Source: a virus. From it: a stretch of 42,680 nucleotides of DNA. The translations under genes were made by a program, and so were the position numbers. Positions within the stretch are counted from its first letter, which is position 1. Every line of letters begins with the position of its first letter. Under the pieces are notes generated by a model. That model was not told the origin of the DNA and ran no database searches. It saw only the letters and a program-made list of their open reading frames with translations. Positions 1 through 42,680 of this stretch are shown here, piece after piece. The stretch is from IMG/VR virus record IMGVR_UViG_3300021479_000037, positions 1 to 42,680 of that record; one strand, written 5' to 3'.

Positions 1-572
1 AACGCTCCTGAAAGAAGTTTCCATGGACTACTACTTTCTGATGCTACTTCATTCTGGGACTTAGATGCCGCTTCTCCCGCAGTATTCGCTGCACCCATCA
101 TGCCCGTTGCTGCATTAAACGTACTCGGTGCGCCCGCGAGTCCCTGTGCTGCTTCAAAATAATTCTTACGGCCAGTAGCATAGTTCTCTTGCTGAATATT
201 GTTCAATTCGCTGGACGTTTGGGCTGCTCCTGCATTAGCTACGCCCATCTCTCTGCCAATTTCTGATCCACCAGCAACTGCTAGGTTTCCCCCACCAACT
301 GCCGATAGCGCGTTACCTGTTGCTGCTGCTGCATTCTTGTAGGCTCTGCCTGTCGTTTCAATGGCCGAAGCATTGCGTGCTGCTAGTTCGGGTGCCGAAA
401 AGCCCTGTTGTCCAGGTCCTGCTGCTACGATGGGCGCATATGATGTCATAAGGTCATTGAACACTTTGCTGGAATTGCCGAATACTTGACCGGCCTGATC
501 TTGCGCTGTCTTAAAGAAGGACGATTGCTGATTGGCCACGTCTTTTTGGGCCTGGGGCGCTCCACCACACAT
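1..572 (-). CDS. Partial virion-associated protein, Ala/Gly/Gln-rich, cut by window edge
   Basis: Reading the minus strand from an ATG at 572 gives 190 codons without a stop, running off the left edge, so the C-terminus is missing. It starts MCGGAPQAQKDVANQQSSFF and is rich in Ala, Gly, Gln, Asn and Ser, with low-complexity helical stretches and no aromatic core pattern. A ribosome binding site (AAAGGTGG) lies 6-8 bases before the ATG. It follows the acetyltransferase-like gene by a short gap in the same leftward unit. The composition and place after the fibre genes fit an internal or ejected virion protein of a T7-like particle, but that is inference. No specific family is recognised. Confidence 0.75.
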   Translation of the reverse strand, partial: MCGGAPQAQKDVANQQSSFFKTAQDQAGQVFGNSSKVFNDLMTSYAPIVAAGPGQQGFSAPELAARNASAIETTGRAYKNAAAATGNALSAVGGGNLAVAGGSEIGREMGVANAGAAQTSSELNNIQQENYATGRKNYFEAAQGLAGAPSTFNAATGMMGAANTAGEAASKSQNEVASESSSPWKLLSGA

Positions 573-583
573 AAGTACCACCT

Positions 584-967
584 TTACAATAACTTACGGA
601 GTTCTCCTGCTACGGCAGTAAAGCCACATTTGGCCACACAAAACGCCACTAGTTCAGGTGAACTTGATTCAAAAACTATTTCGCTATATCCGCTATCGGC
701 GGCACGTTGACAAAATGCTTCAAGATTCTCAAGAAGGAGACGAGCATTGAGCCTTTTCGCGTCGTTCGAGACAAACTGTATATCCAGACGTAGCGCCTTG
801 GAACATCTAACGAAAGCCACTGGCTGCTCATTTTCCGTGTAAATCCTACATTCTGAGTTCAGACCGTAGAAGAAGTCGGCGCTGGTCGTGTCCTTGTGGA
901 ATTGATCGGCAGCTAGGGACGTCTCAAGAACTCCCCTATCCTGTTCAGTAATCAGTCGGTTTTCCAT
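584..967 (-). CDS. GNAT-like acetyltransferase-type small protein
   Basis: A 127-residue protein with alternating strand and helix character. The central part (LDIQFVSNDAKRLNARLLLENLEAFCQ) and the end (FESSSPELVAFCVAKCGF) resemble the late strands and the C-terminal helix of GNAT N-acetyltransferases, where a final segment with 'F..KCGF' is common. A clear acetyl-CoA loop (Q/RxxGxG/A) is not visible, so activity is uncertain. It is the first gene after a promoter-like site at 975-992 and is followed by the partial gene at 1-572. Phages often carry GNAT-fold proteins among tail genes, where their role is usually unknown. Confidence 0.6.
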   Translation of the reverse strand: MENRLITEQDRGVLETSLAADQFHKDTTSADFFYGLNSECRIYTENEQPVAFVRCSKALRLDIQFVSNDAKRLNARLLLENLEAFCQRAADSGYSEIVFESSSPELVAFCVAKCGFTAVAGELRKLL

Positions 968-974
968 AAAATGC

Positions 975-992
975 CCTCTATATCTATTATAA
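975..992 (-). promoter_or_regulatory. Phage-type promoter candidate (copy a)
   Basis: The minus strand reads TATAATAGATATAGAGGG just before the gene starting at 967. It matches three other sites in the window (TATAAT, then 2-4 variable bases, then TATAG(A/G)GG), but this copy is two bases shorter in the middle. There is no convincing -35 hexamer. The TATAG-RGG end recalls the initiation region of T7-type RNA polymerase promoters. Confidence 0.5.
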
Positions 993-999
993 CATAGAA

Positions 1000-1419
1000 T
1001 TATGCAGGGGTTACAATAGGTTTCGGCATAGCAATCGGTACAAATGTGTAAATTTCGCCAGTAGTTGCAGTCAGCATCTCAGCCGCCGCCTGTTCGATGC
1101 TCTGCCCAAGTGTTACTAGGTCTTGTATAACAGATGCAAGCAATGGGTCAGGGGCTGCTCCTGAAAGTTGAGAACCACCCACAGCAACGAAGGTTCCTGC
1201 TATGAGATCAATAGAGACGCTGGTTATGGTTCCTGCACCATTTTCCGCAAAACTGCCATCAGCCGCTAAAGTTCCCGATTTAAATGTAGTTACAATGACT
1301 TTATTGGTCATGTCAACATCTAGAGCGATGGCCGCAACAGTATCTTGGGTATCTGTGGCAATGACTTTCCCTCCAAGAGTGGAAGTCCGCACTTGTGATG
1401 CGGGTAATATTATCGGCAT
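1000..1419 (-). CDS. Small virion/tail structural protein
   Basis: A 139-residue protein beginning MPIILPASQVR. A longer reading from 1461 exists, but the ATG at 1419 has a good ribosome binding site (AAAAGGAAAAT), and the longer start lies inside the preceding gene. The first ~70 residues look like short beta strands (VIATDTQDTVAAIALDVDM, KVIVTTFKSG); the rest has Gly-Ser turns and a helical segment (SVIQDLVTLGQSIEQAAAEM). It belongs to the run of fibre and decoration proteins on the minus strand. No family is recognised; a role as a small fibre or fibre cap is inferred from neighbours. Confidence 0.7.
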   Translation of the reverse strand: MPIILPASQVRTSTLGGKVIATDTQDTVAAIALDVDMTNKVIVTTFKSGTLAADGSFAENGAGTITSVSIDLIAGTFVAVGGSQLSGAAPDPLLASVIQDLVTLGQSIEQAAAEMLTATTGEIYTFVPIAMPKPIVTPA

Positions 1420-1429
1420 ATTTTCCTTT

Positions 1430-2395
1430 TTATAGCATCTCTGCTCTAATATGTATTGCAAATGTCATGCCCGCTGCTGTGCTTGCATAGCCCGTAGTCT
1501 GGTATTTTACGGCTGTACCTCCTGCTGCATTTATTACTACTACGCCTGCCACTGACAACCCAACTGTATTTGCGGTTAAAGCACCAGTCTGTCCCTGTCC
1601 CACACCCGCTGCTATTGGAGTAACATCCATTGTTATCGTTCCAGAAGTGATAGAATCCGTATAAACGACTTGTACAGTAGGTAATGTTGATGAAACTGAT
1701 GCTGCCACGTATTCTACTAAATGGGCACTAATTCTATATAAATTAGTCAAAGCGTTAGTAGTGAATAAAGTAGTAGATGCTATATCAGCAACAAATCCCG
1801 CAGTATTTGCAGTTCCAACTATTCCTGGAACACCTGTACTTGTGACTGCTACGTTATTCAGTGACTTTATTGGCCCTGTAAATGACACTCCAGCCGTTGC
1901 TACAGTCATTCGTGTGGTCATTACCTGTTGGGCTGTGCCAGATGCTTGTAATGTTGGAGTTTGGAAGATTAGAGAGGATGCCACAGAATTTCCTGTTCCA
2001 TCACCAGAATTAATTGTTAGATTAGCTCCACTAATATTCGTATCCGTACCACCCCTCGACCCCTGTGCCTGAATTGTTTGGGCCACAGGAGTGGCTGAGT
2101 TCACATCACCAAACTGTAAAGTAGCTGCTGCCGATCTAGTCAGGATTGTATCTTTATTAGTTGCGTCTAGTTTAATCGTAGTTACATCTAGTTCAGTGGC
2201 CGATGCCACCCCCAAAGTAGGTGTGACAAGCGTAGGAGAGTTACTAAAGACTACATTTGTAGTGCCAGTAGTTCCAGAAACTGTAGTGCCTTGGATCTTG
2301 GCGATGGTAGCAGCTTGTGAACCACCACCACTTGCAGTGGTCACATCGCCTGTAAGCTGTGTTATTCCATCAGGAGCAAGTATGATTCGAGACAT
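1430..2395 (-). CDS. Tail fibre-like structural protein
   Basis: A 321-residue, Thr/Ser/Ala/Gly-rich protein with no charged core. The N-terminus carries 'LTGDVTTASGGGSQAATIAKIQGTTV' type sequence (residues ~14-40) followed by 'NSPTLVTPTLG', a pattern frequent in phage and prophage fibre proteins and shared with the 468- and 1157-residue proteins here. The middle has repeated beta-strand segments and the C-terminus looks like a compact beta domain. It probably forms a trimeric fibre or spike. Its stop overlaps the ribosome binding region of the next gene (start 1419), so the two are translated together. Confidence 0.75.
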   Translation of the reverse strand: MSRIILAPDGITQLTGDVTTASGGGSQAATIAKIQGTTVSGTTGTTNVVFSNSPTLVTPTLGVASATELDVTTIKLDATNKDTILTRSAAATLQFGDVNSATPVAQTIQAQGSRGGTDTNISGANLTINSGDGTGNSVASSLIFQTPTLQASGTAQQVMTTRMTVATAGVSFTGPIKSLNNVAVTSTGVPGIVGTANTAGFVADIASTTLFTTNALTNLYRISAHLVEYVAASVSSTLPTVQVVYTDSITSGTITMDVTPIAAGVGQGQTGALTANTVGLSVAGVVVINAAGGTAVKYQTTGYASTAAGMTFAIHIRAEML

Positions 2396-2408
2396 GTTAC
2401 TCCTAAAC

Positions 2409-5400
2409 TCATGAAAATAGGACGTTAAACCAGCAATCTGCCGAACCTATCGTCTTTGTCGGACCCGTAGAACTGTTGCAGATGGTCATTCCTGTACTAA
2501 AGAACTTACCAAACCGTCCTGAGTCATACGAGAAGTTCGTATTGGCAGGGCAGAAGATAAGAAGAACAGGAACGGCGGTATCAGCAGGAACTGTGGTCGT
2601 ATTGTGTACCTGAAGGAACTGCGAACTCGCCTTGCTATTGAACCCAGTGACCCCATAAAATGTGCCTGGGCTCGCTTTGATGATATGTGAGTTCTCATAT
2701 GCCGTACTATCGACCGCCGAAAAGGATAATGCTGCCGTTGCTCCTGGTGCTGAACCTGTGAATGTGGGATTATTCGGAGAAATTGCCACTACCAAAGCTG
2801 CATCTGCTGCAACTGCTGCCGTAGAAGCTGCTTTTATCGCTGCCGGACCATTCGTACCATCTGTTATCTCTATAGGCCAAGCATTCGCAAGGCTATTTGG
2901 TGCTCCCTGATCGCCTGAAACGTGAACCGTTCCTGTGTTGATCGTGCTGGAGACGTTCGGAGAAGCAAGTCCCTGGATATTAAAGGAGCTTGTTACTGAA
3001 CCCGTTCCGGTAATGGCTGTCGATAGTCTTTCACGGAAGTAGTTGAAGCCCGTGATATTGAACAAGAACGCAGTAGTACCTACAGTCAATGTAAAAATGC
3101 CATTAAAAGTGGTCTGGGTATTGACGTTAACGCCTGCCAGCGCAACCCAGTTGACATTATCAATGCTGACTTCAAATGTAACAGCACCTGCTGTAATGGT
3201 AGAAGTTCCTACCAGATTCACCGCAACAGTATTATAGTTGAAGTTATTGGTCACAATGGGAATGACAGTGTTAATCGCTGTAGCCGAAGTCCACACGGCA
3301 GCAGCCACCGATGTAGAGCCGGACCCTGCTATCTGAAGCGCATTCTGATTAGATAGACGTACGTTGCCATACGCAGCGGTTCCATCAACTATTCCCGCAA
3401 TTACAGAACGAGTTGGGATAGCAAGAGTACTATTTACTATCGGATCATTCATCCTAATAGCCGATTCGTTCACTCCAGCAGCCCAACTATCTGTTATAAT
3501 GATCAGATTCGTTGCATCGGATGCTGTCTTAAAGGCATCAATCGTCATCGGCAGATTGGCCGTAGCTATTGACGGAACAACTGCTGTATTCGGATATCTA
3601 ATTACATGGAATGGCAACCAACCACCATCCGGTGTGAAGATGTCAAAGAATATGTTCGCAGCACCAAACCAAGAGAACCGTATACGATACAGATTCAATT
3701 TCGTGAAGTTTACCGCTTCTGGTATGCCTATTCTCGTGAATTGTGAAGTTGATACTCCGGTCAACGGATCAAGATTGAAGCTTGCCAATGGAATGTGTGT
3801 ATCCACCGCGCCGGTTCGGGTACTGACGTTGAAACCCGTTCCTTCATAGCCTACATAGAATCCATTATTCGCATCATAAAACCCTATACGTTGGAAATCG
3901 TGCGCAGTGTTAGCATCCGTAGGAGTCGTGAAGCCTGCTGAAAACTCAGCGAATATATCCGATCCTGGACGATATAAAAGTTTTTGAACCGTTACACCCT
4001 TAGCTTCACCTGCTGCTGCGGTTCCTGTGGCGAAAATGCCTTGTCCACCAACCTGGGTAATCGTGCCTGATCCTGATGTAGTATTCGTGATAATGGTCGC
4101 ATCGGTCGCATCGGAGGTAGAGAAATCAACATCATATTGAGATCTTTTGCTGGATGTAACTACATCTCCGAGAACAGAACCTTCTGAAACGACCTGGATA
4201 GACCCAGATGGAGATACCTTAACGTTAACATAATCGCCTTGTGTAGCCGCTTTTCCAACAACCACCGAACGAGTTAATGTCGCCGAATCGGAATCCTGAA
4301 TTGCAGTCCCACCGATTAGAGTATGGTTAACTTGCTCTACTGACCGCTGTAAGATTACTTGGCAGCGCATAATGCCTTGTGGTGTTGCTCCATTTTGATA
4401 GATTAAACGGAAATAACGAGCGATTCTACCGAAAACGATTTTAGCCGACAGTGCAGTTGAAAGAATTGTAAAGGGATATGTGAAATCCCAATTGGTATTA
4501 TCTTCAGAAAACTGAAGTTGACCGCCACCGATTGCGCTAACCTGATCCGTAAATAAAGCCAAACGAAGTGATGTAAACGGTGCCATATCCACAGAAGTGC
4601 CTGTAAATACCGCGTTAGCACCCAATGGCGTGGTCGTAGAGTTATTAGGATCTATCTGCCCATCTGCAATAGGGATCACGGCCTGAAATGCAACTCCTGG
4701 ACCTGCTTCTATGTGAACCGTAGCTGTGCCCGAAGTCACAGTATTGCCACGAATTCTTACTGAGTTAGTACCTGCTGCCGTAGAAATCCATTGACCATTG
4801 GCAGTTGTGGAAGATGTAATTGCTCCGCTTGAACTCTGATTGAGAAGAGGCGTTGGCTGCGCTCCTAAATTGACCCAATTGGTTCCATCGATGCTCACTT
4901 CAAAAACAATGATTCCGGTCCATGTTCCAAGAATGTTCCAACGTAAGGAGCCCACGCCCGCCGCACTGATGACAATCGATTCAGTGCTGGTGATCGTTCC
5001 AGTAGCAACACGATTAGGCATCAAGGATGGCTGTACCGCAAATGTGCCGGTGCCCACTACGGTTGCATTCAAATTGGCCGCAGTCGCCTGGGTCACAGCA
5101 GTTGTGGAACCAGAATCCGTAATTACATGCCCAATGACGTTCGTACCTGCCGGAAGGGGTGCATTGACGGTCGTATTGAACGTATCCGCACCTGTTGCTA
5201 CGATTTGTGCTCCACGAGCCGTCGCTTGAGCATCCACCGTCTGACCCGTAGTGACAGTCGGCTGAGACGTATTGAATACGCCACTGATCTTAACCGGGTT
5301 GCCTGCATTGGCTGCACCTGAAGCGGAATCACCAGCGATGGTCCAAGGAGTCGTACCTTGCGTGACTGAGGAAGATCCTACTAAAGTCGCATTGACATTA

Positions 5401-5882
5401 ACGACACCGCTGTTATCTGTAGAAATGTCATGCAACAGACCGTCAGCGCCTTTGCCGCCGATAAGAACAGGGTTGATGGGTCCGCCAGCAAGTCCACCAG
5501 TGGTGACGTTGGTTCCAGGGGGATATACACCCTGAACGAAAGGATCAGCCCATACAGCCGTCGTATTCCCTGGCTGAGAGATCAAAACTTGGCCTTCATG
5601 CGTAGGTACATTCCCTGAAATATCGATAGAGTTGATGTCACGTGCATTGACAATTCCCGTACCAGAGAAAGTGAGTGCATTGCCACTCGTAATTACCGTA
5701 TTGCCTGTGAGATTCGGAGTTGCCACTGTAGGAGAATTCTCAAGTACTATGGGGCCAGTTCCAGTTGTAGGTAAGGTAACTCCAGTTACTCCATTGGCCA
5801 CCGCAGCAGTAACTGGTATGGCCGTAATGATGTCCAACTCATTTATACCTCGGAGGTTCACTTTATTGGTTACATCAGCCAT
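2409..5882 (-). CDS. Large tail fibre/adhesin with C-terminal decoration domain
   Basis: A 1157-residue protein starting MADVTNKVNLRGINELD. The ATG at 5882 is preceded by AAGGAGATTT, so the longer start at 5939 is not used. It is almost wholly beta-type: repeated strands of Thr, Val, Gly, Ser and Asn, with an 'ENSPTVATPNLTG' segment near residue 45. A middle part near residues 610-790 (DIFAEFSAGFTTP, FQRIGFYDANNGFYVGYEG) looks like a jelly-roll sugar-binding module. The last ~100 residues match the separate 114-residue protein at 28736-29080, sharing for example CNSSTGPTKTIGSADC. It is probably the main receptor-binding fibre; the C-terminal module may be a shared cap or binding domain. Confidence 0.8.
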   Translation of the reverse strand: MADVTNKVNLRGINELDIITAIPVTAAVANGVTGVTLPTTGTGPIVLENSPTVATPNLTGNTVITSGNALTFSGTGIVNARDINSIDISGNVPTHEGQVLISQPGNTTAVWADPFVQGVYPPGTNVTTGGLAGGPINPVLIGGKGADGLLHDISTDNSGVVNVNATLVGSSSVTQGTTPWTIAGDSASGAANAGNPVKISGVFNTSQPTVTTGQTVDAQATARGAQIVATGADTFNTTVNAPLPAGTNVIGHVITDSGSTTAVTQATAANLNATVVGTGTFAVQPSLMPNRVATGTITSTESIVISAAGVGSLRWNILGTWTGIIVFEVSIDGTNWVNLGAQPTPLLNQSSSGAITSSTTANGQWISTAAGTNSVRIRGNTVTSGTATVHIEAGPGVAFQAVIPIADGQIDPNNSTTTPLGANAVFTGTSVDMAPFTSLRLALFTDQVSAIGGGQLQFSEDNTNWDFTYPFTILSTALSAKIVFGRIARYFRLIYQNGATPQGIMRCQVILQRSVEQVNHTLIGGTAIQDSDSATLTRSVVVGKAATQGDYVNVKVSPSGSIQVVSEGSVLGDVVTSSKRSQYDVDFSTSDATDATIITNTTSGSGTITQVGGQGIFATGTAAAGEAKGVTVQKLLYRPGSDIFAEFSAGFTTPTDANTAHDFQRIGFYDANNGFYVGYEGTGFNVSTRTGAVDTHIPLASFNLDPLTGVSTSQFTRIGIPEAVNFTKLNLYRIRFSWFGAANIFFDIFTPDGGWLPFHVIRYPNTAVVPSIATANLPMTIDAFKTASDATNLIIITDSWAAGVNESAIRMNDPIVNSTLAIPTRSVIAGIVDGTAAYGNVRLSNQNALQIAGSGSTSVAAAVWTSATAINTVIPIVTNNFNYNTVAVNLVGTSTITAGAVTFEVSIDNVNWVALAGVNVNTQTTFNGIFTLTVGTTAFLFNITGFNYFRERLSTAITGTGSVTSSFNIQGLASPNVSSTINTGTVHVSGDQGAPNSLANAWPIEITDGTNGPAAIKAASTAAVAADAALVVAISPNNPTFTGSAPGATAALSFSAVDSTAYENSHIIKASPGTFYGVTGFNSKASSQFLQVHNTTTVPADTAVPVLLIFCPANTNFSYDSGRFGKFFSTGMTICNSSTGPTKTIGSADCWFNVLFS

Positions 5883-5892
5883 AAATCTCCTT

Positions 5893-6303
5893 CTATGCGA
5901 ACGTAACCTGATTGGCTCCAAGGACGTGCCAGAAACCATTCTGAGAAACTATAACTAAACTCGACCCTGCAAATGCAGCAAAATGTGCCGTAGCTACAGC
6001 AGCAGTCCCGCTCCTTAGTGTCCCACCAGTGAAGGTAAGGACTGGAGCAGCAGTGTCGAGGGTTACAATTTCTACAAAGAAATCATCATCACCAGGGGCT
6101 GCAATTGTATAAGCTGTACCTATCGAAAGCGAATGACTAGCAGATTTTTGTGCATTGATGGGGCCATTGGCAACGTGGGGTCTTAAGCGATTCAAAGCTC
6201 CAGTGAAGTTGATATCATCTGCGAAAAAAGGCAATGAGCCTCTAGGAGAGGTGCCATTTAGCCACCCTGAGGGAATGTTAGGATTACCTGTTCCTTGTGA
6301 CAT
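5893..6303 (-). CDS. Fibre-tip/decoration protein with AVATAHFAAFAG module
   Basis: A 136-residue protein. Its last ~90 residues (TPVLTFTGG..., AVATAHFAAFAGSSLVIVSQ) are strongly similar to the end of the head protein at 20092-21285 and more distantly to the 145-residue protein at 21311-21748. The shared module is a compact beta domain. The first ~45 residues (NIPSGWLNGTSPRGSLPFF) differ and may attach it to the tail. It lies directly upstream of the large fibre, with a 10-base gap. It may be a small fibre or a trimerising cap. The same module at both head and tail ends of the map suggests copying within the genome. Confidence 0.7.
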   Translation of the reverse strand: MSQGTGNPNIPSGWLNGTSPRGSLPFFADDINFTGALNRLRPHVANGPINAQKSASHSLSIGTAYTIAAPGDDDFFVEIVTLDTAAPVLTFTGGTLRSGTAAVATAHFAAFAGSSLVIVSQNGFWHVLGANQVTFA

Positions 6304-6317
6304 GCCACTCTCCTATT

Positions 6318-7724
6318 TTATAGTGCTGCTGAATTCGTTATAAGCCACTGATTAGCTGATACTGTCATTGTTTGTGCCACACTGATTACGTTCAAACCAC
6401 CAAATCCGATTTGGTCAACAGTGGCTAAGAATGTTCCTATAGTTTCACTGAAAAGATTAACCCAGTTTTCACCAAAGAAATCATAAGAAACATCGAAGAA
6501 TACCGAAGTTCCATCATTTCTAATTCTTCCCCATCCGTAGGCGTAGCACCAATCCACCGCTTGGGTCTTTTCACTATTCGTTTCAACAAAAACTGTACCA
6601 CTATCTGCACTTTGTGATGTATAATGCTCTACTCTAAATGTAGTAGATCCGCTGGTCAAAAGTACTTCAAGACCCATGCGTCGTGTTGAGCTAGCATTCC
6701 CAAAATAAATACCAGCAGTTGCTGCACTCTGCCTACTAACACCAGGGATCGCTCTCAATTGTATAGCCAAACTATACGGCGTAACTGGTGGTGTCTGCAT
6801 AAGTGTTACCACTTGCAATGTTGCAATGCCCGGTATTGATAAGGTAATGGCACCATTTGAGACTTTTTGCTGTGCCGTTGCAGGAGAGCCACCATTGGCA
6901 AAGTTAGACTGTGTGAAACTTCCCAGTGTTGGCAAAGGATTCACACGGGAAGGGGTTCCACCTGCATTAGCTATGACAAAAGCCGTCGTGGCAATCTGTG
7001 TGGTATTCGTCGCCAAAGCTGCTGTGGGTGCTGTAGGAATCCCAGTCAAAGCTGGATTCGCTGCTAATACAACCGCACCCGTACCTGTAGTGCCTGTAAC
7101 GGTCGTTCCCTGAATCTTAGCAACTGTAGTAGCTGTTGCTCCCGGACCTGTACCCGTGACATCTCCGGTAAGACTGGTTACTCCTGATCCTCCACCACCA
7201 GTAGCATTAATTGTCACATTACCCGCTGAAGCATTGGATAAAGTTACATTGGTTCCTGCAATCAGATTCAATGTGGTTTGAGAGATATTTGGAGTAGTGT
7301 TTGTCTCAAATAGAACTGGCGAACCTGCAAGTGCATACCATTTATTGGTTCCACTATTATATTGAAACTGTTGGATAGACACTGCATTTGATACAGTGCT
7401 AGGTGGTGTCGCTCCCACGAAATTTGTGGGCATAACCACAGTCCAACCGCCAGTGACATTCTGTTGCCATGTTATCGTTATAACCTCACCATTAGGTCCA
7501 GGAATAACACTGCTTGATGTGACATTGGCCGTTAGAGGCACATTGAAGCTATTAGCAGTCGTAGCATCAAGTGTAAGGACTCCAGCAACAGGAGTGGCCG
7601 TAACAGGAGCAGGAGCAGCCCCAAAACCGACATAAGCAGAAGCATTCCCAGAGACATCAGATTGCCAAGTGACATTAGTTGCTCCAGCGGGAGCTGCGGG
7701 CAGATCGTGGTTAAGATTTATCAA
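6318..7724 (-). CDS. Tail fibre protein
   Basis: A 468-residue protein. Residues ~1-115 form a beta-rich start ending in TWQQNVTGGWTVVMP. Residues ~150-230 hold the fibre repeat type seen in its neighbours (LNLIAGTNVTLSNASAGNVTI, then LTGDVTGTGPGATATTVAKI). A 'IPTAPTAALATNTTQIATTA' segment, common in phage tail fibres, follows at ~235-255. The C-terminal ~180 residues (IYFGNASSTRRMGLEVLL, WCYAYGWGRIRNDG) look like a jelly-roll carbohydrate-binding domain. A fibre with a terminal binding domain is the likely role. Confidence 0.8.
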   Translation of the reverse strand: MINLNHDLPAAPAGATNVTWQSDVSGNASAYVGFGAAPAPVTATPVAGVLTLDATTANSFNVPLTANVTSSSVIPGPNGEVITITWQQNVTGGWTVVMPTNFVGATPPSTVSNAVSIQQFQYNSGTNKWYALAGSPVLFETNTTPNISQTTLNLIAGTNVTLSNASAGNVTINATGGGGSGVTSLTGDVTGTGPGATATTVAKIQGTTVTGTTGTGAVVLAANPALTGIPTAPTAALATNTTQIATTAFVIANAGGTPSRVNPLPTLGSFTQSNFANGGSPATAQQKVSNGAITLSIPGIATLQVVTLMQTPPVTPYSLAIQLRAIPGVSRQSAATAGIYFGNASSTRRMGLEVLLTSGSTTFRVEHYTSQSADSGTVFVETNSEKTQAVDWCYAYGWGRIRNDGTSVFFDVSYDFFGENWVNLFSETIGTFLATVDQIGFGGLNVISVAQTMTVSANQWLITNSAAL

Positions 7725-7733
7725 TTTAGCTCC

Positions 7734-8018
7734 TTAGAATGTGCCAGTACCGTTGACCAATAGCCCGGTGATTTGGTTAATTGCGATATCGTAATCATCA
7801 CTGACCGTCAAATTGTTAACTTGAATACAGGCACGAAGGATCGGCGTATAGAACCCTGTATTTATATTATACTCTATCACTTCGCCTCCCCGGAAGGAAG
7901 CAGGCCGAACTACAGGGGTTGTTTGTATGCCCACAACCGTAACAAGATTGCTTCCAGGAGTGGAAATAGCGTCACCCATTAATGGCGACAATACTTGAGG
8001 ATAAATCTGTCGGTTCAT
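7734..8018 (-). CDS. Small structural protein of the tail operon
   Basis: A 94-residue protein starting MNRQIYPQVLSPLMGDAIS. It is mostly beta-strand in character and not recognisable by family. Start and stop abut the neighbours within a few bases (the next gene upstream ends at 8019), which indicates coupled translation. An A/T-rich segment near 7860 within it resembles the phage promoter core (TATAATATAAATACAGGG on the minus strand), but as it is inside the gene I do not call it a promoter. A small tail adaptor or chaperone is possible. Confidence 0.65.
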   Translation of the reverse strand: MNRQIYPQVLSPLMGDAISTPGSNLVTVVGIQTTPVVRPASFRGGEVIEYNINTGFYTPILRACIQVNNLTVSDDYDIAINQITGLLVNGTGTF

Positions 8019-8747
8019 TTAGATCGACTCCAAGGGAACATAAAGAAGTGTTACGGTAATTGCTGCACTACCCGCACTAAGGTTCGTCACAGTCAGGTAA
8101 GCTAAAGGAACCTGTGGATTATCTGCGTTCGCTCCAACCTGATCCTGATAGGACCATTGGAAAGGTGCTGTATCCAGTGCAACATCCGTTATGATATTCT
8201 GAGTTGTGCCTGCCGGTGGTGCCACATCCAGTCCTCTGCCCGCATCTCCTGCCTGTGTTGTTGCAGTGCCATAAAGTTCTAACCTAGCAGCCACAGTTGA
8301 AGAAATAAGGAGAGGTTGAAATGATTTTGAAATATTAAGGGCACTCACGAACCTAGCACCGGGTCCCAGTGAAGGAGTTGTCAAGGAAGTGCTTTGAGCC
8401 GTAACGGTAGAAGTTCCACCGCCACTTGTTCCGCCGCCAGTGCCACCAGAGCTGCTCCCACTGCCTGTCCCGCTTCCAATAGTGGTAATTACTACACCTT
8501 TTTGAGTAAGAACGCCTGCATCCTGTATAGGAAGAATGGGCAATAATCTATTCTGAGGAATTGTGCCTTGGTAGAATTGTCTTAAACCATCAGGACTGGC
8601 CCCAAGGATGGGATATGGACTCCGCATATGCGGACTGAACCCTGGTTGTAAGTCTACAGTAGGAGGGGAAGGCCGGGTAAAGGGAGCGGCAGGGACTGCT
8701 TCGTACCCTGCCAAACTCGTGTTTGTTGCGTCTTTTAGGCTCGCCAT
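8019..8747 (-). CDS. Structural protein with Gly/Ser linker
   Basis: A 242-residue protein starting MASLKDATNTSLAGYEAVP; the ATG at 8747 follows AGAGGTGC. A Pro-rich N-terminal arm (residues ~1-85) leads to a flexible linker made only of Gly, Ser and Thr (about residues 95-120), then a C-terminal beta domain (~125-242) ending in a hydrophobic strand. The arm-linker-domain plan fits a tail-attached spike or adaptor joining the tail tube (next gene upstream) to the fibres. No family name is assigned. Confidence 0.7.
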   Translation of the reverse strand: MASLKDATNTSLAGYEAVPAAPFTRPSPPTVDLQPGFSPHMRSPYPILGASPDGLRQFYQGTIPQNRLLPILPIQDAGVLTQKGVVITTIGSGTGSGSSSGGTGGGTSGGGTSTVTAQSTSLTTPSLGPGARFVSALNISKSFQPLLISSTVAARLELYGTATTQAGDAGRGLDVAPPAGTTQNIITDVALDTAPFQWSYQDQVGANADNPQVPLAYLTVTNLSAGSAAITVTLLYVPLESI

Positions 8748-8773
8748 CTGCACCTCTTAAGTCATTGATTCTA

Positions 8774-11700
8774 TTAACTTTCCTGCATAAAGGAGCCGTA
8801 AATCGAAAATGTCAGAATTTCGTCCTGAACTCTACTTATTCCGAAGTTAATGGAACACTGTAAATGACGGCATACCGCCGCTTGGTCTGGAAGTTCAGAG
8901 AAATAGAACCGCTGCCCACGTATCGACCGGCTTTCCGGCTGATTCGGTGGATCAGTGACCCAGTTCGTCAATGGTTCAAAAGGACCATTAAAGAATGGCA
9001 AGGCTTCATCAATAATCACGGAAATGCTTAATGGCGTTCCCGTTCTTACTGAATCAGTCGTTACAAACCCTACGACAGCTACCTGACCCGGTTGGGCAAG
9101 GTTTATGCTTCCAAGTACTGCATTGGCGAAGTAACTACTGGTGTTGTCCTGGAAGAAGTTACTGTCTCTTTTCAGGAGCACGCCTACGCCGCTTTGCACA
9201 GGAAGTGAGGTTGTGTCAGTGCCTGCGAAGGTCACGGAACCATTTCTTGCCAAGAGCCGTCCATTGACTGTCGTTCCGGTATTGACTGAAATACTTGTCA
9301 GTGCCAAAACTGTAGCATTGAGTATGTTCGTAGTGCCAATCGTGGCAGAGCTGCCCACCACAAAGACCACATCTGCTGCTGCCGCACCGCCCACTAAGGC
9401 AATTGTGGAGCCTGCACCTGTGATAAATGTACTTGAACATTGGAACACGTACCTGCCATTGCCATTGAGTGTCAACGTCAAGCCGCCCGTAATATGGAAG
9501 GTTCCCGATGACTCAGAATATGTTCCTGGAGTCAAGGTAACACTTCCTAACTCTGACACAATTGGTGTGGGAGTTAGGGCAGACAATTGACCGAAAAGTG
9601 TAGTAGCATACGCTTGATCCGCTACCGCTATAGGGTCATCTATATGTGTAGCACCATTCACCACTGGTCCACCTGTTACGGAGGAGCCTGGAGATAGGAC
9701 TAAATCGCCATTGATAGTTGTCAATGGTACACTTGTGATCGTTGTTCCGGCCATTACAGCAACATTGGTAAGAACTCCGAAAGTAATGAAGTTTGAGCCT
9801 GCACCGCTCGAAAGTGTGCCAGGACCAAGGAGCAACTTATGCACTCCAGGGAGGACTTCAAGACTCTGAACAGCCTTAACGCCGCCGACGATGGTGGCAA
9901 AAGGTGACCAAGTCAGTCCAGTTTCAGGTGCTGGAGTCGGCATTAGCCGAAACCAACCAAACTTACCGTCTGAGACGTACCAAGCCTGATCTTCACCATC
10001 AACATGCCACGTAACGTATACGTTTGCAGCATTCCAACTCGTGCCAGGATTTCCGTCATTTTTGCGGAATTGGTCACCAATTGGTAAGCCGACGTAAGAA
10101 ACACCAGCTCCGGGATCGAGGATCACGAACTGATTGTCTGTCGTATAGAACCCAATCAAAGCGCCGTTGACATCCAAAGCATTGTAGCTTAGTAGTCCAA
10201 TACCCTTCAGCAAGATTACTGCCTTAGGGATGGTCACGCCATTCGATGTATTCACCAGAAAGATGTCCGACACAGAGAATACAATGACTCCCTGGTTCGT
10301 TGGTACTATCCTCTTAAGCAAACTAGGAAATGTATCAAAGTTTAGAGGTGCAACACCATTCACACCATTGCCTGCTGGCGTATCCGGACCACTTGTCCAA
10401 TAACCTACGTTTCCAACGCTGAAGAAGATCCGACCCAAGTGATAGGTCAGATTGATTGCACCACCTGCTGGTGGAGTGTTCTCTCCAGCGATAGGTGCTG
10501 AAATCAAGTTATTCAAACCAGTATCAGGGGTCGTATCTGTGAATCCCTTCGTCAAATAATCGTGTAATGTTTCAGTATAAATCGAATTGCCCGTCCCAGG
10601 TATTAGGAAGGGTAATGAGCCGCCATCCACAGTACGGAATATGGCAACATAATCGGCTTGTGGGTCAATATTCGCAGGAATAAGTCCACTTCCTGGAGGA
10701 ATTACCACACCTGTTGATCCTACAAAGTTCCCAGTAGAAACTGATAAGGGACTAGCATTAGAGACGGTGTTATCCAATGTATTGACTAGAGCAATAGCAT
10801 ATTGAAACCCGCCAGCTAGTGCACTAATCGTGCCCGGTGGTGGTGCAGCCCCTGGACCTTGATTGATCCAAATTAGATTAGGATTATCAAGTGTAAGGCT
10901 ATTAAGTGTAGTTGAAAATGTAGGTCTAGTCGTTCCTGTGAATCCTGCCTCAAAAGGTGCTTCCGTATTTCCATTAGGATCTAAGATCGTTGAATTTGGC
11001 AGTGTGAAGCCCGTATTTGCACGCCATTGCATATCTGTAATGGGTCCAAAGTTATTCCAAACAAAGTTTCCTGCCGATTCAGTCACATTAGCTCTTGCAG
11101 GAGCAAGAGAAGTAGTATATGCAGGGAATGCTGGCGAAGTTGCACCACTCTCAGCCGGACCTGTGATTAATGTATTTCCATTCGCCGTCACCACAAAGGT
11201 TCTGCCCTGGTGGAACCAATAAGCCCAATCGAACTCGACTGCATAGGAACCCGCTGTCGGAAAGTTCACCACAAAGACATCTGTGGAGAGCCCGCCATCA
11301 TTCAATGGGAGGTTCGTTCCGCCCATAATCGGATAGGAGTTCAAGGCTGTATGTGTAAGATGGTTAGGATCATTATGAGGACCAGACACCAGTGTCGCAC
11401 CACCATTAACACCCCAGACCATGCCGTCATGATGCTTAACAGTAATCGTGTACTGTCCAGCTACTGGAACATTCCAATTAGTCGTGAAGGCTATCTGGAA
11501 ATCTTTGGTAATGCCACTTGAGTTCGGACCTGGAAATGGTGATGTAGTTCCAGTGACCGCACCAGATGCATCAAAAGTATTCCATAATATCGCACTTGCT
11601 GGACTATCTGCTTGAATCGGGTCATCCACGCTAAGTGAAGTTCCCGAAGCCGTTGCCCTAATAGCGAATGGAGATGAACTGCTCGTCTGTTGAAATTGAC

Positions 11701-13057
11701 CGCCTGCGGGACCTCCACCACTTGGCCATTGAGTTGCCGCAACTGGGGCATTCAATGTGATCTGTGAGAAAGGCGCTAACTGGAAGATATCTCCACCAGC
11801 TTCAATGATCTGACCTGCCGGGTAAACTGTGTGTGCTGCCCAAGTTAATGAATCTACTTGAGCGACTGTCCAAGTTACCCCGCCATCGGTTGTGGTGTTG
11901 CCTAATATCGTTGCCCAAGTTGGTTGCGCTGGCCCAGATTTGCCAGCAGTAGTAACCTTTTGAACATTACCGTTGATATCTATGATAATTCCCAAAGGAG
12001 AAAAGAACGTGTTGGGAACCCAAGCGCCTGCTGCACCCGTTGAAACTATAGGTGTATTCGGTGGTGCAACTATTCCCCAATTCTCCACAGAAGGGAGTCC
12101 AGGATGTGTTGCATCAGGTGTTCCACGATTAGTCCATAGTACCGTTCCATCAATCGTCAAGCCGCCTTGGAAGTTATTGCCTGCATTCGGCGTAACTGTG
12201 CTCCAAGTAGGTTGCGTAGCACCAGAAGTTGGCGTACCACCTGTAGCGGTTGCATTTATTGTCTCTGGATTAGAAAATGTACCAGGAATATTGAAGGTAA
12301 ATGTAAAGGTATTTGTGGTAACTGTAAGAATTGTAACGGTTTGGCCCGATAATTGGGAAGTAACTATGGTGCTAGGAAATGTGACAGTAAGTCCTGGGGT
12401 CAACAACCCGGTAAGGGTGGTACTAGAAGTTGCCGTGATTGTGCCACCAACTCCTGAGATATTCGTAATAGGAAATATCGCTGCTGTCAACTGCTGGATG
12501 TTAGTATTAGGGTCAATAAGGAAGGTAGTCAAAAACGGAGTAATAGGTGTGTTCCACTTGGCAAACGCCATCCAAAGTGTAAGAGACTGTAACCACTTCT
12601 TATTATCAAGACCATTGCCAAAATACAAAGTGTTGCCTACAGACTGCATATACGTCTGACCTGCACCTGGAGTCTTGGTCCAAACGAGCGTCTTCACACC
12701 GGCAAATAGCGAGTATAGTGCATTACTCTGATCAACCATCACATCGATCTGCTCAGTAGAGGTATTGAATAGTCGAAATTCTTCAAAACGGTCTACATTG
12801 GCATAGGTATTACTATCAAATACTGAATTTCCTGGCCTACGAGCAAGAGTCAATCGATTCGTAATCTCAACATTAGAGCCTGCAATAAGCGCATCACCTG
12901 AAGCACCATAATATTTCTCTGCCTGACGAGAAGTCGCCGCATCGCGCAATGGACTGCGGTTGGTCCATAAGCCCGATGACCAGCGACCCGTATAGATAGG
13001 TGCGAATCTAGTGGGTTTTTGAGCCTGAGCCCCTGAAATTGACAATTGATTTGGCAA
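8774..13057 (-). CDS. Tail tubular protein B-like giant tail protein with inserted DUF3494 (ice-binding fold) domain
   Basis: A 1427-residue protein. The N-terminus (GRWSSGLWTNRSPLRD, then VDRFEEFRLF and beta-propeller-like strands) and the C-terminus (FANAVLGSINLAQPGQVAVV, SISVIIDEA) resemble large tail tubular/nozzle proteins of T7-like phages. Three modules are inserted. Residues ~280-420 hold repeats of the 'G..QPTW.....TTDGG..WT' type. Residues ~460-650 hold a PA14-like beta domain (NWNVPVAGQYTITVKHHDG). Residues ~1083-1286 hold a DUF3494 domain, the fold of type 1 ice-binding proteins (NGDLVLSPGSSVTGGP, TLTPGTYSESSG, VVGSSATIGT, TTVNGRLLARNG). It likely forms the tail nozzle, with surface modules for adhesion. 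It follows the A-like proteins, as in T7. Confidence 0.8.
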   Translation of the reverse strand: MPNQLSISGAQAQKPTRFAPIYTGRWSSGLWTNRSPLRDAATSRQAEKYYGASGDALIAGSNVEITNRLTLARRPGNSVFDSNTYANVDRFEEFRLFNTSTEQIDVMVDQSNALYSLFAGVKTLVWTKTPGAGQTYMQSVGNTLYFGNGLDNKKWLQSLTLWMAFAKWNTPITPFLTTFLIDPNTNIQQLTAAIFPITNISGVGGTITATSSTTLTGLLTPGLTVTFPSTIVTSQLSGQTVTILTVTTNTFTFTFNIPGTFSNPETINATATGGTPTSGATQPTWSTVTPNAGNNFQGGLTIDGTVLWTNRGTPDATHPGLPSVENWGIVAPPNTPIVSTGAAGAWVPNTFFSPLGIIIDINGNVQKVTTAGKSGPAQPTWATILGNTTTDGGVTWTVAQVDSLTWAAHTVYPAGQIIEAGGDIFQLAPFSQITLNAPVAATQWPSGGGPAGGQFQQTSSSSPFAIRATASGTSLSVDDPIQADSPASAILWNTFDASGAVTGTTSPFPGPNSSGITKDFQIAFTTNWNVPVAGQYTITVKHHDGMVWGVNGGATLVSGPHNDPNHLTHTALNSYPIMGGTNLPLNDGGLSTDVFVVNFPTAGSYAVEFDWAYWFHQGRTFVVTANGNTLITGPAESGATSPAFPAYTTSLAPARANVTESAGNFVWNNFGPITDMQWRANTGFTLPNSTILDPNGNTEAPFEAGFTGTTRPTFSTTLNSLTLDNPNLIWINQGPGAAPPPGTISALAGGFQYAIALVNTLDNTVSNASPLSVSTGNFVGSTGVVIPPGSGLIPANIDPQADYVAIFRTVDGGSLPFLIPGTGNSIYTETLHDYLTKGFTDTTPDTGLNNLISAPIAGENTPPAGGAINLTYHLGRIFFSVGNVGYWTSGPDTPAGNGVNGVAPLNFDTFPSLLKRIVPTNQGVIVFSVSDIFLVNTSNGVTIPKAVILLKGIGLLSYNALDVNGALIGFYTTDNQFVILDPGAGVSYVGLPIGDQFRKNDGNPGTSWNAANVYVTWHVDGEDQAWYVSDGKFGWFRLMPTPAPETGLTWSPFATIVGGVKAVQSLEVLPGVHKLLLGPGTLSSGAGSNFITFGVLTNVAVMAGTTITSVPLTTINGDLVLSPGSSVTGGPVVNGATHIDDPIAVADQAYATTLFGQLSALTPTPIVSELGSVTLTPGTYSESSGTFHITGGLTLTLNGNGRYVFQCSSTFITGAGSTIALVGGAAAADVVFVVGSSATIGTTNILNATVLALTSISVNTGTTVNGRLLARNGSVTFAGTDTTSLPVQSGVGVLLKRDSNFFQDNTSSYFANAVLGSINLAQPGQVAVVGFVTTDSVRTGTPLSISVIIDEALPFFNGPFEPLTNWVTDPPNQPESRSIRGQRFYFSELPDQAAVCRHLQCSINFGISRVQDEILTFSIYGSFMQES

Positions 13058-13070
13058 GGTAGCTCCTAAA

Positions 13071-14234
13071 CTAAACTGTGACTACTTGGTAGAGCCATTC
13101 TAAATCCGTAAACGTATTATCAGCCGGAAGTGTTGAAATCGCTGTTTGATCGCCCGAAGTGGTTAGCCCTATCATCCCAAACCCTGCATTTGCCCCTGCT
13201 GAAGCTTGGGCAAATAGCAAATTTGAATTTCCAGCAACATTTGCTATATAGAAAGCTGCCGTGTAGTCATGAAGTGTATCTAATGCTAAATTTATAGGAT
13301 CAGATTCAATGAATGTGGGGGTTTCTCCAGAGTTTAGTGCCAATGTCTGGGCTCCCAATCCTCCAATAGTTATTGGGGTTGATGAGATTACCGCCAGAGA
13401 ATTTGCTAAAGTGGTCAAAAGCACCATATTCCCTAATACTAGAGGAAAACTATTATGGTTATCTGCAATGGCCATTCTCATTTTCCAATTATTAGCTACC
13501 GGATTATTGATAAGGTTCCGTCCATAAATTTTATTGAATATAGTAATATTTTGGAATCCAGAAGTTGCAATATTCCCAAGATTAATAATTCTCCATCCTA
13601 GAGTGACATTTCTTCCTGCTGGAATGGTTGAAGAAGTAGGTGATGCAATCGTAACATTTCCACCTGAGGTATTAGTTAGGGTGACATTCGCACCAGCAAC
13701 CAAATTTAGAGTCAACTGCGAGGAGTTTGCAACGCCATTCGTCTCTACGATGAGAGGTGCCACAGTCCCAGATGAAATCGTAATATTTTGTCCTGCCGAT
13801 GCCACTGTTACGTTAGTTCCTGCGATAATGTTAATAGCGCCAGTTTCCGTGTTTAAACTAGTAACACCTGATCCACCACCTGAATTCACAATACTAAGAC
13901 TGTTAGGAATCCATGTTCCTAGATCGAAAGTTGCACCGGACACCACTACTTGGTACTGTGGTCCCCATGCTAATTGACCTTTAGCCGTGAATGCATTTAC
14001 TGTGTAGTAACTGTTCACCGGAGTAAGGTCATCATTACCCCAAACCAATACCGTACCTGATACGTTCCCACTACCATCCAAGGGAACCCGTATCTTAATG
14101 CCAAAACCTACCTGACCGACTCCTGTAGCCACTTCATCTTGTGAAAGTTCCATGGTAAGAAATCCAAGGGCCAGCGGGTTTCCTTCCAGATCTTGGAAGC
14201 CACCACCGATGAGTTGGGTCTTAGTTAATGCCAT
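13071..14234 (-). CDS. Tail fibre/appendage protein
   Basis: A 387-residue protein starting MALTKTQLIGGGFQDLEGNP, an opening often seen in phage tail appendage proteins that begin with a small anchoring beta domain (residues ~1-110). The middle carries two copies of the fibre repeat (SGVTSLNTETGAINIIAGTN and LNLVAGANVTLTNTSGGNVT), as in the 468-residue fibre. The C-terminal ~170 residues are a beta-rich domain. It lies between the tail tubular A-like and B-like genes, so it may connect tube and fibres. Confidence 0.75.
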   Translation of the reverse strand: MALTKTQLIGGGFQDLEGNPLALGFLTMELSQDEVATGVGQVGFGIKIRVPLDGSGNVSGTVLVWGNDDLTPVNSYYTVNAFTAKGQLAWGPQYQVVVSGATFDLGTWIPNSLSIVNSGGGSGVTSLNTETGAINIIAGTNVTVASAGQNITISSGTVAPLIVETNGVANSSQLTLNLVAGANVTLTNTSGGNVTIASPTSSTIPAGRNVTLGWRIINLGNIATSGFQNITIFNKIYGRNLINNPVANNWKMRMAIADNHNSFPLVLGNMVLLTTLANSLAVISSTPITIGGLGAQTLALNSGETPTFIESDPINLALDTLHDYTAAFYIANVAGNSNLLFAQASAGANAGFGMIGLTTSGDQTAISTLPADNTFTDLEWLYQVVTV

Positions 14235-14243
14235 GGGATCTCC

Positions 14244-14960
14244 TTATTGGCCGCGAGCGGCTGTGCCTTGCTGTATGTTCTGTGACATCATCATCGGTTG
14301 TCCTGAAATAGCAGACCATTGCGAAAGGAAAACGTTACGCTCAACTTCCGTCAAGCCCTGGTTAGCGGCTAAAAGTGCACTAACGAACTTACCATTGGCC
14401 TGCGCTGCGCGTGGGTCATCAGCGAAGAACCACATAAGAGTAAGAAATCCCCACTGGAAAATATGACTATACATATCGGGCAAGGGTGTAAGTGTCTGCG
14501 CAGTGCTCGTAAACAATGGTGCAGCACTTTGTATGGTAACACTAACCGAGTAAATCTTCTCAGGAATAGGCATGAACCGGAATGTTATATTACCCGTACC
14601 GTTATCAAACTCAGCAGAGATGTTACGGGGACGCCCTGCGGTAGAGTCTAGAGCTAACCCCACCTTCTCTTCCATCTCAATCCATTTAGCTATGGTAGGA
14701 TCAAATACACTAGCATCCTCAATCCATCCAAAATTAGCCACTGCCTGAGCATAGTCTTGTGTGGCTATAATTGTCGAAAAAGTCTTAACTTGCCTATTCC
14801 AACGCCACCTAAAAGGTGGTCCAAGGAGAGTCTGCATCACCATATTGGCCGCTGTCATCGCTGGTTCTTGAAAGTTACCAAGGTTGGATACTCTGCCAAA
14901 ATTCAACTTGCTAGAGAATTCTAAGATTTGAGCGAGTGTCACAGTTGAAACATTAGCCAT
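14244..14960 (-). CDS. Tail tubular protein A-like (gatekeeper/adaptor)
   Basis: A 238-residue protein. It is recognisable by the helical start (AMTAANMVMQTLLGPPFRWRWNR), a central beta sandwich (ISAEFDNGTGNITFRFMPIP) and a helical end with 'PDMYSHIFQWGFLTLMWFFA'. This plan matches adaptor/tail tubular A proteins that sit under the portal in T7-like phages. It is a diverged copy of the next protein upstream (14971-16083), which shares the '(F)xWxxNR' segment, the 'TLxPxPDxY' segment and the overall order. It is coupled to its neighbours by gaps of about ten bases. Confidence 0.7.
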   Translation of the reverse strand: MANVSTVTLAQILEFSSKLNFGRVSNLGNFQEPAMTAANMVMQTLLGPPFRWRWNRQVKTFSTIIATQDYAQAVANFGWIEDASVFDPTIAKWIEMEEKVGLALDSTAGRPRNISAEFDNGTGNITFRFMPIPEKIYSVSVTIQSAAPLFTSTAQTLTPLPDMYSHIFQWGFLTLMWFFADDPRAAQANGKFVSALLAANQGLTEVERNVFLSQWSAISGQPMMMSQNIQQGTAARGQ

Positions 14961-14970
14961 TTAGTATCCT

Positions 14971-16083
14971 TTAGTTACCCCAACCCCAAGGTCTGTCGGG
15001 ACGCGATATCAATCCAGAGATCCAGTTGGAGTCCATTACTGAGGTTCCTGGATAGAACCCATAGTCTTCCTTCTCGCGGTCAGACTGCTTAACGCAATCG
15101 GATAGATCTTTCATCCACAGAGCATTTTCGGCAGTGAATCTTGCACGAACCTTAGAGTCTGCGGAACGACGCACACATTGCGTATAGAAGCCTTGTTTGA
15201 AGTACTCAACATAGTCATCTGGAATCGGCTCTAGCGTCTGCTGTAATGATGTAAATACCGGAATACGTTGCTGCCCTATTGGCTGAAATACCCAAGCCGT
15301 TCCCGTCTGCGGAGGCAAAGGATTCACACGGAAGCCTTGGCTGCTCGGATCAATTGCGGTCCAAACTGTCGTTCCATCGGTGACTGTGCTCGCCACTGTA
15401 TTCGGACTGGCATAGGTCGGGAAGCTCGGAGGATTCGTCCAAACTGGTTGTGTAGCGCCGCAAGTGCCGAATGTCGTTACAACCCAAAGATTGCCATTAG
15501 GATCTTTAATTCCTGTCGTAGCATTAGCAGGTTGCGTCAGAAGTCCGATTGGGTTCGTATAAATAACATTGGGTCCAGGATTCTGTAATCCTGAAAGATT
15601 CTTACCAATTCCACCTTGGTCACCACCAAGATTGCCTGTGGTCGGTCCAAGTGGGGTTGCTCCCCAAGTTCCAGCAAGTAGCATAGAATTCGGAAGCCAG
15701 CATAATTTGCCAGGATACCCGGTCTGTAAGAAGGTAACATCCAGGTCACGGACACACTCTACTTCATACTTTGCCTTAAGATTGGTCTGTTGGTTAATAT
15801 TCACTGCCCAACAGTTCTCAAGCCAACCAAGATTTAATAGGCCGGGAATGAAGTAATCTTGCTGAAAGCTTATCGTCACGAAACTGGGTGTATTGAAGCG
15901 GTTGAACTTCCAGTTGAAAGGTGCACCATCGGCAGAGCCTGCCAACATTTTTGTAACAACTGTGTTCGCAATATCCAAGGCCGGTTGATCGGAGAACCCA
16001 CCGGAAGCCAGAACTGGAGCAAGATCACCGAAAGTTGAGGCTGAATCCGCAATTTGAGAAATCGTAATCGTGCTATTAGCCAA
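14971..16083 (-). CDS. Tail tubular protein A-like paralogue, larger form
   Basis: Predicted to start at a TTG at 16083, which has AAGGAG five bases before it; the upstream reading (16107) has no such signal. It gives 370 residues. It shares with the 238-residue neighbour the 'GAPFNWKFNR' region, 'LEPIPDDYVEYFKQGFYTQC' and a helical end. An insertion at about residues 170-260 (NGNLWVVTTFGTCGATQPVW ... TDGTTVWTAIDP) is the same repeat type as in the giant tail protein. A duplicated adaptor is unusual; one copy may form the adaptor ring and the other a second ring or collar. Confidence 0.7.
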   Translation of the reverse strand: MANSTITISQIADSASTFGDLAPVLASGGFSDQPALDIANTVVTKMLAGSADGAPFNWKFNRFNTPSFVTISFQQDYFIPGLLNLGWLENCWAVNINQQTNLKAKYEVECVRDLDVTFLQTGYPGKLCWLPNSMLLAGTWGATPLGPTTGNLGGDQGGIGKNLSGLQNPGPNVIYTNPIGLLTQPANATTGIKDPNGNLWVVTTFGTCGATQPVWTNPPSFPTYASPNTVASTVTDGTTVWTAIDPSSQGFRVNPLPPQTGTAWVFQPIGQQRIPVFTSLQQTLEPIPDDYVEYFKQGFYTQCVRRSADSKVRARFTAENALWMKDLSDCVKQSDREKEDYGFYPGTSVMDSNWISGLISRPDRPWGWGN

Positions 16084-16113
16084 AGTGGCTCCTTGATCTA
16101 AACGCAAATAGTG

Positions 16114-16135
16114 AGGGGACCCCGAAAGGTCCCCT
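16114..16135 (-). terminator. Strong hairpin between tail adaptor and upstream gene
   Basis: The arms AGGGGACC and GGTCCCCT pair perfectly over 8 bases around a 6-base loop. No T-run follows on the minus strand (CACTATTTG), so it may be a weak terminator or an RNA processing/stability hairpin rather than a full intrinsic terminator. Confidence 0.55.
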
Positions 16136-16141
16136 TAGTGT

Positions 16142-16780
16142 TTAACGGAGCGTCGAACTGCGGGTCACTGTGCGAAAATGTTCTCCATCATCGCTGAAGC
16201 GCCACTGAGTTCCACCACTCGTGATTGAATTGGTCGAAAGTTGAAGTGCGGCTTTATAAACGTCCCCGGCCAACTTGTAGCCAGCTTCATCAAACGTTCC
16301 ATTGACAGTGAAGTCCACACGCACTGGCGGCTTCCAGGTCTTTGCGCAACGCAAACAACGTTGCCAAGTATCTCCATTAGGAAGCATGTGCCTCATAAGA
16401 CAATGATCGTCTTTCTGGCCTTTGCCCTGCATGAAGCCCTGAATACCATTTCCACCTTTACGGTGGGTGCAATTCATCTGGTGCGCAGTCTCACCCTGAA
16501 GGGTAGCACGCAATGTCTGGCCGTTCTGCTTCGACTTCTGAGTCTTGTCTTGAATCTTCATAGACCGTTCGTCACGGAGCTGCTGCATGTTCTCTGCATT
16601 GAACTTGCGTTCTGCGATAGCTAGGGTACGATCTTCGAGTTCCGCTGCCTTTGCGGCCAACTCGGCTCTCTTGATTTCGAGTTCTAGCTGCTTGATTTCG
16701 AGATCAGCCGCTTCCACAGCGGAGAGCTTGACTTCCTTAACTTCGGGTTCCACTACTGATTTCTTTTTGGTATCTTCCAT
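16142..16780 (-). CDS. Coiled-coil protein with Cys/His cluster
   Basis: A 212-residue protein starting MEDTKKKSVVEPEVKEVK; the ATG at 16780 follows AAGAGGAGAATT. Residues ~18-85 are a long charged helix (EAADLEIKQLELEIKRAEL), very likely a coiled coil. Residues ~100-150 hold spaced Cys and His (NCTHRKGG, DDHCLMRHM, RCLRCAKTW), a possible metal-binding knuckle. The end (GGTQWRFSDDGEHFRTV) looks like a small beta unit. It lies between the head-decoration genes and the tail genes; a virion or assembly role is inferred. The family is not recognised. Confidence 0.65.
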   Translation of the reverse strand: MEDTKKKSVVEPEVKEVKLSAVEAADLEIKQLELEIKRAELAAKAAELEDRTLAIAERKFNAENMQQLRDERSMKIQDKTQKSKQNGQTLRATLQGETAHQMNCTHRKGGNGIQGFMQGKGQKDDHCLMRHMLPNGDTWQRCLRCAKTWKPPVRVDFTVNGTFDEAGYKLAGDVYKAALQLSTNSITSGGTQWRFSDDGEHFRTVTRSSTLR

Positions 16781-16790
16781 AATTCTCCTC

Positions 16791-17417
16791 TTAAACTGCT
16801 TTGTAGAAGTTGCGATAATCATATAGAGTGCGCAGATAGCGACTACTCGCGGGTCCGACTGGCAAACCGAATTCTTCCCTTACGGCTTGTTCCGTCAGAA
16901 CACCTTTTAGGATCAACTGCAACAATACTGTGCGCCAACCCCTGTAGCGTGAATTCACTACTAGGCCGCGACTGTCAAATCTCAAAATCTCGAATTCCGT
17001 CGTCCATCCGGCCTGGACCCATCCAGCTATTTCCAGAGGACCGATCAGTTTGCGCTGCACGACCAACACGAGTTTGTCCGCGTGCGGGTGCTGTCTGTAC
17101 CAGCACTGTATGCCTATCTGGCGAAGCCGGTTGATGAGTTCTGCGCTGTGCATCGGACGTCCAACGCGTGGCTTCACATCCGCATATTCTTTGGGGTCGA
17201 TGAACTGATACTGCTTCGACATCGCCTGACTCATTTCGAGCTGTTCTGCCAAGGCTTCTTCATTCTGCTGCGAAGACTTGGTATGGTGCTTCTGGCTGTA
17301 GATTTCCACTTCTTTAGCCAGTCTCGGGTTCATTTTCAGGTCCATCTCACGAGCATAAGATTGCCATGGAGACTCTTCACTGGTATGCGTTCCCTTAATC
17401 TTAGGTTGTACTTGCAT
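16791..17417 (-). CDS. Unrecognised late protein
   Basis: A 208-residue protein starting MQVQPKIKGTHTSEE. The ATG at 17417 has GAGGAGAGAA directly before it; the earlier ATG (17450) does not. The N-terminal half is polar and helical (EALAEQLEMSQAMSKQYQF). The C-terminal half is more structured (KLVLVVQRKLIGPLEIAGW, YRGWRTVLLQLILKGVLTE). It opens a leftward unit behind a ~220-base leader and a promoter-like site (17649-17664), and is coupled to the coiled-coil gene downstream, whose ribosome site overlaps its stop. No function can be assigned. Confidence 0.65.
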   Translation of the reverse strand: MQVQPKIKGTHTSEESPWQSYAREMDLKMNPRLAKEVEIYSQKHHTKSSQQNEEALAEQLEMSQAMSKQYQFIDPKEYADVKPRVGRPMHSAELINRLRQIGIQCWYRQHPHADKLVLVVQRKLIGPLEIAGWVQAGWTTEFEILRFDSRGLVVNSRYRGWRTVLLQLILKGVLTEQAVREEFGLPVGPASSRYLRTLYDYRNFYKAV

Positions 17418-17648
17418 TTCTCTCCTCATTTTTGCTTTGTGGCCCCTCAAAGACCCCTTACAGGCAGTTTAAAGTGCCTTCAAGGAGCCAAAAGCCTAGA
17501 AACTAACCTAAACAGGGTAATTATTCCTGTATTTAGTCGGTCGTTAGGTGCCGAATGGCCTATTCCGCACACAACTATGGACAAACAACAAGCTGGAGTG
17601 GGTAATCCGACCTCTCCAAGCCCTCATTTGCCCTTATCTAGATCATCT

Positions 17649-17664
17649 CTATACTACTATTATA
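17649..17664 (-). promoter_or_regulatory. Phage-type promoter candidate (copy b)
   Basis: The minus strand reads TATAATAGTAGTATAGAG. It is identical over 16 bases to the site at 28514-28529. TGC precedes the TATAAT, so an extended -10 host promoter is an alternative reading. It lies between genes, at the head of a 220-base untranslated leader. Confidence 0.6.
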
Positions 17665-17670
17665 GCACAG

Positions 17671-17811
17671 TTAATTGTCTTTAGTCTCTTCACAATACTG
17701 TTTGAATAGCTCTGAAAGCGCCCTTTCAAGTTTACGGACATGTCTACGCATGAATCGTACTTCGCGCTTCAACTGCCCATTTTCCACTGCCAAATCCTCT
17801 TGGTGATCCAT
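17671..17811 (-). CDS. Small coiled-coil protein
   Basis: A 46-residue protein, MDHQEDLAVENGQLKREVRF..., with heptad-like Leu/Val/Phe spacing and many Lys/Arg/Glu, giving a short coiled coil. The start at 17811 is set by AGAGGAGTAAC, in which the TAA is the stop of the gene before. The longer reading in the same frame (to 18162) lies across the Cys-rich gene and is not real. It could be a small assembly factor or a leucine-zipper-type regulator; nothing more can be said. Confidence 0.65.
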   Translation of the reverse strand: MDHQEDLAVENGQLKREVRFMRRHVRKLERALSELFKQYCEETKDN

Positions 17812-17812
17812 G

Positions 17813-18526
17813 TTACTCCTCTGTGTGCTCGGTAGCCTCTTCTTCGGGCGACTCATAACTTTCTTCGGCTTCTTCCTTCGAGAGTTTGTTTCCCTCGAAA
17901 TAGCCCTCAACTTCAACTCCATTAAAAGTACAGCAGGCATTCCAGTAAACACGTGCATCCATCTGCTTACAGTAGGTATCCCGACGTTGCGAGTCAAGCT
18001 CATTGGCCTTCTCAGCGAACGGACAGACCTGACAACCGAACTTAGCCTTCTTGGAGACTCCATATGCAACACTCTCAGCCGTAGCAGCTTTAGGATTCTC
18101 TGCGATATCCAGTTCAGTATCGCTAGCACGAGGAATGTCCCACTTAGCGCATCCGCCTGCATTGGCGTCTATTCCAGATTCTGGCTTAATGATCGTACAT
18201 TTGTCTTTGCCGTAAAACTTATTGCACCCACCACAGACATATTTACCTGTAGGATCAAATGTGGCCGGGTTTCCAGTAGTAATATCGGCATAATTGAACA
18301 ATTCCGCAAATGTCAAACGGTGGCGTTGCTCATCTACTTCCCGCTTTGCGCGTTTATCATTGCCCTTTTCAGGTTCTGGCTGCTCAAATAAGCCATCTGA
18401 CCCTCTTTTGGGCCTATCTATAATTCTTTCCGTCATTTCGGATTTGGGCTCAACCTTAGGGGTTGCCTTGGGAGCCTTCTTCGTACCTGTAGCCAAGCTG
18501 GCCATTGCATCGCGTACATCCGCCAT
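17813..18526 (-). CDS. Cys-rich acidic-tailed protein
   Basis: A 237-residue protein with GAAAGGAGCC before the ATG. Residues ~1-75 are a Lys/Pro/Glu-rich disordered arm. The core has about ten Cys in a row of pairs (YVCGGCNKFYGKDKC, GGCAKWD, FGCQVCPFAEK, NACCTF), reminiscent of small iron-sulfur or zinc proteins; the CxxC...C...GGC order is notable. The end (EEEATEHTEE) is strongly acidic. It sits between the Ig/ice-binding-fold decoration genes and the tail genes. Metal binding is inferred from Cys spacing; the family is not recognised. Confidence 0.65.
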   Translation of the reverse strand: MADVRDAMASLATGTKKAPKATPKVEPKSEMTERIIDRPKRGSDGLFEQPEPEKGNDKRAKREVDEQRHRLTFAELFNYADITTGNPATFDPTGKYVCGGCNKFYGKDKCTIIKPESGIDANAGGCAKWDIPRASDTELDIAENPKAATAESVAYGVSKKAKFGCQVCPFAEKANELDSQRRDTYCKQMDARVYWNACCTFNGVEVEGYFEGNKLSKEEAEESYESPEEEATEHTEE

Positions 18527-18549
18527 CGGGGGCTCCTTTCAAGGGTGCA

Positions 18550-18572
18550 ACGGCAGGGGGTTAACCTGCCGT
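18550..18572 (-). terminator. Hairpin after Ig-domain gene
   Basis: The arms ACGGCAGG and CCTGCCGT pair over 8 bases with a 7-base loop, between the Ig-like gene and the Cys-rich gene. No T-run follows, so it may attenuate or protect RNA rather than terminate. Confidence 0.5.
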
Positions 18573-18586
18573 GCGTTTAGATACAG

Positions 18587-19018
18587 TTACGGACCAACGA
18601 CAACCAACACCGTGGCATAGATAAAGCCAGGAAGCAAGCTATTGCTGTTGACATTCTCATCAGTGGTAGCAAAACGCGCTTCGATCACGGCTTGGCCGGG
18701 ATTCAGAGCGGTGATGACGCCAGAGGTAATGCCAACACTGGCAATGTTAGGATTCTGCGAAACAGCAGAGTTTGCGCCAGGGTTGTTGTAGCTAATATAA
18801 TTGACAACATTAGAGTTACCAGAAGTGAACGTGGCATCGGCAGCATCTTCCAGAACAGCGGTCAGAGTGCAAGTAGCCGGAAAGCCAGTAGCCGACACGG
18901 AAAGCTGCACAGTGTACTCATTGCCAGTAATATTCGTAACGCCAGTGCCAGACAGTTCAATTACCACTGCCGTACCAAGAGCATCCGTAGGATTATGCGA
19001 AGGGGTCGGATTGGCCAT
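18587..19018 (-). CDS. Ig-like (BIG2-type) head decoration protein
   Basis: A 143-residue protein with TTAAAGGAGCC before the ATG. It starts MANPTPSHNPTDALGTA, almost the same as the next gene upstream (MANPTPQPNPTTGIGTA), and carries a bacterial Ig-like fold of BIG2 type (NPNIASVGITSGVITALNPG). It is a single Ig unit without a second domain. Such Ig modules decorate phage heads and tails and bind cell surfaces or mucus weakly. With its two-domain paralogue it probably attaches to the capsid through the shared N-terminus. Confidence 0.8.
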   Translation of the reverse strand: MANPTPSHNPTDALGTAVVIELSGTGVTNITGNEYTVQLSVSATGFPATCTLTAVLEDAADATFTSGNSNVVNYISYNNPGANSAVSQNPNIASVGITSGVITALNPGQAVIEARFATTDENVNSNSLLPGFIYATVLVVVGP

Positions 19019-19040
19019 TAAGGCTCCTTTAAATCAAATG

Positions 19041-20063
19041 TTACGGGAGGGTCAGCACGATCAAATTGCCAGTCAACGTAACCGCAGTCTGAGCCAAGCA
19101 ACGACCGTGAACCGTAACGGTATCACCAACATTGATAGCGGCTCCTGCAAGTATGCTACCGTTGAATACGTTCGTAGCTCCAAGAGTCATCGACGTGCCC
19201 ATTACCCAATAGACGTTCTTCGCCAGTGCTCCACCAGTCAGAATAACCTGACAAGTAGCGCCCGTGGTCATCGCCGTGGTCGCCTGGAAGACCCAAACGT
19301 CAGTAGCGGAACCGTTTAGCGTAAGATTCGTCGAAGTCGTGATGCTAAAAGTTGAAGTAGATCGATAGATTCCAGGACCAAGAGTCAATCCACCAAGATT
19401 CTTATCGCCAGCATAAGTGGTTCCAGGAGTCCGAGTGCTGAGATCTGCGTAAGCTGCCAAGAAAGCAGTGATAGCAGTTTCAGTCGGCGAATCATCGAGA
19501 CTGTGAAGAACGAACGGAGAATCCACAACCGTCGGAGGAAAGTTATTGATTGCAGTGCGACTACCAACGTCAGACGCAACGTGAGCAGCATTGCCAGAAG
19601 TGGCGGCGCTACCAGTCGAAGCAGCGATTCCTAGCATACCGAAGTTACCAAGGCCAGTTAGTACTGGACCCGGAACGGGAGTATTCACGGTAACGGTAGA
19701 AAGAACCGTAGCATATATTTTGTCCACAAGAACGCTATTCGTTCCATCAAATGTTGCATACTGGACTTCGATTTCAGCCTGTCCAGTGGACACGGCGGTG
19801 ATGATCCCACTCGTAGCGCCGACCGTGGCGATAGAAGGTGAACGTGAAACATATTGGGCAATATTTGAATTACCAGAAGTGAAGGCCGATCCTGCAACAT
19901 CCTGTATAAGTGGGGTAACAGTGGTCGTGGTCATCCCGACAACACCAAGTGTTACGGTGTATTCATTGCCCGTAATCTGCGTAATGCCAGTGCCGCTCAT
20001 ACGAACTCGTGCAGCGGTCCCAATACCAGTCGTAGGATTGGGCTGAGGAGTGGGGTTTGCCAT
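19041..20063 (-). CDS. Head decoration protein: Ig-like domain plus DUF3494 ice-binding-fold domain
   Basis: A 340-residue protein with TTTAAGGAGCC before the ATG. Residues ~1-125 are a BIG2-like Ig domain (SPSIATVGATSGIITAVSTG) paralogous to the next gene. Residues ~135-340 are a DUF3494 domain: LGNFGMLGIAASTGSAATSG at its start, LGGLTLGPGIYRSTSTFSIT, NVYWVMGTSMTLGATNVFNG and VTVHGRCLAQTAVTL follow the family's beta-helix pattern. Ice binding cannot be claimed, because the fold also serves as an adhesin. Its position three genes after the capsid gene suggests a capsid-surface fibre. Confidence 0.82.
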   Translation of the reverse strand: MANPTPQPNPTTGIGTAARVRMSGTGITQITGNEYTVTLGVVGMTTTTVTPLIQDVAGSAFTSGNSNIAQYVSRSPSIATVGATSGIITAVSTGQAEIEVQYATFDGTNSVLVDKIYATVLSTVTVNTPVPGPVLTGLGNFGMLGIAASTGSAATSGNAAHVASDVGSRTAINNFPPTVVDSPFVLHSLDDSPTETAITAFLAAYADLSTRTPGTTYAGDKNLGGLTLGPGIYRSTSTFSITTSTNLTLNGSATDVWVFQATTAMTTGATCQVILTGGALAKNVYWVMGTSMTLGATNVFNGSILAGAAINVGDTVTVHGRCLAQTAVTLTGNLIVLTLP

Positions 20064-20091
20064 GAAGGCTCCTTAAATAAAAACGTACTGA

Positions 20092-21285
20092 TTATGCAAA
20101 GGTCACTGCATTTTGGCTAATGACATTCCATTTTCCCGTATGCGAAACCAAGATAATACTGGACCCTGCGAATGCTGCAAAATGAGCCGTAGCGACTGCC
20201 GCTGAGCCACTATTTAGAGTATTTCCGGTGAAGGTAAGAACTGGGGTCGCTGTGTCGAATGTAGTAATCTCAATCCTAGTGTCATCAACTGAAGGGGCAG
20301 CAATCGTAAGCGCCGTAGCCACAGTGACAACATAATTAGCAGATCCAGTAACAGGAACTGCTCCATTGGCTACAATTGCGGTTAAAGGATTCAATGAACC
20401 ACTGAAAGTAATTCCACCTAATATATCCAAAGTATTAGTAGGAATTTGAACATTGATTCCGATGCTACCAGTATCTGGACCATTTAGACCTGAACCATAA
20501 ACAGTATTGCCAATGCTCATCTGGTTACTAGCAGTACTATCTGGAACAAATGAACCAACACCTATTGTGATATTCCTAGATCCTGTGTCAACATCATTAG
20601 TCTGACCAATAGAAACGTTATTACTACCAGTAGTAATTGCGATGCCTGCATTGGCACCCATAGTAGTATTATTTGCTCCGGTAGTAATCTGTTGTCCTGC
20701 ACCAAGACCTATAGCAGCATTATTGCCCCCGGTAGTCAGTGCCTTAAGAGCACTATAACCACATGCTGTGTTCTTAACACCAGTAGTTGCAACTTTCAAT
20801 GCTTGTGAGCCAACTGCCACATTCTGAAATGTTGTACAAAGATTTAAAGCATCAAAACCTACCGCAGTGTTCTCTGTGGGAGTCGTGAATATTCCAAATT
20901 CAGTTGTAATGGATTGTAATGCTCCTGAACCTACCGCAGTATTCTTGGTAGCAGTAGTGAGACTATGTAGAGCATCAAATCCTAATCCAGTATTATCACT
21001 ACCAGTAAGAGAAAAGTTTCCGCTACCAGTACCAACAAATAGATTATCAGTACCAAAAGTACTTAGAATTGCAGCACCAGACTGTGCAACCGTTCCAACA
21101 GTTGGTGCACTACTAGCAGGAAGATTGACTGCTGTGGCAGGTCCAGCTACAGGAGCAGCAGGAACCCAACCACCAGTAGTCGGATTTCCAATATAAAGCA
21201 GATCATTAGCGATATCGACAGCCAAAGCTGGCGTACCGGGCACGGGAATCGTGGGTACGCCACGTGTTATATAATCATACGCCAT
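20092..21285 (-). CDS. Head fibre with YadA-like head repeats
   Basis: A 397-residue protein with three parts. Residues 1-45 (MAYDYITRGVPTIPVPGTPA) match the start of the next gene and probably anchor it to the capsid. Residues ~85-250 are about ten repeats of 14-18 residues of the type 'NTAVGSGALQSITT', 'NNAAIGLGAGQQITTGA', which is the left-handed beta-roll seen in trimeric autotransporter heads. Residues ~305-397 are the AVATAHFAAFAG module shared with the protein at 5893-6303. This suggests a trimeric head fibre with a capping domain. Confidence 0.82.
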   Translation of the reverse strand: MAYDYITRGVPTIPVPGTPALAVDIANDLLYIGNPTTGGWVPAAPVAGPATAVNLPASSAPTVGTVAQSGAAILSTFGTDNLFVGTGSGNFSLTGSDNTGLGFDALHSLTTATKNTAVGSGALQSITTEFGIFTTPTENTAVGFDALNLCTTFQNVAVGSQALKVATTGVKNTACGYSALKALTTGGNNAAIGLGAGQQITTGANNTTMGANAGIAITTGSNNVSIGQTNDVDTGSRNITIGVGSFVPDSTASNQMSIGNTVYGSGLNGPDTGSIGINVQIPTNTLDILGGITFSGSLNPLTAIVANGAVPVTGSANYVVTVATALTIAAPSVDDTRIEITTFDTATPVLTFTGNTLNSGSAAVATAHFAAFAGSSIILVSHTGKWNVISQNAVTFA

Positions 21286-21310
21286 CAGTTGTTCCTTTTA
21301 AAACTAAATC

Positions 21311-21748
21311 TTAGCTGATTACGACGTTCTGCAAGGAAACAACGTTCCATTTCAAACTAGGAGCTGAAACGAAGTGAACGGTCGCACCAGGAAACGCGGC
21401 AAAAGTTGCAACGTTGTGCGGTCCACCAGTGGTTCCGTCCTGGATCAGTCCAGTAGCGGTAATTGTGTGGGCGAACGCTGAGTCACTAGTCACAGTGATG
21501 TTCACACCAGCAGCCGTAGGAGCTGCAAGCGTCAAAAGATCCGCAGAAGTCTTGGTGATCGCGTAGGTAGCCGAAGAAGTCGGCGAAATCGCACCGTTAG
21601 CGGACAGGGTCTGCTGAACGCCAGAAGCGACATTGGTCCAACCGGCAGCGGTTGAGACATACAGACGACCGTTTACCACATCGGCCAATAGAGCCGGTGC
21701 AGCGGGTGACTGGACGGTAGGTACGCCCTGAGAAATATAATCAAACAT
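21311..21748 (-). CDS. Capsid decoration protein
   Basis: A 145-residue protein; AAGGAGACATTC sets the ATG at 21748. The first ~40 residues (MFDYISQGVPTVQSPAAPAL) are paralogous to those of the head fibre. The rest (ITVTSDSAFAHTITATG..., VATFAAFPGATVHFVS) is a shorter relative of the beta module that ends the head fibre. It is therefore an anchor plus one beta domain, directly after the capsid gene. It is most likely an outer-capsid decoration protein whose N-terminus marks the attachment site used by both proteins. Confidence 0.75.
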   Translation of the reverse strand: MFDYISQGVPTVQSPAAPALLADVVNGRLYVSTAAGWTNVASGVQQTLSANGAISPTSSATYAITKTSADLLTLAAPTAAGVNITVTSDSAFAHTITATGLIQDGTTGGPHNVATFAAFPGATVHFVSAPSLKWNVVSLQNVVIS

Positions 21749-21782
21749 GAATGTCTCCTTAAAAGGATAAAACTAATAGAAA

Positions 21783-21804
21783 AGGGAGCCGGTTAGGGCT
21801 CCCT
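21783..21804 (-). terminator. Intrinsic terminator after the capsid gene
   Basis: On the minus strand AGGGAGCC-ctaacc-GGCTCCCT is followed by TTTCTATTAG. The 8-bp GC-rich stem and T-run fit a factor-independent terminator. It lies 35 bases after the capsid stop and would make the capsid message the most abundant, with partial read-through to the decoration genes. Confidence 0.75.
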
Positions 21805-21838
21805 ATCTTTATTGCTGCTACACCAACTAAAGCAAATC

Positions 21839-23972
21839 TTAGCTGATCGCACTCGCGGCGTCGATGAGACGAATCCTGATGATCGGATCGGCTCCCAAAG
21901 AGGTCGTAAAGTGCACTTTATAAGCGGTCCAGCCTGGGATCAGGCCTTCCGGGTCCGCTACGCTAGGTGCCAAGCGTAATATTATTCTTATGGTTAATGA
22001 TCTTGTTGCACTGCTCGATGAACCTTTCAGTAGTCAAAGTTAGTTTCATTCTATTGCATAAACTACAACAAGGAACTAAATTCTCTTTGACATATCCTAC
22101 TTTATTATCAATTCGGTCTATTCCATTAGGAGCGATTTCCCCACAATAATGGCACGACAAACTAGTAATAGCTTCAAACTCTTCTTCTGAAATCAAAAAC
22201 TCGTAATCTCTCTGCCTTGCATTTCGTCTGTAATCCACAATGCGTGGTTTGCGCTTTTCAAAGGCATCGACATCACGATATAAACACCCACAGCTTTGAA
22301 CCTTACCGGATCTTAAAGACCCTCCAGTAACATTCTTCTCTTTACCACATTCACATTTACAACGCCATCTTGAACGTTTGTGCTTCGTTGGTAATTGAGC
22401 AATCACTGTTAATCTGCCGTATATGTTTCCAATCTCATCTACGCTGTTATAGGCGGGAAGACCTTTACGTCCATCCGTACCTTTTTGGCAATTCTCCACG
22501 GCACGTTCCCGCTTCAAACAACCACAGCTAAGCAGTTTACCCGACCGCAATACATGACCCAATGCGATGCGTTCTTGTCCGCAGTCACAAATGCAATTCC
22601 ATTGCGCGAGTGTTTTGTTTCCTTTTTTAAGAGTTTCAGCTTTGGAGATCACGATCAATCTTCCGTAGCGGTTTCCTGTTTCATCAATATAAGTGCTTTT
22701 TTCCATAAGTTTAGACTATCACATATCCTATAAGGATGCAACTCGTTTAGTCGTTCAGGCTGCGTTAGCTTGCCCCCTGTTAGCATTTCAGCTTCCAAGT
22801 CAATTAGAGTTGCTTTATTTTTTACTGTAGATTTAAGCCTACAGACGCCACACCGAAGTTTCTAGCGTTTTGTACTATGGACGGTTTTATGTTCTGCCAT
22901 TCGCCGTCGCCATAAGCGGTATCGCCCTGTGCGCCAAGCTTGATGCTGTAAACGCCGTCGCGCCCGAAGATATAGGTGCGAAGAGCGGTCAATCCGGTCA
23001 CGGATTGGAAGTTAGGAGTCGTGGTGACGAGCTGCGATTGGAAGAACGCCACGCCAGAAGACGGGAATTCGATCATTTCAGTCAGGTCGGTAGAGATAAG
23101 ATCTTCCATCTTGGCCAGACCAATGGAGGTGTGCTTCGCGATGTCGATGGGGCTGTTGTTGCTGTTGTCAGCAAGAACGTCACCAACGGCAAACGGGTGA
23201 ATCACGCCACCGAACAGCTTGGTAGCTTCATCATACGGACGAACTGCACGGCCAGCCAAGCTCTGAACCGCATTACGAATCGCGGACAGGGACAGGGTCG
23301 TGAAAGCCGTCAACGAAGTCGCAGGCAGTTTCACGAGAACCGAGCTATCAATCGAAGGAGCGCCGTCAACCGTGGCGCGAACCACAGCGGACAACGACTC
23401 GCCCAAACGATACGCCATTTCCTTGGCAACGTTCTCAACGGTGTTGTCAATCGCGGTAGCGAGAGCCAAAGAAGAGAAGTTAGCGAAGTCGGCGTATTCG
23501 CCGATGGTGGCAGTCGTGTTCAGGACGTTAGCAGTGATGCTCGTTCCAACGGTGCCTTCGGTGACCTGAGTCGTGTTGGCAGCGAACGGAACGTACATGA
23601 ACATTTCATATTGGTTACCAGACTGGACGGGCAGGTTCAAACGCTCTGAACAAGCCACGAAAGGAGTCTGAGCTTTCAAATTCTCACGGAATTTCGCGTC
23701 GTAGTACTTGCAAGTTGTTACTCAGCATGTCTATGCCGGAATTGAGCATTTCTGTCAATTTCATGTCATTATGGAACTATTCTGACATGTTCGGACTATC
23801 GTATCACTCCTCATAAAAGTGTCTTTTCGCTTAGTCTCTCAGCGTGCCTTTCGGCTTCGCCCTTCTTGGCATTTCAGCGTTGAAGTCAATTAGAAAAGAT
23901 TTAAAGACCGCCAGTAAAAACGGTCGATTGCGGGAGGGTGTTGGTAGTGTTTGCAGCAGGAGTATAAGCCAT
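21839..23972 (-). CDS. Major capsid protein, split by two group I introns
   Basis: Spliced product of 354 residues. Exon 1 is 23972-23904 (MAYTPAANTTNTLPQSTVF..., 23 codons); exon 2 is 23706-22835 (290 codons plus 2 bases); exon 3 is 21962-21839 (C plus 40 codons and stop, ending RIRLIDAASAIS). The joins restore frame and read TGGL-YYDAKFRENL and ASVG-F-VADPEGLIPGW. Both introns end in G as group I introns must. The sequence (TEGTVGTSITANVLNTTATI, EYADFANFSSLALATAID) resembles the N4-gp56-type capsid family with an HK97-like fold. Exact splice points may be off by a few bases. Unspliced reading would give a protein lacking both ends. Confidence 0.88.
21963..22706 (-). CDS. Intron-encoded HNH homing endonuclease
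   Basis: A 247-residue protein inside capsid intron 2. Two tandem DNA-binding repeats of the type 'YGRLTVI...W.C.CECG......LRSGK..SCGC' lie at ~14-64 (Cys 38, 40, 42, 61, 63) and ~96-141 (Cys 116, 118, 120, 139, 141). The nuclease part at ~165-220 has CHYCGEIAPNGIDRIDNK and CCSLCNRMK, an HNH/zinc-finger core as in phage homing enzymes. It would cut intronless capsid genes and promote intron spread. It has no strong ribosome binding site, which is usual for such ORFs. Its TAG stop forms the 3' end of the intron. Confidence 0.88.
   Translation of the reverse strand: MEKSTYIDETGNRYGRLIVISKAETLKKGNKTLAQWNCICDCGQERIALGHVLRSGKLLSCGCLKRERAVENCQKGTDGRKGLPAYNSVDEIGNIYGRLTVIAQLPTKHKRSRWRCKCECGKEKNVTGGSLRSGKVQSCGCLYRDVDAFEKRKPRIVDYRRNARQRDYEFLISEEEFEAITSLSCHYCGEIAPNGIDRIDNKVGYVKENLVPCCSLCNRMKLTLTTERFIEQCNKIINHKNNITLGT
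21963..22834 (-). ncRNA. Group I intron 2 of the capsid gene (872 nt, with HNH ORF)
   Basis: The core lies at its 5' end: GCTGAAATGCTAACAGGGGGC (P/Q region), CCTGAACGACTAAACG (R), and GTGATAGTCT (S), so GACTA pairs with TAGTC as P7; CATCC/GGATATG forms P8. The HNH ORF begins right after the S element and runs to the 3' splice site. The first bases (AAATCTAC) and the 'TCTAATTGACTT' segment match intron 1, showing common descent. The last base of the HNH stop codon is the required terminal G. Confidence 0.85.
23707..23903 (-). ncRNA. Group I intron 1 of the capsid gene (197 nt, ORF-less)
   Basis: On the minus strand: TAAATCTTTTCTAATTGACTT at the 5' end, GCTGAAATGCC (P/Q), GCCGAAAGGC hairpin (P6 with a GAAA loop), GCTGAGAGACTAAGCG (R), CACT...AGTG (P8) and ACGATAGTCCG (S). 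P7 is GACTA/TAGTC. It ends GCAAG before exon TACTAC. At 197 nt it is a very small group I intron. It is clearly related to the other two. Confidence 0.85.
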
Positions 23973-24006
23973 TGTGAAATGGTTCCCTTAACGCAAAACA
24001 AGACCG

Positions 24007-25011
24007 TTATTGGCGGTTTGCTTGGCGCTTCTCAAATGCCTCTTTCTCCAATCGGTCGATCATGGCATCAAAACCCTTTACGGTCTTTGAGGCATGGAGC
24101 AATTGGGCGGAAGACATTCGATTGATTTCTTCCAACGTATAACCGCTCTTGGGTGGTGTGCCCACGCTTGCGGCGGACTTGTTTGACAAGCCAGATGCGA
24201 TTGCGGCAGGACGGCGATTCGCAGGTTTCGGTTCAGTAATCCGACTGACTTCTTCCTGTGCCGGGACAATTTCCGGCGTTTGTGTCACGGGCTCAATAGG
24301 GGCTTGAACCGGGGCCACAGCCTCACGTATCATTGGTGCTTCAAGCAGCAATCCGGCTGCTTTTAGCGTATCGTATGCGTACTGGATGTTTTCTCTTACC
24401 ATGGCCAACTTTTGTTTCAAGATCCAGTTGACAATGGTTTCAAGGTTTTCTCTACATGGGTAATAGCCAGGATTGTTGGCGACAAAGGCGTCGGCTTCAG
24501 TCTTGACTGTCAGTCTTTGATTCGTCTCTTGCATTTCTTGCAAGGTAGTACGGAGTACTTCAGGCTTCATGCCCAATTTCGCCTCGAACAATCTGTTCGT
24601 AGCGGCATCGAATCTTTCTGGGTCCAGAAGGTCACGCGAGAGTTCAACACGCTCATCAGCGGTCAATTCCTGGCTGCTGAATGTCGGCTGTTCAGCAAAG
24701 CGGCGTGCATTCTCTGGCATCTCTTCGGCAGGGTCCATCTGACCTAAGCGGATCTTCTTCGTCAGATTCCGGTTAAGCTGAATCAAATGTTTATTAGCTT
24801 CGGCAACCTTAGCAAGAACTTCTTCAGCATTACGGCCTTTGAATACTTGCTCACTGCCAAGCTTTCTTCCGTGCTCATCTTGGGGAGTATAACGATACTC
24901 AAAAGATGGCTCGGGAACTGCCACAGGGGCAGGGGCGATTTCTACTGGAGCTTCCACGACTTCAATAGGTTCGACTTCAACGGACTCAATAGGCTCATTG
25001 ATTTCTGACAT
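24007..25011 (-). CDS. Capsid scaffold protein
   Basis: A 334-residue acidic, helical protein directly before the capsid gene, the place of the scaffold in T7-like and N4-like phages. It opens with a Glu/Val/Pro-rich arm (EPIESVEVEPIEVVEAPVEI), has a helical middle (ELTADERVELSRDLLDPERF) and ends in a basic helix (FDAMIDRLEKEAFEKRQANR), as expected for a scaffold whose C-terminus contacts the capsid protein. The start at 25011 shares one base with the stop of the gene before (TAATG). Confidence 0.8.
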   Translation of the reverse strand: MSEINEPIESVEVEPIEVVEAPVEIAPAPVAVPEPSFEYRYTPQDEHGRKLGSEQVFKGRNAEEVLAKVAEANKHLIQLNRNLTKKIRLGQMDPAEEMPENARRFAEQPTFSSQELTADERVELSRDLLDPERFDAATNRLFEAKLGMKPEVLRTTLQEMQETNQRLTVKTEADAFVANNPGYYPCRENLETIVNWILKQKLAMVRENIQYAYDTLKAAGLLLEAPMIREAVAPVQAPIEPVTQTPEIVPAQEEVSRITEPKPANRRPAAIASGLSNKSAASVGTPPKSGYTLEEINRMSSAQLLHASKTVKGFDAMIDRLEKEAFEKRQANRQ

Positions 25012-25346
25012 TAGAATTGCTCCTCTTCAAACTGTTGTTGCATACTGTTATCAATGTCTAGTAAACCCTCTGTTACATCCTGGGGTTTTTGATATATATT
25101 GTCTGCATTGAACATCATTATTTCTTCATTGATCTGGTTGGTGACGGATTCGTAAAACTGTGCAGCAGCCTTAGCCATCCGGTGGGCTGCAAGAACTTCT
25201 TCATCATTTGCCGGATTGGCATTCAGAAGGACAGTGATGTAAGCATCACACTTAGCTTTCATAATCTTTTGTAGTACTCGAAATCCATCAGATCTAAGCA
25301 TTGAAAGTAGGCTAGTCCGATCACCATTAGTTATATGTTCTTCCAC
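25011..25346 (-). CDS. Small helical protein between portal and scaffold
   Basis: A 111-residue protein predicted to start at a GTG at 25346, with GAGGAG seven bases before. It is helical and acidic at the end (MQQQFEEEQF). It lies where T7-like phages keep small head-assembly proteins. Its stop overlaps the scaffold start, so translation is coupled. Function is unknown; an assembly chaperone or terminase/portal accessory is possible. Confidence 0.7.
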   Translation of the reverse strand: MEEHITNGDRTSLLSMLRSDGFRVLQKIMKAKCDAYITVLLNANPANDEEVLAAHRMAKAAAQFYESVTNQINEEIMMFNADNIYQKPQDVTEGLLDIDNSMQQQFEEEQF

Positions 25347-25370
25347 TTAATTCTCCTCAAAAGAATATCG

Positions 25371-25395
25371 GGCGGGTGTTTTAGATGTTCCCGCC
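25371..25395 (-). terminator. Hairpin in portal-scaffold gap
   Basis: GGCGGG and CCCGCC pair around a 13-base loop on the minus strand, followed by a weak T-rich stretch (GATATTCTTTT). It lies downstream of the promoter-like site at 25414-25422 and just before the gene at 25346. Terminator, attenuator or RNase-processing hairpin are all possible. Confidence 0.45.
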
Positions 25396-25413
25396 AACCA
25401 TCCCCATAACTAT

Positions 25414-25422
25414 ATTATATCA
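25414..25422 (-). promoter_or_regulatory. Extended -10 promoter candidate
   Basis: The minus strand reads TGATATAAT immediately after the portal stop, a TGnTATAAT extended -10. GGTACA lies 17 bases upstream as a poor -35. It could boost scaffold and capsid transcription. The match to the phage-type promoter core is only partial (TATAATATAGTTATGGGG). Confidence 0.45.
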
Positions 25423-25427
25423 TCGAC

Positions 25428-27741
25428 TTAGACAACTGTACCCTCACCTTGGGAGCCCAATCCTTGAGTCTCACTAGGAGATCCCGTTAGAGCCTCTGAT
25501 TTAGCATTGGCACCGGCTGCTTGCCTGACTAAATCGCGCTTAATACGGTTGTCATTCTGCTGATCTTCTAGTTGTGACTTCTGTTGGAACTTCTGATCCT
25601 GAGACTGTTGGGCGACTGCACCCTTAGATTGCTGCATAGCCTGCTGTGAAGCTGCTTGCTTTCGCTGGATCATCTCAGGAGTCATCGGTTTGATAATATC
25701 CTGTTGATTCTTCCATTCCGAAGACTGCATCCACATGCTCAGAATTGCCTTGTAGTCAATATACTCTTGTTGGTTTTCCGCCAGACTTTCCTGAATCTGT
25801 GGGTTCTCAAAGATTTGAGTAATCAACGTGAGCGACTGTGCCATCGTCTTCTTTGCAGCGAGACTTGCACCAGCTAATACTTCAAACTCATCTCTAGAAT
25901 CCCAGAAATCCTGCATATCTAGGTTCTTAATTAATTCCTTACCAACTTCTTCACCTAGTATTTCAACGATTTCCTTGTCCGCTATGTATTCAAATACGAG
26001 TTCATCAAGGATATAAAGGAAAGGTTCAAATACCTGTTCAATGAAGTTATCCAAAGGGCCATCTAAGCGTGTGGCTGAAGCGCCCGCGAGGGTAGCTGCA
26101 CCACCTGCTGTCCGTCCCATGCTGCTGCGTGGACCGGCTGTGGACCCTTGAACCAGCATTTGGTCGGCTCCTGAAGAGCTTTCCGTTGCCTGTTGGTTCT
26201 CTTGAAGTGCTTGCCAAACCTCAGGCGGAACTCGTGGAGTTTCCATGAGTTTATATGCCTTAGTGATATCTCCATCGACTGTCAGCATCTTACCTAGGCC
26301 GGTTCGGATCATTTGTGTTGGTGAATTGGCATCTCTGCTACGCAGATACACTGGATTTACACCAAAACTAAGAATCTTCAGGATAGCATTGATCGTTCCT
26401 TGGTCAACACGTTGGTTCTGACCTACGATAAGGCCCAGACCCATGCCGTAGAATGCCTTAGGGCGATTCCACCAGTTTGAGCTAAGGAATGGTATCTTCT
26501 TGAACGGATTATCCCCTGTGAAGAGAACTTTTTTACGGTCAAGTACCAGAATCTTACGCTTTTTATCCCAGTACTCCATAACCTCTACCTTGTTAAGTAG
26601 CAAATCAGGACTTACTGTGATACTTACTTGCTCTGAGTGAAGTACAACACCTTCTGTATAAGTGGCTTGAGTGGATGCGAGCAATGGTGCGACACCAAGA
26701 GTGCTATTTGGCATCCAGAGACTTTGTAAGTCAGCGGGCCAATCCCATCCCTCGATAGTCACACCATCTTCATCTACGCTGGACTTTTGAAGGTCAAGCA
26801 TCTGGTAGTAATCCATATAGCGGATATCCACCACAAAGTCAGCCTTGCGGATATCTCCTACTTCGACCTTGGGGTCCACAAGGACCTTATCCAACGGTCT
26901 GTGCTCAAAGAATGGCCTAGGAACCATTGTTACGGTTCTTTCGATATCTGGAGCATCATCAGTGATAATCGTTTCTGAGTCCTGCTGTCCAACTGGACCA
27001 GACTTCAGAACAGCCTTAGCTGCCTTTCGTTTCTTACGTTCGACTTCAACGTACTCTATGCCCCACTTATAGATAGCAGTGCCAAATAATGCTTTGTTCT
27101 CCATGCCCCACTTGACTTCACGCTTGAAGTTGCAGGCATCCAGGAGATACGCGAACAACGCCGTTTTAGCTTCGGTCGTGTTCTGGGAAGTTCCGGGACG
27201 TGGACGCAATGCCAACGGCGGATCTTCGTAAAATAAACCCTTGTACAACTGAGGAACCACAGAGTTGCAAATCTTAGCGACGGTGAACCGTTGCACATTG
27301 GGTTCGAGGACGTAAGTATTCTCATATGTCGAAAGTGGTCGCGGCGATTGGAATAGAAGCATTCATGTTACTGCTAGTTAGCAGGTCAAACTATTTCTAG
27401 TTGACTCTTATGGTTGTAATTCCCATAAGATCGGACTATCGCATAACCCTGTATTGGGTTTTCACTCGCTTAGTCTCTCAGGCTGTGCGAAAGCACTTGC
27501 CCCTTGTTGGCGTTTCAGCGTTCAAGTTATCAGAGTGAATTTAAAGCGGACCATCTTGTCTAAAATCCGCGTCTCTCCACAATAATGCCCAAGATTTCTG
27601 AGAAATGTATGCCTCGGCCTTTGCAGCCGAACCCACCACCAGAGCAAGGTCACCACTAAGAGTTTTGATTTCCCCTTCCTTACCGTAGTCTTGTTCAGTA
27701 AGGTTGCGTCCGGCGTTGCCGTCGGATTCTAATGGGTTCAT
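25428..27741 (-). CDS. Portal protein, split by a group I intron
   Basis: Spliced product of about 709 residues: exon 1 27741-27544 (66 codons, MNPLESDGNAGRNLTEQD...) and exon 2 27359-25428 (643 codons). The join reads ...RQDGPL-LLFQSPRPLSTYEN. Portal features are the long helical/beta core (MENKALFGTAIYKWGIEYVE), the 'GLIVGQNQRVDQGTINAIL' segment typical of podophage portals, and a Gln-rich coiled C-terminus (QQSQDQKFQQKSQLEDQQND). It follows the GIY-YIG gene with an ATGA overlap. Unspliced translation stops after 66 residues, so no portal can form without splicing. Confidence 0.85.
27360..27543 (-). ncRNA. Group I intron 3, in the portal gene (184 nt, ORF-less)
   Basis: On the minus strand: TAAATTCACTCTGATAACTTG start, GCTGAAACGCCAACAAGGGG (P/Q), GTGCTTTCGCAC hairpin (P6), GCCTGAGAGACTAAGCG (R), AACCC...GGGTT (P8) and GCGATAGTCCG (S). 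GACTA/TAGTC forms P7. The 3' end ..GAATG and exon CTTCTATTCC keep the reading frame. It is a close relative of capsid introns 1 and 2. Confidence 0.85.
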
Positions 27742-28382
27742 GCAGTACCCTCCAATTTCATTTTACGTTTTCTTTCTTGGAAGGCCAGATTAGCCTGCCG
27801 AATCTTTTCCCTAGTTTCGGGAGATACTTCGTGTCCTTTATGTGCCCGTGACATGTTCACTCTCTGCTCGGGAGTACGTGTACCCATCTTTTTGCCCAGT
27901 TTTGCGATGCTTAATTTCTCTCGGTGCTCTTTGGTCTTAGGGATTCCGGTGCCCGCTTTGCTCATCTTGGCTTTTGTTTCTTCGGAATGCTTTCTACCTC
28001 TTCCCGCTTCTGCGAGTTTGGCACGCCATTCAGGAGTAAACTCTCTCGTGTACCCGAAAGACCCTCCACCGCCTGCTGCAACGTTATAACCAAGCGCCTT
28101 ATCTTGAGAGTTCATGACTTTTATGAAATATGTCTCAAGGCGGTCGGTTAATAACTTCGTGAGGCTCTTATCCTGTAAATCCAATTGAATCAACGGCTCA
28201 ATTACAAAGGCCGATTCTCCATATTTACGCAAAGCATTGTAAAGATGGGGTTTACGAGTGTTGGTCTTAGACTTCAAAGAGCGCGTGTAATCAGCGCGTA
28301 GGTATCGCTTCAGGTTCGTACCGGCGTGTTGACCGACGTAAACCTTCCCATTAACTCGGTTTGTGATGAGATATATGAACAT
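27738..28382 (-). CDS. Free-standing GIY-YIG homing endonuclease
   Basis: A 214-residue protein. The N-terminal ~95 residues are a GIY-YIG nuclease (IYLITNRVNGKVYVGQHAG, then a catalytic-type Glu in DRLETYFI). From ~125 on there are three NUMOD3-type DNA-binding repeats (GRKHSEETKAKMSKA, IPKTKEHREKLSIAKLGKK, VSPETREKIRQANLAF). This matches the seg/mob class of phage endonucleases. Its stop overlaps the portal start (ATGA), and the portal gene holds an ORF-less intron 200 bases on. It may cut intronless portal genes for the intron (collaborative homing). A TGCTATAAT box places its transcript start only a few bases before the ATG. Confidence 0.88.
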   Translation of the reverse strand: MFIYLITNRVNGKVYVGQHAGTNLKRYLRADYTRSLKSKTNTRKPHLYNALRKYGESAFVIEPLIQLDLQDKSLTKLLTDRLETYFIKVMNSQDKALGYNVAAGGGGSFGYTREFTPEWRAKLAEAGRGRKHSEETKAKMSKAGTGIPKTKEHREKLSIAKLGKKMGTRTPEQRVNMSRAHKGHEVSPETREKIRQANLAFQERKRKMKLEGTA

Positions 28383-28390
28383 AAACCTTA

Positions 28391-28399
28391 ATTATAGCA
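28391..28399 (-). promoter_or_regulatory. Extended -10 box of the GIY-YIG gene
   Basis: The minus strand reads TGCTATAAT, a perfect -10 with TGn extension. Transcription would start about 3 bases before the ATG at 28382, giving a nearly leaderless message. The palindrome at 28412-28430 lies where a -35 or repressor would be. Confidence 0.5.
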
Positions 28400-28411
28400 C
28401 AAATGCACGTT

Positions 28412-28430
28412 TTACGTACTGAATACGTAA
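28412..28430. repeat. Dispersed palindrome, copy 1
   Basis: TTACGTA-ctgaa-TACGTAA: 7-base arms around a 5-base centre, placed just upstream of the GIY-YIG -10. Related copies are at 35601-35615 and 42225-42240, all non-coding and all with the core ACGTACTGA. An operator or hairpin element is likely. Confidence 0.6.
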
Positions 28431-28452
28431 TGCTTTTTGTTGCGTTTCATCA

Positions 28453-28470
28453 ATACTTATATATAAGTAT
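28453..28470. repeat. Perfect 18-base AT-rich palindrome
   Basis: ATACTTATATATAAGTAT is its own reverse complement. It lies in the gap before the GIY-YIG gene, between the terminator at 28495-28514 and palindrome copy 1. A dimeric regulator site or a DNA cruciform are possible. Confidence 0.5.
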
Positions 28471-28494
28471 CAACACTTTGCAACAAATAGAAAA

Positions 28495-28514
28495 GGAGGA
28501 CCGATTGGTCCCCC
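28495..28514 (-). terminator. Intrinsic terminator
   Basis: On the minus strand GGGGGACC-aatc-GGTCCTCC-TTTTCTATTTG: an 8-base stem with one G-U pair, a 4-base loop and a T-run. It ends the terminase-side unit after the 60-residue gene. Its first G is also the predicted start point of promoter copy c, an unusual overlap. Confidence 0.7.
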
Positions 28515-28529
28515 TATACTACTATTATA
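28514..28529 (-). promoter_or_regulatory. Phage-type promoter candidate (copy c)
   Basis: The minus strand reads TATAATAGTAGTATAGGGGG, directly after the TAG stop of the 60-residue gene. The 16-base core is identical to copy b at 17649-17664. The TATAGGGGGACC end closely recalls the initiation region of T7-type promoters (TATAGGGAGACC). Confidence 0.55.
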
Positions 28530-28712
28530 CTACATCTTTTTTGCAGGAGCCGTAGGCGGTGCAGGCCACGCGGGCATCTTGTGAATTTCCAGGCCGGTCG
28601 AAACAGCAGCGGTCTTGGGATACGCGGGCATCTTCTTCATTCCATCGGTGGACACGGCTTCGGTCTTCGGGAATGCAGGCATCTTTTTAACGCGAGTTCT
28701 ATCATTCATCAT
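28530..28712 (-). CDS. Small protein with three KMPA(F/Y/W)P repeats
   Basis: A 60-residue basic protein made almost entirely of three repeats: KKMPAFPKTEAVSTDG, KKMPAYPKTAAVSTG and HKMPAWPAPPTAP. In each, KMPA is followed by a different aromatic residue and Pro. AGGAGAATCC precedes the tandem ATGs. It lies between a decoration protein and a terminator. Short Pro/aromatic repeats could bind grooves on virion proteins, but no known family fits. Confidence 0.65.
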   Translation of the reverse strand: MMNDRTRVKKMPAFPKTEAVSTDGMKKMPAYPKTAAVSTGLEIHKMPAWPAPPTAPAKKM

Positions 28713-28735
28713 TGAGGGATTCTCCTAAATATATA

Positions 28736-29080
28736 CTAAATAAATTTTATGGTGAAAAAACAATCGGCTGAGCCAATCGTCTTGGTGGGACCAGTTGAAC
28801 TATTACAAACCACAATACCTGCTCCGAAAGTATCTCCGAATGTGTGCAGATCCAATGAAAAGTTGGAAGTGGCAGCGGCGGTAAAGGTGTAAAGCGGCAC
28901 GCTCGTATCGGCAGGAACCGTTGCGGAGTCAAACACTTGGATAAATTGGGCACTTGCCTTGGAATTATATCCTTCTACTCTAAAGAACGTCCCACCAGAA
29001 GCCTTGGCTATATGGCTATTTTCGTAAGTTGCGGAACTCGCTCTAGATAGATTTTGGTAGGTACGGAAAGCAATTGACAT
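28736..29080 (-). CDS. Stand-alone decoration/cap protein, paralogue of the fibre C-terminus
   Basis: A 114-residue protein with AAAGGAATAG before the ATG. From residue ~17 on it matches the last ~100 residues of the giant fibre at 2409-5882: YENSHI.KAS, NSKAS.QF.QV, VPADT.VP and CNSSTGPTKTIGSADC.F are shared. The two Cys (in CNSS and SADC) are conserved in both. It may be a head or neck decoration unit or a free copy of the fibre tip. It sits just downstream of the terminase gene. Confidence 0.75.
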   Translation of the reverse strand: MSIAFRTYQNLSRASSATYENSHIAKASGGTFFRVEGYNSKASAQFIQVFDSATVPADTSVPLYTFTAAATSNFSLDLHTFGDTFGAGIVVCNSSTGPTKTIGSADCFFTIKFI

Positions 29081-29097
29081 ATTCTATTCCTTTGATT

Positions 29098-31119
29098 CTA
29101 AAAGAGATCGGCGAGCGGGTCCACATCATGAACCACTTCGGTAGTGCCTTTCATGGCTTCAAACTGAGTCGAAGGATGGTCATCATGGGCCATGTTGCTA
29201 TTGTTTGCATCGTGCATAAAATATTTGCCCATACCATAGATTCTATTATAGTTATCCTTGGCTGCGGCTGCTTCTTGGTCTTCCCTGATATCCATTGGCT
29301 TCTGTTGTCTGGTTTCCATGTCAGCATAGGGACCGAAGTGCTGGACCATTAGAGAGACGCCCGAGACAATGTCATCATGGGCTGCTGTGCCTTGGCCGAA
29401 CCTTTCGAGTTCTTCGTAGATGACTTCCAGATCTGCACAGCCCTTTGAGAAGAACAGACGTTCATCTCCAAGAAGCCGTAGGACTGGCTGAGCCTTAACC
29501 TGTTTACTGCTGGCTGCACTGCCTTTGCCCAATCCTATATATTCAATCGGAATCAGGATGCGGAGTTTATCCAACTCTCTGCGGGTTTCCTTGCCCATCC
29601 ATTTAACTCCTACTGAGTCTTCCATGGCAATGCGCTTTGGTTTCCACTTCATGGCCATATTGGCGATCATGACAGGCATTTGGTATTCATTGAAGCGCCC
29701 ACGGTTCATATCAATGACATAAAAGCGGCCTGCATGGATCAAACCAACCATAATGACGGTGTAATCTGCCCAACTCTTCAAAGAATAAGCCACATCTACG
29801 ACCATCACTATATTGCCTTGTTGCGGCAACTGTTGGTGATCCACAGTTCGACGTACCAGCAGTTCTCGTGGGAACTTCACCTGATGGATCAAACGGGGAT
29901 TATTCAGATACTTGATGGCGAAGTGTTTATCGCTCTTTTGTATCTTCTTTAACTTCTTGAAAGGCAGTCGTTCAGGGAACCAAAGTTCATAATCTTCTTC
30001 TTTGCATTCCGCTTCGACTTTACCTGCCTTATTGGCCGCTTCAGTCAGCCACCAACAGGCGCGCACATAAATGCGCATACTCGCGGTGCTATTGAATCGT
30101 CCTGATGCGATAGAACCTATTTGCAAATTCTGAGTATTCTCTTCTTTAACGAGATCATCATCATACTTAAGCATCTGCCCATATAAGTCAGCATCATCAT
30201 ACCATGTTCCAATGTAATCAATGAACCCATATGGATGTAACATACCTTTACTTATACTGACCTGCTTATTGACTTCTTCCATACGGGTCGCTGTATTACT
30301 GTTCTCGTTGGAAACAACGTCATCCAGCTTTAAAATGCCGTAGTGAAGTCCTGCAAGGGTCTGTTCGATACTCGCGGCCATAGCTGTTGGCTCTTTGTCG
30401 ATTGGAGCGCAGGCATTGGTCTGGAATTCAGTCGAAAGGCCATCATCAGGCATAATGCAGTGCTCTACGAACAATGATTGGAATAAAGAAGGCATCCATT
30501 GGCCAGTTGCTTCATTCCTGAATGACTTTATTTCGTATTTCTTCTTGCCCTTCTCGGTTTTAACACGAGATTCCACCATCTTGAAGTGCTCTTTAAGCTC
30601 TCCGATGAACATCGACGCCAATTTCAGTGTGGCCGTCATGATTAGTACAGTGATTTCAGGGAAGCAGATAACCCATTGAACGCAGTCTGCGATGTCTAGG
30701 GATGACTTAAAGCCACCACGCGGGGTCATTAGGAGCCCTTCCTTCTGCCCTTGGTAGGCATCGGCGAAGGTTCGGAAGCTCACTGTCGGGTCTTTGCTGA
30801 TGAAAAATCTGTTACAGATGTCCTCATGAGTCTTTAGGGTCGTTTCGTTATACTTAACTAAGAGTTTACATAGGAAGTATAGGTTGGTCTGGGCCAGAAA
30901 GCGGTAACGCAGGGCGTCCTTGATGTCTTCTTCAGTAAGAGCCTTAACTCCAAGGGCCTTTGCCCAAGACTGTTGGACTTCCTTTTGCTGTTCTGGGGTC
31001 AACCGTTGGAAGGACTTGACTGCCAGCTTGAATCTCTCGGTTTCATCCAGATCCTTGTATTGATAGTTAGGATTGGTCAGGCATTCCTGATACGTGATTT
31101 TCAACTGGTCAACTGTCAT
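29098..31119 (-). CDS. Terminase large subunit
   Basis: A 673-residue protein that drives DNA packaging through the portal and cuts concatemers. The ATPase part has a Walker A-like MTPRGGFKSS at ~131-140 and Walker B LKLDDVV at ~262-268. The RNase H-fold nuclease has VVDVAYSLKSWADYTV (Asp 442), AMEDS (~499-502) and HDDIVSG (Asp 582/583) as its acidic triad. Length and order fit the T7 gp19-like branch. It lies upstream of the portal, as usual. No separate small subunit is evident; the helical genes upstream are candidates. Confidence 0.9.
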   Translation of the reverse strand: MTVDQLKITYQECLTNPNYQYKDLDETERFKLAVKSFQRLTPEQQKEVQQSWAKALGVKALTEEDIKDALRYRFLAQTNLYFLCKLLVKYNETTLKTHEDICNRFFISKDPTVSFRTFADAYQGQKEGLLMTPRGGFKSSLDIADCVQWVICFPEITVLIMTATLKLASMFIGELKEHFKMVESRVKTEKGKKKYEIKSFRNEATGQWMPSLFQSLFVEHCIMPDDGLSTEFQTNACAPIDKEPTAMAASIEQTLAGLHYGILKLDDVVSNENSNTATRMEEVNKQVSISKGMLHPYGFIDYIGTWYDDADLYGQMLKYDDDLVKEENTQNLQIGSIASGRFNSTASMRIYVRACWWLTEAANKAGKVEAECKEEDYELWFPERLPFKKLKKIQKSDKHFAIKYLNNPRLIHQVKFPRELLVRRTVDHQQLPQQGNIVMVVDVAYSLKSWADYTVIMVGLIHAGRFYVIDMNRGRFNEYQMPVMIANMAMKWKPKRIAMEDSVGVKWMGKETRRELDKLRILIPIEYIGLGKGSAASSKQVKAQPVLRLLGDERLFFSKGCADLEVIYEELERFGQGTAAHDDIVSGVSLMVQHFGPYADMETRQQKPMDIREDQEAAAAKDNYNRIYGMGKYFMHDANNSNMAHDDHPSTQFEAMKGTTEVVHDVDPLADLF

Positions 31120-31125
31120 GATTCC

Positions 31126-31323
31126 CTATTTCACTATGTCTTTAAACTTCTGTACAAACTCTTTTAGTTCTGATACTTGCTTTTCTAGTTCAGCAATTCG
31201 GCTATCTCGTTGGTCAACTACAGTTATTGGCCAACTCAAATATGGCGGATTATAGGGCCAGTTTGGGACATATGGGTTGTAAGGTTGGTCACCTCCAAAC
31301 CCTGTGAAAGGTATATAGCACAT
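31126..31323 (-). CDS. Small Pro/Tyr-rich protein with coiled coil
   Basis: A 65-residue protein starting MCYIPFTGFGGDQ; GGAGGAG lies ten bases before this ATG, so the longer start (31359) is not preferred. Residues 12-35 are a Pro/Tyr/Trp/Asn run (YNPYVPNWPYNPPYLSWP). Residues 38-65 are a coiled coil (DSRIAELEKQVSELKEFVQK). Such proteins are common beside terminase genes in phages. A small terminase or virion accessory role is possible. Confidence 0.65.
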   Translation of the reverse strand: MCYIPFTGFGGDQPYNPYVPNWPYNPPYLSWPITVVDQRDSRIAELEKQVSELKEFVQKFKDIVK

Positions 31324-31328
31324 CTTTT

Positions 31329-31436
31329 TTAATCTCCTCCAACACGAATATCTGCCCAAGAGGAACCGCGTTGGCGACTCGACTCTTGGGCACGTTGTGG
31401 GCTGCTGTAATGCGGGTCTATATGGCCATCAGCCAT
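31329..31436 (-). CDS. Very small polar protein
   Basis: A 35-residue reading, MADGHIDPHYSSPQRAQESS..., with CGGAGAG seven bases before the ATG at 31436. An upstream extension (to 31514, TTG) adds a hydrophobic stretch but lacks a ribosome site. The stop is embedded in the ribosome binding site of the next gene (GGAGGAGATTAA), which supports it as a real coupled gene. Disordered; no function assigned. Confidence 0.45.
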   Translation of the reverse strand: MADGHIDPHYSSPQRAQESSRQRGSSWADIRVGGD

Positions 31437-31523
31437 TCGGACTCTCCGCTCGCACTGGGCGTTACAAGCTACAGCATGCCAAACTGGAAGGAAAAGCATG
31501 CGCACTGCCCACAAACTCTAAAA

Positions 31524-31742
31524 CTATTTCTTTTTCGACTTAGGACCGCTATGCTTGAAGCCTGACATCACTGAGGCAAAGTTTGCCATCTTGGAAATAT
31601 GTGAATTCTTGCTGTTCTTAGCTGCGGCGATCTTGGATTCGGGAATCTTCTGATCCCGAGGAATATTTAAAGCGTCGTGAAGGCCCCCGTGCTTCAGCTT
31701 GTGAATTGCACGGTAAAGTCCTGGATTCTTTGCTTTAGCCAT
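31524..31742 (-). CDS. Small basic phage protein
   Basis: A 72-residue, Lys-rich protein (MAKAKNPGLYRAIHKLKHGG...) with a KSKKK tail. AGGAGGAATGTA precedes the ATG; the TAA in that string is the stop of the gene before (TAATG overlap). Small basic helical proteins of this style are frequent near phage packaging genes and may bind DNA or the virion interior. No defined family is claimed. Confidence 0.7.
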   Translation of the reverse strand: MAKAKNPGLYRAIHKLKHGGLHDALNIPRDQKIPESKIAAAKNSKNSHISKMANFASVMSGFKHSGPKSKKK

Positions 31743-32062
31743 TACATTCCTCCTGCGGGCGCTGCTCCTGCCGGTGCTGCTGCTGCGGGGGCTCCAGCGG
31801 CTGCTGGCATTCCGGTCTGTCCGGCATCTGCGGCTTGTTCGCTAGGTCCAGGAGTGGTCATATGTTCGGTCATATGGTCCATCATCTGATCATCTGATCC
31901 CGTGGCGTGCTCTTCTGGAGCATGCGAGGGGTGCGTGTGATGGTGCGTGATAATGTGCCCACCGGACTTGCCCTTTTTCACTTCGATGTGCTTGATTTCT
32001 TTCTTGGGCTTTTCTTCGTGGTGTGCTCCACCCATACTGTCCATTGCTGATTTATGATCCAT
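31742..32062 (-). CDS. His/Met-rich protein with Ala/Pro/Gly tail
   Basis: A 106-residue protein starting MDHKSAMDSMGGAHHEEK; AAAGGAAAAG sets the ATG at 32062 rather than the longer reading from 32164, which lies in the phosphatase gene. Residues ~35-70 are rich in His and Met (GGHIITHHHTHPSHAPEEH, MMDHMTEHM), a likely metal-binding patch. The last ~35 residues are Ala/Pro/Gly repeats. Function unknown; a metal-binding virion protein is possible. Confidence 0.6.
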   Translation of the reverse strand: MDHKSAMDSMGGAHHEEKPKKEIKHIEVKKGKSGGHIITHHHTHPSHAPEEHATGSDDQMMDHMTEHMTTPGPSEQAADAGQTGMPAAAGAPAAAAPAGAAPAGGM

Positions 32063-32072
32063 GTCTTTTCCT

Positions 32073-32558
32073 TTACATACGAGAGTAATTGCTTTTAACG
32101 TAGTGGAGCATGCCTGTATTCGGGTTATACTTAGGATACAGTTTCTTGAACTGTGCGATCCCATGATGAGAACCCATTGGCAGGTCTTTAATGTGTCTAA
32201 GGTATAGTAGTACTATACTTGGTGAGCGGCTTATACCTCTATTGCAGGCTACCAGAACTCGGTCACCAGCATCCAAACGTTCCTGGATGAACTTCAGTGC
32301 AGGATCAATCACTTCATCTCTAATGTAGTGTGGCTCATCTGCATCTATGAGATTCAATGCCATATGGTTCTCAGTGGGGCGTGCGTAGAAGTAATCCTTA
32401 TCCTTGGGTGCTGAGCGGCCAGTGTAGCCTACTACATCTCTATGACCGCCCTCACAATCCCTACACGCACGGCAGAATGACCAACCCGGTTTGTCTTTAC
32501 GCTTATCGTAATCTTCATCGTCGCCGATGTATAGCCGGTTGATTATCTCTGTTGCCAT
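32073..32558 (-). CDS. Dual-specificity protein phosphatase
   Basis: A 161-residue protein. The catalytic signature CNRGISRS at 105-112 gives the C(X)5R loop of Cys-based phosphatases (Cys 105, Arg 111), with a likely general-acid Asp in LIDADEPHY (~70-77). The His that usually precedes the catalytic Cys is Ala here (VACNRG). The N-terminal insertion has three Cys and a His (CRACRDCEGGH, ~29-39) that could bind zinc and is unusual. AAAAGGACAA precedes the ATG. It may act on host or virion phosphoproteins. Confidence 0.82.
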   Translation of the reverse strand: MATEIINRLYIGDDEDYDKRKDKPGWSFCRACRDCEGGHRDVVGYTGRSAPKDKDYFYARPTENHMALNLIDADEPHYIRDEVIDPALKFIQERLDAGDRVLVACNRGISRSPSIVLLYLRHIKDLPMGSHHGIAQFKKLYPKYNPNTGMLHYVKSNYSRM

Positions 32559-32567
32559 TTGTCCTTT

Positions 32568-33269
32568 TTAGCGAACCACGCAGGCCGTCTCCGCGACTAC
32601 GGAAGCTGTTCTGCCGGTGTTATCTCCATCAAGTTGAAGGCCAATATTAAGTGCCGTAGCTCCAGGATACACATTAGGAACCCCGATAGTGGTGTAGCCT
32701 AGCGTGTGCCGTACTCCCGCAATCCATATTGCAGTATAGGTAAGATGTGTCGAAGTCAACGCAATTTCTGTCATAAATTCATATGAGACATATGAAGGAG
32801 ACGTGGTTGGCGTAAAACCGACTGAAACTCCAGGTTGCCATGCTCCTAAACTATAATCAAATACACGGACTTGCTGACTATGTAGCAGCCACTGAATTCC
32901 TGCATCAAACACTGTGCCATTTAGCGTAAACTGTAAATCAGTTTCAACTGCCACTAGATCATCTATCGCTGATTGCGTCACAAATGTCCAATTTGTACCT
33001 TGGCTCATGAACGTCACTGGAGTACCAGTAACCGCTTGTTCGATGAACAGCGTATTATAAGGCTGTCCTGCCGCTCTAACTACCGGAGCAAACGCTATAA
33101 TCGTTTCAGCAGGAGCGTTATCCCTAAGTGTAGGGCAAGTACCGTGCAAACCATCTGGGAGAGAGTTAGGACCGCCAGTATCCCCGGCATTTTTAGGTGC
33201 GAGCCATTTCCATGGATTAGGAATTATAGGGGATGGATTTGTTAATACTTTAGAAAAATCAAGTGCCAT
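32568..33269 (-). CDS. Unrecognised late protein, probably structural
   Basis: A 233-residue, largely beta protein (IIAFAPVVRAAGQPYNTLFI, LTSTHLTYTAIWIAGVRHTL) with few charges and many Thr, Val and Gly, much like the decoration proteins of this genome. Its ribosome site (TAAGGAACAATAAATAA) overlaps the stop of the preceding gene. It is most likely a virion surface or fibre protein. No family is recognised. Confidence 0.65.
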   Translation of the reverse strand: MALDFSKVLTNPSPIIPNPWKWLAPKNAGDTGGPNSLPDGLHGTCPTLRDNAPAETIIAFAPVVRAAGQPYNTLFIEQAVTGTPVTFMSQGTNWTFVTQSAIDDLVAVETDLQFTLNGTVFDAGIQWLLHSQQVRVFDYSLGAWQPGVSVGFTPTTSPSYVSYEFMTEIALTSTHLTYTAIWIAGVRHTLGYTTIGVPNVYPGATALNIGLQLDGDNTGRTASVVAETACVVR

Positions 33270-33273
33270 TTAT

Positions 33274-33561
33274 TTATTGTTCCTTAATATCTACCGACTC
33301 AAATACGGACTTAAGAACACTGGAAGTGTCCTCAACCGTCTCTTCATCATCTTCCAATAAGGCGTACATGTTTGGTTCTTTTCCATTAGCTTTCCCGCTG
33401 AAAACCTTCTCTGTGAGTCGTAGGTATCGCTCTCCAAGAGGTGAATCCTGATGGTCTAAAGCTAGGAGCAACATTTCGCAGAGTAACCTATGCCTAGGCA
33501 AAAGTCCGGGTTCATTCGCCATCCGGTTCAAGTTGCGACTATGTTTTACGTCTTTTCTCAA
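33274..33561 (-). CDS. Small helical protein coupled to the JAMM protease gene
   Basis: A 95-residue protein predicted to start at a TTG at 33561, five bases after AGGAG (the same arrangement as the gene at 16083). The longer reading from 33600 overlaps the upstream gene without a ribosome site. It is helical (RHRLLCEMLLLALDHQ) with an acidic end (LLEDDEETVEDTSS). Its close link to the JAMM gene suggests a partner or substrate, but nothing else supports that. Confidence 0.65.
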   Translation of the reverse strand: MRKDVKHSRNLNRMANEPGLLPRHRLLCEMLLLALDHQDSPLGERYLRLTEKVFSGKANGKEPNMYALLEDDEETVEDTSSVLKSVFESVDIKEQ

Positions 33562-33569
33562 AGTCGCTC

Positions 33570-33986
33570 CTATACGTAAACGATGCTGGTACAAAGACAA
33601 GAATTAGCTACCCAGAAGCGCACTCTGGTCTTGCGGTCATTGGTACTACAGATGCCCAATATACTATGACCGATAGCCAGCAGCGCCTTGTAATCCGATG
33701 GTGACGGTGCAGCATCCCAATTAGGATGTGAGTGGATGTCACCTACAATGTCCAAACCTAATCGTTCAGCCTTGTCCTTCACTCTTTGGTATTCTTCATC
33801 GTGCCATTGCACAGACGCCGTGGTCTGCTCCGCATAACTTTTGGTGTACTCCATACTATTTACTGTAACCGTTCCACCAACTACTGATCCGATTAGCAAT
33901 GCCTCTATCTCTAGGTCCGTGTTCCTAGCCTTGGATCTGAAGTAGTTTAATTGATTCCTTTTTATCTGAACGATTATCTCTAGCAT
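33570..33986 (-). CDS. JAB/MPN (JAMM) metalloprotease
   Basis: A 138-residue single-domain protein starting MLEIIVQIKRNQLNYF, with GGAAGGGTGCC before the ATG. The JAMM motif is complete: HSHPNWDAAPSPSD at 85-98 fits HxHx7Sx2D, with an upstream Glu in DLEIEALLIG (~24-33). JAMM enzymes remove ubiquitin-like tags. In many phages the domain is fused to NlpC in tail tip proteins; here it stands alone and far from the tail genes. Countering host ubiquitin-like defence conjugation, or processing a virion protein, are both possible. Confidence 0.82.
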   Translation of the reverse strand: MLEIIVQIKRNQLNYFRSKARNTDLEIEALLIGSVVGGTVTVNSMEYTKSYAEQTTASVQWHDEEYQRVKDKAERLGLDIVGDIHSHPNWDAAPSPSDYKALLAIGHSILGICSTNDRKTRVRFWVANSCLCTSIVYV

Positions 33987-34050
33987 GGCACCCTTCCGCT
34001 TTACTAGACAAATAAAAAATGACGCACCCAATTAAGGATACGCCATCTTC

Positions 34051-34204
34051 GTTTGGTTGCCGTAAAACGGCTGTGGACTAGTGTTTCAGTCCCAATTTTG
34101 TGAGTGGTAGGTGGGACCCGTTTTAAGGGTTCGACCACCTATCCTCGGTTTGCCGTTAGAATACGGCTGTGGGCGAACTGCCTGTTGCGCCCCAACTTGT
34201 GGCT
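34051..34204 (-). ncRNA. Tandem structured RNA motif in the JAMM gene leader
   Basis: Two copies of one two-hairpin motif flank a third hairpin. Written on the plus strand, each copy is GCCGT-loop-ACGGC, then TGT, then a second stem, then CAA. The second stem is GGACT/AGTCC in copy 1 (34075-34092) and GGGCG/CGCCC in copy 2 (34171-34192): different bases, same pairing. The hairpin between them pairs TAGGTGG with CCACCTA (34108-34141). The transcript is probably minus strand, leading into the JAMM gene, but the strand is not proven. Confidence 0.6.
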
Positions 34205-34557
34205 CAAATCTTGTGGGATGAGCGAATGTTATGCATTTCTATACGAGCTTCCAGACTCGCTACTCTGTCTGACAATTCCCTAACTATGTGGTAAAGATCC
34301 CATATGAAGGGCTCCGTAGGCTCAACTTCTGCGGGAAGTTTCTCTGTAGTAGTCTCTGCGATCAGCTCTTCAACCGGAGCGACTGCAACATCCGGATCAG
34401 CCCATTCTCCGATGCTCGGTGGAATGCTTAAATCTATTTGAGCCACTTCTTCGGCGACTCGTTGCGTACCTGATACGCCTTCCTCAACTTGATCCGGTCC
34501 CATACTATTGCCTACTTGTCTCGGTCTAAGACTATTCGCTGTATTGCCTGCGCGCAT
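34204..34557 (-). CDS. Acidic helical protein, first gene of the late block
   Basis: A 117-residue protein with TTAGGAGTAATT before the ATG. It has a polar N-terminus, a Glu/Val/Pro-rich middle (EELIAETTTEKLPAEVEPTE) and a C-terminal coiled coil (YHIVRELSDRVASLEARIEM). It is the first gene of the leftward late unit, ~190 bases after promoter copy d. A small terminase or assembly factor is conceivable from the coiled coil and place; no family is recognised. Confidence 0.65.
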   Translation of the reverse strand: MRAGNTANSLRPRQVGNSMGPDQVEEGVSGTQRVAEEVAQIDLSIPPSIGEWADPDVAVAPVEELIAETTTEKLPAEVEPTEPFIWDLYHIVRELSDRVASLEARIEMHNIRSSHKI

Positions 34558-34580
34558 AATTACTCCTAATTTAAAGAGGA

Positions 34581-34608
34581 GCCGCTGACTGTGGAAGGAG
34601 CCAGCGGC
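34581..34608 (-). terminator. Hairpin upstream of the late block
   Basis: GCCGCTG and CAGCGGC pair over 7 bases around a 14-base loop. TCCTCTTTAAATT follows on the minus strand, a weak T-rich tail. It could be an attenuator in the leader of the gene at 34557. The rest of the gap 34558-34820 holds the promoter-like site and short inverted repeats (CTACA/TGTAG near 34622-34642), and no gene. Confidence 0.45.
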
Positions 34609-34747
34609 ATTTCAGCTAAGGGCTACAGTTGAGGTTTGTAGCTGAGGAGTATTAGCCTACCTCGCAATATAAGTAGACCAGTATCGCGTTTGGTAGTCGC
34701 AGGGAGCACCCTTGGTATTCTTATAAGGCCCTACGTCTTTATTTCCT

Positions 34748-34763
34748 CTATACTTATATTGTA
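34748..34763 (-). promoter_or_regulatory. Phage-type promoter candidate (copy d)
   Basis: The minus strand reads TACAATATAAGTATAGAGG, the same length and ending as copies b and c. It stands at the head of the whole late block, between the minus-strand small-gene chain and the first late gene. Confidence 0.55.
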
Positions 34764-34820
34764 CTACGAACTTTTGTCTATTAGGCCTAAATAACTTCTA
34801 ACTAATTGATTCTAAAGAGA

Positions 34821-34988
34821 TTAAATCATTGAAGAGAAGCTTAAATTCTCACTATGACTATATGATATTCTCCAACCTTGAATATAACTCGCCATGGTTC
34901 CGTGTCCGCTGCTGCCGTTGCCCGAAAACGAGCCTATATAACGGTCGCTATAGGAATCAGCGTATGGGTTGGTTCTCGCCAGGACCAT
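34821..34988 (-). CDS. M-V-L small Ser/Tyr-rich array protein, minus branch 4
   Basis: A 55-residue protein starting MVLARTNPYADSYSDRYIGS, with 13 Ser, 7 Tyr and many Gly. It is the last member of the leftward chain. Its ATG overlaps the stop of the member before (TAATG), and GGAGG inside that member's last codons is its ribosome site. Plus-strand readings over this stretch (34829-35059, 34878-35090) are antisense shadows. Function unknown. Confidence 0.75.
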   Translation of the reverse strand: MVLARTNPYADSYSDRYIGSFSGNGSSGHGTMASYIQGWRISYSHSENLSFSSMI

Positions 34989-35134
34989 TACCAACCTCCA
35001 CAGTTACTGAAGTCGGCCTGCCTATACGTCGAACTTGCGCTGCTAACCCAACCTTCTGACCATGAACTAAACGGCCTGGAAGGTCTATAGGGGTTATACT
35101 GTAATGTCTTCCAAATGCGAGCCATTAGAACCAT
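34988..35134 (-). CDS. M-V-L small Ser/Tyr-rich array protein, minus branch 3
   Basis: A 48-residue protein starting MVLMARIWKTLQYNPYRPSR and ending DFSNCGGW, the same Cys-Gly-Gly-Trp end as the members on either side of the polymerase on the plus strand. Its last 16 bases (TGTGGAGGTTGGTAAT) are identical to those of the member at 38982-39140. GGGAGG precedes the start. A second ATG three bases upstream (35137) overlaps the previous stop and is an alternative. Confidence 0.8.
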   Translation of the reverse strand: MVLMARIWKTLQYNPYRPSRPFSSWSEGWVSSASSTYRQADFSNCGGW

Positions 35135-35218
35135 CATAGCCTCCCACATCGACTGGAATTGCAGTTATGGGACACTGACACACAGCCCGACGTAAGTTGA
35201 AGGCTGAAGAATGACCAT
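35134..35218 (-). pseudogene. Frameshifted array member, minus branch 2
   Basis: It begins ATGGTCATTCTT (MVIL), overlapping the stop of member 1, but hits a stop after 17 codons. A different frame continues to an array-like end (NCNSSRCGRL, then TGA overlapping the next ATG). The distance is 85 bases, one more than a multiple of three, so a single-base change explains the break. It is either decayed or read by frameshifting. Confidence 0.55.
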
Positions 35219-35361
35219 CACAGCCCTCCACAGAAACTTTTGTAATGGGCTCTACCGCAAGCTGACCCTGCATAATAGGTACTTTGGCTACAGTACCATC
35301 CTTCATTTACGGATCTTTTCCATAGAGAACTGCGACTAATTCCTATTACTGATATGACCAT
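35218..35361 (-). CDS. M-V-I small Ser/Tyr-rich array protein, minus branch 1 (leaderless)
   Basis: A 47-residue protein, MVISVIGISRSSLWKRSVNE..., ending KSFCGGL. It has 9 Ser, 4 Tyr and 3 Cys. The -10 box of the leftward promoter ends 6 bases before the ATG, so transcription should start on the A of the ATG and the message is leaderless. A 70-codon reading in another frame (35094-35306) overlaps it, but has no comparable start signal and crosses three array members. Confidence 0.78.
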   Translation of the reverse strand: MVISVIGISRSSLWKRSVNEGWYCSQSTYYAGSACGRAHYKSFCGGL

Positions 35362-35366
35362 ATCCT

Positions 35367-35383
35367 TATATTAACAAAGTTAA
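35367..35383. promoter_or_regulatory. Palindromic operator candidate over the leftward -10
   Basis: TATTAAC-aaa-GTTAATA is a perfect 7-3-7 palindrome at about 35369-35385 overlapping the leftward -10 box. A dimeric repressor here would shut the leftward early promoter and could influence the rightward one ~50 bases away. Confidence 0.6.
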
Positions 35384-35396
35384 TAAGGTCTGTCAA
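35368..35396 (-). promoter_or_regulatory. Host-type early promoter, leftward
   Basis: On the minus strand TTGACA (35396-35391), 17-base spacer, TAATAT (35373-35368). Perfect -35 and a good -10. It faces away from the rightward promoter and drives the minus branch of the small-gene array with no leader. Confidence 0.8.
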
Positions 35397-35419
35397 GATA
35401 AATTATTTTCAGAAAACAC

Positions 35420-35448
35420 TTGACATTCACAAAAACTCATGTTATTCT
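35420..35448 (+). promoter_or_regulatory. Host-type early promoter, rightward
   Basis: TTGACA (35420-35425), 17-base spacer, TATTCT (35443-35448) with TG one base before it. A strong sigma70-type promoter. The transcript begins near 35455 and covers the structured RNA region, then probably the polymerase and array. Confidence 0.82.
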
Positions 35449-35454
35449 AGAAGT

Positions 35455-36250
35455 GTAGTCAAGAAAAAGCCTCTGTAGCTGGTCAGATCCAGTAATACAG
35501 GGGAGCCCGAAAGGGCTAAATGTACAAGGGCTTTAAGGCTTGGGTCGGGATAAATACTGACTAAGACAAGTCATCACACGCTGGAGAGCGAACCCTTTAC
35601 ACGTACTGAGTACGTTGACCTTAGGTGGTCATGTCTCCAAACCAAAAGCAGTTGCTGCATACGGGTAATGCTTGTGCAACCAACTGAACACAGTTCCGCC
35701 ACACGGGTTGAACGAGCCTTCGGGCTTCTTCAAAAGTGCTGGAAAAAGAATAAATCGGAAACTCAAACTGGAACGGTGTAAAAGCCGGGAACCTAGTAGC
35801 GTGACTGTAGTAAGAGCGGATAATTAGAATCCGTGGGAACCGATCCAAAAGAGACGCCTTCAGCAAGCGATGGCCGCGTGAAAGCCGGGGCCAGTGGTAT
35901 AAGTTACACAATCGCAATAGAGAGCCAGACAAGTGTTACCCGTTTGGTGCGGAGTTGAACTCCAAGAAACATCTCGTAGCGTGCAAAAGCTTTGGAACAC
36001 ACACTGCTTAGCTAAACTTGTACTGGGACGTTGAAATCCACGTAAATCGGCCTAGGACATAACAGATCTATAGGCTAGTTTACAATCTAACGATAAGGCA
36101 TTACCGCTTCTACCATCATCGTGCAATAAGTACATGGTGTGTCGATCTGAATACAGAGCAGGGGATAAGACCTAAGAAAAGGGCAACCACTGAGAGACTG
36201 TATATCCAGAGAGAAACGGTACCCTATTGCCCTGACGGTTCTTTACAGAC
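35455..36250 (+). ncRNA. Candidate large structured RNA (~800 nt)
   Basis: No plausible gene lies here, yet it follows a strong promoter and folds densely. AAGCC (35467) pairs with GGCTT (35541), enclosing CCTCTGTA/TACAGGGG (35470/35503) and AGCCC-GAAA-GGGCT (35504-35517). TGGAGA/TCTCCA (35582/35639) encloses ACGTAC-TGA-GTACGT and TGACC/GGTCA. CAGTTG/CAACTG (35649-35686) follows, then AGCC-TTCG-GGCT (35715-35726), CGGAT/ATCCG (35817-35833), TGGCC/GGCCA (35870-35893), GGAGT/ACTCC (35951-35963) and AGGGCAA/TTGCCCT (36180/36233). GNRA and UUCG loops and junctions are typical of functional RNA. Size and phage context recall GOLLD and ROOL RNAs; identity is not shown. Confidence 0.65.
35601..35615. 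repeat. Dispersed palindrome, copy 2
   Basis: ACGTACTGAGTACGT, within the structured RNA, where it forms a 6-bp hairpin. Same core as copies at 28412-28430 and 42225-42240. Confidence 0.55.
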
Positions 36251-36277
36251 TCTAATGTTCTAATGTTAGTATTATAC

Positions 36278-36306
36278 TTGACACACAGTATATGATGAGA
36301 TAGGCT
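36278..36306 (+). promoter_or_regulatory. Possible host-type promoter before array member 0
   Basis: TTGACA (36278-36283), 17-base spacer, TAGGCT as a weak -10. It lies 7 bases before the ATG of the first plus-strand array member, so its message would also be leaderless or nearly so. Confidence 0.45.
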
Positions 36307-36312
36307 CTGCAT

Positions 36313-36459
36313 ATGAACCTTACTACAAGACAGATACGAAGAATGCCATCAACACCTTGCAACTCCCATAATAGAGGCTATTACCGAAGTTGCTATACTA
36401 GTTATTGGTTTTTTAGTAAGAGTGATTCAAACTATTATAGTGCTTGTGGAGGTTGGTAA
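36313..36459 (+). CDS. M-N-L small Ser/Tyr-rich array protein, plus member 0
   Basis: A 48-residue protein starting MNLTTRQIRRMPSTPCNSHN and ending YYSACGGW, with 8 Ser, 6 Tyr and 3 Cys. It is the only plus-strand member before the polymerase. Its TAA is followed directly by the polymerase ATG, and its last codons (tgt gga ggt tgg) contain GGAGG, the polymerase ribosome binding site. This ties the array to expression of the replication gene. Confidence 0.78.
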   Translation: MNLTTRQIRRMPSTPCNSHNRGYYRSCYTSYWFFSKSDSNYYSACGGW

Positions 36460-38985
36460 ATGATTGAAGGCCAAGAGTTTAAACAGCTAATATTGAACCC
36501 ACCAAACAATGTAACACTGGTTGTGGATGGGAAGAGTCTTGGTCAGATGGCAAGTTTTCTTGACCGAGTTACGGACGTGGGCTTCGATATTGAAACGAAT
36601 GTAACCAACGACTTCTACTGGCGCGGAGTGCGTACCCTTCAATTCGGAAACAAGGATGAGCAGTATGTCGTGGACTTACTTGCGTTCGTGGATGGTAACG
36701 GGGAAGTATTAGCTAACAGTCAGGGTCATTATGGGAAAAACATGACACAGGGACTCAAGCTGGTGCTGGAAACTTGTGACTCGGTACTCCTTTCTAATCA
36801 ACACATTAAGCTAGGAATCAACCTCTCATTTGAAGCTACTCACATGTACTGGAACTTCGGCAGAAGGATCTACGGACTGTACGATGGTATGTTAGCAGAA
36901 CGCTGCATACGCGCAGGAGAGATAAGTCTAAAGAAGTACTCAGAGTTCTCCATGGAAACGCTTATGCAGAGGTACTTCGAGGTCCAGATCGATAAGGAAC
37001 TCCAGACATCGTTCGATCTTCACACGCCATTGACTCCTGAACAGATACAGTACGCAGCGTTGGATACGCGCCTACCTTTTGCCATACGCACTGCACAATT
37101 GCGCCTAGCGCAGAAGGACGGACTGTTAGAAGTCATCCAGTTGGAAAATGATGCTATCGGAGCGTTCGTGGATATGCACGTTCATGGCCAGAACCTTAAC
37201 GTTGCCAAGTGGACTGCCAGAACGGATGCTAAGAAAGCAGAATTGGTAGAAGTGATCGCCGCAATGGACAAATATTTCATTCCAATTGTGGGAGATAAAA
37301 CGAAAGACATTGTAACTAAGGAACAATCCGATGAACTTCATGCGCAGTGGAAGGCGCTTATGATTGTTCCAGCTAATGAGGTTAAGTTAAAGGGCGAGGT
37401 ACGTAGACAACAAGATCCTGAACGTAAAGCCTTGTTACGTAAAGCATTAGACATGCTAGAGACAGCCCGTAAGGAAGAGAAAGAGAACATAAAAGGGATT
37501 CAATCGGTTATTAGCAAGCGACTGACATTCTTACGTAAGCTACTGCCGACATGTGAAGGTCAGGCACTAATTAACTATTCATCTACGGATCAGTTGTTGA
37601 CCGCATTGAAACAAATGTCAGGACTGAGCAAGCTGAAAGACACGAACGATGACTCCTTGGCAGATTTCGCTAAGATCCCTGTTATCAAGTTGTTACGAGA
37701 CTTCCGTTCGATTAATAAGGAAGTGGACACCTATGGCATGACGTGGGCTACTACCTGGATGACTGGACCGAAGAAGGAAGAAGGTTTCCTGCACCCAGGC
37801 GACGGTAGACTCCACAGTGAATTCAATCAGTACGAAGCCGAAACAGGCCGAACGAGCAGCAGCAAGCCGAATGCTCAGAACATTCCCAAGGGTAAAGAGA
37901 TTCGGGAGTGTTTTGAAGCGGATGGTCCGAATCCTGATATACAGATTTCCATATGCTGTGAATCTGAGACGACTTTTGACACGGTTATGAACGAAGGTCC
38001 GAGATGTTTGACTTGCAGGCAACTTTGTCAGACTAAGGCAGAGGATTACGTATTGATTACGTGTGACATGTCAGGCGCTGAACTTCGCATCCTGGCAGAA
38101 TTGGCTAATGACAAAACCTGGATAGAAGCGTTCCAAAGGAATGAGGATCTACACTCTATCTCAACTGCTATTCTATACGCCCAAGAATGGCCTATGTTGG
38201 CCACGGACGCCTGCGGGTACTACGCACTACAGCCTAATGGTGAAATCAAGAAAGGCAAGTGCGGCAAGGGTTGTCCGCAGCATGAAGACCTACGCAACGG
38301 CACCAAGTCCTGTACCTTCCTGTTAGTGAACGGTGGCGGTCCCAATAAGCTGGCCGTGGATACGGGTAAGACTGTAAACGAGTGTAAAGACATCATGGAG
38401 AGGCACCGCAGGGCATTTCCTAACATCTGGAACTACCTAGAAGACGCAGGCAAGCGTGCGAAGATCAAGAAAGAAGCCAGAGACTTCTTCGGACGCCGTA
38501 GGATCTTTCCTAATCCGAACTGGGAGACAGCCAAGAAGTATGCGACGGAAGCTGTTCAGGAATCGGCCATTAGTAAGTTCATAGAAGAGAACGAAAGGAA
38601 GCCAAAGAAGGACGAGAAGATAGAACTGCTAAAGGTACAGCCTTCGGATGGTCAGATCCAGAAGGAATACCGAGGACTTCTAGGAAGCATTGAGCGCCAG
38701 GGTAAGAATCATGAGATTCAATCGGGTAACGTCTCAATTATCAAGATAGCCGTAGGTTCAGGATTCGATAAAGATGGTAAACCGTTTCTTTTCCATGTGT
38801 TACCTAAGTATAAGGCACAGTTTAGGAGCATGATACATGATGAACTAGTGATCCACGTTCCTACGCAATACGCGGAAGAAGTTGCAAAGCATATTCAGGA
38901 TTGCTTTAAGAGAGCCGCTGCTGTTAAGATGAAGCGAGTAGAGATGACTTCAGAGTACAACGTATCGAAAGTTTGGAGCAAATGA
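36460..38985 (+). CDS. Family A DNA polymerase with 3'-5' exonuclease
   Basis: An 841-residue replicative polymerase. The exonuclease domain has FDIET (Asp 43, Glu 45) and YAALD (198-202). The polymerase domain has motif A DMSGAELRILAELAND (Asp 536), motif B RNGTKSCTF (Arg 612, Lys 616, Phe 620) followed by NGGGP, and motif C HDE (793-795). No 5' nuclease domain is present, as in T7 gp5. Two Cys clusters are unusual: Cys 499, 500, 516, 519, 523 just before motif A, and Cys 584, 601, 605, 618 around motif B; these look like zinc-binding insertions. It is preceded and followed (ATGA overlap) by array members. Confidence 0.93.
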   Translation: MIEGQEFKQLILNPPNNVTLVVDGKSLGQMASFLDRVTDVGFDIETNVTNDFYWRGVRTLQFGNKDEQYVVDLLAFVDGNGEVLANSQGHYGKNMTQGLKLVLETCDSVLLSNQHIKLGINLSFEATHMYWNFGRRIYGLYDGMLAERCIRAGEISLKKYSEFSMETLMQRYFEVQIDKELQTSFDLHTPLTPEQIQYAALDTRLPFAIRTAQLRLAQKDGLLEVIQLENDAIGAFVDMHVHGQNLNVAKWTARTDAKKAELVEVIAAMDKYFIPIVGDKTKDIVTKEQSDELHAQWKALMIVPANEVKLKGEVRRQQDPERKALLRKALDMLETARKEEKENIKGIQSVISKRLTFLRKLLPTCEGQALINYSSTDQLLTALKQMSGLSKLKDTNDDSLADFAKIPVIKLLRDFRSINKEVDTYGMTWATTWMTGPKKEEGFLHPGDGRLHSEFNQYEAETGRTSSSKPNAQNIPKGKEIRECFEADGPNPDIQISICCESETTFDTVMNEGPRCLTCRQLCQTKAEDYVLITCDMSGAELRILAELANDKTWIEAFQRNEDLHSISTAILYAQEWPMLATDACGYYALQPNGEIKKGKCGKGCPQHEDLRNGTKSCTFLLVNGGGPNKLAVDTGKTVNECKDIMERHRRAFPNIWNYLEDAGKRAKIKKEARDFFGRRRIFPNPNWETAKKYATEAVQESAISKFIEENERKPKKDEKIELLKVQPSDGQIQKEYRGLLGSIERQGKNHEIQSGNVSIIKIAVGSGFDKDGKPFLFHVLPKYKAQFRSMIHDELVIHVPTQYAEEVAKHIQDCFKRAAAVKMKRVEMTSEYNVSKVWSK

Positions 38986-39140
38986 TAGTAGCATTTTTCT
39001 GGACTAGGGCGAGGTTGCTCAAATACTCCACGAGCGGGGAGCTGTGCAGTTTCGGGTCATGCTCTAATGGAAGGGGTGACAGCACTCATGAGAAGTATTC
39101 TCGTTCCTATTTTGCGTTCTCGACTTGTGGAGGTTGGTAA
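38982..39140 (+). CDS. M-I-V small Ser-rich array protein, plus member 1
   Basis: A 52-residue protein starting MIVAFFWTRARLLKYSTSGE and ending FAFSTCGGW, with 9 Ser and 3 Cys. Its ATG overlaps the polymerase stop (ATGA). The final CGGW is encoded by the same bases (TGTGGAGGTTGGTAA) as in member 0 and minus member 3, and supplies GGAGG for the next start. Confidence 0.78.
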   Translation: MIVAFFWTRARLLKYSTSGELCSFGSCSNGRGDSTHEKYSRSYFAFSTCGGW

Positions 39141-39265
39141 TGAATCTAGTGACTGCCTTTCGTATATGGGATCTGGGAAGTTCTTACCCAAGACTTGTTA
39201 AAAGCTGGTGCGGAGATTTTCCTATGTCAAAATCTTTTGGTGTACGTTATAGTGCCCCCTGGTGA
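39140..39265 (+). CDS. M-N-L small array protein, plus member 2
   Basis: A 41-residue protein starting MNLVTAFRIWDLGSSYPRLV and ending VRYSAPW, with 6 Ser. The shortest intact member. Its ATG shares a base with the previous stop (TAATG), seven bases after GGAGG. The next gene has its own promoter, so this ends the polymerase-linked group. Confidence 0.7.
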   Translation: MNLVTAFRIWDLGSSYPRLVKSWCGDFPMSKSFGVRYSAPW

Positions 39266-39271
39266 TTCCGC

Positions 39272-39300
39272 TTGACAATCGGCCTGTGATCTGGTAATCT
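39272..39300 (+). promoter_or_regulatory. Host-type promoter inside the array
   Basis: TTGACA (39272-39277), 17-base spacer, TAATCT (39295-39300) with TG one base before. It lies in the only sizeable gap of this stretch and leads to a GAGGAG ribosome site and the membrane protein gene. Confidence 0.7.
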
Positions 39301-39322
39301 ATAGATAGTTGAGGAGATAACT

Positions 39323-39484
39323 ATGTTTCTATTTGCATTGTCGGGTTTGGCGCTAACACTATTGGTACTCGGATGGGACGCGATTGATGTCTCTACGGCT
39401 GTGCCTGCGGCCTTGATTGTTTACGGTATAATAGGATTTGCGTTGCTTATTGTGGCATGCTGCACACTGGTCAGATACCTGTGA
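39323..39484 (+). CDS. Small two-helix membrane protein
   Basis: A 53-residue protein, MFLFALSGLALTLLVLGWDA..., with two membrane segments (residues ~2-18 and ~29-49) joined by a short polar loop. It is unlike the array proteins in composition. GAGGAG lies 7 bases before the ATG and a promoter precedes it. Array member 3 starts within its last codon (GTGA). It could be a holin-like or membrane-anchoring partner for the array products. Confidence 0.72.
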   Translation: MFLFALSGLALTLLVLGWDAIDVSTAVPAALIVYGIIGFALLIVACCTLVRYL

Positions 39485-39630
39485 TCCTAACCGCTGCATA
39501 TCGATACTATTGGGCATCTATGGAGTTAATGGGTGATTGGATGAGCCGTAGTAGCCATCAGTTTACTAGCAGTATTATGTATTCCCGCTCTTGTAGTACT
39601 GAATTTTTTAGTAAGAGTAGTGGAAGATGA
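39481..39630 (+). CDS. M-I-L small Ser-rich array protein, plus member 3
   Basis: A 49-residue protein from a GTG (GTGATCCTAACC, read M-I-L-T), with 12 Ser, 9 of them AGT/AGC. It ends EFFSKSSGR; the FFSKS segment also occurs in member 0. It overlaps the membrane gene by four bases and the next member by four (ATGA). Confidence 0.75.
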   Translation: MILTAAYRYYWASMELMGDWMSRSSHQFTSSIMYSRSCSTEFFSKSSGR

Positions 39631-39803
39631 TCTTAAACATCCCATACCGACAGTGGTACATTGATCGCAGACCGTCATGGTTTATGTGGAGTCGCACTAA
39701 TTCAGAGTTTACTAGTTATATTAGAGACTCTCATGACAGCGGTCGTTTCGCAAGATCGGTCTGTCATACGGCCTATTACTTTAGCGAATGCGGTGGAAGA
39801 TGA
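39627..39803 (+). CDS. M-I-L small aromatic-rich array protein, plus member 4
   Basis: A 58-residue protein starting MILNIPYRQWYIDRRPSWFM and ending YYFSECGGR, with 8 Ser, 5 Tyr, 3 Trp and 2 Cys. The CGGR end is a variant of CGGW. Overlaps at both ends are ATGA; the final GGTGGAAG can act as the ribosome site of member 5. Confidence 0.78.
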   Translation: MILNIPYRQWYIDRRPSWFMWSRTNSEFTSYIRDSHDSGRFARSVCHTAYYFSECGGR

Positions 39804-39946
39804 TACTAGTAGCTCCTTTTCGGATGTGGATTCGTGATCCAAATATTAGATGGGGTCTTAGCAATTGGACAAGATGGAGCACTTGTGGAAGTTATAAATC
39901 TGTGAACTATCCCAATCTGTTTAGTTACAGTAGTGGGCACCGATAA
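39800..39946 (+). CDS. M-I-L small Trp/Ser-rich array protein, plus member 5
   Basis: A 48-residue protein starting MILVAPFRMWIRDPNIRWGL and ending LFSYSSGHR, with 4 Trp and 7 Ser. It is followed by a 90-base gap with two hairpins, so it ends a translationally coupled group (members 3-5). Confidence 0.75.
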   Translation: MILVAPFRMWIRDPNIRWGLSNWTRWSTCGSYKSVNYPNLFSYSSGHR

Positions 39947-39948
39947 TC

Positions 39949-39984
39949 CCAGGTCTAAATTCCTGGACGCCTCTAAAACGGCGT
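39949..39984 (+). other. Twin hairpins in the array
   Basis: CCAGG-tctaaatt-CCTGG is followed at once by ACGCC-tctaaaac-GGCGT. Both loops share TCTAAA. They lie in the gap between members 5 and 6, where the chain of overlapping genes is broken. A processing or partial termination site is likely. No T-run follows. Confidence 0.5.
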
Positions 39985-40035
39985 ATACGGTACGTATCTG
40001 ATGATTCGCCGGAATTGGAGATAGTTGTGAGGTCT

Positions 40036-40167
40036 ATGATCCTAAGCATCCAAATGCGCAGAGATAGTTACATTTACTGCTTTTCCAATGGCTATGCGCT
40101 GAGCTATAGTACGTTCAATAAGAGCTACAGCAACACATGGCCACTAAGCTATTGCGGAGGACTATGA
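40036..40167 (+). CDS. M-I-L small Tyr/Ser-rich array protein, plus member 6
   Basis: A 43-residue protein starting MILSIQMRRDSYIYCFSNGY and ending WPLSYCGGL, with 8 Ser and 6 Tyr. TGAGGT lies before the ATG. Its end (tgc gga gga cta tga) holds GGAGG four bases before the next ATG. The CGGL end matches minus member 1. Confidence 0.76.
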   Translation: MILSIQMRRDSYIYCFSNGYALSYSTFNKSYSNTWPLSYCGGL

Positions 40168-40334
40168 TACTAAAGAACTGGATGAGGCACGATTATCCGA
40201 GTAGTTGCGGCGAGGATTACACGGGACGGTCATGTAGACATTCTTATAGTAGCTTTGCATGGAGCAGTATGAGTCAGTACCAAACCGCTGGCTATAACGG
40301 AGATCAATGGCTGAGTTACTGCGGTAGAGAGTAA
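40164..40334 (+). CDS. M-I-L small Ser/Tyr-rich array protein, plus member 7
   Basis: A 56-residue protein starting MILKNWMRHDYPSSCGEDYT and ending WLSYCGRE, with 10 Ser, 5 Tyr and 3 Cys. The in-frame ATG at 40137 lies inside member 6 and lacks a ribosome site; 40164 overlaps the stop of member 6 (ATGA) after GGAGG. Confidence 0.78.
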   Translation: MILKNWMRHDYPSSCGEDYTGRSCRHSYSSFAWSSMSQYQTAGYNGDQWLSYCGRE

Positions 40335-40344
40335 GAGAGTAAAT

Positions 40345-40497
40345 ATGATACTATATACATTTGCGGCATGGCCAAGTAAGAGTTGCTTTAAGGTCTGTAG
40401 TCTTACTGGAGATGGCGGATATGCCTTTAGTTTCAGCCACCAGCATATTATGAGCAGAAGTTCCAACTACCGCGAGAGTATGAGTGGTGTCGTGTGA
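40345..40497 (+). CDS. M-I-L small array protein, plus member 8
   Basis: A 50-residue protein starting MILYTFAAWPSKSCFKVCSL, with 10 Ser and 2 Cys. Unusually it starts 10 bases after the previous stop and has only a weak AG-rich site (AGAGAGT) before it. Its stop overlaps the GTG of member 9. Confidence 0.72.
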   Translation: MILYTFAAWPSKSCFKVCSLTGDGGYAFSFSHQHIMSRSSNYRESMSGVV

Positions 40498-40670
40498 TAG
40501 TCATGCGCTTCCAGAACTTCCGTAGATGGAGCCGAAGTGCCATGAGTCTGTATTCCTACAGTCCCTGTCGGTCAAGCTGGTCATCGACCCTTATATTCAG
40601 TAAGAACGTAGATTGGGCGGCGAGCAGAAGCAGTAATATGTACTCTAGCATTTCAGGAGATGTCAAGTGA
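40494..40670 (+). CDS. M-I-V very Ser-rich array protein, plus member 9
   Basis: A 58-residue protein from a GTG (GTGATAGTC), with 16 Ser (28%), the highest in the array, 10 of them AGY codons, plus 3 Trp and 3 Tyr. It ends SSISGDVK. GTGA overlaps join it to both neighbours. An in-frame ATG at 40503 is a less likely start. Confidence 0.74.
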   Translation: MIVMRFQNFRRWSRSAMSLYSYSPCRSSWSSTLIFSKNVDWAASRSSNMYSSISGDVK

Positions 40671-40840
40671 TACTATTAAGATACAGCTCATTTTATTGGC
40701 TAGTACCACGTGACTCCTGGGAGTATTATTTTGACTTAACTAGCCGACATTTAGGCTATCTAAATGGTGCTAGTAGTGGCTTCGAGAACAGTTGGACACT
40801 GGGCCATTTCAGGAGCAATAGTGGCAAAGAAGGCTTTTGA
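40667..40840 (+). CDS. M-I-L array protein, plus member 10
   Basis: A 57-residue protein from a GTG (GTGATACTA), starting MILLRYSSFYWLVPRDSWEY and ending FRSNSGKEGF, with 9 Ser, 5 Tyr and 3 Trp. GGAGATGTCAA in the end of member 9 serves as its ribosome site. Its stop and the next ATG share bases (TGATG). Confidence 0.75.
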   Translation: MILLRYSSFYWLVPRDSWEYYFDLTSRHLGYLNGASSGFENSWTLGHFRSNSGKEGF

Positions 40841-41025
40841 TGATTCTGTCATGGACACCGTGCCCCTATGGGCAGTATAGTCACGCAACCGACTCACGCG
40901 GAAAAGGCTGGTGGAGGAGTAACTCCTGTGGCAATCGTAAGAGTAACGCCGGGTTTAGCGGCGGATGGTTTAGTCATAGTAGTGACTTCTCGGGCAGTGT
41001 GGGATTCGTTATAAGGACGTTCTAA
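40840..41025 (+). CDS. M-I-L array protein, plus member 11
   Basis: A 61-residue protein starting MILSWTPCPYGQYSHATDSR and ending GSVGFVIRTF, with 12 Ser, 9 Gly and 4 Trp. CPYG near residue 8 and the GF(V) end are shared with member 12, the only pair in the array with evident sequence likeness, which suggests a recent duplication. It starts in the stop of member 10 and its own stop overlaps the next ATG (TAATG). Confidence 0.8.
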   Translation: MILSWTPCPYGQYSHATDSRGKGWWRSNSCGNRKSNAGFSGGWFSHSSDFSGSVGFVIRTF

Positions 41026-41210
41026 TGATTCTAACTAGAAGACAATGTCCTTATGGCACGGTGAGCGTTTGTGGAGAACACGCTAGCGGTCCGGCTTGCT
41101 ATCTTAGTTGCAGTGGGTATTATCATAGAAGTTACATAGGTCTTGGTTGGCAAGTGGGTATGTACAGCACCAGTAACTATATGTTCAGCAGCCGTGGGTT
41201 TGTTAAGTAG
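41025..41210 (+). CDS. M-I-L array protein, plus member 12
   Basis: A 61-residue protein starting MILTRRQCPYGTVSVCGEHA and ending FSSRGFVK, with 9 Ser (all AGT/AGC), 7 Tyr and 4 Cys. It shares CPYG and the GFV end with member 11. AAGGACG in the end of member 11 is its ribosome site. Confidence 0.8.
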   Translation: MILTRRQCPYGTVSVCGEHASGPACYLSCSGYYHRSYIGLGWQVGMYSTSNYMFSSRGFVK

Positions 41211-41223
41211 GAGCTAACTATAT

Positions 41224-41382
41224 ATGAACCTGATTCCGATAACGATTAACTTTGTCATGCAGTCTAGAACCTATAAGTACTATATTACTGGTTTGAGTAA
41301 ATCCGCAGGATTTCGCAATGCCACCGGGATGGCTAGCTTTTCAGCAGGTCTATACACAAGTACGAACTGGCTGAGTTTCTAA
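41224..41382 (+). CDS. M-N-L array protein, plus member 13
   Basis: A 52-residue protein starting MNLIPITINFVMQSRTYKYY and ending TNWLSF, with 7 Ser and 4 Tyr. It has its own AGGAGCT site eight bases before the ATG. From here on members are separated by 10-30 bases and no longer overlap. Confidence 0.74.
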   Translation: MNLIPITINFVMQSRTYKYYITGLSKSAGFRNATGMASFSAGLYTSTNWLSF

Positions 41383-41392
41383 TGGAGGCACT

Positions 41393-41545
41393 ATGATTCT
41401 AATAAACCAGTACGTTCGATGGCTCTGCCAGGATTATATGGAATTCAGTAGATCTAGCGAATGGACCGCAAGTGACCTTTCCCATATTTATAGTACATCT
41501 TGGAGTGACGGATGCATAGTTAGTCGTGGCTTTACCAGATACTAA
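41393..41545 (+). CDS. M-I-L array protein, plus member 14
   Basis: A 50-residue protein starting MILINQYVRWLCQDYMEFSR and ending IVSRGFTRY, with 9 Ser and 3 Trp. GGAGG lies 5 bases before the ATG. The RGF-T-R-Y end resembles members 12 (RGFVK) and 16 (GFSTKY). An antisense reading over this stretch (41399-41653) is a shadow. Confidence 0.76.
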   Translation: MILINQYVRWLCQDYMEFSRSSEWTASDLSHIYSTSWSDGCIVSRGFTRY

Positions 41546-41562
41546 GGCTGAGGAGATCTCTA

Positions 41563-41721
41563 ATGATTCTAATGAATATGTTTTCCAGATTCCTTGCCTC
41601 TTCGTCAAGTACATTTTTAAGTTCAAGGATTGACTCAGAGTGTACAAGCGCATGCGCCGGTATGCATGTAGCGTTCAGTTCTAGGTATTACCGTAGCTAC
41701 CAAGATATTAATAGATGGTAA
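41563..41721 (+). CDS. M-I-L array protein, plus member 15
   Basis: A 52-residue protein starting MILMNMFSRFLASSSSTFLS and ending YQDINRW, with 12 Ser including a run of four. GAGGAGATC lies 7 bases before the ATG. The first nine bases ATGATTCTA are identical to members 12, 14 and 16. Confidence 0.74.
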   Translation: MILMNMFSRFLASSSSTFLSSRIDSECTSACAGMHVAFSSRYYRSYQDINRW

Positions 41722-41750
41722 AGAAAGGTAAGGGCTTGTAAGGAGTTCTA

Positions 41751-41903
41751 ATGATTCTAATAAATAGGTTCACACATCATTTCATCCGTCAGAACTTTTG
41801 TGGGCTATCGAGTGGGATGTGCTTCAGTGAAGGTAGTCCTTACTGGGAAGGTAGCCGGTCTTCTCGCTCACTTATCAGTCTTGGCTTTAGTACCAAGTAC
41901 TAA
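41751..41903 (+). CDS. M-I-L array protein, plus member 16 (last)
   Basis: A 50-residue protein starting MILINRFTHHFIRQNFCGLS and ending LGFSTKY, with 10 Ser. AAGGAG lies 5 bases before the ATG, and the string GGAGTTCTAATGATTCTAA resembles those before neighbours. After it no further member is intact; an ATGATACTT start at 41944 ends after 7 codons and may be a relic. Confidence 0.76.
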   Translation: MILINRFTHHFIRQNFCGLSSGMCFSEGSPYWEGSRSSRSLISLGFSTKY

Positions 41904-42098
41904 CTCCCTGTACCGTCACCAAGCTCCACTATAAACCCTGCCTATGATACTTCATATATTCCTATAGCCCTACCTATAAGAACCCTCCAGAAGACACAAA
42001 TCCCTTCCAAAGAACTGCCTTGTTCATTAATTGCCTACGTTCATGCCACATGTACATCCGCCTAAACTGTACAAGACCCCTCACAATAGTATAAATTT

Positions 42099-42124
42099 TA
42101 CATACGTATACCCTCGCGTATGTA
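42099..42124 (+). terminator. Hairpin downstream of the array
   Basis: TACATACG and CGTATGTA pair over 8 bases around a 10-base loop, about 200 bases after the last array gene. No T-run follows. It may be a terminator or an operator pair. Confidence 0.4.
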
Positions 42125-42224
42125 GGTCATAGGGGACCCAATAGAAGGGACGAGATCCTGCCAGATTTGACATTCCAAATTGACATGTCAGATAAACGTA
42201 TAGATTTATCTTGCAGGTGGGGTT

Positions 42225-42240
42225 TACGTACTGATACGTA
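42225..42240. repeat. Dispersed palindrome, copy 3
   Basis: TACGTA-ctga-TACGTA in the non-coding right end; same core as copies at 28412-28430 and 35601-35615. Confidence 0.6.
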
Positions 42241-42384
42241 TCTTATTGGTTCTATAGGGGTATAGTCACTACATAGTAATATGGTACCTAAATGCATCTA
42301 ATGTTTTCCGCCCGGCCTCACCACCCTCCGACAAAGATGCACCGAGACTCCCCCCGGCACCCCTCGGATTCGAAAAGGGGACCC

Positions 42385-42470
42385 TAGCACGTTTATGGCC
42401 GTGCTTTGGCCCTTGAGTTGCTGTGTGTAGCACGTTCGTTGCCATCGTTTGGCCCTTGGCTTGCCTTAGA
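42385..42470. repeat. 43-base direct repeat, two copies (possible third)
   Basis: Copy 1 at 42385-42427 and copy 2 at 42428-42470 both start TAGCACGTT and share TTTGGCCCTTG later on, about 70% identical by eye. A degenerate third (CGTTGC...ATTGGCCCGG) lies at ~42558-42580. Copy 1 also contains AGCACG/CGTGCT. Such repeats can be replication or packaging sites. Confidence 0.5.
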
Positions 42471-42680
42471 CTTATGTCCTCTTGACTGCGAGATAGGATA
42501 AAACTAGATCCTAAAACTAGGTCCGTGTCAATAGTATTTTTGTACTAAGGTCCGAAGCGTTGCGATGCTATTGGCCCGGTTGGAGGCAATTAGGTATGCT
42601 TACGTGGTTAGCTCCCTTAGTTGGATTAGAGCGAGTGCCATAGCAGACTGGCCTAGGTCATCACCCGGTTTGTTGTCAAT

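Follow-up and report, generated by a model that had tools for sequence, protein, structure and literature searches.

DUF3494 ice-binding-type domains in a tail nozzle and a probable head decoration protein of a soil phage

Why would a phage carry, within structural proteins, a domain that microbes, as far as the characterised type-1 representatives go (EfcIBP 6eio, AnpIBP 7bwx, FfIBP and ColAFP), secrete or anchor to their cells? The question is raised by a 42,680-base IMG/VR record (hereafter the window, meaning the whole stretch of DNA that was analysed), for which an earlier note, made from the sequence alone, had claimed two DUF3494 domains. The record contains exactly two, here called D2 and D1. 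The PF11999 (Ice_binding, DUF3494) profile, whose curated cut-off is 28.7 bits, matches residues 1101-1280 of ORF 8774-13057 with 112 bits (E 3e-32) and residues 140-335 of ORF 19041-20063 with 135 bits (E 3e-39). When both ORFs were searched against PDB with phmmer, the top matches were ice-binding or antifreeze proteins only, and DUF3494 was found in none of 14 control genomes. A chance or low-complexity match as the source of the signal is ruled out by these E-values, by the empty control genomes and by the two structure models described below.

Two DUF3494 domains in a relative of Tunturi_3

The window virus is a soil phage related to Tunturi_3 (PP885686), a virus of Arctic tundra Acidobacteria. 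Tunturi_3 is a podovirus from Finnish tundra soil that infects the psychrotolerant acidobacterium Tunturiibacter (PMC11924767). The two phages have the same structural gene block (head 79%, portal 65% and nozzle 55% identical), whereas the whole Tunturi_3 genome is without DUF3494 by the PF11999 profile and has only a short loop at the place of the insertion. DUF3494 is also carried by two acidobacterial genomes, which says little. The genes of the block that matter for the first of the two domains are the following.

25428..27362, minus strand: portal of the SU10 type (PF23899, E 3e-16; 65% identical to Tunturi_3)
22822..23679, minus strand: major head protein (phrog_1357, E 2.5e-11; 79% identical to Tunturi_3)
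14244..14960, minus strand: SU10-type adaptor, the portal-nozzle link (PF24175, E 2.8e-5, 25.1 bits, just under the cut-off of 27)
8774..13057, minus strand: tail nozzle (P22 gp10/SU10-type hub) with an inserted DUF3494, 1427 aa (homology to Tunturi_3 gp19 and AlphaFold fold)
9188..9799, minus strand: DUF3494 domain D2, nozzle residues 1087-1290, site A (PF11999, fold match to 6eio, homology gap in relatives)

ORF 8774-13057 is 55% identical to Tunturi_3 gp19 over 83% and, by its modelled fold, is a P22 gp10/SU10-type tail nozzle. The genome also encodes a portal of the SU10 type and, just under the Pfam cut-off, an adaptor of that type. In the AlphaFold (AF2) model of residues 760-1427 (mean pLDDT 84), the nozzle body gives Z scores of 15.4 to P22 gp10, 14.5 to the GP4 tail protein and 13.0 to the SU10 nozzle, which bears out the earlier assignment of this gene to the tail. 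Tail proteins of this sort drift past sequence detection, and a nozzle profile found no match among PDB sequences at E up to 1. Since sequence searching reaches none of the solved nozzles, the kinship to them rests on fold.

D2 occupies residues 328-531 of this model, between low-confidence linkers at 322-330 and 528-534, and consists of solenoid strands plus one 18-residue helix. It superposes on EfcIBP 6eio with a Z of 31.4 (1.5 Å over 201 aligned residues, 39% identity). In comparison with the contigs L005 and L006, nozzle homology ends at residue 1078 and restarts at 1292. The domain is preceded by HKLLLGP and followed by LLKRDSNFF, and the corresponding empty loop of Tunturi_3 reads HKLLLGP-LTTGP-LLNRDL. 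Judged from these alignments, D2 is a clean, modular loop insertion in the nozzle, and that a DUF3494 has entered a virion protein by insertion is almost certain. To our knowledge, the solved P22 gp10 and SU10 nozzles lack a DUF3494 of 200 residues in a loop, such as the window nozzle has.

The second domain lies in a gene placed after that of the major head protein, and it is fused to an N-terminal half that recurs next door.

19041..20063, minus strand: probable head decoration protein with a BIG2-like N-terminal domain and a C-terminal DUF3494, 340 aa (gene order; paralogue)
19692..20063, minus strand: BIG2-like N-terminal domain, residues 1-124, a probable virion anchor (paralogue 18587-19018; orthologues in L007 and L256)
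19044..19661, minus strand: DUF3494 domain D1, residues 135-340 (PF11999; AF2)
18587..19018, minus strand: DUF3494-free tandem paralogue of the decoration protein (single-copy orthologue in L007 and L256)

The N-terminal half of the product (gp19041) is 50% identical to its neighbour 18587-19018. L007 and L256 have a single BIG2-like gene at the same place, between the capsid and downstream genes, and this gene is free of DUF3494, from which we infer that the window phage duplicated its BIG2-like gene and that one copy came to carry the domain. D1 is modelled with confidence over residues 190-340 (pLDDT 95-98), while the N-terminal domain and the first ~50 residues of the DUF3494 stay below 50. 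The confident part again shows solenoid strands and one 18-residue helix, and has a Z of 22.6 to both 9li0 (150 residues aligned, 1.6 Å) and 7bwy. With D2, it establishes the beta-solenoid plus helix that had been predicted for both domains. The earlier naming of gp19041 as a head protein stood up in part: gene order and the BIG2-like N-terminus make it probably a head decoration protein, but the only matches to families, phrog_215 (0.011) and Phage_spike_2 (0.0058), are weak, and both were obtained with the paralogue 18587-19018.

By inspection, neither the N-terminus of the nozzle ORF, MPNQLSISGAQAQK, nor that of gp19041, MANPTPQPNPTTG, has a hydrophobic signal peptide. This bears on the possibility that the domains are products of auxiliary genes that protect the host from cold, a role that has been put forward for the PF11999 genes found in marine viruses of the Arctic (PMC11515562). 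Besides that precedent, a hydrophobic or lipoprotein-like segment stands in front of the DUF3494 at the N-terminus of the proteins from L009/L010, L145, L134 and L003. In the window, however, both domains belong to structural-type proteins that are encoded in the virion gene block and lack a signal peptide, and host cryoprotection is hardly credible as their function.

Recurrence and repeated gain of the domain

Although the find might have been seen as the oddity of one phage, DUF3494 is a recurrent module across environmental phages, grafted on tails and apparently on heads. It occurs in ~67 distinct IMG/VR contigs (counted by contig name from two alignment-based IMG/VR scans and the nozzle scan), mostly in virion-like ORFs of the non-secreted kind. 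Virion status is presumptive for many of these ORFs because they match no family, and others are well defined. The host ORF in L130 is a tail sheath (phrog_279, E 7e-24) and that in L125 a baseplate J protein (Baseplate_J PF04865, E 2e-6). A sheath-like reading was also considered for L153, L150 and L167 and was dropped, PHROGs supporting L130 alone. In L016, the DUF3494 gene directly follows that of the major head protein (phrog_752, E 5e-42), and the post-capsid copies of L011-L018 are C-terminal to chitobiase-C-type repeats. L020 encodes a small DUF3494 protein whose tandem neighbours are similar in sequence and free of the domain, and one contig has three copies. PHROGs offered no DUF3494 family to which these proteins would match. 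In INPHARED, six tblastn queries found DUF3494 in no cultured phage, and the nozzle query (gp8774) reached Tunturi_3 only, by its nozzle.

The history of the insertion can be followed best among the nozzles, for which a scan for relatives yielded 77 loci. Apart from site A (Tunturi_3 residue 998), which is used by the window, L196, L197, L213 and L220, there are carriers at site B (residue 1015; L201, L214, L215 and L248) and at site C (residue 81; L254 and L255), and a fourth site near 375 was seen in a related ORF of L228. When 70 nozzle bodies are arranged in a tree, the carriers are scattered, with six gains or losses, at least five of them forced by starred branches. Among 17 close nozzle relatives the window is the sole carrier, the other 16, Tunturi_3 included, being without DUF3494. 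The inserted domains themselves split into two well supported groups, in both of which sites A and B are represented, and a topology uniting them in one clade is rejected (p-AU 0.0016). By this phylogeny, the nozzle DUF3494s derive from at least two sources. A single insertion in the nozzle family is ruled out by the same test and by the existence of three sites plus the one in L228.

Within the window, D1 and D2 are 38-40% identical, and a clade common to both is weakly rejected (p-AU 0.044), D1 being a long branch that shifts position between trees. Recent duplication within the genome was considered as a source of the pair; the low identity and the weak rejection speak against it, and the two domains probably did not arise in that way.

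The predicted ice-binding face

AnpIBP binds ice through the b-face of its solenoid, and the mutants S153Y and T156Y retain 17% activity (PMC7277481). The window domains share with type-1 ice-binding proteins not only PF11999 and the beta-solenoid (Z 22-31) but also a b-face of small residues, although their activity is predicted and their setting is a phage structural protein. The residues concerned can be placed as follows.

9341..9352, minus strand: predicted ice-binding-face residues S1236, S1237 and T1239 of D2 (alignment to 7bwx GSSAT; PMC7277481)
19185..19196, minus strand: predicted ice-binding-face residues T290, S291 and T293 of D1 (alignment; face assignment from PMC7277481 and PMC12337378)

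S1236 and T1239 of D2 are identical to S153 and T156 of AnpIBP, D1 has T290 and T293 at these positions, and both domains have small residues in most b-face columns. The flat face that the earlier note had looked for is thus kept at the AnpIBP positions but not throughout, since His1188 and Ile1212, in the first rungs compared, are exceptions in D2.

Against a set of bacterial domains chosen by similarity to these ones, the combination of Ser or Thr at the S153 position with Thr at the T156 position is present in 51 of 57 phage copies vs 17 of 64 bacterial ones; similarly, on the last three rungs, all six b-face positions that point outward, a list set after the alignment had been viewed, are small (A/S/T/N/G) in 54/58 phage vs 25/64 bacterial copies. 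With strand order and published work as the guide to the faces, phage copies are less variable than bacterial ones at the b-face only, and more variable at the core, a-face and c-face. The mean entropy difference is -0.39 at the b-face and +0.45 at other positions (permutation p 5e-5), for rows that are related to one another and come, with 60% identity weighting, to an effective number of ~21 for phages and 11 for bacteria.

This pattern weighs on the view that the solenoid is neutral cargo or a bulk stabiliser, merely filling space or stiffening the particle. Such a view would accommodate the patchy presence of the domain and its repeated gain and loss, but an exposed face conserved beyond that of bacteria, together with a core and an a-face that are less so, is the opposite of what would be expected of a bulk spacer, and we consider it very unlikely.

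The composition of the face leaves more room for another surface. Column 2 of DUF3494 is typically Ser/Thr-rich in proteins from rock, subsurface and sediment, and Ala-rich in those from sea ice and glacier ice (PMC12337378). The phage copies are Ser/Thr-rich in this column, which would suit a flat Thr/Ser face that fixes the virion to solids in its surroundings (plant litter, mineral or soil polysaccharide), with residence in biofilms or soil pores as the outcome and ice binding incidental or absent. Nevertheless, the two positions on which ice binding by AnpIBP depends rank with those most often retained, and in EfcIBP, the closest protein to D2, a Ser/Thr/Ala column goes together with ice binding, albeit weak (PMC12337378). 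Attachment to such solids, with ice binding at most incidental, seems unlikely to us.

Host adsorption, by which DUF3494 would be a receptor- or glycan-binding adhesin for the bacterial surface and ice would be irrelevant, has to be weighed against the same face. It would explain why many copies sit on cell-facing parts of the tail (nozzle, baseplate J and fibre-like ORFs), and it could draw on the reported substrate binding of the fold (PMC12337378) and on the chitobiase-C-type repeats adjoining the post-capsid copies of L011-L018. However, surfaces that bind receptors should diversify, while the b-face is nearly invariant across different virion proteins. Moreover, tail-sheath and capsid-adjacent copies are away from the point of adsorption, and close relatives with the same nozzle do without the domain. 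We regard host adsorption as rather doubtful.

Proposed adhesion of the particle and its candidate ligand

A role in surface adhesion of some kind is likely. On balance we favour a more specific version, in which DUF3494 is a modular and multivalent adhesion domain of the virion and uses its flat face to hold on to ice or to some surface that is just as invariant. DUF3494 would be an exchangeable accessory domain on the outer side of the phage particle. D2 would hang by flexible linkers from the nozzle loop, probably in six copies per tail, given that such nozzles are hexameric; D1, fused C-terminally to a duplicated decoration-like protein, would be displayed in many copies on the head. Multivalency on both nozzle and head could turn individually weak sites into firm attachment. 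Since the b-face is exposed and conserved in its small Ala, Ser and Thr residues, the particle most likely sticks to ice that crystallises as soil water freezes, or to some hydrated solid of similar regularity. The benefit might be that the virion is held at the boundary between ice and brine, where cells are excluded, or alternatively that recrystallisation of ice against the virion is stopped.

That unrelated virion proteins share so invariant a face suggests a single unchanging ligand. Ice fits because it is on these face residues that ice binding depends and because the nearest cultured relative comes from tundra. Some other hydrated surface of regular structure has to be taken seriously as an alternative, since DUF3494 occurs in habitats without ice as well and has been described as binding either ice or a substrate (PMC12337378). 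Whether ice itself is the ligand is, in our estimation, evenly balanced. In a broader scenario, many tailed phages would each have acquired a coat of ice-binding domains on their own, and would use it to travel with growing ice when soils freeze, or to endure next to it; this is plausible, if rather less than an even prospect. It may be noted, against a reading in terms of ice, that Tunturi_3, also from Arctic tundra soil, manages without DUF3494.

The Ig-like and Hoc domains of phages, which fasten virions to mucus or link one virion with another, are the closest parallel in that they too are exchangeable domains of the virion surface, appended or inserted, and absent from close relatives. 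The window domains are DUF3494 solenoids rather than Ig sandwiches, so that they are not members of that class, but they may work similarly. T4 Hoc has been linked to virion clustering and dispersion (PMC10385173), whereas the window domains have a conserved face of the ice-binding type. If the adhesion reading is correct, there would be, beside the Ig-like domains, a class of virion accessory domain with a physical and well understood candidate ligand, for which the laboratory assays are simple. Ice would become a physical partner in phage ecology, with virions that adhere to it. The partitioning of phages to ice in permafrost, peat and tundra becomes testable, which bears on how viruses survive and infect during freeze-thaw.

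The domain is known, and what appears to be new is that virions employ it recurrently as a module. The open-access journal literature searched contains no paper joining DUF3494 and phage, and the claim that its placement in a tail nozzle is novel holds to the extent that such a placement appears undescribed there. Under the name PF11999, the only phage paper in that literature is the one on Central Arctic marine vOTUs, in which the genes are treated as host-cryoprotecting auxiliary metabolic genes (PMC11515562); in BFVD, the named viral proteins with DUF3494 are those of Hyperionvirus, a giant virus. Both are alike with the window in having PF11999 in viral genomes, but the former genes are described as auxiliary, the latter belongs to a giant virus, and for neither is a placement in the virion described. 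If the present reading is right, viral PF11999 matches that are now read as auxiliary genes protecting the host would become candidate structural proteins. A further report, on Southern Ocean viruses, is of one antifreeze protein with no family named (PMC8407431).

Nozzle proteins of the window and its relatives

The product of gp19 of Tunturi_3, the closest cultured relative, is named a 'head decoration protein' in the deposited record (L004, 18182-21592), which is probably a mis-annotation because its homologue in the window has the fold of a P22 gp10/SU10-type tail nozzle. In another IMG/VR contig (L228), the nozzle region consists of two adjacent ORFs (5491-7545 and 7548-10901), the upstream one carrying the ice-binding fold DUF3494; paralogy, a frameshift or a naturally split gene may account for this arrangement. 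A module of 40-60 residues (G..G..QPTW....DG..W), possibly a small repeated binding module, is present both in the window nozzle (8774-13057) and in gp14971 (14971-16107), and has cross-matches to Tunturi_3 genes.

DUF3494 in other phage contigs

In contigs L011-L018, the gene encoding the DUF3494 protein (e.g. L016 6450-8426) lies near or immediately after the major head protein gene, and its product combines an N-terminus that looks α-helical, chitobiase-C/Fn3-associated repeats and a C-terminal DUF3494. Three tandem genes in L020 (7674-9633) start alike (MPFTGTPIV..., MAFIGTPV... and MAFTGVIT...) and only the first contains DUF3494, a duplicate-then-graft pattern as in the probable decoration genes of the window. 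Three copies occur in the single phage fragment IMGVR_UViG_3300042090_002301 (L021/L118): a baseplate-J-like ORF of 2387 aa contains one of them, and an ORF of 1389 aa the other two.

The tail sheath protein of L130 (4793-7633; phrog_279, E 7e-24) contains a complete DUF3494 and, close to its N-terminus, a second that is only partial.

Window genes near the capsid and probable decoration genes

21963-22706, minus strand, HNH/endonuclease VII-like gene (phrog_374, E 1e-31)
20092-21285, minus strand, 397-aa repeat protein (tail spike phrog_4636, E 3.5e-19; also head phrog_23837)

The HNH gene is flanked by the capsid and decoration genes; at the equivalent position, the window relative L256 has unrelated-looking ORFs, possibly another homing endonuclease. 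The repeat protein, whose gene adjoins the decoration genes, is a possible head fibre; its degenerate N-x-A-x-G-x-x-A-L repeats resemble, by eye, a trimeric adhesin head.

Follow-up and report, generated by a model that had tools for sequence, protein, structure and literature searches.

Group I introns that interrupt capsid genes have been described in phages. The one found in mycobacteriophage LittleE is 819 bp long and was proven by RT-PCR, and the paper reporting it cites a capsid-gene group I intron in the lactococcal phage Tuc2009 (PMC3706429). The DNA polymerase and terminase genes of Bastillevirinae hold up to three introns, with a mean length of 802 (PMC11878797), and gene 60 of T4 carries a 50-nt insert that is suspected of being a degenerate group I intron and of giving endonuclease protection (PMC5009743). 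Here, we analysed a stretch of 42,680 nt of DNA from a soil phage (IMG/VR record IMGVR_UViG_3300021479_000037), hereafter called the window, whose capsid gene (minus strand, 21839-23972) is split into three exons by two introns. The capsid gene of LittleE and its Tuc2009 counterpart resemble the one of the window: the major capsid gene is split, a U precedes the intron, a G terminates it and an endonuclease gene lies inside. However, these two phages have one intron where the window has two and where its relatives, by splice-aware alignment, have up to six interruptions, including short inserts lacking a core, to which we refer as minis. The features of the window capsid gene are the following:

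23920..23972, minus strand: capsid exon 1, 53 nt, made of MAYTPAANTTNTLPQST and the GT of Val18 (splice-aware alignment; N-terminus kept in relatives)
23711..23919, minus strand: group I intron 1, 209 nt, free of endonuclease genes, with 3' end ...AACTTG (covariance model, P1)
22864..23710, minus strand: capsid exon 2, 847 nt (splice-aware alignment; PHROG 1357 major head protein, 2.5e-11)
21971..22863, minus strand: group I intron 2, 893 nt, at capsid codon 300 (covariance model aligned to 22637-22842)
21963..22706, minus strand: predicted HNH homing-endonuclease ORF in intron 2, 247 aa (PHROG 374 HNH endonuclease, 9.6e-32)
21842..21970, minus strand: capsid exon 3, 129 nt, 43 codons (splice-aware alignment; C-terminus kept in relatives)
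21839-21841, minus strand: capsid stop codon

The exons were placed by aligning the DNA with a profile of intact capsids, allowing introns only after U and ending in G; the terminal G is thus an imposed constraint and the 343-residue product is not, and neither P1 nor P10 was used. The spliced product of 343 residues has no gaps and no stops and is colinear with intronless relatives; ORF calling returns only 285 aa, from an internal TTG. As relatives, we took the 80 best of 133 matches to the capsid ORF in IMG/VR together with Tunturiibacter phage Tunturi_3 (72-81% identical). Most of them (58/81) are uninterrupted, with an N-terminus ending LPQSTV(K/R)(F/Y)YD and a C-terminus reading ADPEGLIPGW...AIS, and relatives neither begin at the internal TTG nor end before ADPEGLIPGW. 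The initial annotation had seen a capsid reading frame in three pieces, whose true ends two related group I introns would hide from ORF calling, and had called for a comparison with intronless homologues; the three pieces are borne out and the hidden ends supported, both junctions being matched in that comparison. It had also considered such an interruption rare, a view that has to be qualified, since capsid introns are already in print (PMC3706429) and are common in this lineage, the gene being interrupted in 23 of the 80 IMG/VR relatives with the highest scores, in a set that is biased against such genes because it was ranked by score. Annotation of the window truncates the capsid gene on both sides and the portal gene at its start. 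A Pfam search of the capsid protein found nothing, and an AlphaFold prediction of the capsid made from 11 relatives (mean pLDDT 29.7) was left unused.

The earlier report of R/S (P7) elements and a terminal G in both inserts is confirmed, the core motif matching exactly twice in the window versus never in 100 shuffles. We built a covariance model from 28 endonuclease-free introns of relatives, excluding the window sequence. Their alignment contains helices that we take, by comparison with group I anatomy, to be P3, P4, P5, P6, P7 (bulged), P8, P9 and P9.1; 98.1% of cells are paired, both sides have changed in 34 of 44 pairs, and covariation reaches 0.579 versus 0.195 after shuffling, pairing falling to 31-42% when helix partners are slid. 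The group I core from P3 to P8, with the P7 pseudoknot, is present in this alignment and in the window sequences that the model matches. The covariance search, as proposed in the initial annotation, retrieved both capsid introns (intron 1, E=2.9e-43, 169 bits; intron 2, E=4.1e-27, 108 bits) and also another member of their family, an intron lying in the portal gene at 27360-27564 (E=4.6e-41, 161 bits), which had been overlooked; the next-best match in the window has E=0.63. The model fits one of two core subclasses well and the second poorly. Rfam gave no group I match on the window, on the locus at E<=10 or on 10 relatives, a silence that is uninformative here because Rfam also misses complete introns of the relatives, and phage records contained no blastn match to intron 1. 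Judged by sequence, the two capsid inserts and the portal insert are group I introns, that is, fresh members of a kind already known from phage capsid genes.

All three window introns have a terminal G and join their exons in frame. P1 lies exactly at the 5' splice site in intron 1 (GACCGU^/GCGGUC, 6 bp, U.G) as well as in intron 2 (ACGCU^/GGCGU, 5 bp, U.G). At the 3' junction of intron 2 (...ACGCTTG^GCACCT), a P10 of 5 bp, GCACC/GGUGU, supports an exon 3 of 43 codons and not of 41 as first annotated; in intron 1, contiguous P10 pairing is limited to 2 bp. Exon 1 had been given as 23 codons and the protein as 354 residues, and exon 1, if read through to the first stop, indeed ends in ...FTGGL. 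Nevertheless, FTGGL is not found in relatives and overlaps P1, the extra residues corresponding to the P1 loop and guide of intron 1; the alternative borders, with an exon 1 of 53 nt (17 codons and the GT of a split Val), yield exactly 343 residues. We give the longer model practically no chance, its 23 codons and 354 residues having arisen because exon 1 was run into the guide sequence of intron 1. The ORF of intron 2, placed after P7, overruns the intron, with its stop codon 8 nt inside exon 3; it has relatives in 221 phage records, has nothing above the cut-off in Pfam and, by its family match, is a predicted HNH homing endonuclease.

The features at the portal gene are the following:

27565..27741, minus strand: portal exon 1, start ATG at 27741
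27360..27564, minus strand: third group I intron, 205 nt (covariance model, E=4.6e-41; spliced colinearity; P1)
25428..27359, minus strand: portal exon 2 (PF23899 SU10_portal, 3e-16)
27738-28382, minus strand: free-standing GIY-YIG/NUMOD3 homing endonuclease gene (PHROG 314, 1.8e-35)

The spliced portal protein is colinear with that of Tunturi_3. The portal intron has a P1 of 6 bp (GCGGAU^/GUCCGC, U.G at the splice site) and only 1 contiguous bp of P10. It sits 177 nt into the portal gene and does not itself encode an endonuclease; the stop codon of the GIY-YIG/NUMOD3 gene and the portal start codon overlap (ATGA). Introns without an ORF have been reported to be mobilised by endonucleases acting in trans (PMC3984707). 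Many portal genes of relatives have full group I introns at codons 56-85, sometimes two (288-504 and 590-796 in L031), and no mini was found in these portal genes.

A wider sample of capsid genes was gathered by two capsid scans and one intron-core scan (87 stretches). It sorts into distinct groups, 52 of them intact and 55 not intact, with a small number of distant or truncated groups counted among the latter; these numbers do not represent a frequency because the core scan selects interrupted genes. Distant capsids (L095, L087, L150, L129 and the L125 group) were omitted. Interruptions fall into two sizes, 32-98 nt for the minis and about 180 nt upward for full introns, and those mini-bearing genes that are complete give joined products of 341-347 residues with no stops. 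We excluded from the mini count a piece of a full intron divided by the alignment (L165, site 186), a misplaced call in a truncated locus (L085, site 34) and 18-nt in-frame insertions at codon 251 that represent natural length variation. The alignment divides or misplaces some full introns (L067/L123, the N-terminal one of L080, L145, L222, and L147 at site 186-190), which were counted as full only; two stops remain in L145 and L222 for this reason. In the poorly conserved terL, gp4, gp10 and gp11, the same alignment yields false gaps, which served as negative control only. A search of bacterial genomes returned one related locus, L231, the sole relative in the genome collection, which sits in a MAG labelled Bacteroidetes. 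The genome of Tunturi_3 (L230) has annotated RNA ligases (gp64, gp74) and an RNA 2'-phosphotransferase (gp90) at 5823-7049, 12272-13462 and 19650-20207.

In 31 of 32 distinct minis, a P1 with U.G at the splice site and a P10 frame the splice sites that had been called from the protein alone, the terminal G being here again an alignment constraint. With thresholds of 6 bp or more for a P1 that starts with U.G and of 4 bp or more for an abutting P10, 31 of the 34 distinct short capsid insertions qualified, the three misses being L112 at site 22 (P1 of 3 bp, P10 of 8 bp) and two alignment misplacements; these counts overstate independence because the sequences are related to each other. None of 407 short alignment gaps in the control genes (terL, gp4, gp10, gp11, gp12 and portal) reached the same thresholds, and for 34 of 35 rows between 0 and 4 of 500 insert shuffles came up to the observed value. 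Only 14 of 74 full introns pass both thresholds, and the guides are therefore stronger in minis. On the other hand, no catalytic core of their own was detected in the minis, which at 32-98 nt are far too short to hold one and include no model match at E<=0.01. Minis would act like, yet are not, complete group I introns. They were not found outside the capsid gene in the control set made of portal and five other genes. Sites 20, 22, 52/53 and 300 are occupied by either a mini or a full intron depending on the phage, several of these full introns being of HEG-bearing length, including intron 2 of the window. The latter, at codon 300, has junction guide bases identical to those of the mini found at this site in L124; the window capsid gene itself has no minis.

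The next downstream intron is a full one in all 30 distinct minis that could be tested, representing 16 site pairs, two further minis (L098 and L100) being at contig ends; no mini is the last interruption of a complete gene, and none directly precedes another mini. Moreover, the tail of the mini tends to pair, with covariation, with the exon just upstream of P1 of the next intron. Tails paired with their own exon score 481.5 versus 340.6+-14.4 when swapped, a value reached in 0 of 20,000 permutations and, for site 327 alone, in 1 of 20,000. At this site the exon variants are mostly synonymous and the mini tails track them, as illustrated by the tail/exon pairs GAAGUUGUG/CACAACUUC, GAGGUUGUG/CACAACCUC and GUUAGUUGU/ACAACUAGC, and also by GACGUAG/CUACGUC and GAUGUG/CACAUC. 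The best duplex of the tail lies within 2 nt of P1 of the next intron in 18 of 29 minis and away from the expected place in the other 11, versus a mean of 4.7+-1.9 and a maximum of 11 of 29 at that P1 with shuffled tails (1000 runs). Free-energy folds recover P1 in 26/30 and the tail-exon pairs in 24/30. Minis also seem to travel together with the neighbouring full intron. L126 and L153 are 95-100% identical except in their first 200 nt (82%), where one has a mini at 22 and a full intron of 750 nt at 53 and the other a mini at 31 and a full intron of 203 nt at 53; likewise L031 and L216, 99-100% identical in mid-gene, fall to 77% at the end that holds mini 300 and full intron 327.

Based on these observations, we consider it very probable that the window introns self-splice to give the 343-residue capsid protein and that the minis of the relatives are excised by the core of the downstream intron. 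In the window introns, GTP would attack after the exon U held by P1, and the freed exon would then attack after the terminal G, aligned by P10; the endonuclease of intron 2 may in addition support homing. In the mini-bearing genes, the mini, tethered by the tail-exon anchor, would offer its splice sites by way of its P1 and P10 to the core of the full intron downstream; this core would excise the mini and then itself via its own P1. Minis would then rather probably constitute a new type of intron, reduced to guides (32-98 nt), which has kept P1, P10 and the terminal G, lost the ribozyme, gained the tail and is spliced by the core of its neighbour. They may persist by occupying homing sites at low cost.

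Guide helices alone could also present a substrate to a trans-acting core located elsewhere or to phage proteins, and RNA repair genes do exist in this phage lineage. Nevertheless, the strict mini-then-full order and the anchor at P1 of the neighbour favour the neighbour, and the U.G pair and terminal G are marks of group I splicing, so that we regard a distant core or proteins as unlikely agents. In the record behind L223 (67 kb), the model finds one core, that of the neighbour, and in the one behind L084 (98 kb) two, both within the capsid gene, in a search that could miss a distant core because the model covers the second subclass poorly. That minis come exclusively from metagenomic assemblies, no isolate carrying one, would be compatible with assembly artefacts or with dead relics in defective genes. 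This origin appears still less likely: complete mini-bearing genes rejoin without stops as described above, the minis of L006 and L007 are identical across two different metagenomes, and the tails follow exon variants that are mostly synonymous.

The minis might instead be skipped in translation by programmed bypassing, like the insert of T4 gene 60, itself a short insert in a phage gene with a similar size (50 nt versus 32-98 nt) and, like minis, a junction hairpin. The T4 insert is bypassed between matched GGA codons (PMC5009743); in our analysis it has no U^..G^ P1/P10 signature, scoring only 5 on the measure of P1 plus P10. By contrast, take-off and landing codons match in none of the 32 minis, and a Trp that is invariant in the 11 aligned intact proteins would be missing from a product bypassed at site 313 (GGN...GGG, both Gly). 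The absence of matching codons, together with the absence of the guide signature from the T4 insert, thus disfavours bypassing, which we hold to be the most improbable of these explanations for minis.

Reduced introns relying on outside catalysts are otherwise represented by spliceosomal introns and by Euglena group III introns, which are linked to group II. Minis resemble them as small introns without a catalyst of their own, but their guide logic is that of group I. If minis are spliced by their neighbour, group I introns would have passed from self-splicing to dependence on a shared catalyst, a transition that has long been proposed for group II. One ribozyme would serve two introns, in parallel to the presumed origin of spliceosomal introns, and this would represent a natural case of a single ribozyme core accepting two substrate helices. 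Minis might also represent a stage between full introns and short inserts like the one in T4 gene 60. The Bastillevirinae genes, like those described here, have several group I introns each, many with endonuclease genes, but the sections consulted of that report mention no coreless inserts (PMC11878797). In engineered tandem Tetrahymena introns, two group I introns surround a short exon, but the arrangement is artificial and both introns are complete (PMC10136302). At the level of titles and abstracts, in a coverage that mostly leaves out subscription journals, we found no coreless group I insert beside a full intron.

Two further features of the minis were noticed. At sites 22 and 53 (L116, L158, L093, L131, L126), base pairing also joins the end of the mini to the exon directly past P10, forming 3'-junction hairpins such as GCACAU/AUGUGC, GUACAU/AUGUAC and ACGGAAU/AUUCCGU, with some covariation. 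In addition, the 70-nt mini of L063/L064 at site 20 carries, as judged by eye, a promoter-like TTGACA..17..TAATAT just before its 3' splice site.

Follow-up and report, generated by a model that had tools for sequence, protein, structure and literature searches.

The window, positions 1 to 42,680 of viral record IMGVR_UViG_3300021479_000037, comes from a soil phage whose kin are viruses of Acidobacteriota. The phage belongs to a Tunturi_3-like group, with a polymerase and a terminase that are 43% and 49% identical, respectively, to those of Tunturiibacter phage Tunturi_3 (PP885686). As an earlier sequence-only reading had described, the DNA polymerase gene is followed almost without gaps by 16 open reading frames (ORFs) of 41-61 aa (38982-41903, + strand). 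The membrane gene placed inside this run was found as a two-helix ORF, and the head-to-tail overlaps were confirmed: at most junctions the stop and start overlap by 4 nt (ATGA or GTGA) or by 1 nt (TAATG). The family is wider than this interval and has 20 members in total (Table 1). One additional member lies directly before the polymerase gene, which is embedded among array members; this member, m0, abuts the polymerase start and contains the polymerase's Shine-Dalgarno sequence. Three more members are encoded by the other strand, downstream of a putative promoter that diverges from the rightward one. One of them, r1, is possibly leaderless because its first codon is about 7 nt past the leftward -10 box.

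Table 1. Array members and neighboring features, in order of position in the window.
Feature	Length (aa)	Position	Strand	Remarks
Member r3	55	34821..34988	-	MVLART.. start; TAATG overlap with r2
Member r2	48	34988..35134	-	MVLMARIW.. start; strong Shine-Dalgarno; end NCGGW
Probable frameshifted member		about 35130..35218	-	MVILQPSTYVG.. in one frame, ..SVSHNCNSSRCGRL and stop in the next; its TGA overlaps the next ATG
Member r1	47	35218..35361	-	M-V-I start; C-terminal end FCGGL; held-out octad z 2.6
Leftward sigma-70-like promoter		35368..35396	-	TTGACA-17-TAATAT, TG before -10; consensus match only
Rightward sigma-70-like promoter		35420..35448	+	TTGACA-17-TATTCT, TG before -10; consensus match only
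Member m0	48	36313..36459	+	End ACGGW; held-out octad z 2.6
Family A DNA polymerase		36460..38985	+	Pfam PF00476, E 1.5e-48
Member m1	52	38982..39140	+	ATGA overlap with polymerase
Member m2	41	39140..39265	+	TAATG overlap
Membrane protein (non-member)	53	39323..39484	+	Two hydrophobic segments; M-F-L start; composition differs
Member m3	49	39481..39630	+	GTG start
Member m4	58	39627..39803	+	
Member m5	48	39800..39946	+	
Member m6	43	40036..40167	+	
Member m7	56	40164..40334	+	
Member m8	50	40345..40497	+	Octads SFSHQHIM SRSSNYRE SMSGVV
Member m9	58	40494..40670	+	GTG start
Member m10	57	40667..40840	+	GTG start
Member m11	61	40840..41025	+	
Member m12	61	41025..41210	+	
Member m13	52	41224..41382	+	
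Member m14	50	41393..41545	+	
Member m15	52	41563..41721	+	
Member m16	50	41751..41903	+	Last intact member

The array is real and protein-coding. ORFs of 38-65 aa beginning M-[INF]-[LV] numbered 17, compared to a mean of 0.17 and a maximum of 3 in 300 dinucleotide shuffles, and ORFs covered 92% of the array versus 26% in shuffles. Serine codons followed the reading frame, with AGT distributed 71/13/3 and AGC 38/2/3 over the three frames (109:15:6 in sum, reading frame first). Stops in the two other forward frames were commoner, not rarer. About half of the starts had a Shine-Dalgarno duplex at -7 to -10 kcal/mol, and in a minority (m0, m3, m4, and r1) the Shine-Dalgarno was weak or absent. 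The codon usage of the members is native to the phage (r 0.70-0.80). AGT and AGC made up 65% of Ser codons in members and 32-35% elsewhere in the genome, an approximately twofold difference; since Ser is mostly encoded by AGT or AGC, a single change would give Arg, Asn, Gly, Thr, Cys, or Ile at many positions.

The sequence-only reading considered the bodies of these proteins, except for members 11 and 12, not alignable, and saw conservation only in start and spacing. Column identity past residue 3 was indeed 3-12%, but an octad repeat, the C-terminus, and a tight composition are conserved as well. An eight-residue repeat, S-[YRFWK]-[ST]-[SG]-G-[YWF]-x-x, is common to all 20 members. Ser-Ser pairs at a lag of 8 numbered 62, compared to 31.7 (sd 4.6) in dipeptide-preserving shuffles, none of which reached 62 in 1000 trials. 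Period 8 alone of the seven tested was clearly above shuffles (165 vs 106.6, sd 8.4), and an octad profile applied to held-out members in a leave-one-out design gave a combined z of 8.8. The clearest octads were those of r3 (SYSDRYIG SFSGNGS SGHGTMA SYIQGWRI SYSHSENL SFSSMI), with a z of 5.3 when held out and 4.6 when the training set of the model was limited to the + strand. The fit of r2 was weak under that + strand model, and m1, m3, m7, m11, and m16 showed a weak individual fit when held out. Twenty small proteins of Tunturi_3, used as a control, had no period 8. Ser was also phased from the C-terminus (34 vs 15.9), where the members share an S-x-[CS]-G-G-like end. DNA identity outside Ser codons at a lag of 24 nt was 0.27, the background level. 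Thus, the octads are not recent DNA repeats, and recent tandem duplication of DNA was ruled out as their origin.

Similarity between members exceeded that expected from composition (mean Smith-Waterman score z 5.4). Their composition was under-dispersed relative to multinomial draws (X2/df 0.62, P about 0.0002; control 1.09), with 19-20% Ser, 19% aromatic residues, and Arg well above Lys. Aromatic residues were spaced more evenly than by chance (z -2.6), and the net charge was positive in most members, but small. An N-terminal amphipathic helix was considered and rejected, as the hydrophobic moment was no better than chance. AlphaFold2 models were of low confidence (mean pLDDT 54.5 and 58.5), and the single-sequence model of m12, also of low confidence, was a beta-meander. 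From these models, disorder or assembly-dependent folding of the members is possible.

The bases of the start are less constant than had been claimed, since ATGATNCTAA was exact in only 6 of the 16 members. At the protein level, the start over 20 members is M-[I 14, N 3, V 3]-[L 17, V 2, I 1]. CTA was the third codon in 12 of 17 cases, whereas the bodies use it for 6 of their 33 Leu codons (Fisher P 0.0005). The membrane gene, which is unrelated to the family, also starts ATG-TTT-CTA. Ile codons at the second position varied freely among ATA, ATC, and ATT. A junction, TGTGGAGGTTGGTAA, was found three times, twice on the + strand and once on the - strand.

The array is supported as one paralogous microprotein family of about 20 members by the shared start, the repeated junction, the residual similarity, and the held-out octad profile. 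The earlier proposal of an expanded, diversified coding family held up, given the codon phase, translation signals, Smith-Waterman scores, octad profile, and probable broken copies. The last of these include the frameshifted member in Table 1 as well as short remnants at 41943 and around position 40000; judging by such frameshifted and truncated copies, birth and death of members is probable. CPYG is common to m11 and m12, and its codons differ at synonymous sites.

This is a new protein-repeat family, known from one contig. In Pfam, PHROGs, NCBIfam, and PADLOC, searches for relatives gave single weak matches only (best E 0.002, one member), and the same four databases did not identify the members as known anti-phage or anti-defence proteins. 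There was no significant match in the PDB, no real match when phage records were searched by blastn or, with three members, by tblastn, and no match with concatenated members. Viral contigs totalling about 4.4 Mb, most of them related, yielded no relative, and the array was absent from 45 loci of polymerase relatives and 36 loci of terminase relatives in IMG/VR; near-relatives carry ordinary genes 3' of the polymerase. Patterns of the start-motif array, searched in IMG/VR and GTDB genomes, gave only chance matches, tandem repeats, and probable CRISPR arrays among the matches listed. The last were recognized by their sequences, with repeats that contain GGATGAT-like strings. A Ser-octad HMM run over 44,649 open segments ranked the window members highest, but the model was trained on them. 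Its other high matches look like unrelated repeats, and a cluster of seven in L382 was a GTG microsatellite.

The explanation that we tentatively favor is that the members are small binders of beta structure, expressed early and coupled in translation, in which Ser and Gly provide a scaffold and aromatic residues and Arg the surfaces, and which birth and death have diversified. Its coding and octad components are established by the results above, and its fold and targets are what we infer from them. Each member consists of M-I/V/N-L, five to seven degenerate octads, and the common C-terminal end. Transcription would start at the two divergent promoters and yield polycistronic mRNAs, on which the overlapping stops and starts, present in the sequence, may serve re-initiation and coupling. 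Expression would probably be early in infection, which fits the position in the polymerase operon behind putatively strong promoters. Each product probably folds into a small repeat unit of beta structure, held together by Ser and Gly and presenting its aromatic residues and Arg as a binding face. Duplication may have produced the copies, with the shared junction and start as its anchor, and the binding face would then have diversified. By analogy to host-takeover modules, the resulting set would bind nucleic acids or targets in the host. Independent targets would not obviously predict so uniform a composition, which counts against this explanation. We regard as somewhat unlikely the more specific claim of a new repeat architecture serving as a binder repertoire, in which about 20 genes, co-expressed with the polymerase, share a minimal Ser/Gly octad scaffold, with an aromatic/Arg face that duplication and decay have diversified separately in each gene.

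Another explanation, which we consider unlikely but worth serious weight, is that these are sticker-and-spacer proteins. Regularly placed Tyr, Trp, Phe, and Arg between Ser and Gly would make them disordered or co-assembling (as a condensate, fibre, or cross-beta ribbon) and would let them act jointly on nucleic acid or replication, so that composition and spacing count and individual sequences do not. The uniform Ser-, aromatic-, and Arg-rich composition, the even spread of aromatics, the low pLDDT, the mostly positive charge, and the shared operon with DNA polymerase are all consistent with this. However, the strict eight-residue register phased to the C-terminus exceeds what generic disorder needs, mere composition needs no twenty separate genes, and the net charge is small. 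It is less probable still that the conserved unit is the translation-initiation region, an RNA element (ATGATNCTA) through which a RegA-like regulator or ribosomal coupling would control the set, with the proteins individually minor. The enrichment of CTA and the start of the unrelated membrane gene point that way, but the second-position Ile codons are free, and the octad and composition constraint on the bodies argues that the proteins matter.

We give very little credence to the idea of ice-associated mini-solenoids, in which S-x-S ladders would form a two-octad (16-residue) coil like that of ice-nucleation octapeptides in a cold-soil phage. The octad period and S-x-S spacing suit it, and DUF3494 ice-binding domains occur in two other proteins of this phage. 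Against it, the window had no match to PF00818 at E 10, the members are very aromatic and Arg-rich, a secretion signal was not seen, and the members would be made with the polymerase and not with virion genes; also, the cold-soil origin of the contig is inferred from relatives only. Finally, that these are not protein genes, and that the frames are merely left open by some feature of the RNA or DNA or by recoding of the region, is largely refuted and the least probable reading. The absence of the array from relatives and its odd composition could be explained this way, but AGY codons are strictly in frame, Shine-Dalgarno signals are present, no long gene of a normal kind appears when TAG, TGA, or TAA is reassigned, and no tRNA or known RNA was found, including by Rfam.

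If confirmed, the array would represent a protein-repeat family that has not been described before, in a phage that is rare in having an in-genome repertoire of paralogous microproteins in which start, composition, and octad register are held and sequence is free. The set of about 20 proteins is compact and synthesisable, and it raises the question of what selection holds in such microproteins. The array also lets one ask if phages diversify small effectors via array expansion.

Among known systems, targets of diversity-generating retroelements were rejected: the window, which is part of a genome, had no PF00078 match, and no near-identical long repeat pair was found around the array. An array of RiPP precursors was also rejected, as N-terminal conservation spans three residues, compared to a leader of tens of residues, and no modifying enzyme was found among the window proteins scanned. 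Tunturi_3 and the IMG/VR relatives resemble this phage in the dual-specificity phosphatase and JAB-type genes that lie nearby in the window, but none has the array. T4 RegA exerts translational control over early genes, and one such regulator could serve a large number of early genes whose initiation regions are alike; here, in contrast, the array bodies are also constrained. The ice-nucleation octapeptide likewise has an eight-residue repeat with Ser and Tyr, whereas the members are rich in Trp, Arg, and Phe and are separate 50-aa proteins, not one long solenoid. The OCRE domain of RBM5 (octamer repeat of aromatic residues, PF17780) folds into a small antiparallel beta-sheet with tyrosines on display, and its ligands are proline-rich peptides (PMC5127646). 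The members resemble it in having about 50-60 residues of aromatic octamers, and the low-confidence m12 model is also a beta-meander. Ser is the most constant residue in the array members, unlike in OCRE, and a search of the window with PF17780 gave no match at E 10; only an artificial consensus gave one, with E 1.8. We treat OCRE as a structural analogy, not as membership. The terminal redundancy of SPO1 contains a host-takeover module of 24 early genes, several of which block host functions (PMC10531801). The products of this module have not been described as one paralogous repeat family, whereas array members share the start, composition, and eight-residue repeat and have the polymerase gene among them. 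Of the features of a takeover module, a small-gene cluster and a polymerase operon were seen here, and the promoters are consensus matches. Like the array, the SPO1 module is a phage gene cluster without recognisable relatives, and it provides the model for the action that we propose.

The sequence-only reading had described a chain of sixteen small overlapping genes, which was recovered at 38982-41903 as 16 ORFs of 41-61 codons plus one membrane ORF. Neighbors join by ATGA or GTGA (-4) or TAATG (-1) overlaps or are separated, in most cases by 10-30 nt and in two by 57 and 89 nt. Counting the membrane ORF, 17 ORFs of 38-65 codons in this interval start with M-[INF]-[LV], compared to a mean of 0.17 and a maximum of 3 in 300 dinucleotide-preserving shuffles. 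ORF coverage is 92%, compared to 26% in the shuffles. Ser codons fall mainly in one frame (AGT 71/13/3, AGC 38/2/3), a bias that no RNA or DNA motif would give, and the other two forward frames hold 62 and 93 stops. Shine-Dalgarno energies of -7 to -10 kcal/mol were found at about half of the array starts; random 17-mers had a median of -2.8 kcal/mol, and 5% of them reached -6.9 kcal/mol. Reading TAG, TGA or TAA as sense opened no normal gene. With Ser omitted, array codon usage correlates at 0.70 with the polymerase and 0.80 with the late genes. The polymerase and late genes correlate with each other to a similar degree (0.73), and the array is therefore a native part of the phage. The membrane ORF has a member-like M-F-L start (ATG TTT CTA) and a different remainder; it weakly resembles DUF2970, at an E of 0.003 that falls short of the cut-off.

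The extent first described was too small, as further members precede the polymerase (m0) and lie on the minus strand (r1-r3). The junction TGTGGAGGTTGGTAA is present at m0/polymerase, m1/m2 (the first members after the polymerase) and r2/r3, and junctions have therefore been copied from one strand to the other. Between r1 and r2 lies a probable frameshifted member, and there are also short remnants (M-I-x) near 40000 and at 41943. Judged from these sequence features, the evolution of the array is one of birth and death.

Features of the array and its surroundings
Feature	Position	Strand	Remarks
Member r3	34821-34988	-	Beyond interval first described
Member r2	34988-35134	-	Beyond interval first described
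Member r1	35218-35361	-	Beyond interval first described
Promoter-like site ahead of r1-r3	35368-35396	-	TTGACA, TG before -10; consensus match only
Promoter-like site, back to back with the preceding	35420-35448	+	TTGACA, TG before -10; consensus match only
Member m0	36313-36459	+	Adjoins polymerase start
Family A DNA polymerase	36460-38985	+	Pfam E 1.5e-48
Membrane protein, 53 aa	39323-39484	+	Two hydrophobic segments; inside array

Between the divergent promoter-like sites and m0, about 600 nt (35456-36055, +) contain many strong hairpins, with a fold z of -2.8 on this strand and -1.8 on the other. No Rfam match or blastn relative was found for this region, which is a candidate for a large phage RNA transcribed upstream of m0 and the polymerase.

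Near-total divergence outside a shared start had also been claimed; the shared start was borne out, but the bodies carry hidden order. Past residue 3, column identity is 3-12% and pairs of members look random, while the mean local alignment score of member cores exceeds that of shuffles (z 5.4). There are 62 Ser-Ser pairs at lag 8, compared to 30.3 in shuffles (z 6.7) and 31.7 (sd 4.6, maximum 47) in 1000 dipeptide-preserving shuffles, and none of the 20 members lacks such a pair. At period 8, the gain of a circular hidden Markov model was 165 log units, compared to 106.6 (sd 8.4) in shuffles. Gains at periods 5, 6, 7, 9, 10 and 12 were at or close to noise, and 20 small control proteins from the Tunturiibacter phage Tunturi_3 (PP885686) had no period 8 (108 vs 105, sd 7). 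The octad profile, S(62%)-[Y/R/F/W/K]-[S/T/C/I]-[S/G/N]-[G]-[Y/W/F]-[I/M/L/V/R]-[F/R/K], gave a combined z of 8.8 on held-out members and was positive in 19 of 20. Trained on the plus strand, the model recognised r3 (z 4.6) and r1 (z 2.3) and did not recognise r2 alone (z 0.5). Ser occupies 34 of 80 positions at -6, -14, -22 and -30 from the C-terminus, compared to 15.9 by chance, in a phase picked post hoc from the data; many members end in S-x-[CS]-G-G-[WLR]. Non-Ser codons at 24-nt spacing have only background identity (0.27), so the octad is a protein constraint rather than a young DNA repeat. AGY codons make up 65% of Ser codons in the array and 32-35% elsewhere, and the octads may descend from an AGY-coded ancestor.

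Member composition varies less than expected by chance across eight residue classes (X2/df 0.62, P ~0.0002 for so small a spread; 1.09 in the control set) and also under four other groupings. Ser makes up about 20%, aromatic residues 19% and acidic residues 5%, and Arg far exceeds Lys.

The virus record comprises 42,680 bases, with late genes running leftward and the polymerase and array rightward. Its polymerase is 43% identical to that of Tunturi_3 (99% of length covered) and its terminase 49%. Tunturi_3 is podovirus-like and infects an acidobacterium of Finnish tundra (PMC11924767); its genome of 97.6 kb suggests that the record is partial. Two late-region proteins, at 8774-13057 (-) and 19041-20063 (-), have DUF3494 Ice_binding domains (E 3e-32 and 3e-39). 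To our knowledge, these are unusual in a phage. A dual-specificity-phosphatase-like protein (32073-32558, -) and a JAB-like protein (33570-34031, -) lie between terminase and array, and two 37-nt direct copies, 78% identical (TAGCACGTT..TTTGGCCCTTG), lie close to the contig's right end (42385-42464, +).

No convincing match to the members was found in Pfam, PHROGs, NCBIfam, PADLOC or PDB. Three members by tblastn and the array by distant blastn had no real match among phage records, nor did the concatenated members match IMG/VR. Motif searching with array patterns, which is insensitive, turned up nothing beyond chance matches and repeats, both in IMG/VR (among the matches listed) and in GTDB genomes. 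About 4.4 Mb of contigs, including most of about 14 long related virus records and much of Tunturi_3 and Tunturi_4, held no cluster of more than three such ORFs, and ordinary genes follow the polymerase in relatives. The collections searched omit near-identical records. On the minus strand of another viral contig, L073, small repeat ORFs are numerous (MILYGTLYVILYVILY.., MESVYDSVWDSV..); they seem to be unrelated to the array.

The array is real, native and protein-coding, and its members form an undescribed octad-repeat family seen in a single contig. It combines coupled translation signals, a single family, the octad repeat, uniform composition and siting with the polymerase, and we hypothesize that its members are host effectors. 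Their translation would be coupled, as the observed signals indicate, and synthesis would probably occur early in infection. Each member would probably form a small beta unit with Ser and Gly in the scaffold and aromatic and Arg residues on a face, which would bind host or nucleic-acid targets.

The main alternative is that the members act through assembly or in a condensate; in that case their composition and spacing would matter, rather than any targets. The uniform composition and evenly spaced aromatics favor this reading, but the strict octad register is somewhat against it. Control of the initiation regions by a shared RNA element, ice binding by the members and a non-coding array are less likely.

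The OCRE domain of RBM5, a small antiparallel sheet whose displayed tyrosines bind proline-rich peptides (PMC5127646), offers by analogy a fold precedent for aromatic octamers of member size. The PF17780 (OCRE) profile had no match in the window; a low-confidence model of m12, a member after the polymerase, also predicts a beta-meander. As a functional analogue of the array, we propose the host-takeover module of SPO1 (PMC10531801).
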